A stretch of DNA of 64,000 bases from Tetraselmis striata (Eukaryota; Chlorophyta; Chlorodendrophyceae; Chlorodendrales; Chlorodendraceae): contig VCJN01003029.1 in NCBI GenBank assembly GCA_006384855.1, positions 124,001 through 188,000 on the forward strand, given 5' to 3'. Position numbers and translations under genes: made by a program. Under the pieces are notes generated by a model that worked only from the letters and a program-made list of their open reading frames with translations, was not told where the DNA came from and did no database searches. Shown piece by piece: positions 1 through 64,000 of the stretch (position 1 is the stretch's first letter; every line of letters begins with the position of its first letter).

Positions 1-6
1 AGGGTT

Positions 7-28
7 GGGGGGGGGGGGGGGGGGGGGG
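7..28. repeat. poly-G tract
   Basis: Uninterrupted run of 22 G at the window edge. It is the first of about 27 long G or C homopolymers spread through the window. The surrounding 30-500 bases hold no recognisable gene; overlapping ORFs there are short and of mixed frame. Confidence 0.95.
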
Positions 29-510
29 CACGAGAAGGTCTATCGCGCGAGCCTTCTCATTGCTGGACCCGAGATTTATAAGATAATCACGCACTGCATC
101 CAGTGCTACTCGCCGTGTGTGCTGCTTGGAAGGGGAGGGAAAGATGGGGGACTGATCGCACCTGCAGGGGTACGACGGCGTAAGGGTGCGCGGTTGCAGG
201 CCCGGCCGCGCCCAGCCCCGAGGCGGCGAAGCTTCCTGTCAGAGTGGCCACGCCACTCGACTGCGTCACTGCATGCTGCAAGGCCCGCGCCTTAGCTGCC
301 TCAAACCGCATGGCGAGCGTGTTTCCGCTTACTACCAGGTACCGGGAAGAGCGGCACGGGTGGGTGAGGGTGTGGGTGTACGAGTGGGAGAGGTACCGCT
401 GTCGGAGTTGCCTGAATATTCTGGATCTACAGAATCTGTACCTGTACCCTACGGTAGCCGCGACCGATCGCCAGGATAGAGGGCGGGTATTTCTGCAGCC
501 ACGTATACCG

Positions 511-548
511 GTGTGAATTACAAAAAGGGCAGTTCCCCAGAATTAGAA
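511..548 (+). repeat. 38-bp dispersed repeat, copy 1
   Basis: The segment beginning GTGTGAATTACAAAAAGG is repeated with one mismatch at 32810-32847. Both copies are followed by AT-rich sequence. It is probably the edge of a short interspersed element whose full extent I cannot define. Confidence 0.7.
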
Positions 549-559
549 TTAGCCACGTA

Positions 560-1160
560 TACCGGTATGGTGCTAGTATCCTGCTGCCAGCGCTGGAGGC
601 TCCGGAGCTTTACGGTATCCCGCCCTTGAAGGTACCGTACCTGCCATCGTGTCCGGACGAGTATTAATCCCGCAAGGTACAAAAGGGCCGGGCGATGCGA
701 TGTTTATTTGTTAGTACTTGAAAATAGTGCTTGATGACAATACTCAGAAGTCCTTACCCACGGCCCACGGGGCCCCGGGCGGGTCTGGACAGGGGAAGAT
801 GTTTTTAACGGTTACTATGTGTTGAGACAGATTGGCACGAAGAGCACATGGAGCCCATGTGACACAGTGAAGTATTTGGACGATATTCGCTGTACTCATC
901 GTGGTATGAATTATTATCCTATTTGAGTATATTATTCGCATAGAAAAGGACACAATAAATACGGTACTGATAACTGATAATAGGCTCCAAATACTAGTAA
1001 ATACTGCGACCGGTATCAGGACCCGTCGTACGCGTATATCAGTACCGGCACCTGCACCGTCCATATTCCCCTACCTCCTTGGGTTGAGCGGAGGAAAAGG
1101 AGAGCCGCGTCCGAAATATCCTGGAATATGAGAGAATCGATCCCGGTTACAATACGGTTT
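560..1160. other. no gene seen
   Basis: AT-richer sequence with scattered GTAC-rich motifs. The only ORF of note (744-1064, minus) has no recognisable domain and reads like a chance frame. I see no RNA gene or repeat array here. Confidence 0.5.
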
Positions 1161-1169
1161 TATGACGGA

Positions 1170-1265
1170 TTTTTAGGCGTCCATCCGTCCATCCGTCCTC
1201 CGTCCCTCCGTCCTCCGTCCGTCCGTCCTCCGTCCGTCCGTCCTCCGTCCGTCCGTCCTCCGTCA
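1170..1265. repeat. CCGTCC minisatellite
   Basis: Tandem repeat with a 15-bp unit (CCGTCCGTCCGTCCT), about six imperfect copies. It makes a short Gly/Asp/Arg/Thr-repeat ORF on the minus strand, which is a by-product of the repeat. Confidence 0.85.
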
Positions 1266-1699
1266 TACGTGCTTCGTGTATGAACCGTCATACGTTCGGT
1301 CTTCGATCGTTTGATTTCACGGTACTGGTACGTGTGTAGCAAGATTCTATATGGATGCGCGTGTATTCTAGCCCAGGCACGTCATATATTCGTCTTAAAA
1401 GGCAAAATAACGCGGTCCCGCAGCGCGTTTTTACTGCTGAATCAGCACGCGAGACTTGCCCTCTATTAAAACAGCGACTATACGGTTGTTGAAGTAGCGA
1501 CTATATGCTGTAAAATGATGCTGTAAAAAGGGGTCGCCGCGGTGCGGGGGCAGTCCGCCGACCCGGGGCCCGGCGTCCGTCGACGGACGGGCGACGGTCG
1601 AACGACGGCGTCCGGCGTCCGGTGCCGGTACAGGCGGCGGGCACGGCGATTCGCGCCGTGCCCACCCCGTAGACCTGACGACCGGCCCGACCTGCGCGG

Positions 1700-2030
1700 C
1701 CTCGTGCGGGATGCGGGCCGCCTGTAGCCCAGTAGGCGGCTTTTACTGTATTGCTGATCTTGTAGTGCTGCTTTTTTTTAGTTTTTTGGGGTAGTACAAC
1801 TTTTAGCGGTGGGTTGGTACTGGCCTTTTTGTAATGCACACCAGTAGTCAGCGGCCCGCTTTTACGCGGCTTGCAGATTTAATCTGTTTTACAAAATTAC
1901 AAAATAATACTTCTCTTAAAAATAAATTACTGACAAATCTAACGCTAAAAGGAGTATTACCCGGAAACAACAGTATTACAAGATCAACACAACAAGCCGG
2001 CTAAAAGCGGCCGCATCCCGCACCAGGCTC
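1700..2030. repeat. inverted pair of a dispersed 3'-tail motif
   Basis: The motif GTGCGGGATGCGGGCCGC at about 1704-1721 recurs inverted at 1995-2024, as CCGGCTAAAAGCGGCCGC followed by ATCCCGCAC. The same tail sits at 26442-26475, directly after the stop of the nuclease-like ORF, and in decayed form near 36000. I infer repeated 3' ends of one retroelement family. The DNA between the arms is AT-rich and non-coding. Confidence 0.55.
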
Positions 2031-2039
2031 AACCCAAGA

Positions 2040-3290
2040 GGTAGGGGCACCTCCAGAAATCCCCGGCGCGAAGCGCCGCTTAGTCTGGATTGTCGGAATG
2101 ATATTATTCCATCTTCGAATAACGAAACGCGCGGAGAGTTCATGCAGACCCTGGCAAGGCCGGGGTATCTGCATTATACATTACGCGTCAAAATAAATGG
2201 CAAACCCTAGTCGGAGTAGGGTTCGTGCTCATGTGCAATCGAAGCTGGATGCGCCACATATAATAGGGGGGTGTTTTGGGTAGGAGTGTTGGCTACAAGC
2301 CCCATATTTTACATTGAATTGATTGGGCCTTGTACATTGAGATGTACGTAGATGTAAAAACCACACACGAATTTCGCGAGTCTTTAGTTTACATAAGCAC
2401 AAACAATCATAAAAATATTCCTAGGCGCCAAAGTGTGGCGGGTCTTTGGCATGGCTCTGTAGCAATCGACTGCCCATCCATGTGCTCAGATGGCACCGCG
2501 GCCGATCCCGCATCGCGTCTTCTTGCCGCTCGTAATGCGCGCGTACATTGACGTTACACAATTGTTACACGTGTCGCGATGCACGTACTCGCGTAGGCGG
2601 TCATTCTTTGTGTAACGAGACAGCGAAAATTTTGGCAACCGATGCATGTGGTAGTGCACGACTACCTCTACACGGTGGGGCAAAGCATGTATCCAACTCT
2701 TACGGCGCGCGCCGCAGGCACCTAAAAAACCCCCTAAGTCCAAATCCGTCATAGATGTCATATATTTCCACCTGAATTCTACGATTTGAGCAATTGTTTT
2801 CGGACATTTCGGGTTAGGTAAACACCGGCAGGTCATCGCGCGTCCCATGTTCGCGGGGTTTTCGAAATGGTTTCGGAATCGCAAAACACTCGCCAACTAC
2901 CCCCAGAGTACCGTTTGCTTACCATTAATTTTGAAGCGTAGTGTATCACAAGGGCTGCACGTATGATTTGACAGCAAAGGATGTACTCGAGAATCCTTAG
3001 CGATGCGCGCTCGCCAGGTAGCTGAATTAATACTGGTGGAGATAGTGATATAAGGATTAAATGTTCTACAAACATGCTTATTTGTGGGGCTTCCTCCTTC
3101 CCCTAACCGCTTTTCCGGTTGCTGCGACCGCCCTGCTGAGTGGTACGGATTAGTCGACACCCGTCGTTTTGGGAGCAGCACGAGTAGGCATAAAAGCAGC
3201 CATTAGCGACTACAACTGAGCCTGCCATCTTCCAGTTTCGCGGCGTTACACGCAGCAATTAACTGTCTCGTAACCTGTTGCGAGCAACGT
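2040..3290. other. no gene seen
   Basis: Only short overlapping ORFs on both strands, without a recognisable domain, splice pattern or codon-use consistency. Treated as non-coding or strongly decayed repeat. Confidence 0.45.
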
Positions 3291-3299
3291 CACCCGAGG

Positions 3300-3680
3300 T
3301 TGTTCAATGTTCAAGTCCACACCCGGCTCACCACCCATGTGAGAAATTCTCATCCGTACGTCCGTGCGTCATCATGTCAAATGGAGAAGAATCCGTCGTC
3401 GAGCCGACGCTCGAATCAAGCAGACATGAAGGCCCAATCGTCTACCTTGTTGCGGGAGCTTGCAACAGCGTTAGCGCAATTGAAGGCTCGTGACCATGTT
3501 GTTGATGGAGACGGAGTACATGGCTCTAAGCAGCGAGTCGCGGGACAGCCGACATGCAGCGGGGGATTCGTAGAGCGCCCTGACTTGCTAGAGCTAGCCC
3601 AGAGCGGCCGTGTCGGAGCAAAATCCGTGAGTGACAAGGACGACTGCCTCGCGATGCTTGAGCTATTGCAGCGAGCATAG
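3300..3680 (+). CDS. unrecognised 126-aa ORF
   Basis: Ser/Arg-rich N-terminus, then a stretch that reads like a short amphipathic helix (TLLRELATALAQLKARD), then an acidic end (SDKDDCLAMLELLQRA). No family recognised. It lies just outside the CACTA-like element that starts at 3769, so it could be the left piece of a gene interrupted by that element, or an old gag-like fragment. Evidence for expression is absent. Confidence 0.25.
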   Translation: MFNVQVHTRLTTHVRNSHPYVRASSCQMEKNPSSSRRSNQADMKAQSSTLLRELATALAQLKARDHVVDGDGVHGSKQRVAGQPTCSGGFVERPDLLELAQSGRVGAKSVSDKDDCLAMLELLQRA

Positions 3681-3768
3681 CTTGGTTACGAGGCCGTTCA
3701 ACCGGGTGCTTGGGCTCTTTCCCCATAGTACCGACATGATGAACGAGTACCTCAAGCAGGATTACCGG

Positions 3769-3844
3769 CACTGTGAGATTCAGATGTGACGTAAATGTGC
3801 CCTACTCACTGTGAGATTCAGATGTGACGTAAATGTGCCCTACT
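3769..3844 (+). repeat. duplicated left terminus of the CACTA-like element
   Basis: Two tandem 38-bp copies, 3769-3806 and 3807-3844. Each holds the terminal CACTG sequence followed by GTAAATGTGCCCTACT. A duplicated terminus may reflect slippage or a nested insertion at the end. Confidence 0.85.
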
Positions 3845-3999
3845 GGTGACGAACGACGACATACGGGGACGATACGGGACGGACGAGGGACGTGGATTTC
3901 ATACCGAGTAGCGACGACTATCGCGCGCGACCTGTAAAGTACTATATGAATTTCTCGTTTCCATAATTTCATCAAATTGATATGCGCACGCAGGCTCGC

Positions 4000-4330
4000 G
4001 TGTCGCCCGCCGACGCGGAGTACCCGGGCTAAGTACAGGCGGCTGCACGTACTCGCTGCACATCGTTGCACATCGCTGACCCCGCGGTGTGCGGCGATGT
4101 GCGGCACGACGGGCGGAGGTGTGGGCGGATGTAAGTGGTACGGTAGGTGGTAGGCGGTAGGTGGTGTTCGTAGGTGCGCGTTTTAATGCAGCCGCCCTAA
4201 CTGCCGATGATTGTGTAACGCCCAGCACGCGCATGAAGTACGGGGTCGCCTGGCGGTCACCGCCGCTCACCGCTGAACCAAGCGCGGACAGCCGCGCACT
4301 CGCATTTGTGCTCCCTGCCGGTGGTGCGCT
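4000..4330 (-). repeat. subterminal region homologous, inverted, to 39010-39250 and 49970-50200
   Basis: Here in inverse orientation are the block around TCACCGCCGCTCACCGCTGA and a cluster of TGCACATCG words. Both also occur at the right ends of the TIR elements ending at 39570 and 50526. The outer termini of the two groups differ, so they look like related but distinct families sharing subterminal DNA. Confidence 0.65.
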
Positions 4331-4389
4331 ACATCCACCCCAACTCTCAACCCCCCCCCCCCCCCCCCCCCGCGCGCGCGGCAGCAGGC

Positions 4390-6170
4390 ATGCCGGGAGA
4401 GGGATGGATGTCGAGTGTGTCGAAGAATGGCGTGTACACATGCAAGCACTGCCACGGCATCGTGACGGGCAGTAGTGAAAGGACGGCGCGAGAGCGGCAC
4501 TTCCGGAAATACCCGAACTGTAGCCACTCGTTGAAGCGTGCGGCTAAGTTGCACCGCAAGGCCGCCTTATCACAAGCAGCAGCAGGGCGGCAGCAGTAGC
4601 AGCAGCAGCGGCAGGGGCGGCAGCAGGAGGAGCTGCAGCCGTCGGAAACGGCCCGCCGGCGCCGGTCTCGGAGGACGATGTGATGGGTGTGGGGGAGGAC
4701 CCCGTTGGCGAAGACGGTGTGGACATCGACGCGCCTGCGTGGCCGCCGGCGGACGTGGAAGCTGCCGATGAGGGCGTGATACGGAAAGGCGATCCCGGTG
4801 ACTTCTACATGAAGGTCATCGCCAAGAAGTTCCGGGGAGTATGGCACTACGGCGTGATAACCGGCGTCGATACCGAGTGGGTGTTGGAGGACTACGGCGG
4901 GGCGACCCAGTGGCGCGCTGCTTTCGAGGACGGTGACATTGTGGACCTTCTGCGTTCAGAGGTGAGTGGGCCCGGCATGCGTGCGGGTGGCACCACTCAA
5001 CTGCGGTTGTATGGAATCACACGCACCCGCCCGGTCGGCGTGGCAGGTTGTGGAGGCTATGGCGGCTGCCCAGGAGCACCCCCATGTGGATGCGGACGGG
5101 GATGCTCGCTTGGTAACCGTCCATGAAGGCGATGACTTGTCCAGTGAATCACGCACCTTGCCCGGCGTGCGTTCAACACAACCCGGCTGGCGGAGGCCAA
5201 GCAGAACACTGGCTGCCATGGCGTGTGCCATGTGCATGTGGTCCTTGGCTATGTCAGCATGGTCAACCTCTTCCCCCTCGCGCCGTTCCACCTGTTTCTT
5301 TTTGGCTTGGGAAGGGACTTCTGGAGGAAATTTGTCACCGTGCAGGGCCACATTGGATTCCGAGCTATGAAGCAGGAAGACCGCCGCCAGGCTTTAGTCC
5401 CGATACCCAGCAACTTTGGACGCGGGTTGCGCCCTTCGATTGCGGTGTCCAAGAAGTCGAAAGGTAACCCCCCCCCCCCCCCCGGGCGTGGGCGTGGGCG
5501 TGGGCATGACGGCATTCCCCTCCATGACTGCAGGGTCAGGCAAGGTGACGGTGCAGTCCGGCTGGGTCATGGAGGACTGCTTGCACCACATGGAAACATT
5601 TTCCATTCTTAACGCCCGTCCGCTGTTCGAGGAGGCCCGGGTGAAGGCGATCATGACCGAGAAGGAGCTTCGCGTCCCCAGGCGGTGCTTGGGCACATGT
5701 ACAAGCGCATGCAAGGAGCTGCGTGGTTCGTCACGCGGTGGGGGTTGCAGAATGTGGTGACGGAGGAGGACGGCCCCGAGCGCAAGGCGCAGGTGGACGC
5801 GCTCACCAGGGAGGGGAGGACTCTAGACCCAGCGCGGCGCCAAGGCGCAGCGGCCGGGGCAGCGCGGCGCCAAGGCGCGGCGGCCGGGGCAGCGCGGCGC
5901 CAAGGCGCGGCGGCCGGGGCAGCGCGGCGCCAAGGCGCGGCGGCCGGGGCAGCGCGGCGCCAAGGCGCGGCGGCCGGGGCAGCGCGGCGCCAAGGCGCAG
6001 CGGCCTGGGGAGCGCGGCGCCAAGGCGCGGCGGCCGGGGCAGCGCGGCGCCAAGGCGCGGCGGCCGGGGCAGCGCGGCGCCAATGCGAGTGGGATGGGCG
6101 GGGCAGCGGTTGCTACCGAGTGAGGCGTAGCATCGATGGCAGAAGCAACGCAGCCTTTCCGGTTGCATAG
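4390..6170 (+). pseudogene. transposon protein: BED-type zinc finger plus Tudor-like domain, broken
   Basis: The protein starts at MPGEGWMSSVSKNG. A C-x2-C ... H-x6-C finger follows (CKHC, then RERHFRKYPNC), which resembles BED fingers of transposases. A one-base shift near 4570-4590, in a CAG run, leads into an Ala-rich acidic linker. Next comes a Tudor-like stretch at 4800-4961, containing FRGVWHYGVITGVDTEWV and then FEDGDIVDLL. That fits the small beta-barrel pattern of Tudor/Agenet readers (inference from pattern). Likely introns are 4962-5046 (phase 0) and 5464-5533; both join frames correctly. A second shift near 5670 precedes the 30-bp repeat that codes the tail. It is probably one of the proteins of the CACTA-like element. 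With its frame breaks this copy is unlikely to be functional. Confidence 0.5.
5829..6084 (+). repeat. 30-bp coding minisatellite
   Basis: About 8.5 near-perfect copies of a 30-bp unit containing GCGGCGCCAAGGCGCGGCGG. It is open in all forward frames; in the BED/Tudor gene frame it codes an ARRQGAAAGA repeat. The reverse strand is also open, producing a long spurious minus ORF. Confidence 0.9.
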
Positions 6171-6243
6171 TGTGACGCCGCCTGGATGTAACCCAGCAGT
6201 ACGCGCAAAGTGCAAGTGCAAGCTGATGATGGCGGGGATCCCG

Positions 6244-6278
<35 letters not shown>

Positions 6279-6630
6279 CGGCTGTGGGATAGGCGCGGCA
6301 GCGGTTGCTACCGAGTGAGGTGTCGCATCGTTTGCAGTAGCAACGCAGCCTTTCCGGTTGCATAGTGTGACGCCGCCTGGATGTAACCCAGCAGTACGCG
6401 CAAAGTGCAAGTGCAAGCTGCTGGTGGCGGGGATCCACGCGAGGTCGCATGACGGTGCGCGAGGGGGGGGGGGGGGAGGGGGGGGCAGCGGCTGTGGGAT
6501 AGGCGGGGCAGCGGTTGCTACCGAGTGAGGCGTCGCATCGTTTGCAGTAGCAACGCAGCCTTTCCGGTTGCATAGTGTGACACCGCCTGGATGTAACCCA
6601 GCAGTACGCGCAAAGTGCAAGTGTTACACG
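6090..6630. repeat. three ~190-bp tandem repeats with internal poly-G
   Basis: Three units each contain GGGGCAGCGGTTGCTACCGA and GTGACGCCGCCTGGATGTAA, separated by poly-G tracts of different length (about 6245-6275 and 6461-6485). Length variation is concentrated in the G-runs. Long minus-strand ORFs through them are repeat artefacts. Confidence 0.85.
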
Positions 6631-6665
6631 TCCGTGTGCCCCACCCAATGACATTGCGCCCGACC

Positions 6666-7012
6666 TCACTGACGGCATGTCTCGCTCTCCTTCATCTCCT
6701 GGGCCGTCCGCCGCCTCACCATGCGCACCCCACCAGCCGCGCGTGCCTTCTCGGAAGCCTCACACACGGCGGCGCGAGTCGCGTCGTGGAACGCGTCCCT
6801 GACATGGCGGAACTCCGCCCTCACCGTGGCCGTGGTCGGGCAGGGGACTGCCCGCTGATGGGTCGCCATGCATGGGTACTTGGGGGTTTTAGGGTCGCAC
6901 AAAGCCGGGGTGCCGTCGCAGCAACACTCCCAGTCCGTCCGTTGGCCGCAGTCCACGCACATGATAGTGCATGTGGCCGCCTCCCGCCACTGCTCGTAGT
7001 GCTCCGGTCAAC
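6666..7012 (-). CDS. Cys-rich exon, function unknown
   Basis: Open on the minus strand. It begins after a TGA at about 7012 and reads EHYEQWREAATCTIMCVDCG, then DWECCC and a Cys/Pro-rich part with TPKYPCMATHQRAVPCP, then a charged helix-like segment. The Cys pairs suggest a zinc-binding exon. No start codon is required if it is an internal exon. It lies inside the CACTA-like element, transcribed against the BED/Tudor gene. I do not recognise the family. Confidence 0.3.
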
Positions 7013-7029
7013 ATGGCGACGAGCAAGTC

Positions 7030-7900
7030 GGCATGTCCCGCAGGTGGCTGCGGGGCGGGTGGCGCGAGCGCAGCCTCGCTCGCCTCAACAACCCCCTCAG
7101 CCCGATCAGTCGCCTCGACCACGGCCTCCTCCGCCTCCTGACGCGGCGCACCATGCGCATCATCGTCGCCTGGCAGGGCGTCCCCCCCCCCGCAACGGCG
7201 CCGTCGGCGGTGGCCGACGCCGTCGTGGCGGGGTGTTGTGAGGAGGTGGCCCTAGACATAGGTGGGGCCGGCACCGCCATGTGTTGCTCCACATGCGGTG
7301 CGGTTCCTGACGCGACAGCTCCGTCGCACCAGTACCGGCGCCTGCACCCCACGCCTGCTGGGCTTACCACCAACCGGCATGTTTCCTTTGGGAGGCGGTT
7401 CATCCGCGTCGGAGGTGAGCGGCGGTGCCTGTGTGGGTGTCGATACTGCCCGGCCATTAGGGCTCCCGCCGCATGCCGCTCCGCCGACCCACGCCGCGGC
7501 GTGTGCTGCGCCCCGCATAGTCGCCTCGAATATATTATACATGACGCGGGGACGGGGGGGGGGGGGGGGGGGGGGATTCGTGCGTTTCGTATGTCGGCGG
7601 AACGGCGTGCGAAGCTGCGGCTGGCGAAGGTGGTGGAAGTAAGCGTGGCGGCGTCGGCGGCGTATTACCGTGCGTGCATGCGTGCGCAGCCCCGCGGCAG
7701 CAAGCCCCGGACTCGGCGTGTGCCGGCGGCAGAGCTGCGAAGCCATGGACACGGTACGGGATGCCAAGTCTGGCTAAGCAACTGCCGAGGCTGGCGGCTT
7801 AACCCCCATGTCCGGCGGTTGAGGGACGGAAAGTGCGTAGAAGTTGATCGGCAAAGCGGGCATATAAGCCTGGCTGTGCTAGGTTCCTATTAAGTAATGG
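7030..7900 (+). other. GC-rich region, no supported gene
   Basis: A 286-aa open frame (7033-7893) crosses a poly-G tract and has Arg/Ala-rich composition without a recognisable domain. Overlapping minus frames are equally long. I do not support a gene here. Confidence 0.35.
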
Positions 7901-8028
7901 CGGTTTGTGCTAAGTAATTCGTAGGGGTGGACCATTGCATGCAGCGCAGGTAGGGGGCGGTATAAATGAGGCCGGGCACATATACTGCTCCACGAAACGA
8001 CACTGTCGCACGTGTAGTTGAATAGGAC

Positions 8029-8172
8029 CCCCCCCCCCCCCCCCCCCCCCACCCCCGTCCGCCGGGTCGGCCCGCCGACCCGCCACGGCATGTAATATCT
8101 GTCATGCATCGCCGGGGTATGTGTGAGTGGATGCCCCGCCGCCACATCCCCCCCCCCCCCCCCCCCCCCCCC
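8029..8172. repeat. two poly-C tracts
   Basis: C-runs at about 8029-8050 and 8149-8172, flanking a short unique piece. They lie just before the 371-bp satellite. Confidence 0.9.
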
Positions 8173-8323
8173 ATTTGCACTTGTGCACTCATTAAGTTTG
8201 GGCTGGTTTCGGAGCAGTACATGTACGTATGTATACATACAATGGAACGTAGGACCTGCGCGGAAAGAGACGGGGCTGGCGGAGTGCGTTGGGGGTGCGT
8301 AGAGTAGCGTGCTGGTGAGATTC

Positions 8324-10535
8324 GGGGTGCATCGGACGCCGGATGCCCATCCACCCAGCGTAAAAGGCGCGTACGTAATATTCACACTATATTAACACAT
8401 AAATGTGTGAAAAGCGGACATTCCGTGCCGGATGGGTGGGAATACGGCGTCCGATGCAGCCAAAACCCCAGCAACACGCTATTCTATGCACCGCCAATGC
8501 ACTCCGCCAGCACCGCCTCAATCTCTGTCGATTTCGAAAACGCCTTCACATTATCCACCGCTAATAATTGCAATTGCCACCGTGTAATGTTGTCACGATG
8601 TGCGCACACAACAACACTTACTACCGGTTCCGACGCGGATGGAGGCGGGGCTGGCGGAGTGCACTCGCGGTGCACAGACTAGCGTGCTGCAAATAATTGG
8701 GGTGCATCGGACGCCGGATGCCCATCCACCCGGCGTAAAAGACGCGTAATATTCACACTATATTAACACACAAATGTGTGAAAACCGGATATTCCGTGCC
8801 GGATTGATGGGAATACGGCGTCCGATGCAGCCAAAACCCCAGCAACACGCTATTCTATACACCGCCAATGCACTCCGCCAGCACCGCCTCATTCTCTGTC
8901 GATTTCGAAAACGCCTTCACGTTATCCACCGCTAATTGCAATTGCCACCGTGTAATGTTGTCACGATGTGCGCACACAACAACACTTACTACCGGTTCCG
9001 ACGCGGATGGAGGGGGGGCTTGCGGAGTGCACTCGCGGTGCACAGACTAGCGTGCTGCAAATGATTGGGGTGCATCGGACGCCGGCTGCCCATCCACCCG
9101 GCGTAAAAGACGCGTAATATTCACACTATATTAACACACAAATGTGTGAAAACCGGATATTCCGTGCCGGATTGATGGGAATACGGCGTCCGATGCAGCC
9201 AAAACCCCAGCAACACGCTATTCTATGCACCGCCAATGCACTCCGCCAGCACCGCCTCATTCTCTGTCGATTTCGAAAACGCCTTCACATTATCCACCGC
9301 TAATTGCAATTGCCACCGTGTAATGTTGTCACGATGTGCGCACACAACAACACTTACTACCGGTTCCGACGCGGATGGAGGCGGGGCTTGCGGAGTAGTG
9401 CATTGGCGGTGCGTAGACTAGCGTGCTGCAAATACTTGGGGTGCATCGGACGCCGGATGCCCATCCACCCGGCGTAAAAGACGCGTAATATTCACACTAT
9501 ATTAACACACAAATGTGTGAAAACCGGATATTCCGTGCCGGATTGATGGGAATACGGCGTCCGATGCAGCCAAAACCCCAGCAACACGCTATTCTATACA
9601 CCGCCAATGCACTCCGCCAGCACCGCCTCATTCTCTGTCGATTTCGAAAACGCCTTCACATTATCCACCGCTAATAATTGCAATTGCCACCGTGTAATGT
9701 TGTCACGATGTGCGCACACAACAACACTTACTACCGGTTCCGACGCGGATGGAGGGGGGGCTTGCGGAGTGCACTCGCGGTGCACAGACTAGCGTGCTGC
9801 AAATAATTGGGGTGCATCGGACGCCGGATGCCCATCCACCCGGCGTAAAAGACGCGTAATATTCACACTATATTAACACACAAATGTGTGAAAACCGGAT
9901 ATTCCGTGCCGGATTGATGGGAATACGGCGTCCGATGCAGCCAAAACCCCAGCAACACGCTATTCTATGCACCGCCAATGCACTCCGCCAGCACCGCCTC
10001 ATTCTCTGTCGATTTCGAAAACGCCTTCACATTATCCACCGCTAATTGCAATTGCCACCGTGTAATGTTGTCACGATGTGCGCACACAACAACACTTACT
10101 ACCGGTTCCGACGCGGATGGAGGCGGGGCTTGCGGAGTAGTGCATTGGCGGTGCGTAGACTAGCGTGCTATAAATACTTGGGGTGCATCGGACGCCGGAT
10201 GCCCATCCACCCGGCGTAAAAGACGCGTAATATTCACACTATATTAACACACAAATGTGTGAAAACCGGATATTCCGTGCCGGATTGATGGGAATACGGC
10301 GTCCGATGCAGCCAAAACCCCAGCAACACGCTATTCTATGCACCGCCAATGCACTCCGCCAGCACCGCCTCATTCTCTGTCGATTTCGAAAACGCCTTCA
10401 CATTATCCACCGCTAATAATTGCAATTGCCACCGTGTAATGTTGTCACGATGTGCGCACACAACAACACTTACTACCGGTTCCGACGCGGATGGAGGCGG
10501 GGCTTGCGGAGTGCATTGGCGGTGCACAGACTAGC
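8324..10535. repeat. 371-bp satellite, about six tandem copies
   Basis: Copies start at the word GGGGTGCATCGGACGCC at 8324, 8699, 9067, 9438, 9809 and 10180. The spacings are 375, 368, then 371 three times, and the last copy is cut at about 10535. Each unit holds two imperfect palindromes. One pairs GTGCATCGGACGCCG with CGGCGTCCGATGC. The longer one has arms of about 45 bp around CACCGCCAATGCACTCCGCC. A small TTCACAC/GTGTGAA hairpin sits inside the first. Copies 3-4 and 5-6 look like a higher-order pair, differing in the AATAATTG/AATTG and GCACTCGCGG/GTGCATTGGCGG variants. Short ORFs of about 61-63 aa on both strands are by-products. Confidence 0.95.
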
Positions 10536-10599
10536 GGGAGACTAGATCCATTGTCGCTTATTTACAAGCACGGGCGGTGCTGCCAGACCTGATCGTCTA

Positions 10600-10730
10600 C
10601 GGCCGATATAATATTCACACTATATTAACATCGGTGCACACCGCCGCACACCGCCGCATACCGCCGCACAACGCTGCGCGCGCACATTCGTCGCGCACAT
10701 ATACGCGCGCCCTACCGCACACATTATCCC
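10600..10730. repeat. satellite fragment and CACACCGCCG repeat
   Basis: AATATTCACACTATATTAAC, from the 371-bp unit, reappears at about 10607. Short CACACCGCCG repeats follow. Confidence 0.6.
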
Positions 10731-10968
10731 GGATTCACTCGCCGTATCCATTACGCCGTGCTACTTCAACAATAAACATTGCGAAATTACACCGACACAA
10801 TGCCGCACCGACTAGCTCTTGACAATACGTGCATATAAATAGTAGTGGCGCGCTGATCCTCGCCTCCGATGTGTCGTTGACTGCTGCGGAAGGCGGTCGT
10901 CGACTGGGTGTTAGTTTCTCCACCTCGGCCGCCCCCCCCCCCCCCCCCCCCCCCCCCTTCACCGCTCA

Positions 10969-11264
10969 CAGCGCCATGGCCGACCTCGCCCCCCCGGGCA
11001 AAAGTGGGCGGCGAGCCTTGTTGTCTCGCGTGTCCGCGCCGCCGGCATCGAGGAGGACGAGAAAGACATGAGGAAACGCGTGACAAGGTGGGCGCGCAAC
11101 AAAACACTCCATCCTCCACATTAGCACGCACCCACTCGTGGCTAACTTGTGCCGCGCGCAGGTTCGTCCGGGAGCGCCGTAAGGCCCACCTCAACGCCAA
11201 GGCTTCCACAGTGCCAGCGGCGCAACTCGTGGTGGCCGAGGAGGCCGCATCCTCAGCCGCTTAA
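10969..11264 (+). CDS. small two-exon basic protein gene, unknown
   Basis: An open frame after the poly-C tract reads KWAASLVVSRVRAAG and then EEDEKDMRKRVTR. An intron at about 11091-11160 starts GTGGGCGCG and ends GCGCGCAG. The frame then continues FVRERRKAHLNAK and ends EEAASSAA with a stop at 11264. The phases agree (two bases plus one). The true start is not visible; it may lie upstream of the C-run. A charged, helix-forming protein near the right end of the CACTA-like element. Function unknown. Confidence 0.35.
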
Positions 11265-11337
11265 AGGCGAAACGATTGTGGCTTGTTGTGGGTGTCTGGG
11301 CACAGGGGGCGTCCCGACGCGAAGGTAAGGAAGCTCA

Positions 11338-11552
11338 TGGCGGCGTCGTCGACGGCACAGCCTCCCGGGGTGGTGAAGACACTGACGGATGACAAGAAGC
11401 GGAAGCGGCCAGTGAAGAAATGCCGAGGTAAGAAACTGACGGTCGCGGAGTCGGAGGCGGAGTCGGAGGCGGAGTCGGAGGCGCGGGCGGAGGCAGCGAG
11501 ATCGTCGAAGCGGAGGGTCCTCCGGGCACGCAAGAACAAGAACAAGCAGTAG
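11338..11552 (+). CDS. small Lys-rich protein or terminal exon
   Basis: Starts MAASSTAQPPGVVKTLTDDK. It has a classical basic nuclear-localisation-like cluster (KKRKRPVKK), an ESEAESEAESEA repeat and a very basic end (RKNKNKQ, stop at 11552). It may be a separate small gene or the last exon of the gene ending at 11264. Nuclear location is inferred from composition only. Confidence 0.35.
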
Positions 11553-11589
11553 CCCCCGCCCCCTTACCCCCCTCCCCTCACTCCCCCGG

Positions 11590-11598
11590 CGGGAGCGG

Positions 11599-11630
<32 letters not shown>

Positions 11631-11645
11631 CGGGGGGGCGACGGG
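11590..11645. repeat. poly-G tract
   Basis: Run of about 30 G with flanking G-rich sequence. Confidence 0.95.
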
Positions 11646-11649
11646 GGGA

Positions 11650-12210
11650 CCACGTTCCCCGATGGCAGCTGTCGCGAATATTGTAATTCAAACATTCTTC
11701 GGCAAACCGCTGCCTGCCCCCGCCCTCCCCCTCGCGAATATTTATGTAACGTGAGCACTCTTTGGCAAAACATGGCAGCCAAACCGCCCATCTGATGACC
11801 TTTGATCGGACGGCTGGCAGGCCCGTTCAGCAGTACTAGCTATAATGTACACAAAATTCCCCAGTGTTACCAAATACGTACGGCTGCGATTTGCGCTCCC
11901 ATGTACTAATAGTCGTAGTTATCCACATGACCACTCATCATCGTGCCCGGGTTTGTACTAGATACCCGGTACCGGCTCAATAAATATATCGCGTACTACC
12001 CGGTACTACACGGACAACCTTGTACCTTATACGTCAGTGCCATGTAACAATCCACCGGGCTAGTACGACTACCAGAATGATGACAAAAAGGATTTATCGC
12101 CCGCCGGCAATAACGCCGGATGTACTCGCACGTAACTGGATGGACGTGCCGCCACCAGCCGCAGCCTTCACGGATAAATAATAGTCGCTAGTAGTAGTGC
12201 TTCGTCACCC
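11650..12210. other. no gene seen; right interior of the CACTA-like element
   Basis: AT-richer sequence without a convincing ORF, running to the right terminus at 12236. Confidence 0.5.
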
Positions 12211-12236
12211 GTATGTCACATCTGAATCTCACAGTG
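12211..12236 (-). repeat. right terminal inverted repeat of the CACTA-like element
   Basis: Ends in CTCACAGTG. Its reverse complement matches 3807-3832 with two mismatches. Confidence 0.75.
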
Positions 12237-12299
12237 TCTCGCGAAGCCCGTGCGTGCCCGCACAGCAATGGTGCTTAGTTCGCGCGTAGCGTTGCGGCA

Positions 12300-12969
12300 C
12301 AGCATGCATTGGTGCACTTGCGGGATGATGACGACCGCTGGCATTCCGTGAAGGCACTACTTCGCTGCACATCGCCTCATGAGTTGGGTGGGCTTTCATC
12401 TAAACCTGATCAACGACCGTTGGCACACTACCAAGCTCAGGTCGGCCGAGTTGTGGAGCTATGGCAACCGCGCGAGGAAGGTCAACATTCCCCTACCGAC
12501 CCTGTCTCCCGGCTGCATGACAACCTCTGCATTGCTCTGGCCTAAACGCCCCCGTGGACATCCCCGTGAACGAGCAACGTCGCACCAAGCAAGTCTATGG
12601 CAAGTTGTGGGGCAAATCGCGCACCGTTACCTCGCTCATCTGTGTAGATTTCGGCCACGTCCACAAAGAGGAGGCTGAAGAGCTGGACGCCTTTCTGGTG
12701 CATATGGAAGAGAAGATTCGCAAGCGCCAGGCACTAGAGATGGCGCCCCCCGAGGATCGGGCGCTCCTAGCCAAGAAGCAAGCCGTATCTCACGTCTAGG
12801 ACTGCAACCGCCCGGACAACAAGGCCAAGGACCGGCGAAAGTGCGGGATCTGCGGCCATGTCGGGCACAACCGTGCGACTTGCCCCTTGCACAACAGGGC
12901 GCCCGCAGATGCTATGCATAACCTCTCTTCCGCGCCCGTGCACGCAGATCGCGAGGCGACTAAGTAGTG
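12300..12969 (+). pseudogene. zinc-knuckle protein remnant (gag- or MULE-like)
   Basis: Several frames carry coding-like pieces. The clearest is 12554-12969. It has a helical part (EEAEELDAFLVHMEEKIRKR), one in-frame TAG at 12797-12799, and a perfect CCHC knuckle C-x2-C-x4-H-x4-C (CGICGHVGHNRATC) at about 12841-12882. Such knuckles end gag proteins and also plant-type Mutator transposases; I cannot decide between them. The reading frame changes near 12540, so the copy is broken. Confidence 0.5.
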
Positions 12970-13057
12970 AAGATGCTGAGCATTGCCCGCTGCTACTCCG
13001 GTACGACTTCCGGTACAGTTCGTGCGGCGCTTCTGTGTTATAGTCATGCTCGGCGGA

Positions 13058-14003
13058 TGCCGCAGCATTTGCCATATCCGCGTGCGCATGAAGAACGGGA
13101 CAGCCAAGCCCTTCCGGGTCGGCTAGGGTTACAGCTAGGGTTCCATACCCGGTTGAGACCACAGGCAGGGCACCTGATTGGTTAGGGTTTCATACCCTGG
13201 CCATAGCCCTGAGCGAGGCGCAAGGAGACATACATACCGGAGATCAGAGACCCGCCCAAGCACACCTCGGCGGGACTTCTAAGGGGACAGTACCTCTAAT
13301 CGGGACCTCTAACAAGGACCCCTAAGGTAGACTACCTGCAGAAGACGAAGTACTGTACTGCTGCTGGTACAAGGCGCAAGACTCACTGTAGCCGCGGCTG
13401 AGTAGTAGTATAGGACTTGATGAGTACAATTAGACAAGGGCATTGCGTAATGCGTCTGGCGCGCGGTGCGCGCACGGCGCGCGTGCTATTAGCACTTAGC
13501 GTGACGTGCGGCCGCCTTGCCATGGCTGCGATCGCGTGCTTATAGAGGGCCTCCGCCTTCCGGCAGTCCCTCTTCCCCCTTGTCCTGCCTGTGTGTGCCT
13601 GTGTTTGCCTATGACAGGCATAGGCAAGACCATGTGTACGGGACGGAGACGGTGTAAGAGACGGAGATCGGCTAGAGGAACGAGGGCCAAAGGTAATCAC
13701 GGTAGCTTGCGTCCTTGTCGTACGGTCGCACGCGTGCTGCTCCCTGCATCGTGCGCGCGTGCTGCTGCTGGTGCTAGGTTGTCACCATTCGACCCGGTAC
13801 CGACGTAAAGTACGGTAGGAACGGTTGATAGCCGCGACCATCACTGCATAAAGTACTGCACGGCGTGGCCGTGACCTGTGGTGAGAGGCTTCATTGCCAC
13901 TGGCATTCACCCCCCTGAGTACGGGCAAGACCAGCAACGCTGGTCTGAACTAAAGCCCTATAGGCGTCTGAGAGGTGCATGTAGTGACTTAGGTTCGCGT
14001 TCA
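13058..14003 (+). repeat. LTR 1
   Basis: 946 bp, begins TGCCGCAGCATTT and ends GCGTTCA, i.e. TG...CA. Nearly identical to 16349-17298; the main differences are a 6-bp insertion (TCAGAT) and a 2-bp gap plus scattered substitutions. The similarity implies recent insertion or conversion. Confidence 0.92.
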
Positions 14004-14097
14004 AACAAGGGGGAAGAGGGACTGCCAGAAGGCGGAGGCCCGGAGGGAAAAGGACGGCACGCACCGCGAGGTACCGCCACCCAGTGAGCGAGACACC

Positions 14098-15180
14098 GTG
14101 ATTATGGATGTGCATGTCAAGATGGGCCATTTGGGGCGGGATTGGCTGCGCAGTGTTATCGCCGCTTCATATTTCTGGCCAGGGATGGTGGAGGATGTAG
14201 CCCGAGTCAAGAAGGCGTGTCCGGACTGCGATCGGCTGCAACATCGACCCGGCGGCACCAGCGGTCGCCCAAAGGCAGCCTCACCGTTGGACATGCAGCC
14301 GCTGCCGCATTTCGGCATGTTCTACCGCTGGCACTTGGACTTGGCGGGGCCTTTTGAGGCCACCCGCAGTCGCAACGTCTGGATGTTGGTGATGGTGGAA
14401 GCGGCGAGCAAGTGGGTGGAGTTGGTGCCGCTGCGCACCAAGGAGGCAGCCAACATGCGACAAGCCTTTCAAGAGAGAGTGCTGGCGCGTTTCGCGGCGC
14501 CCGGCGAGGTGTGTACCGACGGCGGTACCGAGTTCAGCGGCGAGTTCCAAGAGCTTCTCGTACATGACATCGATCATCCGAAGCCGCTGCACTATCATCC
14601 GCAGCCCAATGGGTTGGCGGAAGGGATGGTGAAAACAGTCAAGGAGGCACTGATGCGCTATGTGGCTCAGCCCAGCAAGCGCGTCGTGTGGGACACTTTT
14701 CTGCCTTCCATCGAGCTGGGCTACCGTTGCAGCAAGCAAGCCAGCACCATAGGTACAGCCCATACGAGTTGGTGTACAGCAGGGCGCCCGTGTTTCCCGC
14801 GCAGACGAGAGCGCTCTTTGAGGAGAGCGCCGTGGACTTCAACAGCCCGGAGGGCATGTGGGAGCTGATGACAATGCGCGCGGAGCGTTTGGCGCTCATG
14901 GTGCCGACGGCGATGCACAACGTGGAGGCGGCGCAGCATCGTGAAGTGATGCGCTATCGCAGGAGGCGCGCGGGGTTGGTGGCGCCCGGAGTGCAGCGCT
15001 TCAGCCCCGGCGACTTCGTCTACGTGCAACAGCGGCAGCAAGGCGCGCTCGATCCACGAGTGCGACCGGCTGTCTACAAGGTTTACGAGGTGAACGACAA
15101 CGGAGTGGTGGTCATCCAAGGAGCTGACGGCGACACGGCGCGCGTGCGCGTTGAGGAGCTGGCGCGGTGCGCCGTTCCAT
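14098..15180 (+). pseudogene. Ty3/gypsy integrase (element A)
   Basis: In order: an HHCC zinc-binding domain (VHVKMGHLG ... CPDC), then the catalytic core. The core has a first Asp in WHLDLAGPF, a second Asp in CTDGGTEF, and a Glu in QPNGLAEGMVK about 33 residues later. The typical YSPYELVYSR motif and a C-terminal SH3-like segment (FSPGDFVYVQ) follow. A one-base shift near 14745-14755 splits the core from YSPYELVY. The first frame ends at 14868; the second runs on from about 14750. Its role would be to insert cDNA into chromatin. The same N-terminal zinc domain occurs at 24270-24430 in element B. Confidence 0.85.
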
Positions 15181-16219
15181 ACGTGGTGTTGCCGGCAGGA
15201 TTTGAAGACCCAAATATGGCGTGCGAGGAGTGCGACGGGCGCGTCAGCACCCAGCGCAGCCCGATCATCATCTGCGAAGACTGTGAACGAGGCTGGCACA
15301 AGTTGTGTCATCAGCCACCTGTGGCACGTGTGCCGCGGGGAGCATGGCGGTGTGCGGAGTGCAGCGCTGATGACGCAGCGTTGCCGGCCCTGTGGACATC
15401 GGTGGCTTTAGCCGCCACAACAATCAGTGACAACGACGACAGCGACGAGGAGATTCAAGACCCTGCCCCGCCTTTGCAGCCGACAAGAGCGGCGGTGGCA
15501 GCAAGACTGAACTGGGGCATGCCTGGCACCTGGCACTCAGCAACTGTGACAAGAACGATGAACAACCTTCGAGCAATCAATGACTATCTACCGGCGATCA
15601 GTAACCAAGTGAGCGAGTACGCTGCGCTAGCCAACGTGATGAGCTGGCGCGGCCGAGTAGTCTTCGATCCGTCGGCGGGACATGGCAGCACCGCTGAGGC
15701 CTTGCGGCCGTGCGGCGCGACAGTGATCAACAACAACTTCAATCCGATGTACCAAACTGAGATGTGCGAGGACGCGCTGGAGTCCTTTGTGTACCAGTGC
15801 GCTCGCGATGTAACGGCGACCGTGGCGACGACGACGATGGCGACGATGACGATGACGACACAGCCGCGGATAGATGCCCCTTTCGTAGTGGTGACCTCCC
15901 CGTGGTTCCAACTACTTGATCTGGCGCTGCCAATCATGGCGTCTTGCGCGGACATCCTTTCGTGCAAGTACCGATCTTCTACATCGCGCAGGTACCTTCC
16001 CCGCGCATGCAGTGGCTACGGCATCTAGGCGACTGTGGGCGGCTCCACATTATTGCCGGCGACATGCAGCGTTCCCGCACTACGCACCGATCAACTCTGT
16101 GGCTAGCGGTCTTCCGCGACAACGAGCTGCGAGAGCGAGAACTGCGAGCTGAGTGGCGTCACTCCGTGGCGTCAATTCACTTCCACACCGAGGCGTGCGC
16201 TGGCGACCAGCGTCACTGA
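15181..16219 (+). pseudogene. PHD finger plus methyltransferase-like domain, C-terminal to integrase
   Basis: Continues the integrase frame. A canonical C4HC3 PHD finger lies at 15222-15362: CEEC, 13 residues, CEDC, x4-H-x2-C (GWHKLC), 14 residues, CAEC. After an acidic linker comes a Rossmann-type methyltransferase pattern. VVFDPSAGHGST (about 15657-15692) corresponds to the SAM-binding motif I. VVTSPWF (about 15886-15906) sits where amino-methyltransferases carry their [D/N/S]PP[Y/F/W] catalytic motif. A -1 shift near 15960 moves the rest (VPIFYIAQVPSP onward) to another frame, ending at 16219. PHD fingers read histone H3 tails, so this may target integration as chromodomains do in chromoviruses. 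Whether the methyltransferase acts on DNA adenine is inference. Confidence 0.65.
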
Positions 16220-16261
16220 GCGTCAATTGGCGCCCAGCGGCCGCTCACCCTTCTGGCGACC

Positions 16262-16348
16262 GACCGGGTGGGGGGGGGGGGGGGGGATGGGCCGCCCATT
16301 GAGCTGGTGGCAGCGCCCCACGCGAGAATGCGAGCATGCGACGGCAGC
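16262..16348 (+). other. pre-LTR segment with poly-G
   Basis: A poly-G tract of about 18 (about 16268-16287) is followed by a 60-bp unique piece that abuts LTR 2. The piece (CCGCCCATTGAGCTGGTGGC onward) is repeated at about 24452-24506 at the 3' end of element B. The G-run is a candidate polypurine tract but sits about 60 bp from the LTR, which is unusual. Confidence 0.5.
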
Positions 16349-17298
16349 TGCCGCAGCATTTTCCATATCCGCGTGCGCATGAAGAACGGGACAGCCAAGC
16401 CCTTCCGGGTCGGCTAGGGTTACAGCTAGGGTTCCATACCCGGTTGAGACCACAGGCAGGGCACCTGATTGGTTAGGGTTTCATACCCTGGCCATAGCCC
16501 TGAGCGAGGCGCAAGGAGACATACATACCGGAGATCAGAGACCCGCCCAAGCACACCTCGGCGGGACTTCTAAGGGGACTCAGATAGTACCTCTAATCGG
16601 GACCTCTAACAAGGACCCCTAAGGTAGACTACCTGCAGAAGACGAAGTACTGTACTGCTGCTGGTACAAGGCGCAAGACTCACTGTAGCCGCGGCCGAGT
16701 AGTAGTATAGGACTTGATGAGTACCATTAGACAAGGGCAGTGCGTAATGCGCCTGGCGCGCGGTGCGCGCACGGCGCGCGTGCTATTAGCACTTAGCGTG
16801 ACGTGCGGCCGCCTTGCCATGGCCGCGATCGCGTGCTTATAGAGGGCCTCCGCCTTCTGGCAGTCCCTCTTCCCCCTTGTCCTGCCTGTGTGTGCCTGTG
16901 TTTGCCTATGACAGGCATAGGCAAGACCATGTGTACGGGACGGAGACGGTGTAAGAGACGGAGATCGGCTTGCGGAACGAGGGCCAAAGGTAATCACGGT
17001 AGCTTGCGTCCTTGTCGTACGGTCGCACGCGTGCTGCTCCCTGCATCGTGCGCGCGTGCTGCTGCTGGTGCTAGGTTGTCACCATTCGACCCGGTACCGA
17101 CGTAGTACGGTAGGAACGGTTGATAGCCGCGACCAGCACTGCATAAAGTACTGCACGGCGTGGCCGTGACCTGTGGTGAGAGGCTTCATTGCCACTGGCA
17201 TTCACCCCCCTGAGTACGGGCAAGACCAGCAACGCCGGTCTGAACTTAAGCCCTATAGGCGTCTGAGAGGTGCCTGTAGTGACTTAGGTTCGCGTTCA
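16349..17298 (+). repeat. LTR 2, shared by elements A and B
   Basis: 950 bp, TG...CA. It is the 3' LTR of element A and the 5' LTR of element B, as in tandem arrays formed by LTR-LTR recombination. I could not match the sequence just after it (GAAGAGCTCTCG) to a known tRNA primer-binding site. Confidence 0.92.
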
Positions 17299-18182
17299 GA
17301 AGAGCTCTCGTGGGTGAGAGTGAGTGCTAGAGGTGAGGAAAGGTCTAAGGGGTGTTGGAGACAAACCTATACGGGAACTGCTCGTAAGAGTACATAAGAC
17401 TCGAGGGGTGAGGGGACAAAACCCACTAGAGGGTGGGCCAAGAAGGCCCTCGGACTAGTGAGGTGACGAGGTGTGGAGTGATTCGAGTTTCCTTTTGGGT
17501 ATGGTGACGAGCGAGAGGCAAAAGGTTTGCCACCTCTGGGGACACTTTGTGTTTGTGCCTGAGCGAGCCGTGAACAACGGGGCATTGAGTGGGCGAAGGG
17601 CACTAACGCCAAGCTAAGTGTGTTGCTGAGTGGCTCTTTCACCCGGCGCGGCCTCTGAGTGAGAGCCACGGCGTGCCGACGCTCTTTCACCATCCCGCGG
17701 GAGGTGAGAGAGCGGCGTGTTCCTTTGGGTACCAATTGGCCTGCTCCGGTTCTTTTGGCATGCTCCGGTTCTTTTGGCCTGCTCCAGTTCAACGACATGC
17801 TCCAGTTCAACGGTTCAACGACGACAGGTGGTAGGAAGGAGGCAGGGCGTGAGCCCGGGAGTGGGAGGGCGCCGGCTTCACAGTCGTGTGTCAGTGCCGG
17901 AGTGCACTTGGAGGGAGCGGCGTCGCCGCCTGAGGGCCCCGGCGAGGGTGACGGCTGGCGGGTGCCTGGCTCAGCTTGGTGCCAACCTCTTCGTGGCGGT
18001 GGTGTGGATCTGAGGTTCATCGGCACTGAGTTATACCGGAGGTTGGAACTGTTCGTGTATCGGCTTCAGACGGGTGTGCGCCAACACCGGCGAGGCGACG
18101 CGGCAGCGGCCCTCAGATTTCTGAGGCCGCGTGGACGCAGCCCCACTTCTGAGCTTGAGGGCCCCGGCGTGGGCGACAGCCA
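17299..18182 (+). other. element B leader
   Basis: Between the LTR and gag. It is repetitive in TGAGTG and contains three close copies of a TGCTCCGGTTCTTTTGG-like motif at about 17740-17800. No credible ORF on the plus strand. Confidence 0.5.
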
Positions 18183-20182
18183 GTGGACGCGCTGGAAAGC
18201 GCAGAGGGCGGCTTTGCCCTGGGCGACCTGTGGGCAGCACTGGACGAGCTGGAGGAAGACTTGTTGATCGAGGAGGTCGTGGAGGGGCTGCTGAACGACG
18301 TAGACGCATCCAACCAGGAGGGTGAGGAGTGCGATAACGAGAACGCGTACGCATACAGCAGCAGCGAAGCAGAGGACAGCGGAGACGACGAGGACGAGCT
18401 CTACTTTTCCCCGCTGCCAACACGCAACCCTAGGCGAGACACTTTGTACGGACACGCGTACTTTGTGGACGACGCAACGAGCGACGACGAGATGGAGCCG
18501 CGGAGGGGCAAGGGCTCCAGCGGGAGGTTGTGGGCGGGTCACGAGAAGGCGACCTCAGAGCACACGTTTGAGACGTGGAAGAACTCTACGGACTGTGCCA
18601 TGCAGAAGGAGCAACAACATGCATTTGACCGCAACAGACCGTTCAACGAGATCCACGAGGTTCACGTGCTGCGGAGCCGCATTCAGCCAAAGTACTCGGA
18701 GTCCCTAGAGACAACACTCATCAGCCGGGGCATCAAGTACGAGGACTCGAGGATCGTACGGAGGCTGGAAGGCGCAGAACGGCTCGACTACTACCGCCGG
18801 TTGTTGGACGGCATGTGGGAGGAGCTCGTCAACATCACCAAGCAGATCGAGCTGCATTCGGAGCGGTACAACAAGTGCCATCGCTCGCCTGGTGAGACTG
18901 TGCGCGATTTCCGCAATCTGTTGCTAACGCACACCAGGGTCAAGAACCTGGTCACCGAGGAGACGACACGCATTGTGGAGATATCGCGCGTCAACGTGGA
19001 GTTCATCGAGCGGGCATGGGGCAAGACGCGTTTCAGCCCACGCATCAACTTCGCACAACAACAACTCGTGGACTACACGATGGACACCCAGGTGGACAGG
19101 ACCTGGGAGATGGCTGAGTGGCTCAACAAGCAGGAGCGCGGCAGCATTCACATGCGCGCTCATTTGCGCGTCCAGAGCGGAGGCGGCAGGCCGGGTTTTG
19201 ACTACGAGGAGCACAACAACCGCGGTGGCGGTCGCGGCAGCGACAGCCGTGGTTGTGGAGGCAGCCACGGAGAGGGTGGCAACTACCATCGACGTGGAGG
19301 TGGAGGAGGTGATCGTAGAGGCGGGCGCACGGAGAGGAGCGCTTACACCCGTGATGGAGATGATGGTGGGCGACAGACGGCCACGAACCCAAGCACCCGC
19401 CGCTCAACGGCTATGCTCAAGTCGTCGGCAGCGAGGAGGGCGAGGTGGTGGGGCTGGCAGCAGCCAGCCAGTTGCGCCCACAACGTAAGAGCACGGAGGC
19501 TCAACGCCATGGCGTCAACACGGTGCGCATGGAGGACGGGGAGTGTGAGGCCAGGCAGCGGAGGCTGCCTCGCGGCTTCACCACCCCATCGATGGAGATG
19601 GCGCAGCAAATGCACAGCCGTACAGAGCTGACGGCGAAGCTCACCAGCGCAGCACAGAGCGTCACGGCGCCACTGATGGAGATCGCCAAGCGGCTGGTCA
19701 AGCACGAGCCCGTGGAGGATGGCTGGGAAAAGCATGCTGTCATGCGTGCTCTGGAGAGCAAGCGAGTCTCCATCAGCTTGATGGAGGCTTACCTGCTCGA
19801 GCGCAGCGGCGGCGGGATGATGGAGAGCATCTTGGCAACAGCATGGGGCGGCGGTGCCCTGAGTACCGAGCCGATCAGCAGCCACGCTCACTCAGCCAGG
19901 ACCTCGAGCGGGGAGCGCGCCTTCGAGGCAGCGCTGATGATGGTGGAGGAGGTCGCTGACCAACAAAGCGGCGGCAAGTCTACCGTGGCGGAGAAGACCG
20001 CTTGCGGAGAGGCTGAGACTGAACGGTCTTTTGCCATTTACCGGCCAGGTCAACTCGCGAGACAACGCGAGGAGGAGGAAGATCGCAAGCGTGCAAATGC
20101 GCAGCGCAATGCCAGCACGGCGGTTGAGGAGGCATCAGTATGTCGCCGCAGCGGCAAGTGGCAACCCGCCACTGACTATTGA
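18183..20182 (+). pseudogene. gag-like protein of element B, frameshifted
   Basis: An acidic N-terminus starts at MDALESAEGGFALGD. A helical capsid-like region follows (about 18540-19150, with LDYYRRLLDGMWEELV and HRSPGETVRDFRNLLL, resembling the retrotransposon gag fold). A Gly/Arg-rich RGG-type nucleic-acid-binding tail lies at about 19180-19350. The frame then changes between about 19370 and 19440 and continues as HEPKHPPLNGYAQVVGS through a long helical, charged part to the stop at 20182. No CCHC knuckle is seen; the RGG tail may replace it. The second part might be a separate ORF joined by programmed frameshifting, but a simple indel is more likely. Confidence 0.65.
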
Positions 20183-20291
20183 CGCAGTGCTACTGAAGCA
20201 TACATGAGGGAGCAAGCACTACGGCTGCCCAAAGGGTCTGAGACCCGACGCTGCCTGGAGCAGCAGGCGGAAGTCGCCAACAAGGGCATTA

Positions 20292-20870
20292 TTGCCCTTC
20301 AGCCCACAGGGGGATGAGGCGAAGGAGCAGCCGGAGACGGCTCGGCTTGACACCATCACGTGCGAGTTGCACGCCAACAACACCATGTTGCAGTGCGAGA
20401 CCATTTCCGACGGCGGCAGCAGCCACACCCGCATGAACGCGTCAGCGATGGAACCAAGCGCGGCGGAGGCCGTGGTGAAGGGCGCTGGCGGGTGGGTAGA
20501 CGTCGACATGGTGGTGGTGCTCGCCAATGGCAAGGGCTCATGCGAGCAGCAACGACGATTGCGGGATGGCATGGTCTTCACGCTTCGGGACCCCGTCACC
20601 TCAATCATGGCAGCCCATCACGCACCGCGCGTGTACGAGAATGGAGGCGAGGCACCGGGCTTGCTGCTCGGTGGACCTATCTACCATCACAGCCCTCGGG
20701 CTGCGCCCGGACCCGGCGACCAGAATCTGCACTTTCCGCGCACCCAACCGACCAGCCGGCAGAGTGCCGCTGCTCAGTCAAACGGCGTGGGAGCGGCGGG
20801 TCCGCGAGCACCAACCTGTGGTGCGCGTGGAGAGAGCGAGCTACTGCCATGGGGTGGAGCTCGGCGATGA
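20292..20870 (+). pseudogene. probable retropepsin-like protease region
   Basis: The frame has ETISDGGSSHTRMNASAM, where aspartic proteases of Ty3/gypsy elements carry D-[ST]-G-[AS]. About 40 residues later comes VVVLANGKGSC, matching the usual hydrophobic-x-ANG signature, and then LLLGGPIYHH, where ILG is expected. A frame change after that motif leads to the frame open to 21039. The catalytic triad would read DGG here, so the enzyme may be inactive. Assignment rests on spacing and order only. Confidence 0.45.
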
Positions 20871-20876
20871 TGCGAT

Positions 20877-20902
<26 letters not shown>
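20877..20902. repeat. poly-G tract inside element B
   Basis: About 25 G. It lies between the protease-like and methyltransferase ORFs and disrupts any continuous frame. Confidence 0.95.
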
Positions 20903-20907
<5 letters not shown>

Positions 20908-20909
20908 AC

Positions 20910-22109
20910 GTGTCTCACAGCCACGCCGCCCACGAACCCTCACGGCGTGACGTGCAAGAGTCCAAGACCTGCGAGCCGGCAGACCTACCGCCTTTACGGG
21001 ATGTGCAGAGCCTGCAGCGTCACGGGTTGGCGAGGCTGAGCACCCGCGAAGAGGGCATCAGCATGTACGAGCCATGTGGCGGAGGCTACGTTGCCGTGCT
21101 GAATGCCATGCTGGCCAACGGTCAGAAGGTGGCCAGATACCGGCATTCGGACATCGACCCGGCAGCCCGCAAGGCCGCTGGGCAGTGTGTTCAAGGAGCT
21201 CAGTAGGAGATATCCGGATCTACTACCAGCTAGCGCGATCAAGGGGTGGGACTCGTTCCCACAGGACATCACGGCGATCACAGCGGAGGACGTGAGGCGC
21301 CTGCCATACATAGACATACTGGGGTGTGGATGGCCCTGCCCAGGCATGAGCAAAGCCAGCCGCAACGCGCTGGGATTGCGCGACCGGAGGTCACGTTTGC
21401 TCTTTCACGTGGCCGCGTTCATCGAGAAGCTCGAGGAGAAGCAGCCCATCGGCGTGGGGTGGCTGCTTGAGAACGTGGATACGAGCGGAGACGAGAGACT
21501 ATACATCAAGGAGTCTGAGAAATACATCACGAAAATCATCGGGAGAGCGCTCGTGATTGATGAGGCGGGCTGTGGAGCGAATCATCACCGAGTGCGACGA
21601 TTATGGACGAACATGGGGGACGTGGAGAGACTGAAGTTGGCGTGGGAGAGGCGGGAGGACATGCAGCCGCGACTGCTGTGAGAGGTGCTGCCACCGCACC
21701 TACGACCGCATGTCAATCTGCCGACACCACCCAACGGAGTTCGCGTCAACAAACAGCAGGGCAGCCACGCGCGTTGCCAACGATCTTGGCACGACCGGAC
21801 TCAGATGCCTACTCCGGCGAGGGCGCCGGCATGTTGTTCAACATCAACACGGGCGAGTGGGAACGGCCCACTGTCCACCTGAAGGAGGAGCTTTTCGGTT
21901 ACGAGCCGAACGTCATTCACGGCATATCGCTGCCGGACCATGAGCGCCTCACAGGCAATGCCATGGGTCTGCACAGCGTCGCGTGGATCGTCGGGCAGCT
22001 CTTCGTGGAGCAGCAGCGACTGAGGGACCTGGAGGAGCTGGAGCGCGCACCCCGGGCTGCCCAGACAGCTCAGCGCGCGGAACGAGAGAGACGAGATCAG
22101 AGATCCTGA
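20910..22109 (+). pseudogene. DNMT-type cytosine-C5 DNA methyltransferase inside a retrotransposon
   Basis: Conserved C5-methyltransferase motifs appear in the right order. Motif I: ISMYEPCGGGYVAVL with SDIDPAARKAA after it. Motif IV: GCGWPCPGMSKA; catalytic Cys codon 21337-21339. Motif VI: WLLENVD (about 21460-21480). Motif VIII: NHHRVRRLWTN (about 21580-21612). Motif X: LTGNAMGLHSVAWIVG (about 21950-22000). The enzyme would methylate cytosine in DNA using SAM. HRVRRLWTN resembles the DNMT3-like group. Two frame changes (near 21180 and between about 21610 and 21790) break the gene in this copy. It lies between protease and RT, in the same direction as pol, so it belongs to the element and not to the host. 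Confidence 0.85.
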
Positions 22110-22328
22110 GGGAGAGCATGGAAGCAGCTGTGTCAACAGGCGCTATGCTGCTGACTGCTGATCATTTGGTTGGGCGGCACGTCAATGCACTTCAGCGAGG
22201 CGAGTCGTCTCGGCAACACCACGGTGTTAGCCATGTTCGTGGCAGTGATGGTGCGTGCGAGCGCGCGCTACCGCCGCGAGGTGACGGCGACAAGCAGGGC
22301 GGGGCGCTGAGCTTTCGGCGCCAACGCC

Positions 22329-24566
22329 GTGACGGACGGCGGCGGGACTGCGGAACGGAGTAGCGCTGCTGCGTGGGCCAATCGTGGCTACACGCAGGCA
22401 AGCATGAATGATCACGTGGAGGATGTTCGCAGCCTGAAGGATCCTGAGAAACACTGGCGGTGCGGGCGCGAGTGCGAGGCTTCACAGCAACGACAGCTTG
22501 TGGAGCTCTGCGACAGCTTTTGGGATGACGTGTGGGTATGGTCCGTTAGCGACCTACCGGCCGTCAACCACTGGGAGTTCAGGATACCGACGACCAACAC
22601 GCAGCCCATCAAGCGACCCAAGTACCGATTGAGCAAGACTGAGTGGGACTTCGTGGACAGCTGGTGCAAGGAGCTGTTGGCAGCTGGGGCGATCCGCGAG
22701 AGCCAATCTCCCTACAGCATCCCAGTAGTGTGTCCACCGAAGAAGGACGACGACGGCAGCTGCACCGGGATCCGGGTGTGTTTGGACGCTCGCCCGTTGA
22801 ACAGTGTCACTGAGTCGTGGGCGTATTGTATGCCCAAGACGGACGAGCTTCTCAGCAAGGTCGCATGCGCGCGCATGTACAACGGGTTTGACGCCAAGTC
22901 GGCGTTTCATCAGCTGCCCATCGCAAAGGAGGACAGACACGAGACATCCTTTTGGGGCAGCGACCGGCAGTATGAGTGGTGCCGGATGGCGATGGGCTTC
23001 AAGAACGCCAGTCAAGCATGGCAGTGTGTCATGGATGAGGCCCTTGGCGATCTGCCGTTCGTGGCGATTTACGCCGATGACATATGTGTCTTTTCAGGCG
23101 CAGCCGAGATGAGCGACGCTGAGGTGTTTCAGCAGCACCTTCAGCATTTGGAGACGGTGTTTCAGAGGCTAGCAAAGGCGGGCATCAAACTGGCGCCCGG
23201 CAAGGGGCGCATGGCCGTGAGGCAGATTGCTTTCTTGGGCCATTGGGTCGACGGCGAAGGCGTATTTCCGCAGCACTCCAAGGTGGAGGCTGTGGTGAAG
23301 ATGCCGCCGCCAACTGACGTTGGGGGGCTTCGGCGCTTCCTCGGCATGGTGGGCTACTGCGGCAAGTTCATCGAGCAAGTTGCAGTCAAGCGCAAGCCGC
23401 TGACCAAGCTCACCGGCAAGGTGCCGTGGGAGTGGGGATCGGAGCAGCAACGAGCCTTCGAGCAGATCAAGGCAGACCTGGTTTCAGCTCCCGTGCTGAG
23501 AAATTCGGATTGAAGCCGCCCTTTCATCCTGCACACCAATTTTAGCGGAGCTGGATTGGGCGCGGTGCTGGCGCAAGAGGACGACGAAGGACAGGAGTAC
23601 GTGGTGGAGTTTGCAAGCCGCACCTGCCAAGGCGCGGAGCCAACCTATGCCAGCTATGAGGGTGAGTGTCTTGCCATGTTGTATGGCATGGACAAGTTCA
23701 GATACTATCTGTTTGGCAGGCAGTTTGTGGTGGTGACAGAGCATCGGCCTTTGGAATGGCTGATGAACACCGCTCAGCTTCGTGGGAAGTTGGCGCGGTG
23801 GGCGATGAGGCTCAGCGAGTACGACTTCGTGGTTCGCTATCGGAAGGGCGTTCACCACGTCAACGCAGATTGTCTGAGTCGGGGGCCCGTGGAGGGCGAC
23901 CCAACGGAGCTGGATGGGCGCGGTGAGTTTTCACCGGAGAGCACCGTGCGACATGCGGCAGCCTTTTGGTGCGCAACGGCTCAGAGCAGCCGGCAGCCAG
24001 AGCTGTCAGCATGGGCGCGACGCCGCGTGCTGGACACCGCCCATGAGGGCACGGCCGACGGCGACTTGGTGGCGGTTACCGGCGAGCTCACGGCGGGACC
24101 GCGGAGAGGCGATCCGTGGATGGACGCGGAGGCGAAGGCGGAGCTGCAGGCGGGCAACGTCAACATGCCGCAACCTTATGCCCGCTATACATGGAGAAAC
24201 AACATCTTGTGGTATTTACACAAGGGCGGCACGCACCGCGAGGTACCGCAACCCAGTGAGCGAGACACCGTGATTATGGATGTGCATGTCAAGATGGGCC
24301 ATTTGGGGCGGGATCGGCTGCGCAGTGTTATCGCCGCTTCATATTTCTGGCCAGGGATGGTGGAGGATGTAGCCCGAGTCAAGAAGGCGTGTCCGGACTG
24401 CGATCGGCTGCAACATCGACCCGGCGGCACCAGCAAACCCGCACGCACCGGCCGCCCATTGAGCTGGTGGCAGCGCCCCACGCGGGAATGCGAGCATGCG
24501 ACGGCACGGACATATGTGCTGTCCAATTTGGACAGATTTGAGTTACACCGGAAGGGCGATTTGTAA
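22329..24566 (+). pseudogene. Ty3/gypsy RT - RNase H - integrase N-terminus (element B)
   Basis: One frame, interrupted only by a TGA at 23511-23513. RT: KRPKYRLSKTEWDFVD, RVCLDARPLN, FDAKSAFHQLPI, and the catalytic FVAIYADDICVF (YADD codons 23070-23081). RNase H follows: FILHTNFSGAGLGAVLAQED, where the usual HTD is HTN; YEGECLAMLYG with the Glu; and VVVTEHRPLEWL, where TDH is more usual. The linker and the HHCC domain of integrase (VHVKMGHLG ... CPDC) follow. At 24436 the frame runs into pre-LTR sequence and ends at 24566. A single nonsense change (a Trp or similar codon to TGA) separates RT and RNase H. Confidence 0.9.
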
Positions 24567-25190
24567 AAAATGGCCGTGGGCGCAAATAAGACTGCACCCA
24601 TTGGGTGCAAATAACACCACCAATTATTATTATCACTATTATGAGTGTAATTATTTTTAATAGTATTAGTAGGCGGTATAGCGGCCATGTGCCTCGAAAT
24701 GTGTCTAGATTGTTGCTAAGGAGTCATTAGCTATAAACGTGTTGCCAACAGGTGAGAAAATTCTCTATATTGAGAGATGTTGAGTAGTAGGTGCACATGC
24801 ATATATAGGGATGCCAGATGAGCAACGAGCGGTGCAGTGATATTCATGGCGCATCATAGTGCATAGAGTTACCATAGCTCGTCCTTATTTTGGTACGCAT
24901 ATTGCATCCACACAGAGCGAGTTGCCTCAGCGCTCGTCCTCCCTCCTTTGGGTACGCGCGTACCAAAACGCGCGCTGCGCGTACCAAAAGCTGGCATTTT
25001 CAGACGCATCACCGCCGGTCTTATTTTTTTTAAAGCAGTAAAGCTGAATTCAGGTGTCTAGCTGCGTACAGCTACATCCACGGTATGAAAACCCTCGTGA
25101 TATTTATATTATTGCTATATATATTATTTTGTATGAAATAAATATATTGTTGAAAAATGATCCTACGACTATAGGGATACTGCTACGACT
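24560..25190. other. AT-rich region, no gene seen
   Basis: AT-rich sequence without a coherent ORF. Contains a short tandem duplication of TACGACTATAGGGATACT at about 25160-25200. Confidence 0.6.
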
Positions 25191-25197
25191 ATAGGGA

Positions 25198-26464
25198 TAC
25201 TTCCTCAACGATGCTCATGGGTCGGACAGCTACGCCGCGGAGATGCGCGAGGCGTGGGGCCGCCTCCAAGCGGCTACTGCTGGCCATCTCGGCGACGCAG
25301 ATGCACGCCAGATAGAGCGGGAAGTGGAGGCTGCGTCGGGCTCGCAAAAGGAGCTGACGGCATTTCTAGACCAGGCCAACAACTCTCGCTCGGCTTCGAA
25401 ATGAGGTGTGCGCTCTCCCTGCCACATGTAGGGAACGGATCTTGTTCAACCAGCTCGACGCGGCGTCAGACATGTGGACAGTGGCCATCCCCACCGCGCG
25501 GACAGCCATGACTCCGCATGAGCTGCGGGAGGTCGCTGCCGGGTACTTCTTTCTGCCTAGCCCGTGCTTGGCCCCGGTGGTTGGGTGCCAGATTATTCTG
25601 CCCTCGACGGAGCACAACCCCGTCATTGTTGATCTATACGGCGACGCGCTCATGAACCTCCCGGCGCCTGGAGACGCTCACTGGCGTGTACAGCACGACG
25701 CTATCGCAGATGCCTTCCGCGATCACTGTGTTCACGACCTAGGTATCGCGGTACGGCGGGAGGTGGATGACTTGTTCCAGCAGGCAGTGCCTCTCGGCAA
25801 CACCGTACCCCGGGATGAACTCAAGGACCTAGTGCCGGACGCAGAGCTCTCCCTTCCGGCGTTCAACGTCGTGACCGGGAGCTATGATCCCCGGAGCTTG
25901 AAGTCCACGCTGCTAGAGTTCAAGACTATGCGGTACGGGGTCAAGTACACTTTAGTGCCCCGGGCCACAGCTGTGGATCGGTTTGAGTGCTCCCTGTTGG
26001 GCGACATACAACGGGGGTTGGCTGCGCGGGACGCGGCGTGGCACAACACAGAGCCCGGACACAAGGGTCCTCTTCGAGACATCCTGGATATGTCGGAGTA
26101 CACGGGCACGGTCTTCGGCACAGTGGGTGAGGTGAGCAAGGGGGTGCACCGCACAGTGCGTGGTATCGCATGCTTGGCTGCGGACCGGGGTGCCCTCTCA
26201 TCGCGGGGCACTCGGTGCATCACCCGGGCTCACCAGGAGGCCTTGCTCGCAAGAGATTTCCTCGGGGTCCTGAGCTTGGTGGCCGCTCGAGAGCGTGCTC
26301 GCTGCCTCATCAGACGGCGCAGATTCGTCTCCCATCCCGTTGCTGAAGCTGCACAGCACGTCCGAGGATCACCCACACACACACGTGCTCGCGTGGCCCG
26401 GACTCTGAACCGTGTGCGCATCACTCATCCATCCCGCCTTATGCGGGATGCGGGCCGCTTTTAG
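25198..26464 (+). pseudogene. 5'-truncated retroelement ORF with PD-(D/E)XK-like nuclease part
   Basis: An opening stretch (YFLNDAHGSDSYAAEMREAW, about 25200-25400) is frameshifted into the main frame, whose first Met codon is at 25406. The main part has ILFNQLDAASDMWTVAIPT and DLYGDALMNLPAPGDAHW, then PDAELSLPAFNV and LLEFKTMRYGVKYT, a PD...ExK spacing. The order resembles the module that follows RT in some algal and protist non-LTR retrotransposons (inference). The stop at 26462 is inside the dispersed tail repeat seen elsewhere. 5' truncation fits target-primed reverse transcription. No RT remains here. Confidence 0.5.
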
Positions 26465-26475
26465 GCGGCTTGCTG
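26442..26475 (+). repeat. dispersed 3'-tail motif
   Basis: TGCGGGATGCGGGCCGCTTT, shared with about 1704-1721 and, inverted, 1995-2024. A decayed version lies at about 35995-36015. Confidence 0.7.
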
Positions 26476-26744
26476 TGTTGATTTTCTAATTCTAGGGATA
26501 CTGCTACTGCTACTGAATTGCTGATGATGCGCTAGCTGATGTCCGGGGGCGGGGGAAAAAATTGCCTCAGACTGCGCCGTCAAAACGTCAAGACCTTAGG
26601 CAGCTAGATACCGGCGGGTACTTCCAGCCTTCCAGGCAGGGACTCATCCTTGCAGGTACCCGGAATCGCTCCTGGTGAAATACGGATTGCGCCCCCCGCC
26701 ACTAGCCGCTACCTCCGCAGCGCCGTGGAGCAGGCATCGCTAGT

Positions 26745-29700
26745 ATGGATCAGGTGTTTCGCTCTGCCGCGGGTGCTACCGAGAACGGGCGGCGGTCGAC
26801 GCTGGCCTATGATGGCCATGGCAGGGTGTTCACCGTCGGGGAGGATGGCCTATTGCGCAGCGCGAATGTTAGAAGCGACTTCCTTGTGGGGGCTGCGGCA
26901 AGACCACGCGCTCCATCAAAGTCAGGTGGGGGGTTCGGTTCATCTGGGGTGCGTCAGCTTAGCGTGGGCATGTCGTGTTCTCACCCGTTTTCAGGGAAGA
27001 CAGCCTCTCACAGTAAACGCTGATGCTTTTGCCACCAGGTACTGGTCTCCCGCTGCGAGTTTTGAAGCCCTCACCCCCACTGGGTTTGATCCCTCTGCAG
27101 GTACGAGCTACCATGTGTCTTGTTTGCCCATGTACGTCTTCCTGACTGTGTGTAGACGCAATGCTAATGGTAGCTCGTCTGCTGTGGTCACCGGTTCCAG
27201 ATGAGCTTCAGCCGGGGTGGACAGTTCGCTGTCATCACCGGCCGAAAATGGATCAATGTTGAACTTTCGGGGATTGCAGTGATTGACGTGATAGAGACAT
27301 CCACCACCGCTGGATCCGTGGATGAGGTTGGCAGGCTGCTGGTATTGGGAGCAGAGCTCTTTGATTCGAGGCCGGGGCTTCAAATATTACAGGTGCGCTG
27401 CCCGTCCACCTCCCCCCCCCCCCCCCCCCCCCCCCAACATGAAGCCACAACATCATTATAGATATTTTGTGAGCTATCTTGATGCCGCAGCATGAGCTTG
27501 TTGCACTGTTCTGGCGCCCTCCATCTCTCCCTGCTGCTCACTGCTATGATTCTCATAATCATCCGTTGGTGTAGGTTGCCTGGCATCCCAGCAGCGACCA
27601 TCACGTTGGCGTGCTCACCAGCGACAACATCTGGCGGATTTTCAGCTTGCACGAACCATCGTATCCCGAGCAGACATTTGAGCTGGGTGGCCTACAACAA
27701 GTAACACGGGAGCGAGTTTTGGGCATGTCCACCATGAAGGGAGAGAAGGCTGTGACATTTGCGTTCGGGCCGCCAGTGGACAGCTGGGAGAGATTCACAG
27801 TGTTCTTCATGACGCTCAGCGGTGAGGTTGGCACCTTGCGTTTGGTTACTAGCTAGTCTCGTGAGCGCAGCGCATGCAATTCTGATCCCCGACCCTCTGC
27901 CTGTTGTGCGCCATGATCGGAACCGGGCACAGGCAGTATATACATCCTCTGCCCCGTGGCGCCATTTGGGTGCAGATTCCACCTTGCTGCAGGCGCGCAG
28001 CCATTTCCAGCGGGCCGGCATGAGCTGCATACAGATATACAAACGAGCGAGGCTTGGCTGGAGCAAGCACTGGGAGTGCAGGAATCGCTGACACATGGGC
28101 ATGACTATGTCGAGATTAAACCCCACGCATTGGAGGATCATTGCCCTGCTCTCCAGGTGCGCTGCCCTATGCATGTCCTGCCCCATGCATGTCCCTACAT
28201 TTGCGTATGAAGGCATTGGTGAGCCTCAGACAGCAGAGGAGGTGCGACGCCATCGACCTCCTTGTGCATTTCATACCCTCAATGAGGGCATGCAGCCAAT
28301 GCAGCTCTGTGGAACTCCGCACCCTCTGTAACGCCCCTCTGGCGTGGTTACATGCAAATGTATTGCCTCCGACCCCTTCCCCCTCCCCCCCTCCCCCTTC
28401 ATACGTGACATGGACTGACTGTTGTCTGCGTCGACGGTTGGTGCATCGATGTTGCCGGCAGGGCCCGCTTGCGCTGCATCTGCAAAGCAGCTCTCCACCG
28501 CAGGCGACGGCAGGCAACATGCAATCTCTAGCAGTTCTTCATTGGGAAGCCACTGTGCAGCTTCGCAACCCGCAGGGGGCTGACACTGCAGGTGGTTCAC
28601 CCCCTTCGTTTTGTGTTGCGGTCGTAACTGCTGGGCTCAGCGGAAAGATCAGTGTTGCCTTGATGGAGGGCAACATTGTACCAGCATGGAAGAAGGCTGA
28701 TTCAACGATATGGCACGACGCATACGGGAGTGTAATTGCCGCACGAATAGTGGTACATTACCCAACTGTCTCCGTGTCCCCCAAGCAGCATGTTGCCTGA
28801 TGAGCTTGTCTGCTTCAGGCACCTCACAGCTGCCCCTCAAAACGTTTTATCCCTTGTCAGGCACAGTCAGCTACGTCGTCGGAAGCCACTCCAACGCTGT
28901 CGCTGTTCGACGAAATCCATATAAATGTAAGTCCCAGGGGGTATGTGGCATGTCAATCCTGAGCTCGTTGCGTTGTCGCAGTGTTCTTATTGAGAATTAT
29001 GATTCGGTTTCCAGGTCTGCGATCGCGCTGGCGTGCCAGGGCCAGATAGCGACAGTGAGGATGACGACCATGATGCTGCCGCTCTGTTGGATGTGGTGCG
29101 CACACTCGCACTCTGCTTGGTGGCTGTGCTACTGGACCTGTTGGAATATCCGGAAACAGCAAGAATTCAGGTAGTTGATGGTACTGCAACTGTACATGTC
29201 CGACAGGTGAGGGACCCGGTGTCCAGCGACCGATGCTATATCATTCATGGGCATGGCGCCATCGGGATCTCGCTTCCATGGCTCCCTGTGCTTGGTGGAT
29301 TTTTGGCACATGCTGCCAACGACAATCAAGTTGCCCCTCCTAGCCTGCCGTCTACAATTGCGCTGGATCTCGCTGGTGAATGGGGGAAGGATGGAATCAT
29401 AGGTGCACGCACTGAAGTATTACCACCTCTGCTGGTTCCATGGAACCGGGTTGAATGTGATGTGCAGCACTTTCTATCCAGCATCGAGATACTAAGCTAC
29501 AGTCCGGTGTGCTAGGTGGCTGCCTGATTGGAAATGCCGCCACCGGCAGTCTGCTTGCACTGGTCAAGGCCACTGGCACAGGCCAACTGCTGTCAACGCA
29601 CGAACTCTATGAACAGGTGCGCACCCCGGATTGCGCCAGTGCCTTGTTTGCGCAAATATGCAGTCAAGGCGGCATGCCATGACAAATTCTGACACATGGG

Positions 29701-30998
29701 ACGTGTCAAACCGCCAGGAGAGCCTGGCAACAACCCCGCCACATGCTCAGCAGCCAATGCGCTCACCTGAGTTTTCCTCAAAGCAATCACCTCAGGAGGT
29801 TGAAAAGAATGCTGCAAGCACTGCTTGTCTTAGAGCTGATGCGGCGCTTGCGTCGCAATACGCGTGGTTGCTCGCTGGCCCCAACACACAGGTTTCTGTG
29901 GTCAAGTCCCCAGGTAGCAGCCTCTGAAGTGACGGCGCATCCGCGTCCCTCTTTTTTTCCTTCTATCACTGTACTAACTCGGATCTCTGCATAGGTAAAT
30001 CCTGCTCTGACATTGAGGGGCAGCGGGATCTTCATGCCGCTATTTCCCAGTTGCATAAGAAGTATGTGGAGTACATCACCCAAGCTCACCAGTTTGTCAC
30101 ACAGAAGGTTGCGCCAAGTCGCCATGTTCATGATGCGCATATTCAGTATAAAAGCCGACAGGCACACGGACTCCGACTAAATGTCCGCACGTGCAGGTGG
30201 CTGAAATACGGGAGGAGGGACAGCGCCAAGCGGCACAGGAGTGTAAGCTCCGGCACCAGCAGTGTGACGCTGCCGCCAGGAGAAGCCTGCTGGCGCAACG
30301 GATTGAGCGTGCAACCAAGTTCAACGCGAATTTGCATAGTCGCTACAACTTGCTTTCTATGCTGGATTCTTCTCGTCCCCGCCCAATGTCTTTCAAGGTT
30401 CGAGTCACTGTGTCAGACGACTCGCTATTGAAATGTTTGCCCTAAACGGACATCTTGTTGCGGGGCACTGCACCCAGTTGGGGGCACCTGATGATGACGG
30501 CAACGTCCTGGCCTCTGCCTTGCAGGAGCAAGCGTTTATGCAGGAGCTCCCCATCCAGGAGGAGAAGCTCCAACACTGGCAGGAGCAAGTGAAGGTGATG
30601 TCTTGCCCAGGTCCACTGGGGGTTCATGTGTGCTGACACATCTGCGAGCAGCCATACTGGAAGTGGCTTACACTCGATTCCACATCTGCAGACCCTGTCA
30701 ATCCGAACAAGGAAGGCTATGTCCGGGCCCTCCGTCACAGCGCGTACTTTGCCACAGTCCCAAGTGCACAGAATCAAGGTGCGCCATGCCCTAATTGTAG
30801 GCATATATGTCAGATGCATATTTTGATGTGTCGTGGTAACAGCAGGAGTAGACTAGTCCTGATAATAGGAAACCCATGACTTGTATGGGTATGCGTCGCA
30901 GGCTGAGCTGGAGACACTGAGCAGCTCGATTGCAACCATTATGGCGCAAGTGGAGGAAGGGGAGGATGCCTTTGAGAGATTGAAGCTTGGATTATAGC
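26745..30998 (+). CDS. NUP88: nucleoporin NUP88, multi-exon
   Basis: Homologue of the NUP88 subunit of the cytoplasmic face of the nuclear pore, which anchors the NUP214 complex for export. A chain of GT-AG exons reads through an N-terminal beta-propeller and a C-terminal coiled coil. Recognisable pieces: LAYDGHGRVFTVGEDG (26745-26925); PSPPLGLIPLQ then MSFSRGGQFAVITGRKW (27201-27391); WHPSSDHHVGVLTSDN (about 27575-27820); ILCPVAPFGCRF (about 27940-28156); LSGKISVALMEGNIVPAW (about 28480-28700); DPVSSDRCYIIHGHGAIG (about 29180-29460); KSCSDIEGQRDLHAAISQLH (30000-30108); a long helix with AEIREEGQRQAAQECKLRH (30190-30399); EQAFMQELPIQEEKLQHW (30527-30598); and AELETLSSSIATIMAQVEEG to the stop at 30998. 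Exon borders are approximate and the start Met at 26745 is a guess. It looks intact and is a true host gene. Confidence 0.85.
27413..27436. repeat. poly-C tract in a NUP88 intron
   Basis: C-run 22 bp downstream of the donor at 27392, inside an intron. Confidence 0.9.
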
Positions 30999-31202
30999 CA
31001 CTCAACACAAGCCGTAGTCTGCAGGACATCCGATCAGTTGAACGGCTGTCGTGTACAGGGTTTTTACAGAGGCATCCAGCCAGCAGCTAATGACTCCAAG
31101 GGCAAAACGCGGTCTCCAAGCATTTGTCGGCGAACCAGGTGAATACATCAGGTGTCACCTACTTCAATGCTGCACGCCACCAGGATCTGTACGAGGTTGT
31201 CC

Positions 31203-32361
31203 CTAAGCCTGGCCAGCCTTTGAGGACAGAATGATGCCAACTGCGGGCATAATTATGCAGAAGTTAGTGCATCCTCAAAATATTGTGTCCGATAGTGATA
31301 AAAATGCCCGAGGCAGTGGCGCACCAATCAGTCCGTACAGGGCCAAAGCCTCAGCAAAAATGAGGATGAGGATCATTCCAACGAATAGCTTCGGCTGCTG
31401 AGCATTCGCCCTGCAGAACACCAGAGCACAATATGTCATCGAGGCAACGATTGGCACCCTGACGGTGTACATCAGATGTGCAGCCTCGAGTTACATCAGT
31501 AACACCTGCACGGTTCGTACCTCACACCAGCATCACCGACAATTCCAATCGCCATACCGGCGGCCAGGCCAGCGAGACCGCAGGACAGACCAGAGGCAAG
31601 GTGGGCGTATCCGTCAAAGAGCGTGTAGTTGCTGTTGACTGCAAAACAGGCACAAAAAAGGTCAGCCAGTGCACAGTTTGCTGGGATCAACCGACAGGCT
31701 CGATCACAAGAAATAGTGTTTTGCAGGTAGGAGGGAAACTTACTTCCGGTGGAGATAATGACAGCAATGATGAGTCCGTAGATGCCGAGCACACCAGCCA
31801 TAACCACAGGCACAATCGACTTCATCACGAGCTCGGGGCGCATTACTCCCATTGATGCAATGCCAACTCCAGACTTGGCTGTGCCATACGCAGCGCCCAT
31901 GCCTGTTGAAGACTGTGCAAGTCAGACTATGAGGCAGAAGTGGCGCGACATATGGGCAGTCTACACTACCCACGGTCTTCCCAGAAGGGTCGGTGCCCGC
32001 GCACATCTAGCAGGTTTCTGATCACAAAGAAGCTGTTGGCGGGGGCGGGGCAGGCTGCCCTACAATAGACGTTTGCGTGAGGTCCTATAACGTACACAGG
32101 TTCAGCAGCGGTTGACCTTGCCTCATCCTGGCGCGCTGTTACCGTGCTGGGCAGTGAACGCGACAAAGTGGGCGCGATGCGACGGCGGTGTATGTTGAGT
32201 TTGTCCGGCGGCCCTCACAGCCTCAGAACGCGATCCAGTATATCTGACGGGGGTGCTGTGTGCCAACTACCAGAGATGCAAGACGTTTGCCCAAACATGC
32301 CCAATCCTTAAGAAGCTTCGCACAACCTCAGACACCGTGACGGGACCAGCACTGGAGGCAA

Positions 32362-32392
<31 letters not shown>

Positions 32393-32534
32393 AGGGTTAT
32401 GGCTCCCAGGGGGGCTGGCGGAAAACGGACTCACAGGCGAAAACCAGGGCAGAGGCGGCGCCCATGAAGCCAAAGAAGGGCGCCACGGGGTCGCCGCTCT
32501 CGGTTGCCTGGAGAAGAGTGCGTGTCGCGTCCAT
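31203..32534 (-). CDS. ATP6V0C: V-type H+-ATPase proteolipid, subunit c
   Basis: The 16-kDa subunit of the membrane rotor (V0) of the vacuolar proton pump. Five exons: 32435-32534, 31744-31902, 31521-31638, 31325-31410 and 31203-31240. They total 501 bases, coding 166 residues, the usual length. All introns are GT-AG and all junction phases agree. Four transmembrane helices are visible: [20 protein letters not shown] with the following helix, [40 protein letters not shown], and [20 protein letters not shown]. The last carries the proton-binding Glu in FAEAL. The final 38-base exon supplies [12 protein letters not shown]; without it the frame would read on into a false tail. Intron 1 holds a long poly-G run. 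Convergent with NUP88, about 200 bp apart. Intact host gene. Confidence 0.96.
32363..32390. repeat. poly-G tract in V-ATPase intron 1
   Basis: About 28 G on the plus strand, C on the transcript, inside the first intron of the subunit c gene. Confidence 0.95.
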
Positions 32535-32809
32535 GGCTGCTATCTTTGATTCGCGAGGGGGTGGGGTGTGTTGCGTTTGGAACTGTATCCGAGGGTTCGG
32601 GGCGTGGGGCAGTGATGTGAGGATCTGGCAGCAGCAGAGGCTCGGTTGCAGTAGTATGATTACACGGTGCCCGGATTGCTGCCGCCCAAACGGCCGTCGT
32701 AGAGACTACGCTGCAAGGGTTTTACTGGTACCAGTCCTGTCCCGGGGGCGGAAAAAAAGTTTGATTACACGGTGCAGTAGTATACGAGCAGGTAGAGCTA
32801 CAGGTACAG

Positions 32810-32847
32810 GTGTGAATTACAAAAAGGACAGTTCCCCAGAATTAGAA
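32810..32847 (+). repeat. 38-bp dispersed repeat, copy 2
   Basis: Matches 511-548 with one mismatch. Confidence 0.7.
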
Positions 32848-32859
32848 AAGGTATAGTAA

Positions 32860-33420
32860 TACAGGTATAGTGATGGCGGCGAGCATCATGCACCTTCTCA
32901 TGTTCCTGCTTCCACCCCGCAGTCGATGTAGAGGACCTTTCTGATTGCCTTTTATTTTGGTGATTTCCGATATCGCCTTCTGCTGCTAGCTCATGTAATT
33001 ATATAGCATCATGCACTGCGAGTCTGCGCGCGCCAGGGGTCGGGTGACGCAATCAAGTAAGGCCAGTAAGAATTGTTAGTGTGTTTTAGGTACCCCCCCC
33101 CCCCCCCCGCCCTCTAATCTGACCCCCCCCCCCCCCCCCCCCCCCCCCCGCCCAAAAAAGTTTTGTAGCTGGCTGATGTACTGTTTAAAGTACTATCGAC
33201 ATCAGTATCCGGGGGAAAAATGCTGCAATTGTCCATATATTGTGTAGGGGGCAGCTGCCACACACGTAGGTGTGCATTCCAATAAGGCATAAGGGCAGCA
33301 TTCAGAGCACAAACCACACGATTAATATTGGTGTTCTATGAATGTCCCTGCCCCTTCTGGCGTGTGCCCACCATAGAAATGGTCATATATTTGTTGTGAG
33401 TGTTGGTTGCTACTGCATGT
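32860..33420. other. intergenic region with poly-C tracts
   Basis: No ORF with support. Two C-runs at about 33093-33109 and 33123-33149. Confidence 0.6.
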
Positions 33421-33427
33421 TGCATGT

Positions 33428-34126
33428 CTAGATGGCGTTGCGCCTCCTTTCCCGCTCCAGTTGTTGCAGCTTGCTCTTGCCATTAGTTGCATATCCTTTG
33501 CAGTGATGCATCTCTTTGTTGTCCACGCATGTCTGGCACATAGGCAGCAAATTCCTCAGGATGAGTGATAGTTGTTTGTCAATGAAGGCGCCATCTTTGT
33601 CTTGGGATGTGCCAACGCAACTGACACATAGCATATGATCTAGGTCGATCTCTGCGTCGTCACCATAGGTCATGTGCTGCTTGTTTGCGCTGATGTAGAA
33701 CCCTGACTCCACAGCTTGGTCACAAGTGAGTGTGTCGTCGCACAGAAATGCAAAGTGCGTGGGGTAGTCTAGATCAAGGGGTTGCATGCCACAAACATAT
33801 GTGGTTGATGCCATGGCATCCTGCAGGGCCTGATTGGCCAACACCCTGCAAGTAGCATGACATATATTCAATACACCGGTGTAATATCCAGAATGTACAT
33901 ACATTCACCAAATGTGTCAAGCGAGATGTGTACAACACACCAACCTGCTGGCAGCTAGCTCTGCTTGGGTATATGGTTCGGCTGGCTTCATGTTGATTGG
34001 CGCCTTGGTGGAGTAGACGCATCTCGGCTTCCTGCAGTCTGTCTCGTTGCAAAGCACCTGCCCCCTGATGTTTGCTGAAGTTTTTCCGGTTGGGGATGAA
34101 ATGAATATTGGATAGTAGCATTTCAC
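33428..34126 (-). CDS. Cys-rich zinc-binding protein, transposon-associated type
   Basis: Two exons, 33945-34126 and 33428-33845, joined by a 99-bp GT-AG intron with consistent phase, giving 199 residues. Cys groups: VLCNETDCRKPRCVYS near residue 30; YVCG and later LTCDQAVESGFYIS in the middle; MLCVSCVG; and LLPMCQTCVDNKEMHHC near the end, followed by a basic tail (RERRRNAI). This arrangement (C..PRCVYS ... YxCG ... LxC...xEsxYY ... CxxC ... LPxCxxC) recurs in transposon-encoded proteins of algae and animals, as far as I recall. No catalytic domain is seen, and upstream exons may be missing. Copy looks intact. Confidence 0.55.
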
Positions 34127-34179
34127 TCGCTACATGCGCTGCCCAGTCGTCGAAACGGGGTCCGCCTAACCGTGTTTAA

Positions 34180-34730
34180 CGACTACCAGGCGCGAGTAGT
34201 CGCCTGTATATATCGCGCCTATCGTTAGGCGTCACAGTACTTTAAACTTGGCGGTAAGGATGAGTACGGCAGCGGAGCCCTGCATCAAAGTACTATAGCG
34301 AGTAGCGGGTACTCGGTAGTCACGAGTGCACAAAGTACGACACGAGTACACGAGTCACTGTACTTTACGGGAATCGCCGCCCTTCATATCTGCTATAGGC
34401 GCGCGCCTCCTCACGAGTACGCGCGGAAGATACCCGCGTGATGACGAGTGATGATGACGAGCAGGCGGGGCAGTATGGTACTGATCGATACACAACAAAG
34501 GCTGCAAAAATGCATTACACGGTAGTCACGGTTGGTTTTGTGATTTAATAAAGGTGAGGTGCCAGGCTGGATCAGCGGCCAATGAGCGTCGAGCTTCGGG
34601 ATGCGGTTAAGCGGACATAGGCGCGCCTACTCCTAGCTGTCAAATTTAACGTCAAGGCACCGGACATTTTCGGATTTATGGCGGAGGGGTCGGCAACTGC
34701 ATAAAGTATTAGGGAAATACTAGAAATTTA
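34180..34730. other. no gene seen
   Basis: GTAC- and ACGAGTAC-rich sequence. The stretch 34545-34735 resembles 55855-56060 (shared CCAGGCTGGAT, CCAATGAG and TTAATTACA words), so it is an old dispersed repeat. Confidence 0.5.
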
Positions 34731-34731
34731 A

Positions 34732-35210
34732 TTACAATGGGTCTTCTACCGCCCCCGGCCCGTGCCCGACCCCCCCGGGCCTGCGGCCGGCTTGCTCCGC
34801 TGCCGCCGGCCTCTTCCTGGCGCCGGCATGTGGTGTTATGCCCGCTGTCGGCTCGGGTGCTGACTGCCCCTTGTTGCCCGCAGATACTTCTGCGGGCATG
34901 CTATTCATGGCAGCTGCTGCCATCTGCTGCGCCCCGCGGCTAAGGAGCTTGTTTGACGGGGCTAGCATGATGCCGCCGCGCGCTCCCGTTGCGCTTGCTT
35001 CCTCTGGCGTCCAGCTTGCATCCTCGCAGTAGCGTCCCGAAGCGCCGGGGATCTAGCCGCACGGGGAACATGAGCTCGTCGAGCGAGCGGGGGAGGGGGG
35101 CTGCAGCCGGTAGACAGGTCTTGCACCGGAGCGCCGTTCTGGTCGATTCCGGACTGCGGTAGTGATGAAAAAAAAACACTAAGTCGCCGACACTCGGGCA
35201 GCGACAACAT
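34732..35210 (-). pseudogene. decayed ORFs, minus strand
   Basis: Minus frames read MAAAAMNSMPAEVSAGNKGQ and, upstream, TARMQAGRQRKQAQRERAAA. Composition is coding-like but frames are broken. It lies downstream of the next ORF in transcript direction and might belong to the same old gene. No family recognised. Confidence 0.25.
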
Positions 35211-35329
35211 CAGCAGCTACACGATGAGCAGGTAAACCGGCCGGCAAGCGCACCTTTGCACTGGGGATGCAAAGAACCCTTGCTGCATGCGTCGGCTTCA
35301 TCGATTTAAGCAAGGCAGCTTGCTCCTCC

Positions 35330-35665
35330 TCCACGGTCAATTAGGGTAGGCAGACGGGCCGTTCAGCTTGACCAGTCAAAAACGCTCGACGTGTCATCGG
35401 CGCTTACAACCGTGAGGTAGTAGCGCAGGGGCGGGCCGCGCGGGACAGGCGGGGGCTCGCGTGCTCCTCTCGGCAGCATGATATCTTCCCACGACGCGTC
35501 ATCCGTCCCGGCAGCGGCATGGAAGGTGCTGACGGAGGCCATGGTGGCACGGGGGGCGAGCATGGCTATCTGCACTTCATGCGAAGCGGTCAGCATAAAT
35601 AGGCGAAGCAGCGAGCGAGGAAGTGCCGAAGAGTGAAAGTGCGCGCGCGGCTGGTGGCTAATCAC
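35330..35665 (-). pseudogene. divergent third copy of the MASxSTFHxAAG protein
   Basis: Minus frame with MASVSTFHAAAGTDDASWED and LRYYLTVVSADDTSS, homologous to the start of the genes at 38655-38990 and 49608-49934. It goes out of frame after SVFD. Confidence 0.6.
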
Positions 35666-35825
35666 GTACTTTATATCATTGAATCAGTCTCGAGTAGTAA
35701 TGGTACCTCGGTACCCGGGGCGTCACCATAATATTATCAATGACACTACGATGCATCTGTTGTTGTATGTAATCATTGATATGCAGTTTTATCGGGCGGG
35801 TTCTGAGTTTGTTGGCAACTCGAGT

Positions 35826-36020
35826 CTCGAGACGAGCATGCACGATGCCTCATCATGTGCGCGGCGGCGTAGATTCGTCTGTCACCCCATTGCCGCAATT
35901 GCACAAAGCGGCAATGGATCACGACCCTCGCACACTCGTGCACGGGTGGCCCGGATTTCATCCGGGCGCGCATCACTCATCCGTCCCGCCTCGCCCGGGT
36001 TGCAGGCCACTTTTTAAAAC
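35826..36020 (+). pseudogene. short 3' fragment of the nuclease-type retroelement
   Basis: Reads ASSCARRRRFVCHPIAAIAQ and THTRARVARISSGRASLIRP, matching the end of the ORF at 25198-26464, and is followed by a decayed version of the same tail. Strong 5' truncation. Confidence 0.6.
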
Positions 36021-36059
36021 AATACGCAGCTTGTGTTGATATCCTAGTAGTACCGCTTT

Positions 36060-37050
36060 TATCGGTGCCGGGTCGTTTCACATTAATCTTACTGCTGAAC
36101 AGATTACATGCATATCAACATACATACCACAAATGACATGAAATTCACAAAAGTACATATGTGTATAACGGCAAAGACAAATGCAAACTTTTGTGTCAAC
36201 ATCGGTTGACAATATCTGCTCGCGACGATACTGCAGTACACCGCGGCATCCATGCGTAACATTGACCCATGTTGTCAGTATCAGAAAAATATGTTGTGAA
36301 TGTCGGAGTGAAGCAGGCATGTGCAAGCATAATGCAGATTGGCCATTGTTCGTAAGATAGTATTGCTTAACATTGCATTTGGAAACCCCAGACCTAACCG
36401 ACGCCTTTATGTATCATGCGCCTGCCATACTACGCAATTGCTCCCGCAACATATGGATATGCTCAATTCACACACGCCACGGTTGCTGCGTATATGCTAC
36501 TACTGCATGGCATCAACACCGCCATCATCCTCATCGAGGGCGGCGATGTCGTAGGCATGGGAGTGCTTCAAGTAGGAGCACCACCCGTGCCGGGCTGCAC
36601 TATCAGCATCAGCGCAAAGTGCAGGAAAGCAACAACAACATGTAAGATGCTTCAGGAATAATATATAACACAGGTGGCCCATCACCTGATCATCTGCCTC
36701 GGCACAGCGTCACCAGCGGCCCTTTGCCGCCGCCCCCTGCCGGCAATGCTGGTTGCCTCTGTCCATGTATATGTGACAAGTCTGCCATGCACAATCCTGG
36801 GCGGGAAGACAAAGTCCTACTGGAAGACAGTGTTGATCGGGCCCTCCCACAGTCCAGTGCTCATAGGCGTTGATAGCACGCATCTCCAACTGCAAACACA
36901 ACGGGAGGCGAAGTCCTCGCGCCGTTTTCGAGGTGGCGCTCAGCGACAACGAAATAAGTTACCTTGACATACAAGCTACGGGCAGCTACGGAGGTATTCT
37001 TCGCAGCCTTCATGGACATCGCGGCAACAAAGGACATCACTCCGTGCATG
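36060..37050. other. possible minus-strand exons, function unknown
   Basis: Minus frames such as KLPSCNFMHGVMSFVAAMSM (up to 37082, with a GT donor after SLYVK) and CADADSAARHGWCSYLKHSH (about 36510-36630) look coding and have plausible splice sites, but I cannot assemble a protein. The rest is AT-rich. Treated as unresolved. Confidence 0.25.
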
Positions 37051-37057
37051 AAGTTGC

Positions 37058-37280
37058 ATGACGGCAATTTCACTGCGATCACGACTGCAGGATGCTTTCG
37101 GCTCAGACCAACTAGGACAGCGGACGCTCGACCTGCTCTCCAGCTCCCTCACCGCTCAAACACTCAAGAGCTACGCCGGCAAACTGTCTCAGTTCGCGGA
37201 GTTCTGCCACGACTCCGAGAACATCAGCCCACTGGAGGCGACCACTGCTATTGTCGTCCGAGAACTGCATGGCAACCTTG
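37058..37280 (+). pseudogene. tyrosine-recombinase N-terminal (core-binding) fragment
   Basis: LLSSSLTAQTLKSYAGKLSQ and FAEFCHDSENISPLEATTAI match the SAM-like core-binding pattern of tyrosine recombinases in DIRS/Crypton-type elements. The catalytic R...HxxR...Y part is absent; the frame runs into unrelated sequence after IVVR. Fragment only. Confidence 0.5.
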
Positions 37281-37289
37281 ACGCACTGA

Positions 37290-37556
37290 GTGCTCAGTGC
37301 ATGGAGCACTGCAAACATGGAGATCAAGGAGGGCTTCCGCAACGGCAGCAACCAACAGCCCCAGCACATGCTCAAGTCCGGCAAGGTGATGCTCTCCAGG
37401 ACTGGCCAAGTCACGACGCGCAGCACCTTGATCGCGCACCACCGTGACATGCATGGACCAGCCCATCGTGCACAGCCCCACCTGCCCAAGGCAAAGGCGT
37501 GTGCCGTGAAGGCAGAGATGGCAGAGAAAGCGGCGACGAAGCGAAGAAAGATGTGA
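37290..37556 (+). CDS. short Lys-rich ORF, unknown
   Basis: 88 residues. The C-terminus KAKACAVKAEMAEKAATKRR is basic and helical. It could be the terminal exon of a transposon gene. No family recognised; overlapping minus frames are open too. Confidence 0.2.
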   Translation: MLSAWSTANMEIKEGFRNGSNQQPQHMLKSGKVMLSRTGQVTTRSTLIAHHRDMHGPAHRAQPHLPKAKACAVKAEMAEKAATKRRKM

Positions 37557-37899
37557 ATGCATTAATTACATCTAGTGAGCGTGTCCCTTCCCCTTCTCGC
37601 CCCTACTGGATTTGGCATAGACAACCATGTCACATGAGCGGCAGGTGCTCGGCTCACCGCTGCCCTCAGCCCCCCTCACCGATGTTGAACGCCTCGCCTC
37701 CCGCCTCCATCGTTGCTTCGCGCCCCGCCCTCCTCTGCATGAAGTACTTCTTTTCATATGGACCGCACTTTACCGCATCCCAGCTGTCAATGCTGTCGTA
37801 GCTTTCAGGACTGCGCCGATGTGCGGGGCGCTAAATAGTCGCCTTCGCTGGTGTTGTCTGAGATACCCGCTCACTGCTCTCGCTCCATGCGCTCCTGCC

Positions 37900-38970
37900 A
37901 CTCCGTAGCGCGCAGCTTCCGAGCGCGCTCACCCAGCTCACGCGCACGCTCTAAGCACACAGTTCGGTGCGCCTACTGTTCCAGCTTGTCTGCCTCGCTC
38001 TTGCCTGGCAGCGCCTCCCACCGAAATACATAGCCACCCGTCTCTATGGGAAGCGGTGTCGGGATTGGTGCGCTGAATCCCAGCCCATCACATCGCGCAG
38101 AGCATCGCTATCGTCCATCGGGTGCATAAAATGCGCCTTGCACAGCGCATGCAGCTCGCGCATTGCGTATACTTTGGGATCATCGAAGGCAGTGAGGAAC
38201 GGCCATGCCTTTGGATCACTTGGGCCCACTGAGTAGCCAGTTGGCAGCTCCATGTGGTGGCCGTGGCCGTTCATGCGGTTGTACATCGCCTCGGTCACCG
38301 CCGAGACCAACGCCTCCTCGCCTACCACTGGTAGGCCGTCTACTGTGGTGGACTTGCCACACTTCCGGCAGAATTCGGAGGCGGCGGGCCAGTGGCCGAA
38401 ACGGCCAGAACGCACCGAGCGCAGTTCTCGCGTCGCGCCATATCGTTGGGGCGGTGCGTCGGAGCGAAGGGTTTTCAGCCTCCAACCCGCTGTAGCATCA
38501 ACGGACGATGAGGAACTCAAAATCCGCCACGGCAACGACCTCAGCTTCCCCTCCCTCTAGCGATATCGGGTGCGTGTCGGGTGGGATCGGTGCGTTCTGG
38601 CCACGCGGCCACGCGAAACCCGGCTTCCTCTAGGTGTGACAAATCGCAGCTGCACTACACGTACGCCGCGTCGAAGCCCATATCTGTCTCGTCTTGCGCC
38701 TCCGCTAGGGAAGTGAATACGTACAACCCTTGCGCAGCCTGGTTGGCGGTGCTGCTTGCCTCGCGAAGGCGGGCGGTGGTCAAGGGGCCGGTCAGCTTGA
38801 CCCCGTCAGAAACATTCGACGAGCGGTCGGCGCTGACGGTCGTGAGGTAGTAGCGCAGGGGCGGCCGCGCGGGGCGGGCGGGGGCTCGGGCGACCCACTC
38901 TGCGGCATGAAGCCTTTCCACGAGGCGTCATCCGGGCCGGCAGCGTTATGGAAGGTGCTGGCGGAGGCCA
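37900..38970 (-). pseudogene. unknown transposon gene, copy 1 (MASASTFH family)
   Basis: Transcribed inward from the right terminus. The start frame (about 38970 down to 38655) reads a variant of MASASTFHNAAG, then LRYYLTTVSADRSSNVSDG and a helical part LREASSTANQAAQG. After a gap a second segment (38535-38044) has SEFCRKCGKSTTVDGLPVVG with a C-x2-C, YNRMNGHGHHMELPTGYS and RELHALCKAHFMHPMDDSDA. The last part (about 37990-37900) is a charged helix, ERARELGERARKLRATEWQE. No known domain recognised. Stops between segments imply introns or decay. Confidence 0.4.
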
Positions 38971-39104
38971 TGGTGGCAGGGGGGCAAGCATGGCGATTTG
39001 CTGTTCATGCGAGGCGGTCATTATGCGATGCGAGTGCGCGGCTGTCCGCGCTTGGTTCAGCGGTGAGCGGCGGTGACCGTCAGGCGACCCCGTACTTCAT
39101 GAGC

Positions 39105-39233
39105 GTGCAGGGATGTGCATCGATGTATGTGCATGGATGTGCAACGGATGTCCAGCGGATGTGCAAGGATGTGCAGCGATGTGCACAGCGATGTGCAGCG
39201 GATGTGCATGGATGTGCATGGATGTGCAGGGAG
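39105..39233. repeat. GATGTGCA subterminal repeats
   Basis: About 14 imperfect copies of GGATGTGCA/CGATGTGCA. Related clusters lie at 50058-50187 and, inverted, near 4050-4090. Confidence 0.85.
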
Positions 39234-39574
39234 TACGTGCAGCCGGTACTCGCGCCGCGTCAGCTTCTGGCCGACTAGCTAGCGCCGAGCGCCCTCGCGT
39301 GCCCGTGTAGCGAGTACTCGAGGGGCGAAAAGTGCGCAAGGGACTCATATCACGTACCGTTAGCGTACGGGTACTGCCATGGCAGTCATGGCTCGGCGCG
39401 GGTACTCGCGACCACCGCCGGATAGGCGGAGATAAGCTGACTGTAAGCGGATATAGGCGAGGGTTAGGCGCGGGTGATACGGAATGTAGTAATCGTACAG
39501 TAAAATTGAGTACGGATACAGTACAAGTACCGTGTTAAGCGCGGTTAGGCGAACCCCGTTTCGACGAGTGCCTG

Positions 39575-39860
39575 CTGAACACGGCTGGCAGGAGCGCTTT
39601 GTCCTATTCGACCAGTGGTGGGAGTGGCTGCCGGCTGACCTCCAGGGGCACAAGTAGAAGCACTACCAGCAGGCGGTGGTGCCCTCCGAGGTGCGTGCCC
39701 GCCTGGTGTTAGTGCGGGCAGCCTTGCTGGGCTGGTGCTCCTCGGTGAAGGGCTGCGACAGGGACTCCATGAGGTACCTTGGCGGTATGCCTAGTATATA
39801 CAGACATGGTATCAGAGGCTGGCGACGTGAGGTAGGCGTGATTGTAAGAGACTGTTAGGT
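39575..39860 (+). other. coding-like fragment with PBS-like sequence
   Basis: Reads WQERFVLFDQWWEWLPADLQ, stop, then VPSEVRARLVLVRAALLGWC. A TGGTATCAGAGGCT sequence at 39807-39820, preceded by CA, matches the initiator-tRNA primer-binding site of many plant LTR retrotransposons, but no LTR pair is apparent. Confidence 0.3.
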
Positions 39861-39869
39861 ATTTGCGCA

Positions 39870-40430
39870 CGGGCTGACAGCAGCATGCCGGCCTAGCCGC
39901 GCCGGAGGCGGTGCCGGCGGCGGCGGTGCTGGTGAGGGTTGTGCGGTGCGTACCCGTACGGTACGGCGGTTAATAGGTGGAGCCGGTAAGCAAAGCGGAA
40001 AGTACAAGCATCAAAACTTTGGGCCCGACAGGGCCAGCTACCAAATCCCCCCCCCCCCCCCCTCCTGCTTTGAGCGAGATATGGCACCTAAAACGCACTA
40101 ACAATTCCTACTGGCCTAATCCTAAATTCACAACGAATGTGAGATTTCACAAGGAACGGATGGTTTGCCGAAGAATGCCAGGTCTGGTTACAGGTTGTGA
40201 AAATCAGGAATTTGCAGGCATACAAATCCACAGCCATGGGGGGTTTGGCGGGCTGTGATGCGCTCGATGGAGCGTGCCACAGCAAAGGAGAGTGACCGGT
40301 CGGTCCACCGTGAAGGCAGGTAGTGGCCCTGACCGGCCCCCGCAATCGTGCGCGCGCACACGCGCGCTACGGGCGCCGTGCTAGGGCTTTCTCGTACAGG
40401 TAGAGAAACCCGATAAACTAGTTTAGAACA
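39870..40430. other. no gene seen
   Basis: Contains a poly-C tract (about 40047-40062). Short ORFs only. The words TTTCACAAGGAACG recur at about 40145 and 40430, a short direct repeat next to the DIRS-like fragment. Confidence 0.5.
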
Positions 40431-40432
40431 TT

Positions 40433-41860
40433 TCACAAGGAACGTCTGTTTTGCCGACTAAAAAATGCCGGGCGCAGCAGGCCACGGGCGGGGGTCACGG
40501 GCGGGAATGTTGAAGGCGACGACAGGCCAGCGGGGTGCACCCAAGGGAAGGCCGTCGCCAGTACGGCCAGGAATGAAGAGGTCGTGGCGCGGCTTCTAAG
40601 AGCGCAGGTCAGAGCACATCTCCGAGAGGAGCTGGTACCAAGCTTTGTCAGGCCAGTAGGGAACAATGACGATGGCTGGGGCACCGCTGGACTCCAGTTG
40701 GAGACAAGATCGCCGATGAGGTTCCATGGAGCGTTACACCTGTTACGTTCGTAACGCCACGCAGCGTCGGAGAGGCGCATGGCGTCGACGGTCTCGCACC
40801 GCGGATCACGCCAACGGGCGTTGTAGCGGGGTAGGAGGGCGTTTTCAGCCGTAGCGAAGCGGTCGATGGTGCAGGCGCCCCATTTAGCAGTGAGCGAGGC
40901 GAATCGACGAGGGTTGAACTGCCAGTCGTCGCAGTCAACCTCGCGACTAAGGCGGTCAGCCCAGATATTCGCCGCAGAACGGATGTAGCGCACGGAAAGG
41001 GTAATGCCGTGCGTGTCTATGAGGTATCATGTTTTGCGTAGCTCAGCCATGAGGCGCGGAGAGCGACAAGTGAGGTGGGTGAGGACGCCGACAACCGCTT
41101 GGTTATCCTCGTGCAAGCGGATGTGACGGTTACGGAGCATGGGGAGGAACGACTCAATAGCCAAGCGGGCGGCTTTGAGCTCTTTCAGAGTAATGTGCGT
41201 AGTGCGGTCATCGTCGTCAGTACCAAACCCCCCGAGCTTCATGGTGGTCGTTCTGAACGGCACCCCAACCGTACGACGAACTGTCAGCGTGTAGGTATCC
41301 GGTTTCGACAGGGCGGTTAATGGGGCGGCGTTGTGTTGGGTGGGCACGCCCACCCACCATTGCATATCGCGTTTGAGCAGGCGGGTGAGTTTGGCGCGGC
41401 CGGACCAAGAGTCGCGCGTCTTGAGCACATCATGCAACTCACGGAGGCAGAAACGGGCAGGGGAGATGGCCAAGTAGAGAAACTGGCATTTGCCCGCGAG
41501 AGCGACCAACTCGTGAGCTGACAGCCACCGACGATTGCGTTTTGCTCGTTGGATTAGGCGTTTGGCCGCGCGAGCAATGCCAGCGAGTTTCTCAGCAGGC
41601 GCACGAGGAGTAGGCGACCCCAATGTGTCAATTTCTAACCCCAGGTGCACGAGCTTCTGGGTGGGCTCCCACACGCCCTTGTTGGGGTTGCGCGGCAGAC
41701 CAAATCCCGAGAGGTGTCGTTCGATGTAGTCACGTTGCCAGATGGCCTCACCCTGAGTCCGAGCTAGAAACAGGAAATCGTCCATGTAGGGTAACATGCG
41801 TAGGCCAAATGGGCGCCGGGGATTCGGGGAATAGGTGTGCCGTCCGTGTAAGTACTACTC
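40433..41860 (-). pseudogene. DIRS-like RT - RNase H fragment
   Basis: The minus frame begins within RT at LPYMDDFLFLARTQGEA (YMDD catalytic box), then thumb-like PNKGVWEPTQKLVHLGLEID. RNase H follows: THITLKELKAARLAIESF with the Glu and IRLHEDNQAVVGVL with the Asp. A stop and frame change near 41027 lead to a second frame: ANIWADRLSREVDCDDWQFN, FASLTAKWGACTIDRFATAE and ERNRCNAPWNLIGDLV. That last set is a typical downstream region of DIRS-group elements. The 5' end (gag, start of RT) is lost at about 41860 and no tyrosine recombinase follows. Inactive. Confidence 0.75.
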
Positions 41861-42126
41861 GTGGCAGTACTTAATGATACAAGGCTCTACTCGTAGTATT
41901 TTGGCGAATTCAGTTGCAGCGCAGCAGCGTGTCAAGGTGACGAAGCCACCGTGGTGCTCGGAGTGCCGCTGGGGAGGCATCATCCCGCTGTTCCAATGGG
42001 TGGGTGGCACACAAGACCTTTTGAGGAGGTACATCAGGAATGCTCCCAGCGATTGTGCCAAGAATGACGATGGGACTACCTTCCATGATCATCTCATGAC
42101 AGATGCGGAGATGGTGTTGGCTCAAC

Positions 42127-42152
42127 AACTGGTAACCCCCCCCCCCCCCCCC
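42127..42152. repeat. poly-C tract in a hAT intron
   Basis: C-run just after the GTAAC donor at about 42133. Confidence 0.9.
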
Positions 42153-43357
42153 CATGTTGCCATGTTGCCTTGTTGCCCATCCAAGTGCTTATTGCATGCA
42201 ATTTTGCTAGTGGATCCTCCCTTAATAGCAGCTGACCGTCAAATGATTAACATTGTAGGGAATTACCTATGGCCCGGTGGCGCAAATGCTGACCATGATG
42301 AAGGCCACCAGCGTGCCTACCTTCAGCTGTGTGTTGCCTATGTTTGGATCCTTGCATGCTACCATGGATGAGGATGCCACTGCTGTGGCCCTCATCGACG
42401 GAGAGGTGCTATATCTAAAGGTAGGTGTGGTCTACCAGCTGGTTATTGACTGAGAAGCTACATCACCATATGCTTTCATATAAATTGGCTTAGCTTTCTT
42501 AAGTAAACGACAAAATGCATTTGTCTTACAGACAACGGACATGGAGATGGAGGTCTGGGAGTCCCGAAACACCTTCAAGGATTCCATTCAGAGGCGCATT
42601 CTAAGCAACAACCCCTCTTACACAGAGGACGCGTTGACAACAACAGCTTTGGACCCAAGGTATTACACTCATGCGTGTATAACTATTCTCGTGCGTGTAT
42701 AACTATTCCCTATTCCTTGCAAATTATTTTGCCCGGGGGCTAAGTTATTCAATGTATGTTTTGGACAGATGGAAGAACTTTGATTTTCCAGGGGCGGGCC
42801 GCCTCATGCGTGCAGATGCGTACAATTACCTTCGAGGCGCCTACAAGGATGACTGGGCCCCGCCGGCGCCCTCTATTGCTCCAGCTCCCGTAGCACTTGC
42901 CAGCAAGCGCACCGCATTCAATGCGGCCCCGGTCAAGAAGGCCAAGCTGTCAGGCATTGCTGGGATGCAGCTGCTGATGCGCACAGTGGACCAGGACAAC
43001 ATGCCTTTGTTCGGACTTGCCGCATCGGCTCCAGCTGCCAACGGGACTTCTGTGCCAGTGCCATCAACAACTCAGCACTCTTGGACCCCAGCAGAGGTAC
43101 TTGCCACGCAGATGAAGGAGGTGGAGTACCTCAAGCTCCTTCAGGTGCGCGCGTTATGATCACATCGCTTCCCGCGGTAACCCGTGCCGTAGTTCGGATT
43201 CCGAATACACCACGGACAATACAAAATGCATCAGGCACAGCCGCCGGCGGTGGTGCCATGCCATCATCCCTGCCACATGACCCCCCCACACAACGAGCTG
43301 GCCACCAGGTCGGTCGTCGGTCAGTCCAAGAGACTGGCAAGAGGTCCGTGGTGCGTC

Positions 43358-43402
43358 GGGGGGGGGGGGGGGGGGGGGTGGCGGGGGGGGGGGGGGGGGG
43401 GC
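43358..43402. repeat. paired poly-G tracts
   Basis: Two G-runs separated by GTGGC, inside the nested element. Confidence 0.9.
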
Positions 43403-43421
43403 ACTCGTATAGTTACACGGT

Positions 43422-46230
43422 TTGACCGCGATGGTGTTGTCTGGGGTACCGAATCGCCCGCGGACGCGGCATGAGGCAGCAGCCCGCCCGCCCGTCGCCC
43501 GCAAAACGCGAGTAACTAATGCACCAGCTATAGTTGTCGACGGCCTCGACCCGCCGCAGCAAGGACGAGGCCGCGAACGCGGCGCGCATGGGCGCTTCGT
43601 CAGGACTGCGCGTGGGGCACGGCGCTCCGCTGCTCGCCCGCACGCCGGGCGCGATGGCGCGGTAGTCGCCTCGTTGGAGTCGCAGGTGGCGGCCGCCCAA
43701 TCAACAGCACAAAAGCATTAGCTCGCGCGCCGGAGCGTTGAGGAACAGCTGGTCGGGCTGCCGGCTGAGGTGAAGCAGCTCCGTAAGGGCGAGGCAGTGC
43801 AGCGCGCTGAGCAGCTAGCTCGGGCGGTACATGACAAGGACAAGCAGCTAGCCGGCATGCGCGTTCAGCTCGAGCGCGCGCGTAAAGAAGCTACATTGGA
43901 GAACACGCGCCGCCATCTTGCGCTCGTCAAGCGCAAGCACGAGGAGGTCAGCGAGGCGCTCGAGATTGCGGCGGTGCACCGTCTTCTAGCAGGGCAGGCC
44001 AGCGAGTGCGTTTTGAAGGTGCCCCGCACCTTCTCGCAGTGGTCCGCGAACAACGCCGCTAAGAAGATAGGGGAGTTCCTAGACGCGGCGGCATGTCGTG
44101 CCGAAGACGACGCGGAGGGAGCCAGGCTGCAACGGCACGTTGCAGCCAAGCTCACCGACCGCTACCAGCCCCCTGCCCCATCCGGAGCGCCGTGCTACGG
44201 CCCGTGCTGTCGCCACGCAGTGACGGCTGTGGTCGGCGACATTCAAGAGCACTTCTCGCCGCAGTTGGGCAGCTGCCTAAAGTCACGTTGCAAATGCAAT
44301 GACAAGGAATACCAACGCATGATCCAGGGCATCGGGCAGTGGTTTGATCCGGTCAAAGGCGTGCATGTGCCACGCACCATGTCACTGTTCGACGTTCCCT
44401 TCCCGCTGCTGTCCTCGAACCGTGCGGTGAGGGAATGGAGGGGCTATGCAAAGGAGGAGCTCGGCGTGGAACACCAAGTGCTGGAGGCCAAAATCGTGAC
44501 TGCAGCCATCCCCATCGGGATGGCTGTGGCCAACCGCATCTGGGACCTTAGGTGGTCGTCCGGCTACGCCCCAGACTACGCGCACCCCCCCCCCCCCCCC
44601 CATGTCCATGGCATCGTGGACTATGCTAGCGCTTACATGGGTGTCAAGCAGACCACCGGTGTGACCAAGGTGGTCCGGCATGCATAACAACAGCTTGGTA
44701 GGGTACATCCCTGTCCTCATGTACGAGGGGATGACGCCTTTGAGGTGTTGGCGGAGAAGGGCAAGCGCTTCTTCGACGAACTTAATGACATTGCCATCAA
44801 GGGAGTGACGCTACCAGATGGCACTAAGGTGCCAGTGATGGTGTGCGAGGGGGGGACAACAAGTATCAGAATGCAAGCAGCGGCCAATGTGGTTGCTCGG
44901 CAGAGAAGGTATGCCCATGCATTTGACATTGCAATCACAAATGCAGCATGTGCATGGATGTATATATTATGTATAATATTCTGTATAATAATATATTTTA
45001 CGTATAATATATATATATGAAGTATTGCTACTTATGGTTTGCTGATGTGGCGCTCGTGTGTGGCGCTATGTGGCAAACCAGGGGTGCAATTGTTGCACGG
45101 CCCTTACCAAGCACTTCCATATGACATGGGAGCAGCTGCAGGCGGAGGGGGCACGGTGGAGGGAGCTAATCTGGCAGATCAAGGCGTCTCACAGCTTTGT
45201 AAAGGGCATCGTGGACAAGGCATACAAGTGCCCGTGCTGCAACAAGATGATCCGCAAGCATGGCGATGTCCCCCCAAAGAAGACCAAGAACGGGCTGAGG
45301 GAATTTGCAAGGCTCCATGCGGCGCAGAGGTTTGTTATCTCGAATTGTTTTGCATATTTGTTTTGCATATGTATTGATATGTTTCATGCTGATTGGTAAT
45401 ACTATGTTGCTGATTGTTTATTATAACTATATGCACATTGCAGGTACCTCAAGCCCCCACTGCTACACGTTGGAGCCAAGCGTAAGGTACCTGATCTCCT
45501 GCACATCAACCTCCGCATCACGGCGGGGTTGTACTACTACACAGTCCAACGCCACTGCGCCACCCCAGAGGACCTGCAGGCGCCGCGGCAGTGGATGTTC
45601 GACGAGCTCGGCATCACAGTCAACAGCAAGAAGAGACAGAACAGGAAGCAAGATGCTGTCTCTATTGGCCAGAAGAAGGAGTCCTTCATCGGCGCAGAGT
45701 GCGTCAAGCTGATCGCCCAGTATGACAAGGCGCTGGAGCACGTCAGGGAGACTTACCCGACGGTGAGCGCCTCCGATGATGTGAAGGCGCAGACCGCCTG
45801 GGAGATCTGGAAGCAGCTATGGGAGTTGCTGTTGGAGCCCGTGGACCCAGCGCGCGCACCTGGCACCGCCCATATGCCACCTCTGCACCTGCGGGAGGCT
45901 CGCGCACAGCAGGTCAAGCTGGTGGCAGAGAAATTCGTGCAGGCATTTGTCAATGCTGCTGCCACCGTGTACTGCCACATTTTGCAGTGCCATATCCCTG
46001 ATTACATCAGGTGGTATGGCGACCTGCTGAACTACGGCTACCACGGGTCTGAGCACGCTCACTCCGTCACAAAGACTGCCTACCGGAGGGGCACTGCTCG
46101 GCACCCAGAGTTCCGGGTAGGGGAGGTCTTTGGCTACATGAAAATTCATGAAAGCCACCAACATGAGCTGCCCACACCAGAGCGGCCGAAGCGGGGCCCG
46201 CGGGGCAAGAAGCGCGATGCGCCCACGTAG
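43422..46230 (+). CDS. probable DDE transposase of the nested element
   Basis: Frame 43422-44687, with one TAG at 43719-43721, codes a coiled-coil N-terminus (VQRAEQLARAVHDKDKQLAG) and a Cys-containing part (CYGPCCRHAV, LKSRCKCND). Further exons follow: about 44690-44909, with FFDELNDIAIKGVTLPDGTK and, after a G-run shift, a GGDNKYQNA stretch where DDE enzymes carry gDxK; 45081-45329, with GCNCCTALTKHF and KCPCCNKM; and 45444-46230, with LLHINLRITAGLYYYTVQRH and GYHGSEHAHSVTKTAYRRGT, ending in a basic tail PKRGPRGKKRDAPT. The pattern D...CxxC...LHxN/LR...E fits large eukaryotic DDE transposases. Superfamily unassigned. Stop and shift suggest a recently disabled copy, if they are real and not assembly errors in homopolymers. 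Confidence 0.55.
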
Positions 46231-46262
46231 AGCGCCCCCCCCCCCCCCCCCCCCCCCCCCCC
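46227..46262. repeat. poly-C tract
   Basis: C-run between the two convergent genes of the nested element. Confidence 0.95.
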
Positions 46263-46415
46263 GCCTCCCTCCCCCCCCCGGGCACCAAACGGGCTGCGCC
46301 CACGGCAGCTGCAGCACACCAGCCCCCTCCCCCCATAGAACCACATTGTAATAGTTGTTTCGTGACATTTGCGATCCAAGTTTGAGAGATGAAGGGAAAA
46401 TATTACAGCGCACGG

Positions 46416-47862
46416 CTAGCGCCTGGCCGCCGCCTTCCTGTCAGCGAGCATCTTCTTTCCTTCACGCACTCTCTTGCGATGCTCTCTCTCAAGGCGGGCC
46501 TGGGCAGCCCTAAGCATGCTGACATCCCTCAGCATGCTGGGGGATTCCTTGTTGCTAACACCGCCGTACTTGCCTACTGTCCCATCGGCACGCCGGGGCT
46601 TCCGACCGTCTGGTTGCCTTGGGGTGGGAGAGGCAGCAGGGGTGGCTGCCGGCGTAACCTCTTCATGCGCCACGTTGCGTATGTACAGCGCTATCTCCGC
46701 GGACACCAGCAGGTTCGCCTCCGGCACTCCAGCATCACACTGCTTCATCCAACAGCGCCGGAGGCCCGCCTCTAGCTTGGTCTCAATGGCTGTCCGCGGC
46801 TTGGCGTACTCAGGCGGCGGCCGGCGCGGCCACTTCTTGATGTCTGTCTGGAAGTCCCGCGGCCAGTCCCACTGCTCAGACCTGACGGTGGGAAGGGTGA
46901 CGACATTGTACACCACTTTCATGGTGTACAACTTTGTCCCCTTCCCATACTCTGAAGAGCGCACGGAGAGAGTGAACGGGGGGACTAGGGCGCGGATAGT
47001 GCCAGCCGGTGCGAAGAAGAACTGCCCAAAGCAACGAGACGAGAAGTCCGCCAGCCCGAGGAACCGCTCAAGCTCCTCGCAGGAGCTGATGACGAGGCCT
47101 CGGAGGGTGGAGCTCGCCGACGAGGGCTCGTACTCCTTCATGCCCTCCCGGTAGGCGAGGGCCTCCAGGACGCCGACGCAAGTGACTGGCCACTCGGAAT
47201 ATTTGCCGGAGATGCCGCCCTTGGCGCCGACTAGGCCCTTGAAGACCTTGTAGCGCACCACTGTCTTCTCCGCCTCGACGTCCTGGGGGATAAAGCGGCT
47301 GATGGCATCCTGCTTGCACGACCGGCAGAGCGTGCCGGCCGGTATCCTGAAGGGCGGCCGGGGGGCGGCAACAGAAAAGGTATAATGGCATGTAGCGAAT
47401 ACGAGTGGGATTACGAGTTAATTGTTCTTATCAATAACCACCCAACCCCGCCGCCATCGCTTAGGCACGCTGCAGCACTCACTTGTAGAGCAGGCCGGTG
47501 GACTGCCCGCCATCGACGTCCGTGATGTTGAAGGCCTCCGCCTCGGCGAGGCAGGGCAAGCAGTAAGCGGCACCGCGTGCGACGGTGCCGTGCTTAACGA
47601 GACGCTCCGGGGCCGTCAGGATGCGTCCGGTAGTCGGGGACAGCTCCAAATCGTCCTCCTCGTCGCTCCCCTCGTACTCCCACTCCGACCCACTACCCAC
47701 CACGTCCTCGTCCTCATCCGAAGACAGGTCCAGGAACCTGGTGCCGTCGTGGTTCGGGTAGCGGGGGTTGGTCCGGGCTGCACGGCCAGGTTGGCTGCGG
47801 GTGGGTGCCGCGCCCCCGCCGGTGCCATCCTCCCACTCGCGCTCTGCCACAGAAATACCCAT
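46416..47862 (-). CDS. two-exon 436-residue protein, second gene of the nested transposon
   Basis: Exons 47483-47862 and 46416-47346, total 1311 bases. A GT-AG intron of 136 bp joins AA and G into a Lys codon. The N-terminus is disordered and acidic (LDLSSDEDEDVVGSGS). A split pair of Cys motifs, YCLPCLAEA and LCRSCKQDA, lies either side of the intron and probably binds zinc. A folded core follows (YKVFKGLVGAKGGISGKYSE, FSSRCFGQFFFAPAGTIRAL), then a charged C-terminal helix (ARLEREHRKRVREGKKMLAD). No stop or shift. Faces the transposase gene tail to tail. Function unknown; as an accessory protein of the element it could bind DNA or regulate transposition. Confidence 0.7.
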
Positions 47863-47869
47863 TCAGGGA

Positions 47870-48350
47870 AACGCGACTGAGGGACTGTAAAACACACTAG
47901 GAGAGAATCCACGAGGTAGAAAGTTTCCTAATACACATGGCTAGGTCTCCTAACCGTGAAAGGCACTTTTCCTAGGCCGAGCAAAGCAGCTGCATTGGTG
48001 CGAAGTTGAGGGATGAGGGTGGGTTGGCGTGCGCGTACTGTACAGGGTCTTGAGGGTGGCCACGGAGATGCCGAACTGCTTGGCCTCTGAAGCCAGATCA
48101 GCCGCGCCAGGCAGCCGAAAGTCCCGTTTTGGGTCCATTGCGCCCCCGCGGGGGCCGGTGCTTCGGTTGGTTGCGGGGGGGTGGGTGGCTGTGACTGGGA
48201 ATGTGGCAGGGTGACGAGTGGGTTGGCATGTACATGGCGCTGTGCCGCACCCGCACGCGTGCAGCTGAGTGGGCGGAAAACGGTATTTTGGATATAACAT
48301 CGTCGGGCAGTTTTCGCACTACGGTACGGGTTACCGCGGGAAGCGATGTG
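47870..48350. other. right end of the nested element, minus-strand promoter side
   Basis: Upstream of the 436-residue gene. Minus frames such as MDPKRDFRLPGAADLASEAK are short and not supported as a separate gene. Ends with the right TIR. Confidence 0.4.
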
Positions 48351-48762
48351 ATGTGCATAATAGTTTTGAGCATGTTGTGCCAAATATGTGCTGATATGCT
48401 TTGAGATTGTATGTATGCATGTTAAGTGACGATTCTCAACAACTTTTCTTATTTGCAGGTCAATCCCATCAATGATGATGGCACATACTTTGATTTGTTG
48501 GCCTGGTGGAAGGCCAGGCAAACCATCTTTCCCCACCTGAGCAAGATGCCTCGCCAATTCCATGCGTTCCCCGCAATCTCTGCAGGTGTGGAACGCTTCT
48601 TCTCTGCAGCAGGCAGAATGCACAACGACTTCAAGAAGTCTACCTCTGAGACGACACTTGTGCACGCGCTCATTGTGTACAAGAACCTTGACTAGGGGTG
48701 GTATCATAGTGTTGTCGTTGCGTGTAGGTAGTGGTGTCGGTATTGCAAACCATTATTTGTAA

Positions 48763-50526
48763 GCGGGGCGCTGAATAGTCGCCTTCGATGGTGTTGTCCG
48801 AGATACTCGCTCACTGCTCTCGCTCCATGCGCTCCTGCCACTCCGTAGCGCGCAGCTTCCGAGCGCGCTCACCCAGCTCACGCGCACGCTCTGAGCGCAC
48901 AGTTCGGAGCGCCTATTGTTCCAGCTTGTCTGCCTCGCTCTTGCCCGGCAGCGCCTCCCACCGGAATACATAGCCACCCGTCTCTATGGGAAGCGGTGGC
49001 GGGATTGATGCGTTGAATCCCAGCCCATCACATCGCGCAGAGCATCGCTATCGTCCATCGGGTGCATAAAATGCGCCTCGCACAGCGCATGCAGCTCGCG
49101 CATTGCGTATACTTTGTATCATCGAAGGCAGTGAGGAACGGCCATGCCGTTGGATCACTTGGGCCCACTGAGTAGCCAGTTGGCAGCTCCATGTGGTGGC
49201 CGTGGCCGTTCATGCGGTTGTACATCGCCTCGGTCACCGCCGAGACCAACGCCTCCTCGCCTACCACTGGTAGGCCGTCTACTGTGGTGGACTTGCCACA
49301 CTTCCGGCAGAATTCGGAGGCGGCGGGCCGGTGGCCGAAACGGCCAGAACGCACCGAGCGCAGTTCTCGCGTCGCGCCATATCGTTGGGGCGGTGCGTCG
49401 GCGCGAAGGGTTTTCAGCCTCCAACCCGCTGTAGCATCAACGGACGATGCGAGAGAACAACGGAGGAACTCAAAATCCGCCACGGCAACGACCTCAGCTT
49501 CCCCTCCCTCTAGCGATATCGGGTGCGTGTCGGGTGGGATCGGTGCGTTCTGGCCACGCGGCCACGCGAAACCCGGCTTCCTCTAGTTGTGACAAATCGC
49601 AACTGCACTACACGTACGCCGCGTCGAAGCCCATATCTGTTTCGTCTTGCGCCTCCGCTAGGGTAGTGAATACGTACACCCCTTGCGCAGCCTGGTTGGC
49701 GGTGCTGCTGGCCTCGCGAAGGCGGGCGGTAGTCAAGGGGCCGTTCAGCTTGACCCCGTCAGAAACATTCGACGAGCGGTCGGCGCTGACGGTCGTGAGG
49801 TAGTAGCGCAGGGACGGGCCGCGCGGGGCAGGCGGGGGCTCGGGCGACCCACTCTTTAGCATGAAGCCTTTCCACGAGGCGTCATCCGGGCCGGCAGCGT
49901 TATGGAAGGTGCTGGCGGAGGCCATGGTGGCAGTGGGGGGCGAGCATGGCGATTTGTTGTTCATGCGAGGCGGTCATTATGCGATGCGAGTGCGCGGCTG
50001 TCCGCGCTTGGTTCAGCGGTGAGCGGCGGTGACCGTCAGGCGACCCCGTACTTCATGAGCGTGCAGGGATGTGCATCGATGTATGTGCAGGGATGTGCAG
50101 GGATGTGCAACGGATGTCCAGCGGATGTGCAGGGATGTGCAACGATGTGCACAGCGATGTGCAGCGGATGTGCATGGATGTGCAGGGAGTACGTGCAGCC
50201 GGTACTCGCGCCGCGTCAGCTTCTGGCCGACTAGCTAGCGCCGAGCGCCCTCGCGCGCCCGTGTAGCGGGTACTCGAGGGGCGAAAAGTGCGCAAGGGAC
50301 TCATATCACGTACCGTTAGCGTACGGGTACTGCCATGGCAGTCATGGCTCGGCGCGGGTACTCGCGACCACCGCCGGATAGGCGGAGATAAGCTGACTGT
50401 AAGCGGATATAGGCGAGGGTTAGGCGCGGGTGATACGGAATACAATAATCGTACAGTAAAATTGAGTACGGATACAGTACAAGTACCGTGTTAAGCGCGG
50501 TTAGGCGAACCCCGTTTCGACGAGTG
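48763..50526 (-). repeat. 1.76-kb right-end repeat, copy 2
   Basis: Second copy of 37823-39570, starting 68 bp after the hAT stop and ending at CGACGAGTG. No matching left terminus is present here, so it is a solo end or a truncated element. GATGTGCA repeats at 50058-50187. Confidence 0.9.
48830..49934 (-). pseudogene. unknown transposon gene, copy 2 (MASASTFH family)
   Basis: Same gene as in copy 1. MASASTFHNAAGPDDASWKG starts at 49934; the first frame stays open to 49608. The second segment (49483-49028) carries SEFCRKCGKSTTVDGLPVVG and goes out of frame at AFDD, where one or two bases are missing relative to copy 1. The last helix is interrupted by a TAG in both copies, after EADKLEQ. A stop shared by both copies could mean an intron there, or decay before duplication. 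Confidence 0.45.
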
Positions 50527-50559
50527 TAGTCGCGGCTGTCATATCCCTTGATCCCCCCC

Positions 50560-50982
50560 AGCGCTCAACAACACCCCGCACGTTCAGAGAGGGCACACCC
50601 AGCGGCACCACTGAAAGACTGGCTGAACTTCAACACCTCACCACCGCAACCAAGGAGCTGCTCGCACGGTCCTCCCCAGCCAGCCAACCCGCAATAGCAG
50701 CAGAACTGGCCAGCTACGCAGTGGAGACACACCAGCTGCTCAACCCACAGCGCCTCTCCATCAAGCTGGAGCGCCACCCCAGCCAACCCCCCTTGGAGGC
50801 AAGGGCAAGACAGCCACATCAGTTAAACTTAAGAAGAAGCAGCCCATGGGCCGCAGCCGCTCAGACGGCGCCACCCGCAACCGCAGCAGGAGCAAGCCAC
50901 GCCTCTTTGGCACACGCGGCTCAGACAGCGAGTGGGAAACAGACGACGATGCAGACCAACCGTCCAGCAGCTCACACCAGTA
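50560..50982 (+). pseudogene. C-terminal part of a gag-like or ORF1-like protein
   Basis: First frame: TTERLAELQHLTTATKELLA and VETHQLLNPQRLSIKLERHP. After a one-base change in a C-run near 50786, the other frame gives GKGKTATSVKLKKKQPMGRS, RSRSKPRLFGTRGSDSEWET and an acidic end DDDADQPSSSSHQ with its stop at 50982. A basic RS-type region followed by an acidic tail is common in ORF1 of DIRS and other retroelements. The element is cut by copy 2 at its 5' side. Confidence 0.4.
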
Positions 50983-50999
50983 AGCTGTTGAGCGAGCCA

Positions 51000-51650
51000 T
51001 ACGGCAACAACCAAGCCAACTGACTCAAGAACACCGCCCACCACTAACCATGTGCCCGGTGCAGCTCACACACCAACACACACCCGGAACTCACCACACA
51101 CCCCGAGCACACTGTCTGATTCCCATAACCACCACAAGCAACACCCACCCAGATCCATGTTGGACGGAATCGCAGCCACCGCCAATCATACTAGCCGGCT
51201 CAGCGGTGGATAAACACTGAGCACCACATAGCTCTTCCAGTCAGCCCCCTTCCCCCATCTAACCTTGGTAGCTGCTGGCGGGACGCTTCGGCTGCCTAAG
51301 CTTGCCTGCTGAGCTCTGGATGGGATAGGCCTGACGTAGGTAGGGACAGCAGGGGGGCGCTGCTGTCTTAGCTATAGCCCACTGGAAGGAGGATGGGCTA
51401 GGAAACATTGGAGGATGGCCGGTAGCTTGAACTGTGATAACACTTCGTGTTCCCCATTGTGGTTCGAGATAGCAGGTCCTGAGAGCAACACCGTATGAGC
51501 GAGCGGATGCAGCAGACTAGACGTTGTAACTAATTTCAATTTCAACTTCAATTTCAATTGCCACCGGCATATTGTAACAGATTACATCCAACAACCAACT
51601 GAATTCGCCAAAATACTACGAATAGAGCCATGTATCATTAATTACTGCCA
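51000..51650. other. no gene seen; possible 3' UTR of the retroelement fragment
   Basis: CAC-rich, then AT-richer sequence without a coherent ORF. Confidence 0.45.
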
Positions 51651-51787
51651 CGAGTACTTTCGCCGTATGCATATGTACATATGCCGCTCACGCTGTGATG
51701 TGCGCCGTATGGTAGTATGTACATGTGTGCGCGGCTCAGCGCATGACTACATACTGGCAGGCGCTGCCTCCGGATGGCGGCGCTCTG

Positions 51788-51788
51788 T

Positions 51789-51832
<44 letters not shown>
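51788..51832. repeat. (GT)n microsatellite
   Basis: About 22 dinucleotide repeats. Confidence 0.95.
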
Positions 51833-51833
<1 letters not shown>

Positions 51834-52327
51834 TGTTGTGCAGCATGTATACATATCTACATACGCCGCTCACGCTGTGATGTGCGCCATATGATGAAAT
51901 ATATGTGCTGTGCTAATCCGCAGGGGGGGGGGGCTATGCTGACTATTCTAGAAACAAAGTTGGCGGCCCGGCAGCAGCCTTGTCGTGCAGCATCTGCCCT
52001 ACAGTGGCAAGGTTGTAGTCAGAGAGAGCAAGAGAGCTGTAATCCTTAGGGGCCGGGTTGGCTTGTTGGGGGGCGGGAGGAGCTATGACGTGACGCTTCG
52101 TTGACCTGAGTGCGCGCAGTCAGTACACGTGTCAGGACCTTGACCGGGGGGGGGGGGGGGGGGGCAGCCGGTGCGTCGCCTGCACCGCGAAAGGCGGAAG
52201 TGTTGGCACGCTTCGGGACGGATGGCGGTGGTACACAAGTTGCGAGGGGCCGGAGGGGGGGGGGGGGGCGAGGAGGCGCGATGGCGCCTGATGAGCTCAC
52301 GTGATGTCTTTCGTCGGAGGAAATGGC

Positions 52328-52351
52328 TTTCGTCGGAGATCTCCGACGAAA
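52328..52351. repeat. 24-bp perfect palindrome, copy 1
   Basis: CGTCGGAGATCTCCGACG with TTT/AAA on its ends, self-complementary. It sits in a cluster of TCGGAGGAAATG and its inverse, so the region could fold into a long hairpin. Repeated at 55498-55521. Confidence 0.95.
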
Positions 52352-52509
52352 CGGCTGACGGCTGGAGGAAATGACTCCTCCGACCATTCTCCGACGAAGT
52401 TATAGGGCGCGAGACCGCTTCGTGTGAGGATCGTAACTTGGGGGATCGCGCGTCCCATTTCCTACAGCCGGGGTATCCGGGTGTGTTCGGTAAGATTCTA
52501 CGATCCCGG

Positions 52510-52570
52510 ACGTTTAGGGTCGCGGGGCGCGGGGCGCGGGGGCGCGGGGCGCGGGGCGCGGGGCCCGCGC
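52510..52570. repeat. GGGGCGC tandem repeat
   Basis: About seven copies of GGGGCGCG-type units. Confidence 0.85.
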
Positions 52571-52599
52571 CCATCGGAGGAATGTAGGAGATCTCCGAC

Positions 52600-53620
52600 C
52601 ATTCAGGCCGTTTTGCTGGAGGAAGTTGCGCCGGTATTTGCGCCAAGTTACGATCGTTAAACGATTCGGGCGGGCGTCGCGCGCTTGTCAGCCGAATTCG
52701 AACGGGCGCGCGGGGCGCAGGATGCCGGGACGTGGGTGGCGGCGACTCTGCGTGCAACCTCCATTGCTGCCTCGATCGACACGGGTCAGCGAGCCTCCGC
52801 CCACTCCCGCTCTGCTCCAACCACGCCCCGCCGCGGCGTATAGCACGACATGTTCGCCCACTCCGCCGACTCAGATGCGAAATCGGACAAGATGGGATTT
52901 TGAAACCGGTCACGATAGCGCAAGCAGTCGCCGAAGAGGAGGAGGTTGCCAATTATTTTTCTCGGCGCCTCTGCATGTTTGCCCACTCCGGCGCGCCAAT
53001 ATGCTTGGCAAAGAGCAGGGTACCCTGCGCTAGCTTGGAATATGAATGTGGGTAACCAGAAGTGAGCCCCCCCCTCCGCCCTAAATTATCGCAACTCTTG
53101 ATGGTTCAAGCGCCTCAGCTGTCCATGTATCTCCCTCAAATGATGTGATGTTATGCATCTCTGTTGTACATATGGATCTTTTCTGTCCACGGTCCCTTTG
53201 CTGGGGGTCATACTGACAAAACCATAGTGAGAGATGAGCCGTTCATAAGTGAGATGCGTGCTGGCGGATTGATTCTTTCCGCTTGCTATGTTGGTTCCCT
53301 CATGCCGAGGGAACGTTGAGGTTGTCGGCTTGCAGACGTATAGGTATGATGGCGGCATGCGCGAACATAAGGGTGCACATGCCATCAATGCCGGGCGCTA
53401 CCACACCAGATGGAGAGTCAAGTCAGCGGGGGTTGCTTGCGGTTGCTTGCGGTTGCTGGCGCTCTCAGTAGCGAAAGTGTGCGAAAGGACTCGGAATGTG
53501 TATTTGGGATCAAGAAAAGGTGGTGTTTTATGAAGGTGTGTTATAATGACGGGCCACGCGCGCGGCTGGCAGCGCCGTAATATGACACTTGTATGTGTGT
53601 CTGTGTGATGCGTCGGTGAT
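52600..53620. other. no supported gene
   Basis: Overlapping GC-rich frames on both strands (for example 52732-53055 plus with AQAVAEEEEVANYF) without a recognisable domain. GGTTGCTTGCGGTTGC short repeats at about 53430-53460. Confidence 0.4.
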
Positions 53621-53902
53621 GGCAGTCCGTAGTATGCATATATACATACGCCGCTCGCGTTGTGCTGTGCTGTGCGCCGAATGATAATATGTAAATGTGT
53701 GCGCTGCTCAGCGTCTGACTACATAATGATAGGCGATGCCTCTGGCTGGCAGCGCTATGTTGTTATATATCTGTGTTTGTGTGATGTGCAACCTGTATAC
53801 ATATATGTACATATGCCGCTCACGCTGTGTTGTGCGCCGTTTGACGAATTATATATGCTTTGCTAAATCCGGACATGTGCTCACAATCATGTCCATTCGA
53901 AT

Positions 53903-54217
53903 GTGTCAACCAAAGAACATCTGGACGACATGTTGCGGTCGTGCTCAACTCTGTATAACATGTTGTCGCATTACGATGGCTTCAACACTATAAGGGAGCG
54001 TTATGATGACTGGGAGCCAATGGAGATGGACGCCATTGGGGGGACAGCATTTGCGGCGGTGGAAATGATCAAGGAGCAAATGCATATGGACGCCAACCCG
54101 GAGGTTTGGACATATCTCAGTATAGTAGGTCGACATCCATCATCAACAGAGGAGGTAGAGCTGGATGACGACCACACCGATACGCAGGAGGCCATAGTGA
54201 GCATCTCAGCTACATGA
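53903..54217 (+). CDS. acidic 104-aa ORF, unknown
   Basis: MSTKEHLDDMLRSCSTLYNM, then FNTIRERYDDWEPMEMDAIG and an acidic end EEVELDDDHTDTQEA. Helical, coding-like composition, perhaps one exon of a transposon gene. Family not recognised. Confidence 0.3.
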   Translation: MSTKEHLDDMLRSCSTLYNMLSHYDGFNTIRERYDDWEPMEMDAIGGTAFAAVEMIKEQMHMDANPEVWTYLSIVGRHPSSTEEVELDDDHTDTQEAIVSISAT

Positions 54218-54427
54218 TCAGAAAGATGATGTTGTGCAAGCTGAAGCATGCATGCGTCTGCAGGTTAGTGTGTAACATGCATGTGAATGGCTGCCCAAGG
54301 CCACGGCGTGATACTCTGTGAAAAGTGTCTACATATGTTTAGGGTAGGGATGTTGTAATGGATGGTGCCTCTTGTGACATTCTTTCCTACTGGGGGGGGG
54401 AGGGGGGGGGGGAGGGGGCTATGCTGA

Positions 54428-55220
54428 CTATTCCATGAACAAAGTTGGCGGCCCGGCAGCAGCCTTGTCATGCAACATCTGCCCTACAATGGCAGGGTTG
54501 TAGTCAGAGGGAGCGTGAAAGCTGTCATCCACAGCAAGGGCCGGGTTGGCTTGGGGGGCGGGAGGAGCCTCATCCTCTTCTTCCAATTTCTTCACGAGGA
54601 TTGATCTGCATAGCCTTGTCCCTTTGCTGCTTATTGCCATGCTTCAACAAGAGTTGTGCAGTCATATCTTGTTGTTCTTGGAAAGTGCGGAGGCATTAGA
54701 GTTGGATGCCTTCTTTTGCTCCCCGAAATGCTGTGCCATTAGGTTGTGAGCGGCATCAGCCCTCTCCCCCTAACGACGAGCCCTCTTCAGTTGTTCTCAA
54801 GCTCGCGTTGAGTGGCGCGGCCTGTGGCTGGACCTCCGCCGGAGGAGGGTGTACCACCGAGGCGGAACCCGCCAATGTTCTTGCCGTTGGGCAGCTGGCC
54901 GAATAGAAGAAAGTACTCACGGGCGGGCTCGGTCCAAGCTGTAGGGATCGGCTTGCGCCGCACTCGGGCCATGGCCATCACCGATGCCGTCTTCACACGC
55001 AGCTTCAGCTTCGGGGGAGACAAGGGCTGGTGAGGGGTCGATGATGGCGACGCCAGCGTCGGTCTCGCGCTTGTCCCACGTCGTTGTCGTCCCAGAAGGC
55101 ATCTTCAGCAGCATCACGGGCAACATTGCGCGCAACGACTGCAGGGGGCGACTTGACCATCCGCGCACAAGCCTTGTCGAACAGGTCAACGAAGGAGGAA
55201 GGACCAGTTGCGCGCTCGGT
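54428..55220 (-). pseudogene. minus-strand exon-like frames of a transposon gene
   Basis: In transcript order: MPAPHTTERATGPSSFVDLF and ARMVKSPPAVVARNVARDAA (from 55241), WTEPAREYFLLFGQLPNGKN (about 54930), then LVKKLEEEDEAPPAPQANPA and DYNPAIVGQMLHDKAAAGPP (54640-54428). The last piece also occurs in the short copy at about 51920-52080. Frames differ between pieces, so introns or decay separate them. Function unknown. Confidence 0.35.
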
Positions 55221-55497
55221 GGTGTGTGGTGCTGGCATATTGGGAGCTGCGCGTGACGCCTCGTTAACCTGACTGTGCGCAGTCAGTACACGTGTCATGA
55301 CCTTGACCAGGGGGGGGGGGGGGGGGGAGGCAAGCCGGTGCGTCGCCTGCACCTCGAAAGGCGGACGTGTTGGCACGCTTCGGGACGTACGGCGGTGGTA
55401 CGGAAGCTGCGAGGGGTGGGGGGGAGGGGGGGGGGGCGGGGGGAGGCGCGATGGCGCCTGATGAGCTCACGTGATGTCTTTCGTCGGAGGAAATGGC

Positions 55498-55521
55498 TTT
55501 CGTCGGAGATCTCCGACGAAA
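55498..55521. repeat. 24-bp perfect palindrome, copy 2
   Basis: Identical to 52328-52351, with the same flanking TCGGAGGAAATG words. Confidence 0.95.
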
Positions 55522-55689
55522 CGGCTGACGGCTGGAGGAAATGACTCCTCCGACCATTCTCCGACGAAGTTATAGGGCGCGAGACCGCTTCGTGTGGGGA
55601 TCGTAACTTGGTGGGTCGCGCGTCCCATTTCCTACAGCCGGGGTATCCGGTCGTGTCCGGTACGATTCTATGACCCCGCACGTTTCGTT

Positions 55690-57740
55690 TGACGATCGTA
55701 ACTTCTGCCTAAGCGCGACTACTCCGTTACTACTCGCGAGTAGTCGTGGGGGTTCAAACGTAACGGGCGGGAGCTGCAGTACTGTTCGCCACATACCGAC
55801 AACTTGGATACAACGGAAATAAATTTCATGCGGGCGGCGGATGGTTTGAGGTTGTATAAAAGTAGAAGCACCAGGCTGGATGTTGCAAACCCAACAGCCA
55901 ATGAGAGTGGAGCATCTAACTGTAGTTAAGCGCATATAAGCGCGCTAAATCCAATCTGGCAAATTTGACAGGTGAGTGTCGGTCACTTTCAGTTTTATGC
56001 AGGTGGGGTCGGACACTGTGCGAAAGTACTGAGAAATAAACCAGAAAATGTAATTACATTCCACCTCTCGTGCCCGTGGCCGCCGCCGCGGCGCGGCCTG
56101 CTACCGCGGCGGCATGCTGGGGCTGCGCTGCTGGGGCTGCGCTGCCGCTGGCCTCTTCCGCCTGCCGCCGGCTTATTGTGGTACTATGCCCGCTGGTTGA
56201 CTGGCACTCCGACAGGAAGTTTCCAAGTTGCTGACAGTTGCCGTTTTGACCGCGCCGCTCTCCCCCGTAGCAGCGACTAAGTCGCACCCATGGTCGAGCT
56301 CAACGGAGCTCGGTCATGGCGTGGACACATTACCCGCCACGCACGCCGCTACCGCCACTGCCACCGCCGCTACCAATCTCCAGCCCCTGCCCCCTAATGT
56401 AGCACGCCGAGTCCGTAGCACTGCATGTATCTGTGAAGTGCGGTTCAAGCGGGAAGGTTAGCGAGCCATCATCCCTCGGATGGGAGAGAAGAGAATAGAC
56501 TCAGGCGGCGGGTCCGCGGCTACCGCTCCCACCAATACCCCCAGCCCGCGAGCGACGGGTCCAGCGACTGGTTTTTACCTTTCGTACCGGTGGATGGCCG
56601 GGGGTGCTGTTCCGTCGGATGTGGTGTTTTAGTAATGGTAGAAGATATGGGGTAGGTAGACGACGACGACGACGCAGCAAGAGCAGCATACCGGACTACC
56701 GTACCAGTGAGTAACGACTACCTGTATTAGCAAGCTCGCCACATACGCACGTCACAGATACGCCCTCCACGCACGGGAATTTAAAAGCGTGTGTATTCAG
56801 TAGCTCGGGCGGTCGCTCGTACCGGTGCGGGGTAGGTTAGCAATGTGATACGGGTAGCGCTGCGGCCCCGACTCCCCGATGCTCGTGCGGTCCCGCCGGT
56901 CAACGAACGCCAAACGAGCAGCAGACACGCGAGGGCGCAAGCGGTAGCGCGTGCGCAAATACAAAACTCGTGGGAATCAGGGAATGCTTACAGTGCGGAA
57001 AAGGCTTTGGAGAGTAGGGAGTAAACTGCCGGCGGGTGGGGGCGTGACGTCGGACTGGCGTGATGGCGAAGGGGATGACTGGCGCGGATACGCCCGTAGT
57101 CGCCGGCAGTCGTCGTCGCTATGACAGGTATACAGGGTAGCCGCTCCGGCGAAGCCCTGAACCTCTCCAGTGGGACCCGGCATTTCCCAAAATTGTCCAG
57201 GAATTGTGAATCTCGGTTTCGATAGTCGTGTCACACATTAAATTGAAGCTATCGCCGAGGCGAGTCCGAACCTGAAAAGTTTTTCGAAATCCATTTATTT
57301 TAAATCGAGGTCGATATCTCGCCCAGTCCCAGTGCTTAGTGTCGGTAGGATATGTGCAAGATAATGTTATAGGATATATGTATATGTATATAGCTATTGG
57401 CCCCACGGCGGTCTGCTGGCGACTACGTGCGGCGGGATTCTATGACTTTTCGATAAGAGTCATTTTCGCTCAAGAGATATACATATATCATTACGCATTT
57501 TACTTACGTCGTGATAATGGGTTAATGACAACTAATTCTGTAAAGGCAAATGATTATCGCTCCTTTTAATTACTTAGCACAAAGTTAACGATCTAAAGCC
57601 ATGCACAACGGTCTTTCTGCGCGTAGCTGCCTAGCCGCAGCCTGCATCATCCTGGTACTAATACCCACGCAGGATGAGCAGCTCCGCGCCAAGGCTACTA
57701 TGGACTGCGTATAGCATGATCCCCAAATAGTCCAAAGCCC
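55690..57740. other. no gene seen
   Basis: Decayed repeat (55855-56060, related to 34545-34735), a CTGGGGCTGCGCTG short repeat near 56115-56150, a GAC run near 56660, and AT-rich DNA. ORFs are short and unsupported. Confidence 0.5.
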
Positions 57741-57779
57741 CCACGTTGTGGCCGCTCCACATGCATGGTGCCCACGCAG

Positions 57780-60700
57780 CACTATCCACCATCCCACAGC
57801 CCCACGCAGCGGCGGCTCCGCTCCTATCCCTACACCTTTATCCATATATCAGAAATCAGCGGTCGCTCCGCCCCGCACCTTCATCCAGAAACCCATAGCT
57901 CAGCGCAGCGGCCGCTCCGCCACTCGCCCCACACCTTCATCCGTAAACCCATAATCCCGCGCAACGGCCGCTCCGCCCCTAACCCCACACCTTCATCCAT
58001 CAATCAGCAGACCCGCACCACGGCCGCTCCGCCCCTCGCCCCGCACCTTCATCCAGAAACTCATAGACCCGCGCAGCGGCCGGTCCGACACTTGCCCCAC
58101 ACCTTCATCCATCAATCATCAGACCCGCACAACGGCCGCTCCGCCCCTCGCCCCGCACCTTCATCCATCAATCATCAGACCCGCACAACGGCCGCTCCGC
58201 CCCTCGCCCCGCACCTTCATCCAGAAACGAATAGCTCAGCGCAGCGGTCGCTCCGCCCCTTGCCCCGCACCTTCATCCGTAAACCCATAATCCCGCATAC
58301 CGGCCGGTCCGCCCCTAATCCCGCACCTTCATCCGTAATTCATCTGACCCGCGCTGCGGCCGCTCTGCCCCTAGCCCACACCTTCATCCAGAAACTCATA
58401 TCCCAGCACAGCGGTCGCTCCGCCCCTTGCCCCGCACCTTCATCCGTAAGTACATATTCCCACGCAGCCCACTTGCCCCACACCTTCATCCATTAATCAG
58501 ACCCGCACAACGGCCGCTCCGCCCCTCGCCCCGCACCTTCATCCCTAATTAATCAGACCCGCGCAGCGGCCGCTCTGCCCCTCGCCCCACACCTTCATCC
58601 AGAAACTCATAGCCCAGCGCAGCGGTCGCTCCCCCCCCTTCCCCCGCACCTTCATCCGTAAATACATAATCCCGCGCAGCCCACTTGCCCCACACCTTCA
58701 TCCATCAATCATCAGACCCGCACAACGACCGCTCCGCCCCTCGCCCCGCACCTTCATTCCTAATTCATCAGACCCGCGCAGCGGCCCCTCTGCCCCTCGC
58801 CCCGCACCTTCATCCAGAAATCCATAGCTCAGCGAATCGGCCGCTCCGCCACTTGCCCCACACCATTCATCAATCATCAGACCCACGCAGCGGCCGCTCC
58901 GCCCCTCACCCCGCACCGTCATCCAGAAACCCATAGCTGATCGCAGCGGCCGCTCCGCCCCTTGCTTTACACCTTCATCCATCAATCATCAGACCCGCAC
59001 AACGGCCGCTCCGCCCCTCGCCCCGCACATTCATCCCTAATTCATCAGACCCGCGCAGCGGCCCCTCTGCCCCTCGCCCCACACCTTCATCCGGAAATCC
59101 ATAGCTTAGCAAAGCGCTCTGTCCGCCACTTGCCCCATACCATTCATCAATCATCAGACCCACGCAGCGGCCGCTCCGCCCCTCACCCCGCACCGTCATC
59201 CAGAAACCCATAGCTGAGCGCAGCGGCCGCTCCGCCCCTTGCTTTACACCTTCATCCATCAATCATCAGACCCGCACAACGGCCGCTGCGCCCCTCGCCC
59301 CGCACATTCATCCCTAATTCATCAGACCCGCGCAGCGGCCGCTCTGCCCCTCGCCCCGCGCCTTCATCCAGAAACTCATAGCCCAGCGCAGCGGTCGCTC
59401 CGCAACTTGCCCTGCACCTTCATCTAGAAACCCATAATCCCGCACAACGGCCGCTGCGCCCCTCGCCCCGCACCTTCATCCAGAAACTCATAGCCCAGCG
59501 CAGCGGTCGCTCCGCCCCTTGCCCCGCACCTTCATCCGTAATTACATAATCCCGCGCAGCCCACTTGCCCCACACCTTCATCCATCAATCATCAGACCCG
59601 CACAACGGCCGCTGCGCCACTCGCCCCGCACCTTCATCCCTAAATAATCAGACCCGCGCAGCAGCCGCTCCGCCCCTCGCCCCACACCATTCACCAATCC
59701 TCAGGCCCGCGCAGCGGCCGCTCCGCCCCTCGCCCCGCACCTTCATCCAAAAACCCATAGCTCAGCGCAACGGCCGCTCCGCCACTCGCCCCACACCATT
59801 CACCAATCCTGAGACCCGCGCAGCAGCCGCTCCGCCCCTCGCCCCACACCTTCATCCAGAAACTCATAGCCCAGCGCAGCGGCCGCTCAGCCTCTAGCCC
59901 CACACCTTCATCCAGAAATACATAATCCAGCGCAGCCCACTTGCCCCACACCTTCATCCGTAAACCCATAATTCCGCACAACGGCCGCTCCGCCACTTGC
60001 CCCACACCTTCATCCCTAATTCATCGGACCCGCGCAGCGGCCGCTCTGCCCCTCGCCCCACACCTTCATCCAGAAACTCATAGCCCAGCGCAGCGTTCGC
60101 CCCGCCTCCTGCCCCACACCTTCATCCGTAAACCCATAATCCCGCGCAACGGCCGCTCCGCCCCTAGCCCCACACCTTCATCCATCAGTCATCATACCCG
60201 CACAACGGCCGATCCCCCCCTCGCCCCACACCTACATCCAGAAACTCATAGCCCAGCACAGCGTTCGCCCCGCCTCCTGCCCCACACCTTCATCCGTAAA
60301 CCCATAATCCCGCGCAACGGCCGCTCCGCCCCTAACCCCACACCTTCATCCATCAATCAGCAGACCCGCACCACGGCCGCTCCGCCCCTCGCCCCGCACC
60401 TTCATCCGTAAACCCATAGCTCAGCGCAGCGTTCGCCCCGCCTCCTGCCCCACACCTTCATCCGTAAACCCATAATCCCGCGCAACGGCCGCTCCGCCCC
60501 TAACCCCACACCTTCATCCATCAATCAGCAGACCCGCACCACGGCCGCTCCGCCCCTCGCCCCGCACCTTAATTCATAAACCCATAGCCCACCGCAGCGG
60601 ACGCTCCGCCACTTGCCCCACACCTTCATCCATAATCATCAGACTTGCGCAGCGGCCGCAGCGCCCCTAGCCCCACACAGTCCTTCACAAACACAAAGCC

Positions 60701-61130
60701 CCGCGCAACGGCCGCTCCGCCCCTAGGCCAACTGCCTTCATCCCTAAACCAACAGGCCCGCTCAGCGGCCCCTCCGCCCATACCCCCACAGCTTCATTCC
60801 TAAATCAGTAGCCCCGCGCAGCGGCCGCTCCGCCCTTGCCCCTATCAGCATCATCCACACATCTACAGCCCCGCACAGGGGCCGATCCATCCATAATACA
60901 GTCCCACCATTTCCACCCACCACCCCACAGCCCCGCGCAGCGGCCACTTTGCCACGACTAGTCCCACCATCACTATCCGCAAACTCACATCCCCGTTGTG
61001 TGGTCGGCATGTCCACCGCCATTTCCAAACAAACCTTTACAGTCCACGCAGCGGCCGTTCCGCCTCTAGCCTCATCGTCTTCCTCACCACCCCACAGCAG
61101 TCCCGCGCAGCGGCCGATGCGCCCACAGCT
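57780..61130. repeat. ~58-bp minisatellite array, about 55 copies
   Basis: The unit contains CACACCTTCATCC, a variable AGAAACCCATAG-type piece, and GCGCAGCGGCCGCTCCGCCC. Spacing between CTTCATCC words is 57-61 bp. Most units carry the palindrome GCGGCCGC or CGGCCG. A higher-order repeat of about 277 bp is visible between 58680-58950 and 58960-59230. Units decay toward 61130. Long ORFs here (for example 57765-58496) are repeat products. Confidence 0.95.
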
Positions 61131-61139
61131 CCGCTAGCC

Positions 61140-61790
61140 TACGTCACCGGGAAGCACTCGGCACTCTCGGCAGCTTCGCCCGGCATCTGCCATGCCCTGC
61201 CCCGGCGTTCCATAGCGTCGATTCGTGGCTATGTAGCCCTGCGCAGCAACTTGCCCGGCCGCAGTCACTGCCCGCAGAAATAGCGCCACTCGCAACCACT
61301 GACGGCTGGCAGGCCCTCGTAGCGGCCAGAATCTAGCCATCGGCGAGTCAATCCCGGGGACTGGCTTTGATACACCGACCTAAAACCTAAGTTGTCGGCC
61401 ACTTCAGCACTTGTGACTGGTATCGACCGAGAGGTCTCAGCGAGCCTTGCAAGAAAATAGCACGCATCCCCAGGCATCCCCAAGCCTAGGGGTGCAAAAA
61501 CGAGTCAACCGATTCGCCCTCACGCACCCAGCGTCCAAACACAGCGGTCCTACCTACCAAGACCGCCCCGTGGCCGAGATCCCATGGCTACGAGGGTTAT
61601 GCAGGGTCTAGGGCTCTTGTCTGGCCACGCTGGGTGGTGGGTTGGCTCTTGTCTGGCACATGGAGATACGGGTAGGTATCACAGGGAGCCGCGCCCTCGC
61701 GGCAATCTTAACTGCTACCTGTTATTAAGGTGGATGTTTTACCCCCTTTTTAGGATGAGAAATACCTGAGCCGTAGCGGTAGCCGTAGCC
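61140..61790. other. no gene seen
   Basis: Mixed-composition sequence after the minisatellite. Contains two tandem copies of a CTTGTCTGGC...CTGGGTGGTGGGTTGGC-like piece near 61610-61660. No supported ORF. Confidence 0.4.
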
Positions 61791-63230
61791 GTGCACTGTA
61801 CTTTCCGCTACACCGCACTATACCGATTAACACCTGAGCGGTTACTGTTCAACCCGCGAAATGTTACAGAAACATGGCCCCATTTGTCCGAAGCTGACGT
61901 GGCACAAAGCGGACGTCCGCGGGGGTCGCACGGCCATTTCTCTACAAGCCCCCCCCCCCCCCCCTCCCCCCCCCCTTGTTGGAGCCCCGTAGGTCGTCGG
62001 TCGATTGCGCGCGCCTCACGCGCGTCTCGCTCGCCGAGTCATACCGACCTGCTCTCGTCGCCAGAGCTGTGGTTTTCAAACCAGCTTCGACGGGAAACAT
62101 CACCATGTCACACCGCGCAGCTCGCCACCTCGTCGCACTCACTCAGCCTCGAATCGACTATCGGCATCACATATCGCAAGCACCGCCTCGCCCTCGCCCG
62201 TGTCGACGGAACCCATGGAGGCTCAGGGAATGGCAGAGACACGGTGGACCGTCTGACGGCAAGAGCTCCCCAATTCTTCGACAAGTTGCATCCACCCTGC
62301 AGCCGGGCGGTGGGCAACATGGAAGCGGACCGCTATGGCCCGGGGCCGGAGATTCGCAGCCTTCGCCTCACGGCGAGCCTCAACCTCACCCCCCAAGCAA
62401 GCCTCAAGGTGTGCCACCTTTGGACCCTCTCCCAGAAGCGACTCCAACGGTACACGGACTCGCATCTTCGCTCGCATCTCTCATCAGGGCGCCGTGGGCT
62501 GCGTAAAGCGCACCTCGCCGTCGCGCATCTCGACATGAGTGGTGACACCCGCCCCGTTTCCCACCCGTTTCGTGTTTTCGTCCTTGTCTGCCAACGACCT
62601 CTGACACCTCATGCACGATCCGCAGTACCCGATGACCTCAGACTATTGCAAGGGAGGGGTAGGGACGAGAGCACGGTGAACATGCGGGCCTTCTTGGCCT
62701 CTGAAGACCACCGGCTTGTGTACAACGAGCTGCGGGGGGTTAGCAACGAGTATGTCCAAGAAGCTCACCGGCAGATGGGAACCTCGTCCCCTGGTAAAAT
62801 GGCCCGGCAAAAGCCCTCGTCATGGCAGACCCGGACTGCGGCTCGGGTCCTGCCAATGTCGACGGCGTGGCGGGGGGGGGGGGGGGGGGGGGGGGGGGCT
62901 CCTCATCATCTTTCTCAATTGCTGCGCGCCACTCACTGCGGTCAGGAGGGGGCGAGATGTGACAATTGTCGACGCCTTGAAGTTGGTCGTCGGACGAGAT
63001 TCGGCGACTTTAAGGGCGCATCTCTCGGAGCACCTCGGCAAGCAACGTGGGTTCGTGTATGCGAGACAGCGAGAACCATGGCGGTGGCTGGCTAGAGATG
63101 CGGCACTGGAACCCGGAGGCCCACATTGGGGACGACGGGTACGTCCTCGCGGACGTCAAACCAGCGGTGGCTGAGGCCACCGCTGGCACGACTGACGAGC
63201 AAGAGATGCGGAGGGTGGAGAGAATTTAAA
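61791..63230 (+). other. GC-rich region with several coding-like pieces
   Basis: A 434-codon frame (61791-63095) crosses a poly-C tract and a poly-G tract, so most of it is probably not translated as one. Sub-pieces look more coding: MRAFLASEDHRLVYNELRGV (about 62680-62745), ALKLVVGRDSATLRAHLSEH (about 62976-63035) and HIGDDGYVLADVKPAVAEAT (about 63120-63180). They may be exons of one plus-strand gene, broken by G-run introns. No family recognised. Confidence 0.3.
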
Positions 63231-63947
63231 GGTAGAGGGTGGGATTACCCGCATCTCCGCAGTGGGGGCATATGAGCGCTCGCATCTCTCGCGTACAAAC
63301 CGTAGTGTACTGTCGCTCCTAGCTCTTGTAACGCTGCCATGTGCAACAACCGGGGGCGCTGCGACGCCCCGGAACGCAGCGACGGACGGCAATGCGGGCG
63401 ACGGCAGCACTGACGATTGTCCCGCTCCACCGGCGCGGCGCGCCCCCCGACGGCGGTGCCGCTCGGCCAGCACGGCGCGCGCCTTGGCTAGCCACGCGGC
63501 GGCGACCTCAGCGAAAGCCACCACGTCAGCCGGGAGGTGCCTGACGCGGGCGGGTTGGAGCGACCTGGCTGCGGCGTCAATCCTCGGCGCCCACGCGGCA
63601 CCCGCGGCGACGCCAGCGACTGAAAGCGCGTCGGCGACTGTCCAAGCAGCCGCCGGCGCTACGCCCCGCCGCGCCGGCCCGCTGTCGTGTAGCCTGGAAT
63701 GCAGGCGGGCGAGAGCATCGAGGCCGGTGAGCGTCAGGCCGCGGTTGCCACAGCGCGGGCGCGGTTGTGGCCGCTCGGAGACTTCCTGGCCGGTCGGAAC
63801 GCCGTCGTAGTGATCGTGCTGCGACGCGCCGGGCCCCGAAATACTGCTGAAAGTACTGCGGCGAGGCGACGACGCAGGCGAGGCAGCGCGCGCGCCGGTC
63901 GTACCTGCCGCGCCCGTCGCGGCCTCGGGACTCGACGACCGGCGCAC
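63156..63947 (-). CDS. Ala/Arg-rich 263-aa ORF, unknown
   Basis: Open on the minus strand: ADVVAFAEVAAAWLAKARAV and LALARLHSR-like helical pieces, Pro/Ser-rich elsewhere. The opposite strand is also open over 182 codons. High GC makes chance frames likely. No domain seen. Confidence 0.25.
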   Translation of the reverse strand: MRRSSSPEAATGAAGTTGARAASPASSPRRSTFSSISGPGASQHDHYDGVPTGQEVSERPQPRPRCGNRGLTLTGLDALARLHSRLHDSGPARRGVAPAAAWTVADALSVAGVAAGAAWAPRIDAAARSLQPARVRHLPADVVAFAEVAAAWLAKARAVLAERHRRRGARRAGGAGQSSVLPSPALPSVAAFRGVAAPPVVAHGSVTRARSDSTLRFVRERCERSYAPTAEMRVIPPSTFKFSPPSASLARQSCQRWPQPPLV

Positions 63948-64000
63948 CGCCTGGGCGTACGTGGGAGCCGGAGGGAGGTAGGCGCGGGCGGGCTCGGCCT

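Follow-up and report, generated by a model that had tools for sequence, protein, structure and literature searches.

A predicted DNMT3-like methyltransferase is split between the Gag and Pol frames of a young Ty3/gypsy retrotransposon family in the chlorophyte Tetraselmis striata

Ty3/gypsy retrotransposons in the genome of Tetraselmis striata carry a predicted DNMT3-like cytosine-C5 methyltransferase (MT) whose coding sequence crosses the junction between the gag and pol frames. T. striata belongs to the class Chlorodendrophyceae of the chlorophytes, outside both the dinoflagellates and the streptophytes. We analysed a window of 64,000 nucleotides (G000:C2442:124001-188000 in the searched assembly, which has 224,097,584 bases in 2903 contigs); the putative MT lies at 20.9-22.1 kb of the window, within a Ty3/gypsy element. 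Very probably, the copy in the window is dead and rearranged and comes from a young family, in which the DNMT3-like MT is a standing and selected domain of Gag-Pol that is split between two frames and likely joined by a +1 frameshift.

The motifs of C5 methyltransferases that were reported in the first-pass annotation are all present in the window and in the correct order: I (EPCGGGY...SDID, in the Gag frame), IV (GWPCPGMS), VI (LLENV), VIII (HHRVRR), and X (TGNAMG). A Pro-Cys motif IV, an ENV motif VI, motif VIII, and motif X, in this order, are as in the DNMT3 class of C5 methyltransferases. When the three translated pieces were compared to Pfam PF00145, as that annotation had suggested, the middle piece (21103-21681) passed by itself (E = 9.7e-7, 29 bits, cut-off 22), but the pieces with motif I and motif X did not. 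The single Pfam row for the motif I piece is AviRa, which is a different methyltransferase family (E = 0.0032, 17.4 bits versus a cut-off of 25.7; the same stretch of L013, an intact copy, gives E = 0.0012), and nothing relevant in Pfam matched the motif X piece. L013 itself has a modest score against PF00145 (21.8 to 24.7 bits, cut-off 22). DNMT3A ranked first in a profile search of the PDB and in a Foldseek search of protein folds; in the profile ranking for the window piece alone, HhaI (E = 0.035) came before DNMT3A (E = 0.053). DNMT2, which represents the RNA enzymes of the C5 fold, was among the PDB profile matches and was weaker than DNMT3. Downstream of the MT and on the same strand, Pfam identifies reverse transcriptase (RT), RNase H, and the H2C2 zinc domain of integrase. 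Together with the constant place of the domain in the family (see below), the Pfam, profile, and fold matches uphold the original idea of a DNMT3-like C5 methyltransferase on a Ty3/gypsy element. In the pieces that we scanned, Pfam gave no match to a protease for the protease-like ORF that was thought to lie upstream.

The window copy is one insertion (13058-24506) with CGGA as its target site duplication (TSD; Table 1). Its parts are in the order X - integrase/PHD end - Y - X - gag to H2C2 - Y, where X and Y are the long and short repeats of the family. The order RT - RNase H - H2C2 is kept, and the integrase was displaced through rearrangement. The H2C2 region is duplicated (14050-14262 and 24222-24434; 213 bp, 98.6% identical), and the whole looks like a dimer or tandem minus complementary parts. 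The repeat at 16.3-17.3 kb, which had been taken for an intact LTR upstream of the MT, is internal to this rearranged insertion. The window's gag is without about 300 bp that are present in intact copies, and the zinc knuckle that scores above the cut-off in the gag of L013 was not found in the window's pieces. Further decay is seen as a 26-base run of G at the end of gag (20877-20902), a premature stop that closes the Pol-frame piece, and a later frame shift. Tentatively, the C-terminal end of pol may include another methyltransferase-like domain.

Table 1. Parts of the rearranged insertion, in window positions
Feature	Position	Strand	Evidence
4-bp TSD CGGA, left	13054..13057	.	pairs with right copy 24507-24510
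Terminal repeat X, copy 1, starts TGCCG	13058..14003	+	13051-14003 is 97.6% identical to 16342-17298
Displaced pol integrase (H2C2 and rve core)	14050..14868	+	frame 13993-14868: PF17921 E = 9.8e-13, PF00665 E = 3.2e-8
Pol end: integrase C-terminus, PHD finger, possible second methyltransferase-like domain	14568..16028	+	PHD E = 6.1e-7
Short repeat Y, internal, ends CGGCA	16290..16346	+	98% identical to 24450-24506
Repeat X, copy 2 (LTR of the first-pass annotation)	16349..17298	+	repeat comparison with copy 1
Gag region, broken into several frames	17299..20876	+	DNA is 93.7-97.3% identical to gag in six other copies
Putative MT, part 1: motif I, Gag frame, Gag stop	20904..21206	+	translation; weak AviRa match
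Putative MT, part 2: motifs IV, VI, VIII, Pol frame (+1), premature stop at end	21103..21681	+	PF00145
Putative MT, part 3: motif X, third frame through decay	21564..22109	+	comparison with L013
RT and start of RNase H	22311..23513	+	RVT_1 E = 2.2e-21
RNase H and H2C2; element breaks off here	23514..24434	+	RT_RNaseH E = 3.5e-32, H2C2 E = 9.2e-14
Repeat Y, terminal; right end of insertion	24450..24506	+	repeat mapping
4-bp TSD CGGA, right	24507..24510	.	pairs with 13054..13057

Other repeats lie elsewhere in the window. Two direct repeats of 1.77 kb (37823-39570 and 48763-50526) are 95.5% identical and have different flanks; they are possibly the LTR pair of another element. Four neighbouring ORFs that we scanned between them, and one more across the edge, had no Pfam match. 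There is a tandem array with a 371-bp unit at 8259-10536 (6.1 copies, 95%) and a degenerate one with a 56-bp unit at 57869-60888 (55 copies, 73%), which has a strong C bias on the + strand.

A search of the genome for intact copies, which had been proposed along with the first annotation, was successful. The query was the middle piece of the MT (21103-21681), and 150 of 349 candidates were scored, so the counts are lower bounds. There are at least 151 matches, among them 46 near-full ones at 90-97% identity besides the window. Of these 46, 11 are part of an open frame that is exactly 1771 amino acids long, and for 4 more the frame has 1753-1799 amino acids. For six other copies, we extracted the flanking stretches and mapped the parts of the window onto them. 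The intact element consists of repeat X (~957 bp), gag, pol, a PHD finger, and the 3' repeats. In L013, the gag ORF has 1129 amino acids, and pol has MT, RT, RNase H, H2C2, and rve in that order. (Scores for the PHD finger come from the window's displaced pol end and from the related protein P0023; in the intact copies, whose extracted stretches cut through it, the finger was seen in the translations only.)

The MT has a fixed position relative to RT. A genome-wide search with RT gave 106 matches among those listed (104 of 1519 candidates were scored), and 58 of them, with the window included, extend to the 5' end of the query, starting no later than residue 13. We compared these to 68 of the at least 151 MT matches, namely those of the window's family. 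In 53 of the 58, there is an MT match within 3 kb upstream, and the spacing is exactly 643 bp in 30. Five have no adjoining MT (C1151, C2415, C2014, C121, and C1002), and among the first three, which we inspected, there was no RT copy that lacks the MT domain and has clean edges: C1151 is cut off within the MT, C2415 starts just downstream of it, and C2014 breaks within it, and an MT match lies 8.3 kb further upstream, as expected after an insertion.

The family is also young. In four copies, the two X repeats within the element are 99.6, 98.8, 99.6, and 100% identical; their near identity points to recent insertion. Similarly, 12 of 19 fetched copies differ from L034 by just 0.11-0.47% over 3.6 kb, which implies that the family moved recently. 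Thus, the MT belongs to the regular make-up of a young family. (Three 5'-truncated copies, L082, L083, and L011, have an inverted 60-nt Y at the break or within about 25 bases of it, as if the truncated ends had been joined to the element's own other end.)

Intact L013 has the Ty3/gypsy domain order of RT, RNase H, and integrase (RVT_1, RT_RNaseH, H2C2, rve). The termini are TGCCG...CGGCA, and a 4-bp TSD is present in all five copies that have both ends and in the window; TG...CA termini and a short TSD are also as in Ty3/gypsy elements. An identical LTR directly at both ends was not found. Instead, four of the five copies have the arrangement X - coding - Y - X - Y, with X only at the left, Y-X-Y at the right, and a Y of about 60 nt. 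Their TSDs (GTGT, GGTG, GTAG, and GGAG) lie outside the left X and the right Y. The fifth copy (C1431) is X - coding - Y, with Y alone at the right and TGTT as the TSD. (In C1687, the left end is absent.) The split repeats of the intact copies are DIRS-like. However, a DIRS element would have a tyrosine recombinase and no TSD, and this classification is ruled out by the rve integrase in pol and by the TSDs. Another segment of the window (27483-28512) begins with TGCCGCAGCATG and ends with GGCGACGGCA, which are the termini of the family, and is about as long as X plus Y; it has no clear internal DNA similarity and no matching TSD.

In intact copies, the gag frame encodes motif I (..LYEPCGGGYVAVL..SDIDPAARKAAGQRV), and the pol frame, at +1, encodes motifs IV-X. 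Our test of the frames took in 27 rows, or 24 distinct copies including the window, and the +1 relation holds in all 24. The overlap of gag and pol is 101 nt in 23 of the 24 and 164 nt in the other (L041). Of 20 other copies, 19 have motifs IV and X within a single open frame; the window does not. The MT had been described as decayed by two frame changes. Since the first of these is at the Gag/Pol overlap and is common to all 24 copies, decay is confined to the second change and the stops. The split may also be older than T. striata: P0023, a Pol protein of 1732 amino acids (source "lgn") that is 69% identical, likewise begins after motif I.

To estimate selection, we compared 21 aligned copies to one intact copy and counted each distinct single-base codon change once. 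The part of the MT in the Pol frame has 37 synonymous and 39 non-synonymous changes (ratio 0.33, p = 3e-6), with 3 stops. RT-RNase H has 40 and 53 (ratio 0.37, p = 5e-6), and the linker between MT and RT has 15 and 19 (ratio 0.38, p = 0.005). Because all three ratios are low, Pol is under purifying selection throughout, and the MT is constrained as much as RT. Gag has 27 synonymous and 45 non-synonymous changes (ratio 0.57, p = 0.02). The motif I stretch has 7 and 8 (ratio 0.39, p = 0.07, not significant alone). Within the overlap, there are 2 synonymous and 4 non-synonymous changes in the gag frame and 3 and 1 in the pol frame.

In intact copies, the AdoMet-binding motif I half of the MT closes the Gag ORF and the catalytic half opens the Pol ORF. 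We propose that the two are most likely joined by +1 ribosomal frameshifting within the overlap, near the ..QRV and KELS codons. By reading rather than by computation, relatives with a single frame (LINE L023, copia L027, and others) appear to align without gaps along both halves of the MT, and comparison to them, likewise read by eye, suggests that the shift point is between ..QRV and KELS. The frameshift would yield one Gag-Pol chain with the whole MT beside RT. The MT would then be made only together with Pol and would presumably be packed with it. In the particle or in the nucleus, it might methylate the new cDNA before or at integration.

It is also conceivable, if unlikely, that the substrate of the MT is not the element's own cDNA but its RNA, or else the DNA of the host, in which case rival elements or the host would be silenced. 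The C5 fold does include RNA enzymes such as DNMT2, and the domain is found in several retroelement orders of this one genome. However, both profile and fold place DNMT3 ahead of DNMT2, and a position beside RT suits a cDNA substrate.

We give rather little weight to a two-chain enzyme, in which Pol would initiate alone and the motif I and catalytic halves would meet as separate chains in the particle. M.AquI is a naturally split bacterial C5 methylase. The Pol frame has an ATG directly after its upstream stop (in L013), and the two halves are in overlapping ORFs in every one of the 24 copies, as this reading would have it. But it would be unusual for translation to start internally, some 3 kb from the beginning of an mRNA, and the apparent gap-free homology to single-frame relatives across the frame change is as expected for one chain.

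It seems improbable that the MT is a decaying passenger, destroyed by an ancestral frame error and carried because Pol is downstream. The frame split itself, the modest PF00145 score of intact L013, and a motif I stretch without significant constraint would fit, as would a linker with the same ratio as the MT. But non-synonymous changes are as rare in the MT as in RT. Furthermore, the catalytic Cys, the EN of motif VI, and the Arg of motif VIII are conserved throughout the aligned families, and P0023 keeps these residues too.

A lack of CpG depletion would fit a passenger as well. We looked for CpG depletion in the window's Ty3/gypsy family and found none. Observed/expected CpG is 0.97 in the element versus 0.955 in the remaining window (with two tandem arrays excluded), which gives no sign of a strong mutational footprint from self-methylation. 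(The values are 0.82-0.90 for two copia elements and 0.81 for a LINE.) Among 20 copies compared to L034, unpolarised differences of the C-to-T type number 92/13,158 at CpG and 176/31,499 elsewhere; in some copies, the CpG excess of such differences, also unpolarised, is 2- to 3-fold.

Finally, we give practically no credence to chance motif matches or to a host gene between unrelated fragments: in their favour, the window copy is damaged and a single one of its pieces scores as a DNMT, but dozens of copies share the arrangement, at a fixed spacing and within repeats that have TSDs, which refutes this reading.

Related MT domains are also found in other retroelements of T. striata. Among the listed matches to the middle piece of the MT, 51 have 27-35% identity, and we inspected nine. 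Eight of these are Ty1/copia elements (L025, L027, and L076-L081) with PF00145 upstream of integrase and RT; six score above the cut-off, and L079 and L080 are at 19.7-19.9 bits. The ninth is a LINE (L023), of which a single frame (G000:C2687:14601-24600, frame 3-8594) encodes endonuclease, RT, a PCIF1-like domain, DNMT, and RNase H. The PCIF1-like domain (PF12237, E = 9.5e-15) is of a cap adenosine methyltransferase family, and L023 is a single retroelement protein with two methyltransferase-type domains. In addition, a second Ty3/gypsy family (L084), with RT 38% identical and frames of up to 2970 amino acids, has MT motifs upstream of RT and a PF00145 score of 16.1 bits, which is below the cut-off. 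The related MTs of two proteins from outside this genome are also below the PF00145 cut-off: P0018 (from EukProt) has RT, RNase H, and integrase (H2C2, rve) as well, and P0017 (from ENA) has H2C2, rve, and PHD. In P0018, the MT is between RNase H and integrase and not upstream of RT. P0023 also has a PHD finger.

A wider reading would make the frameshift an assembly switch for the MT, with the Gag half being completed beside RT, and would add a PHD reader and a second, adenine-type methyltransferase-like domain at the opposite end of Pol, as well as the copia and LINE carriers; we consider it plausible, with a little less than even confidence. If it is true, then the copia and LINE carriers would reflect the recurrent capture or exchange of an MT domain between retroelement orders within one genome. 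Because the MT lies across the Gag-Pol frame junction, it is predicted to act only together with Pol. Why mobile elements carry enzymes of the mark that silences them is a broader question, for which T. striata offers intact and recent copies in which the MT is selected. Within its one genome, related MT domains are also available from Ty3/gypsy, Ty1/copia, and LINE elements, and related proteins have them at other positions in Pol.

The catalytic domains of DNMT3A and DNMT3B are the top PDB profile and fold match, and their motif VIII region (AHR..FW.N) is inside the aligned stretch. Identity is just 16-20% in the fold alignments, no PWWP or ADD domain was found in the T. striata MT, and that MT is embedded in Gag-Pol. 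Tetraselmis has DNMT5a and DNMT6, as described in the text of another study (PMC9998398). We found no account of a retrotransposon methyltransferase from Tetraselmis in the open-licence literature that we searched, which does not establish that there is none in print. A 2025 survey (PMC12344493), whose main text does not include the word "Tetraselmis", mentions DNMT3 in LTR Copia and DIRS elements.

DNMTs of retrotransposons were published in 2018 from dinoflagellates and Klebsormidium (de Mendoza et al., PMC5890265), and the following comparisons are to the elements as described in the main text of that paper. SymbioLINE-Dnmt resembles L023 in that a LINE carries a DNMT. However, its DNMT is mostly in an upstream ORF, whereas L023 has DNMT, RT, and the PCIF1-like domain in one frame, and a LINE is another type of element than the window's Ty3/gypsy. 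SymbioDIRS-Dnmt3 shares with our family a DNMT3-like domain in Pol and the repeat order, and its enzymes performed de novo CG methylation in yeast. But the T. striata element has a DDE integrase (rve) and 4-bp TSDs, not a tyrosine recombinase.

KnitGypsy-Dnmt3 from Klebsormidium nitens also resembles our family, with Gypsy domains and a Dnmt3-class MT in Pol. The repeat order A-coding-B-A-B was reported for DIRS elements and, with Gypsy domains, for KnitGypsy-Dnmt3, and corresponds to the X-coding-Y-X-Y of four of the five T. striata copies. The MT domain is under purifying selection in both. (The KnitGypsy enzyme gave no methylation in the yeast assay, which the authors call inconclusive, as human DNMT3B also gave no methylation there.) The hosts differ, in that K. 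nitens is a charophyte and T. striata is a chlorophyte, so the Gypsy-DNMT3 kind of element is extended from a streptophyte alga to a chlorophyte. Furthermore, the T. striata MT is split over the Gag and Pol frames with motif I in the Gag frame, and the T. striata element adds a PHD finger and a putative C-terminal methyltransferase-like domain; this comparison is by description and not by sequence, and the main text of PMC5890265 has neither the word "PHD" nor "frameshift". The principle of DNMTs borne by retrotransposons has been known since 2018, and what is new in T. striata is the variant that is split between the Gag and Pol frames.
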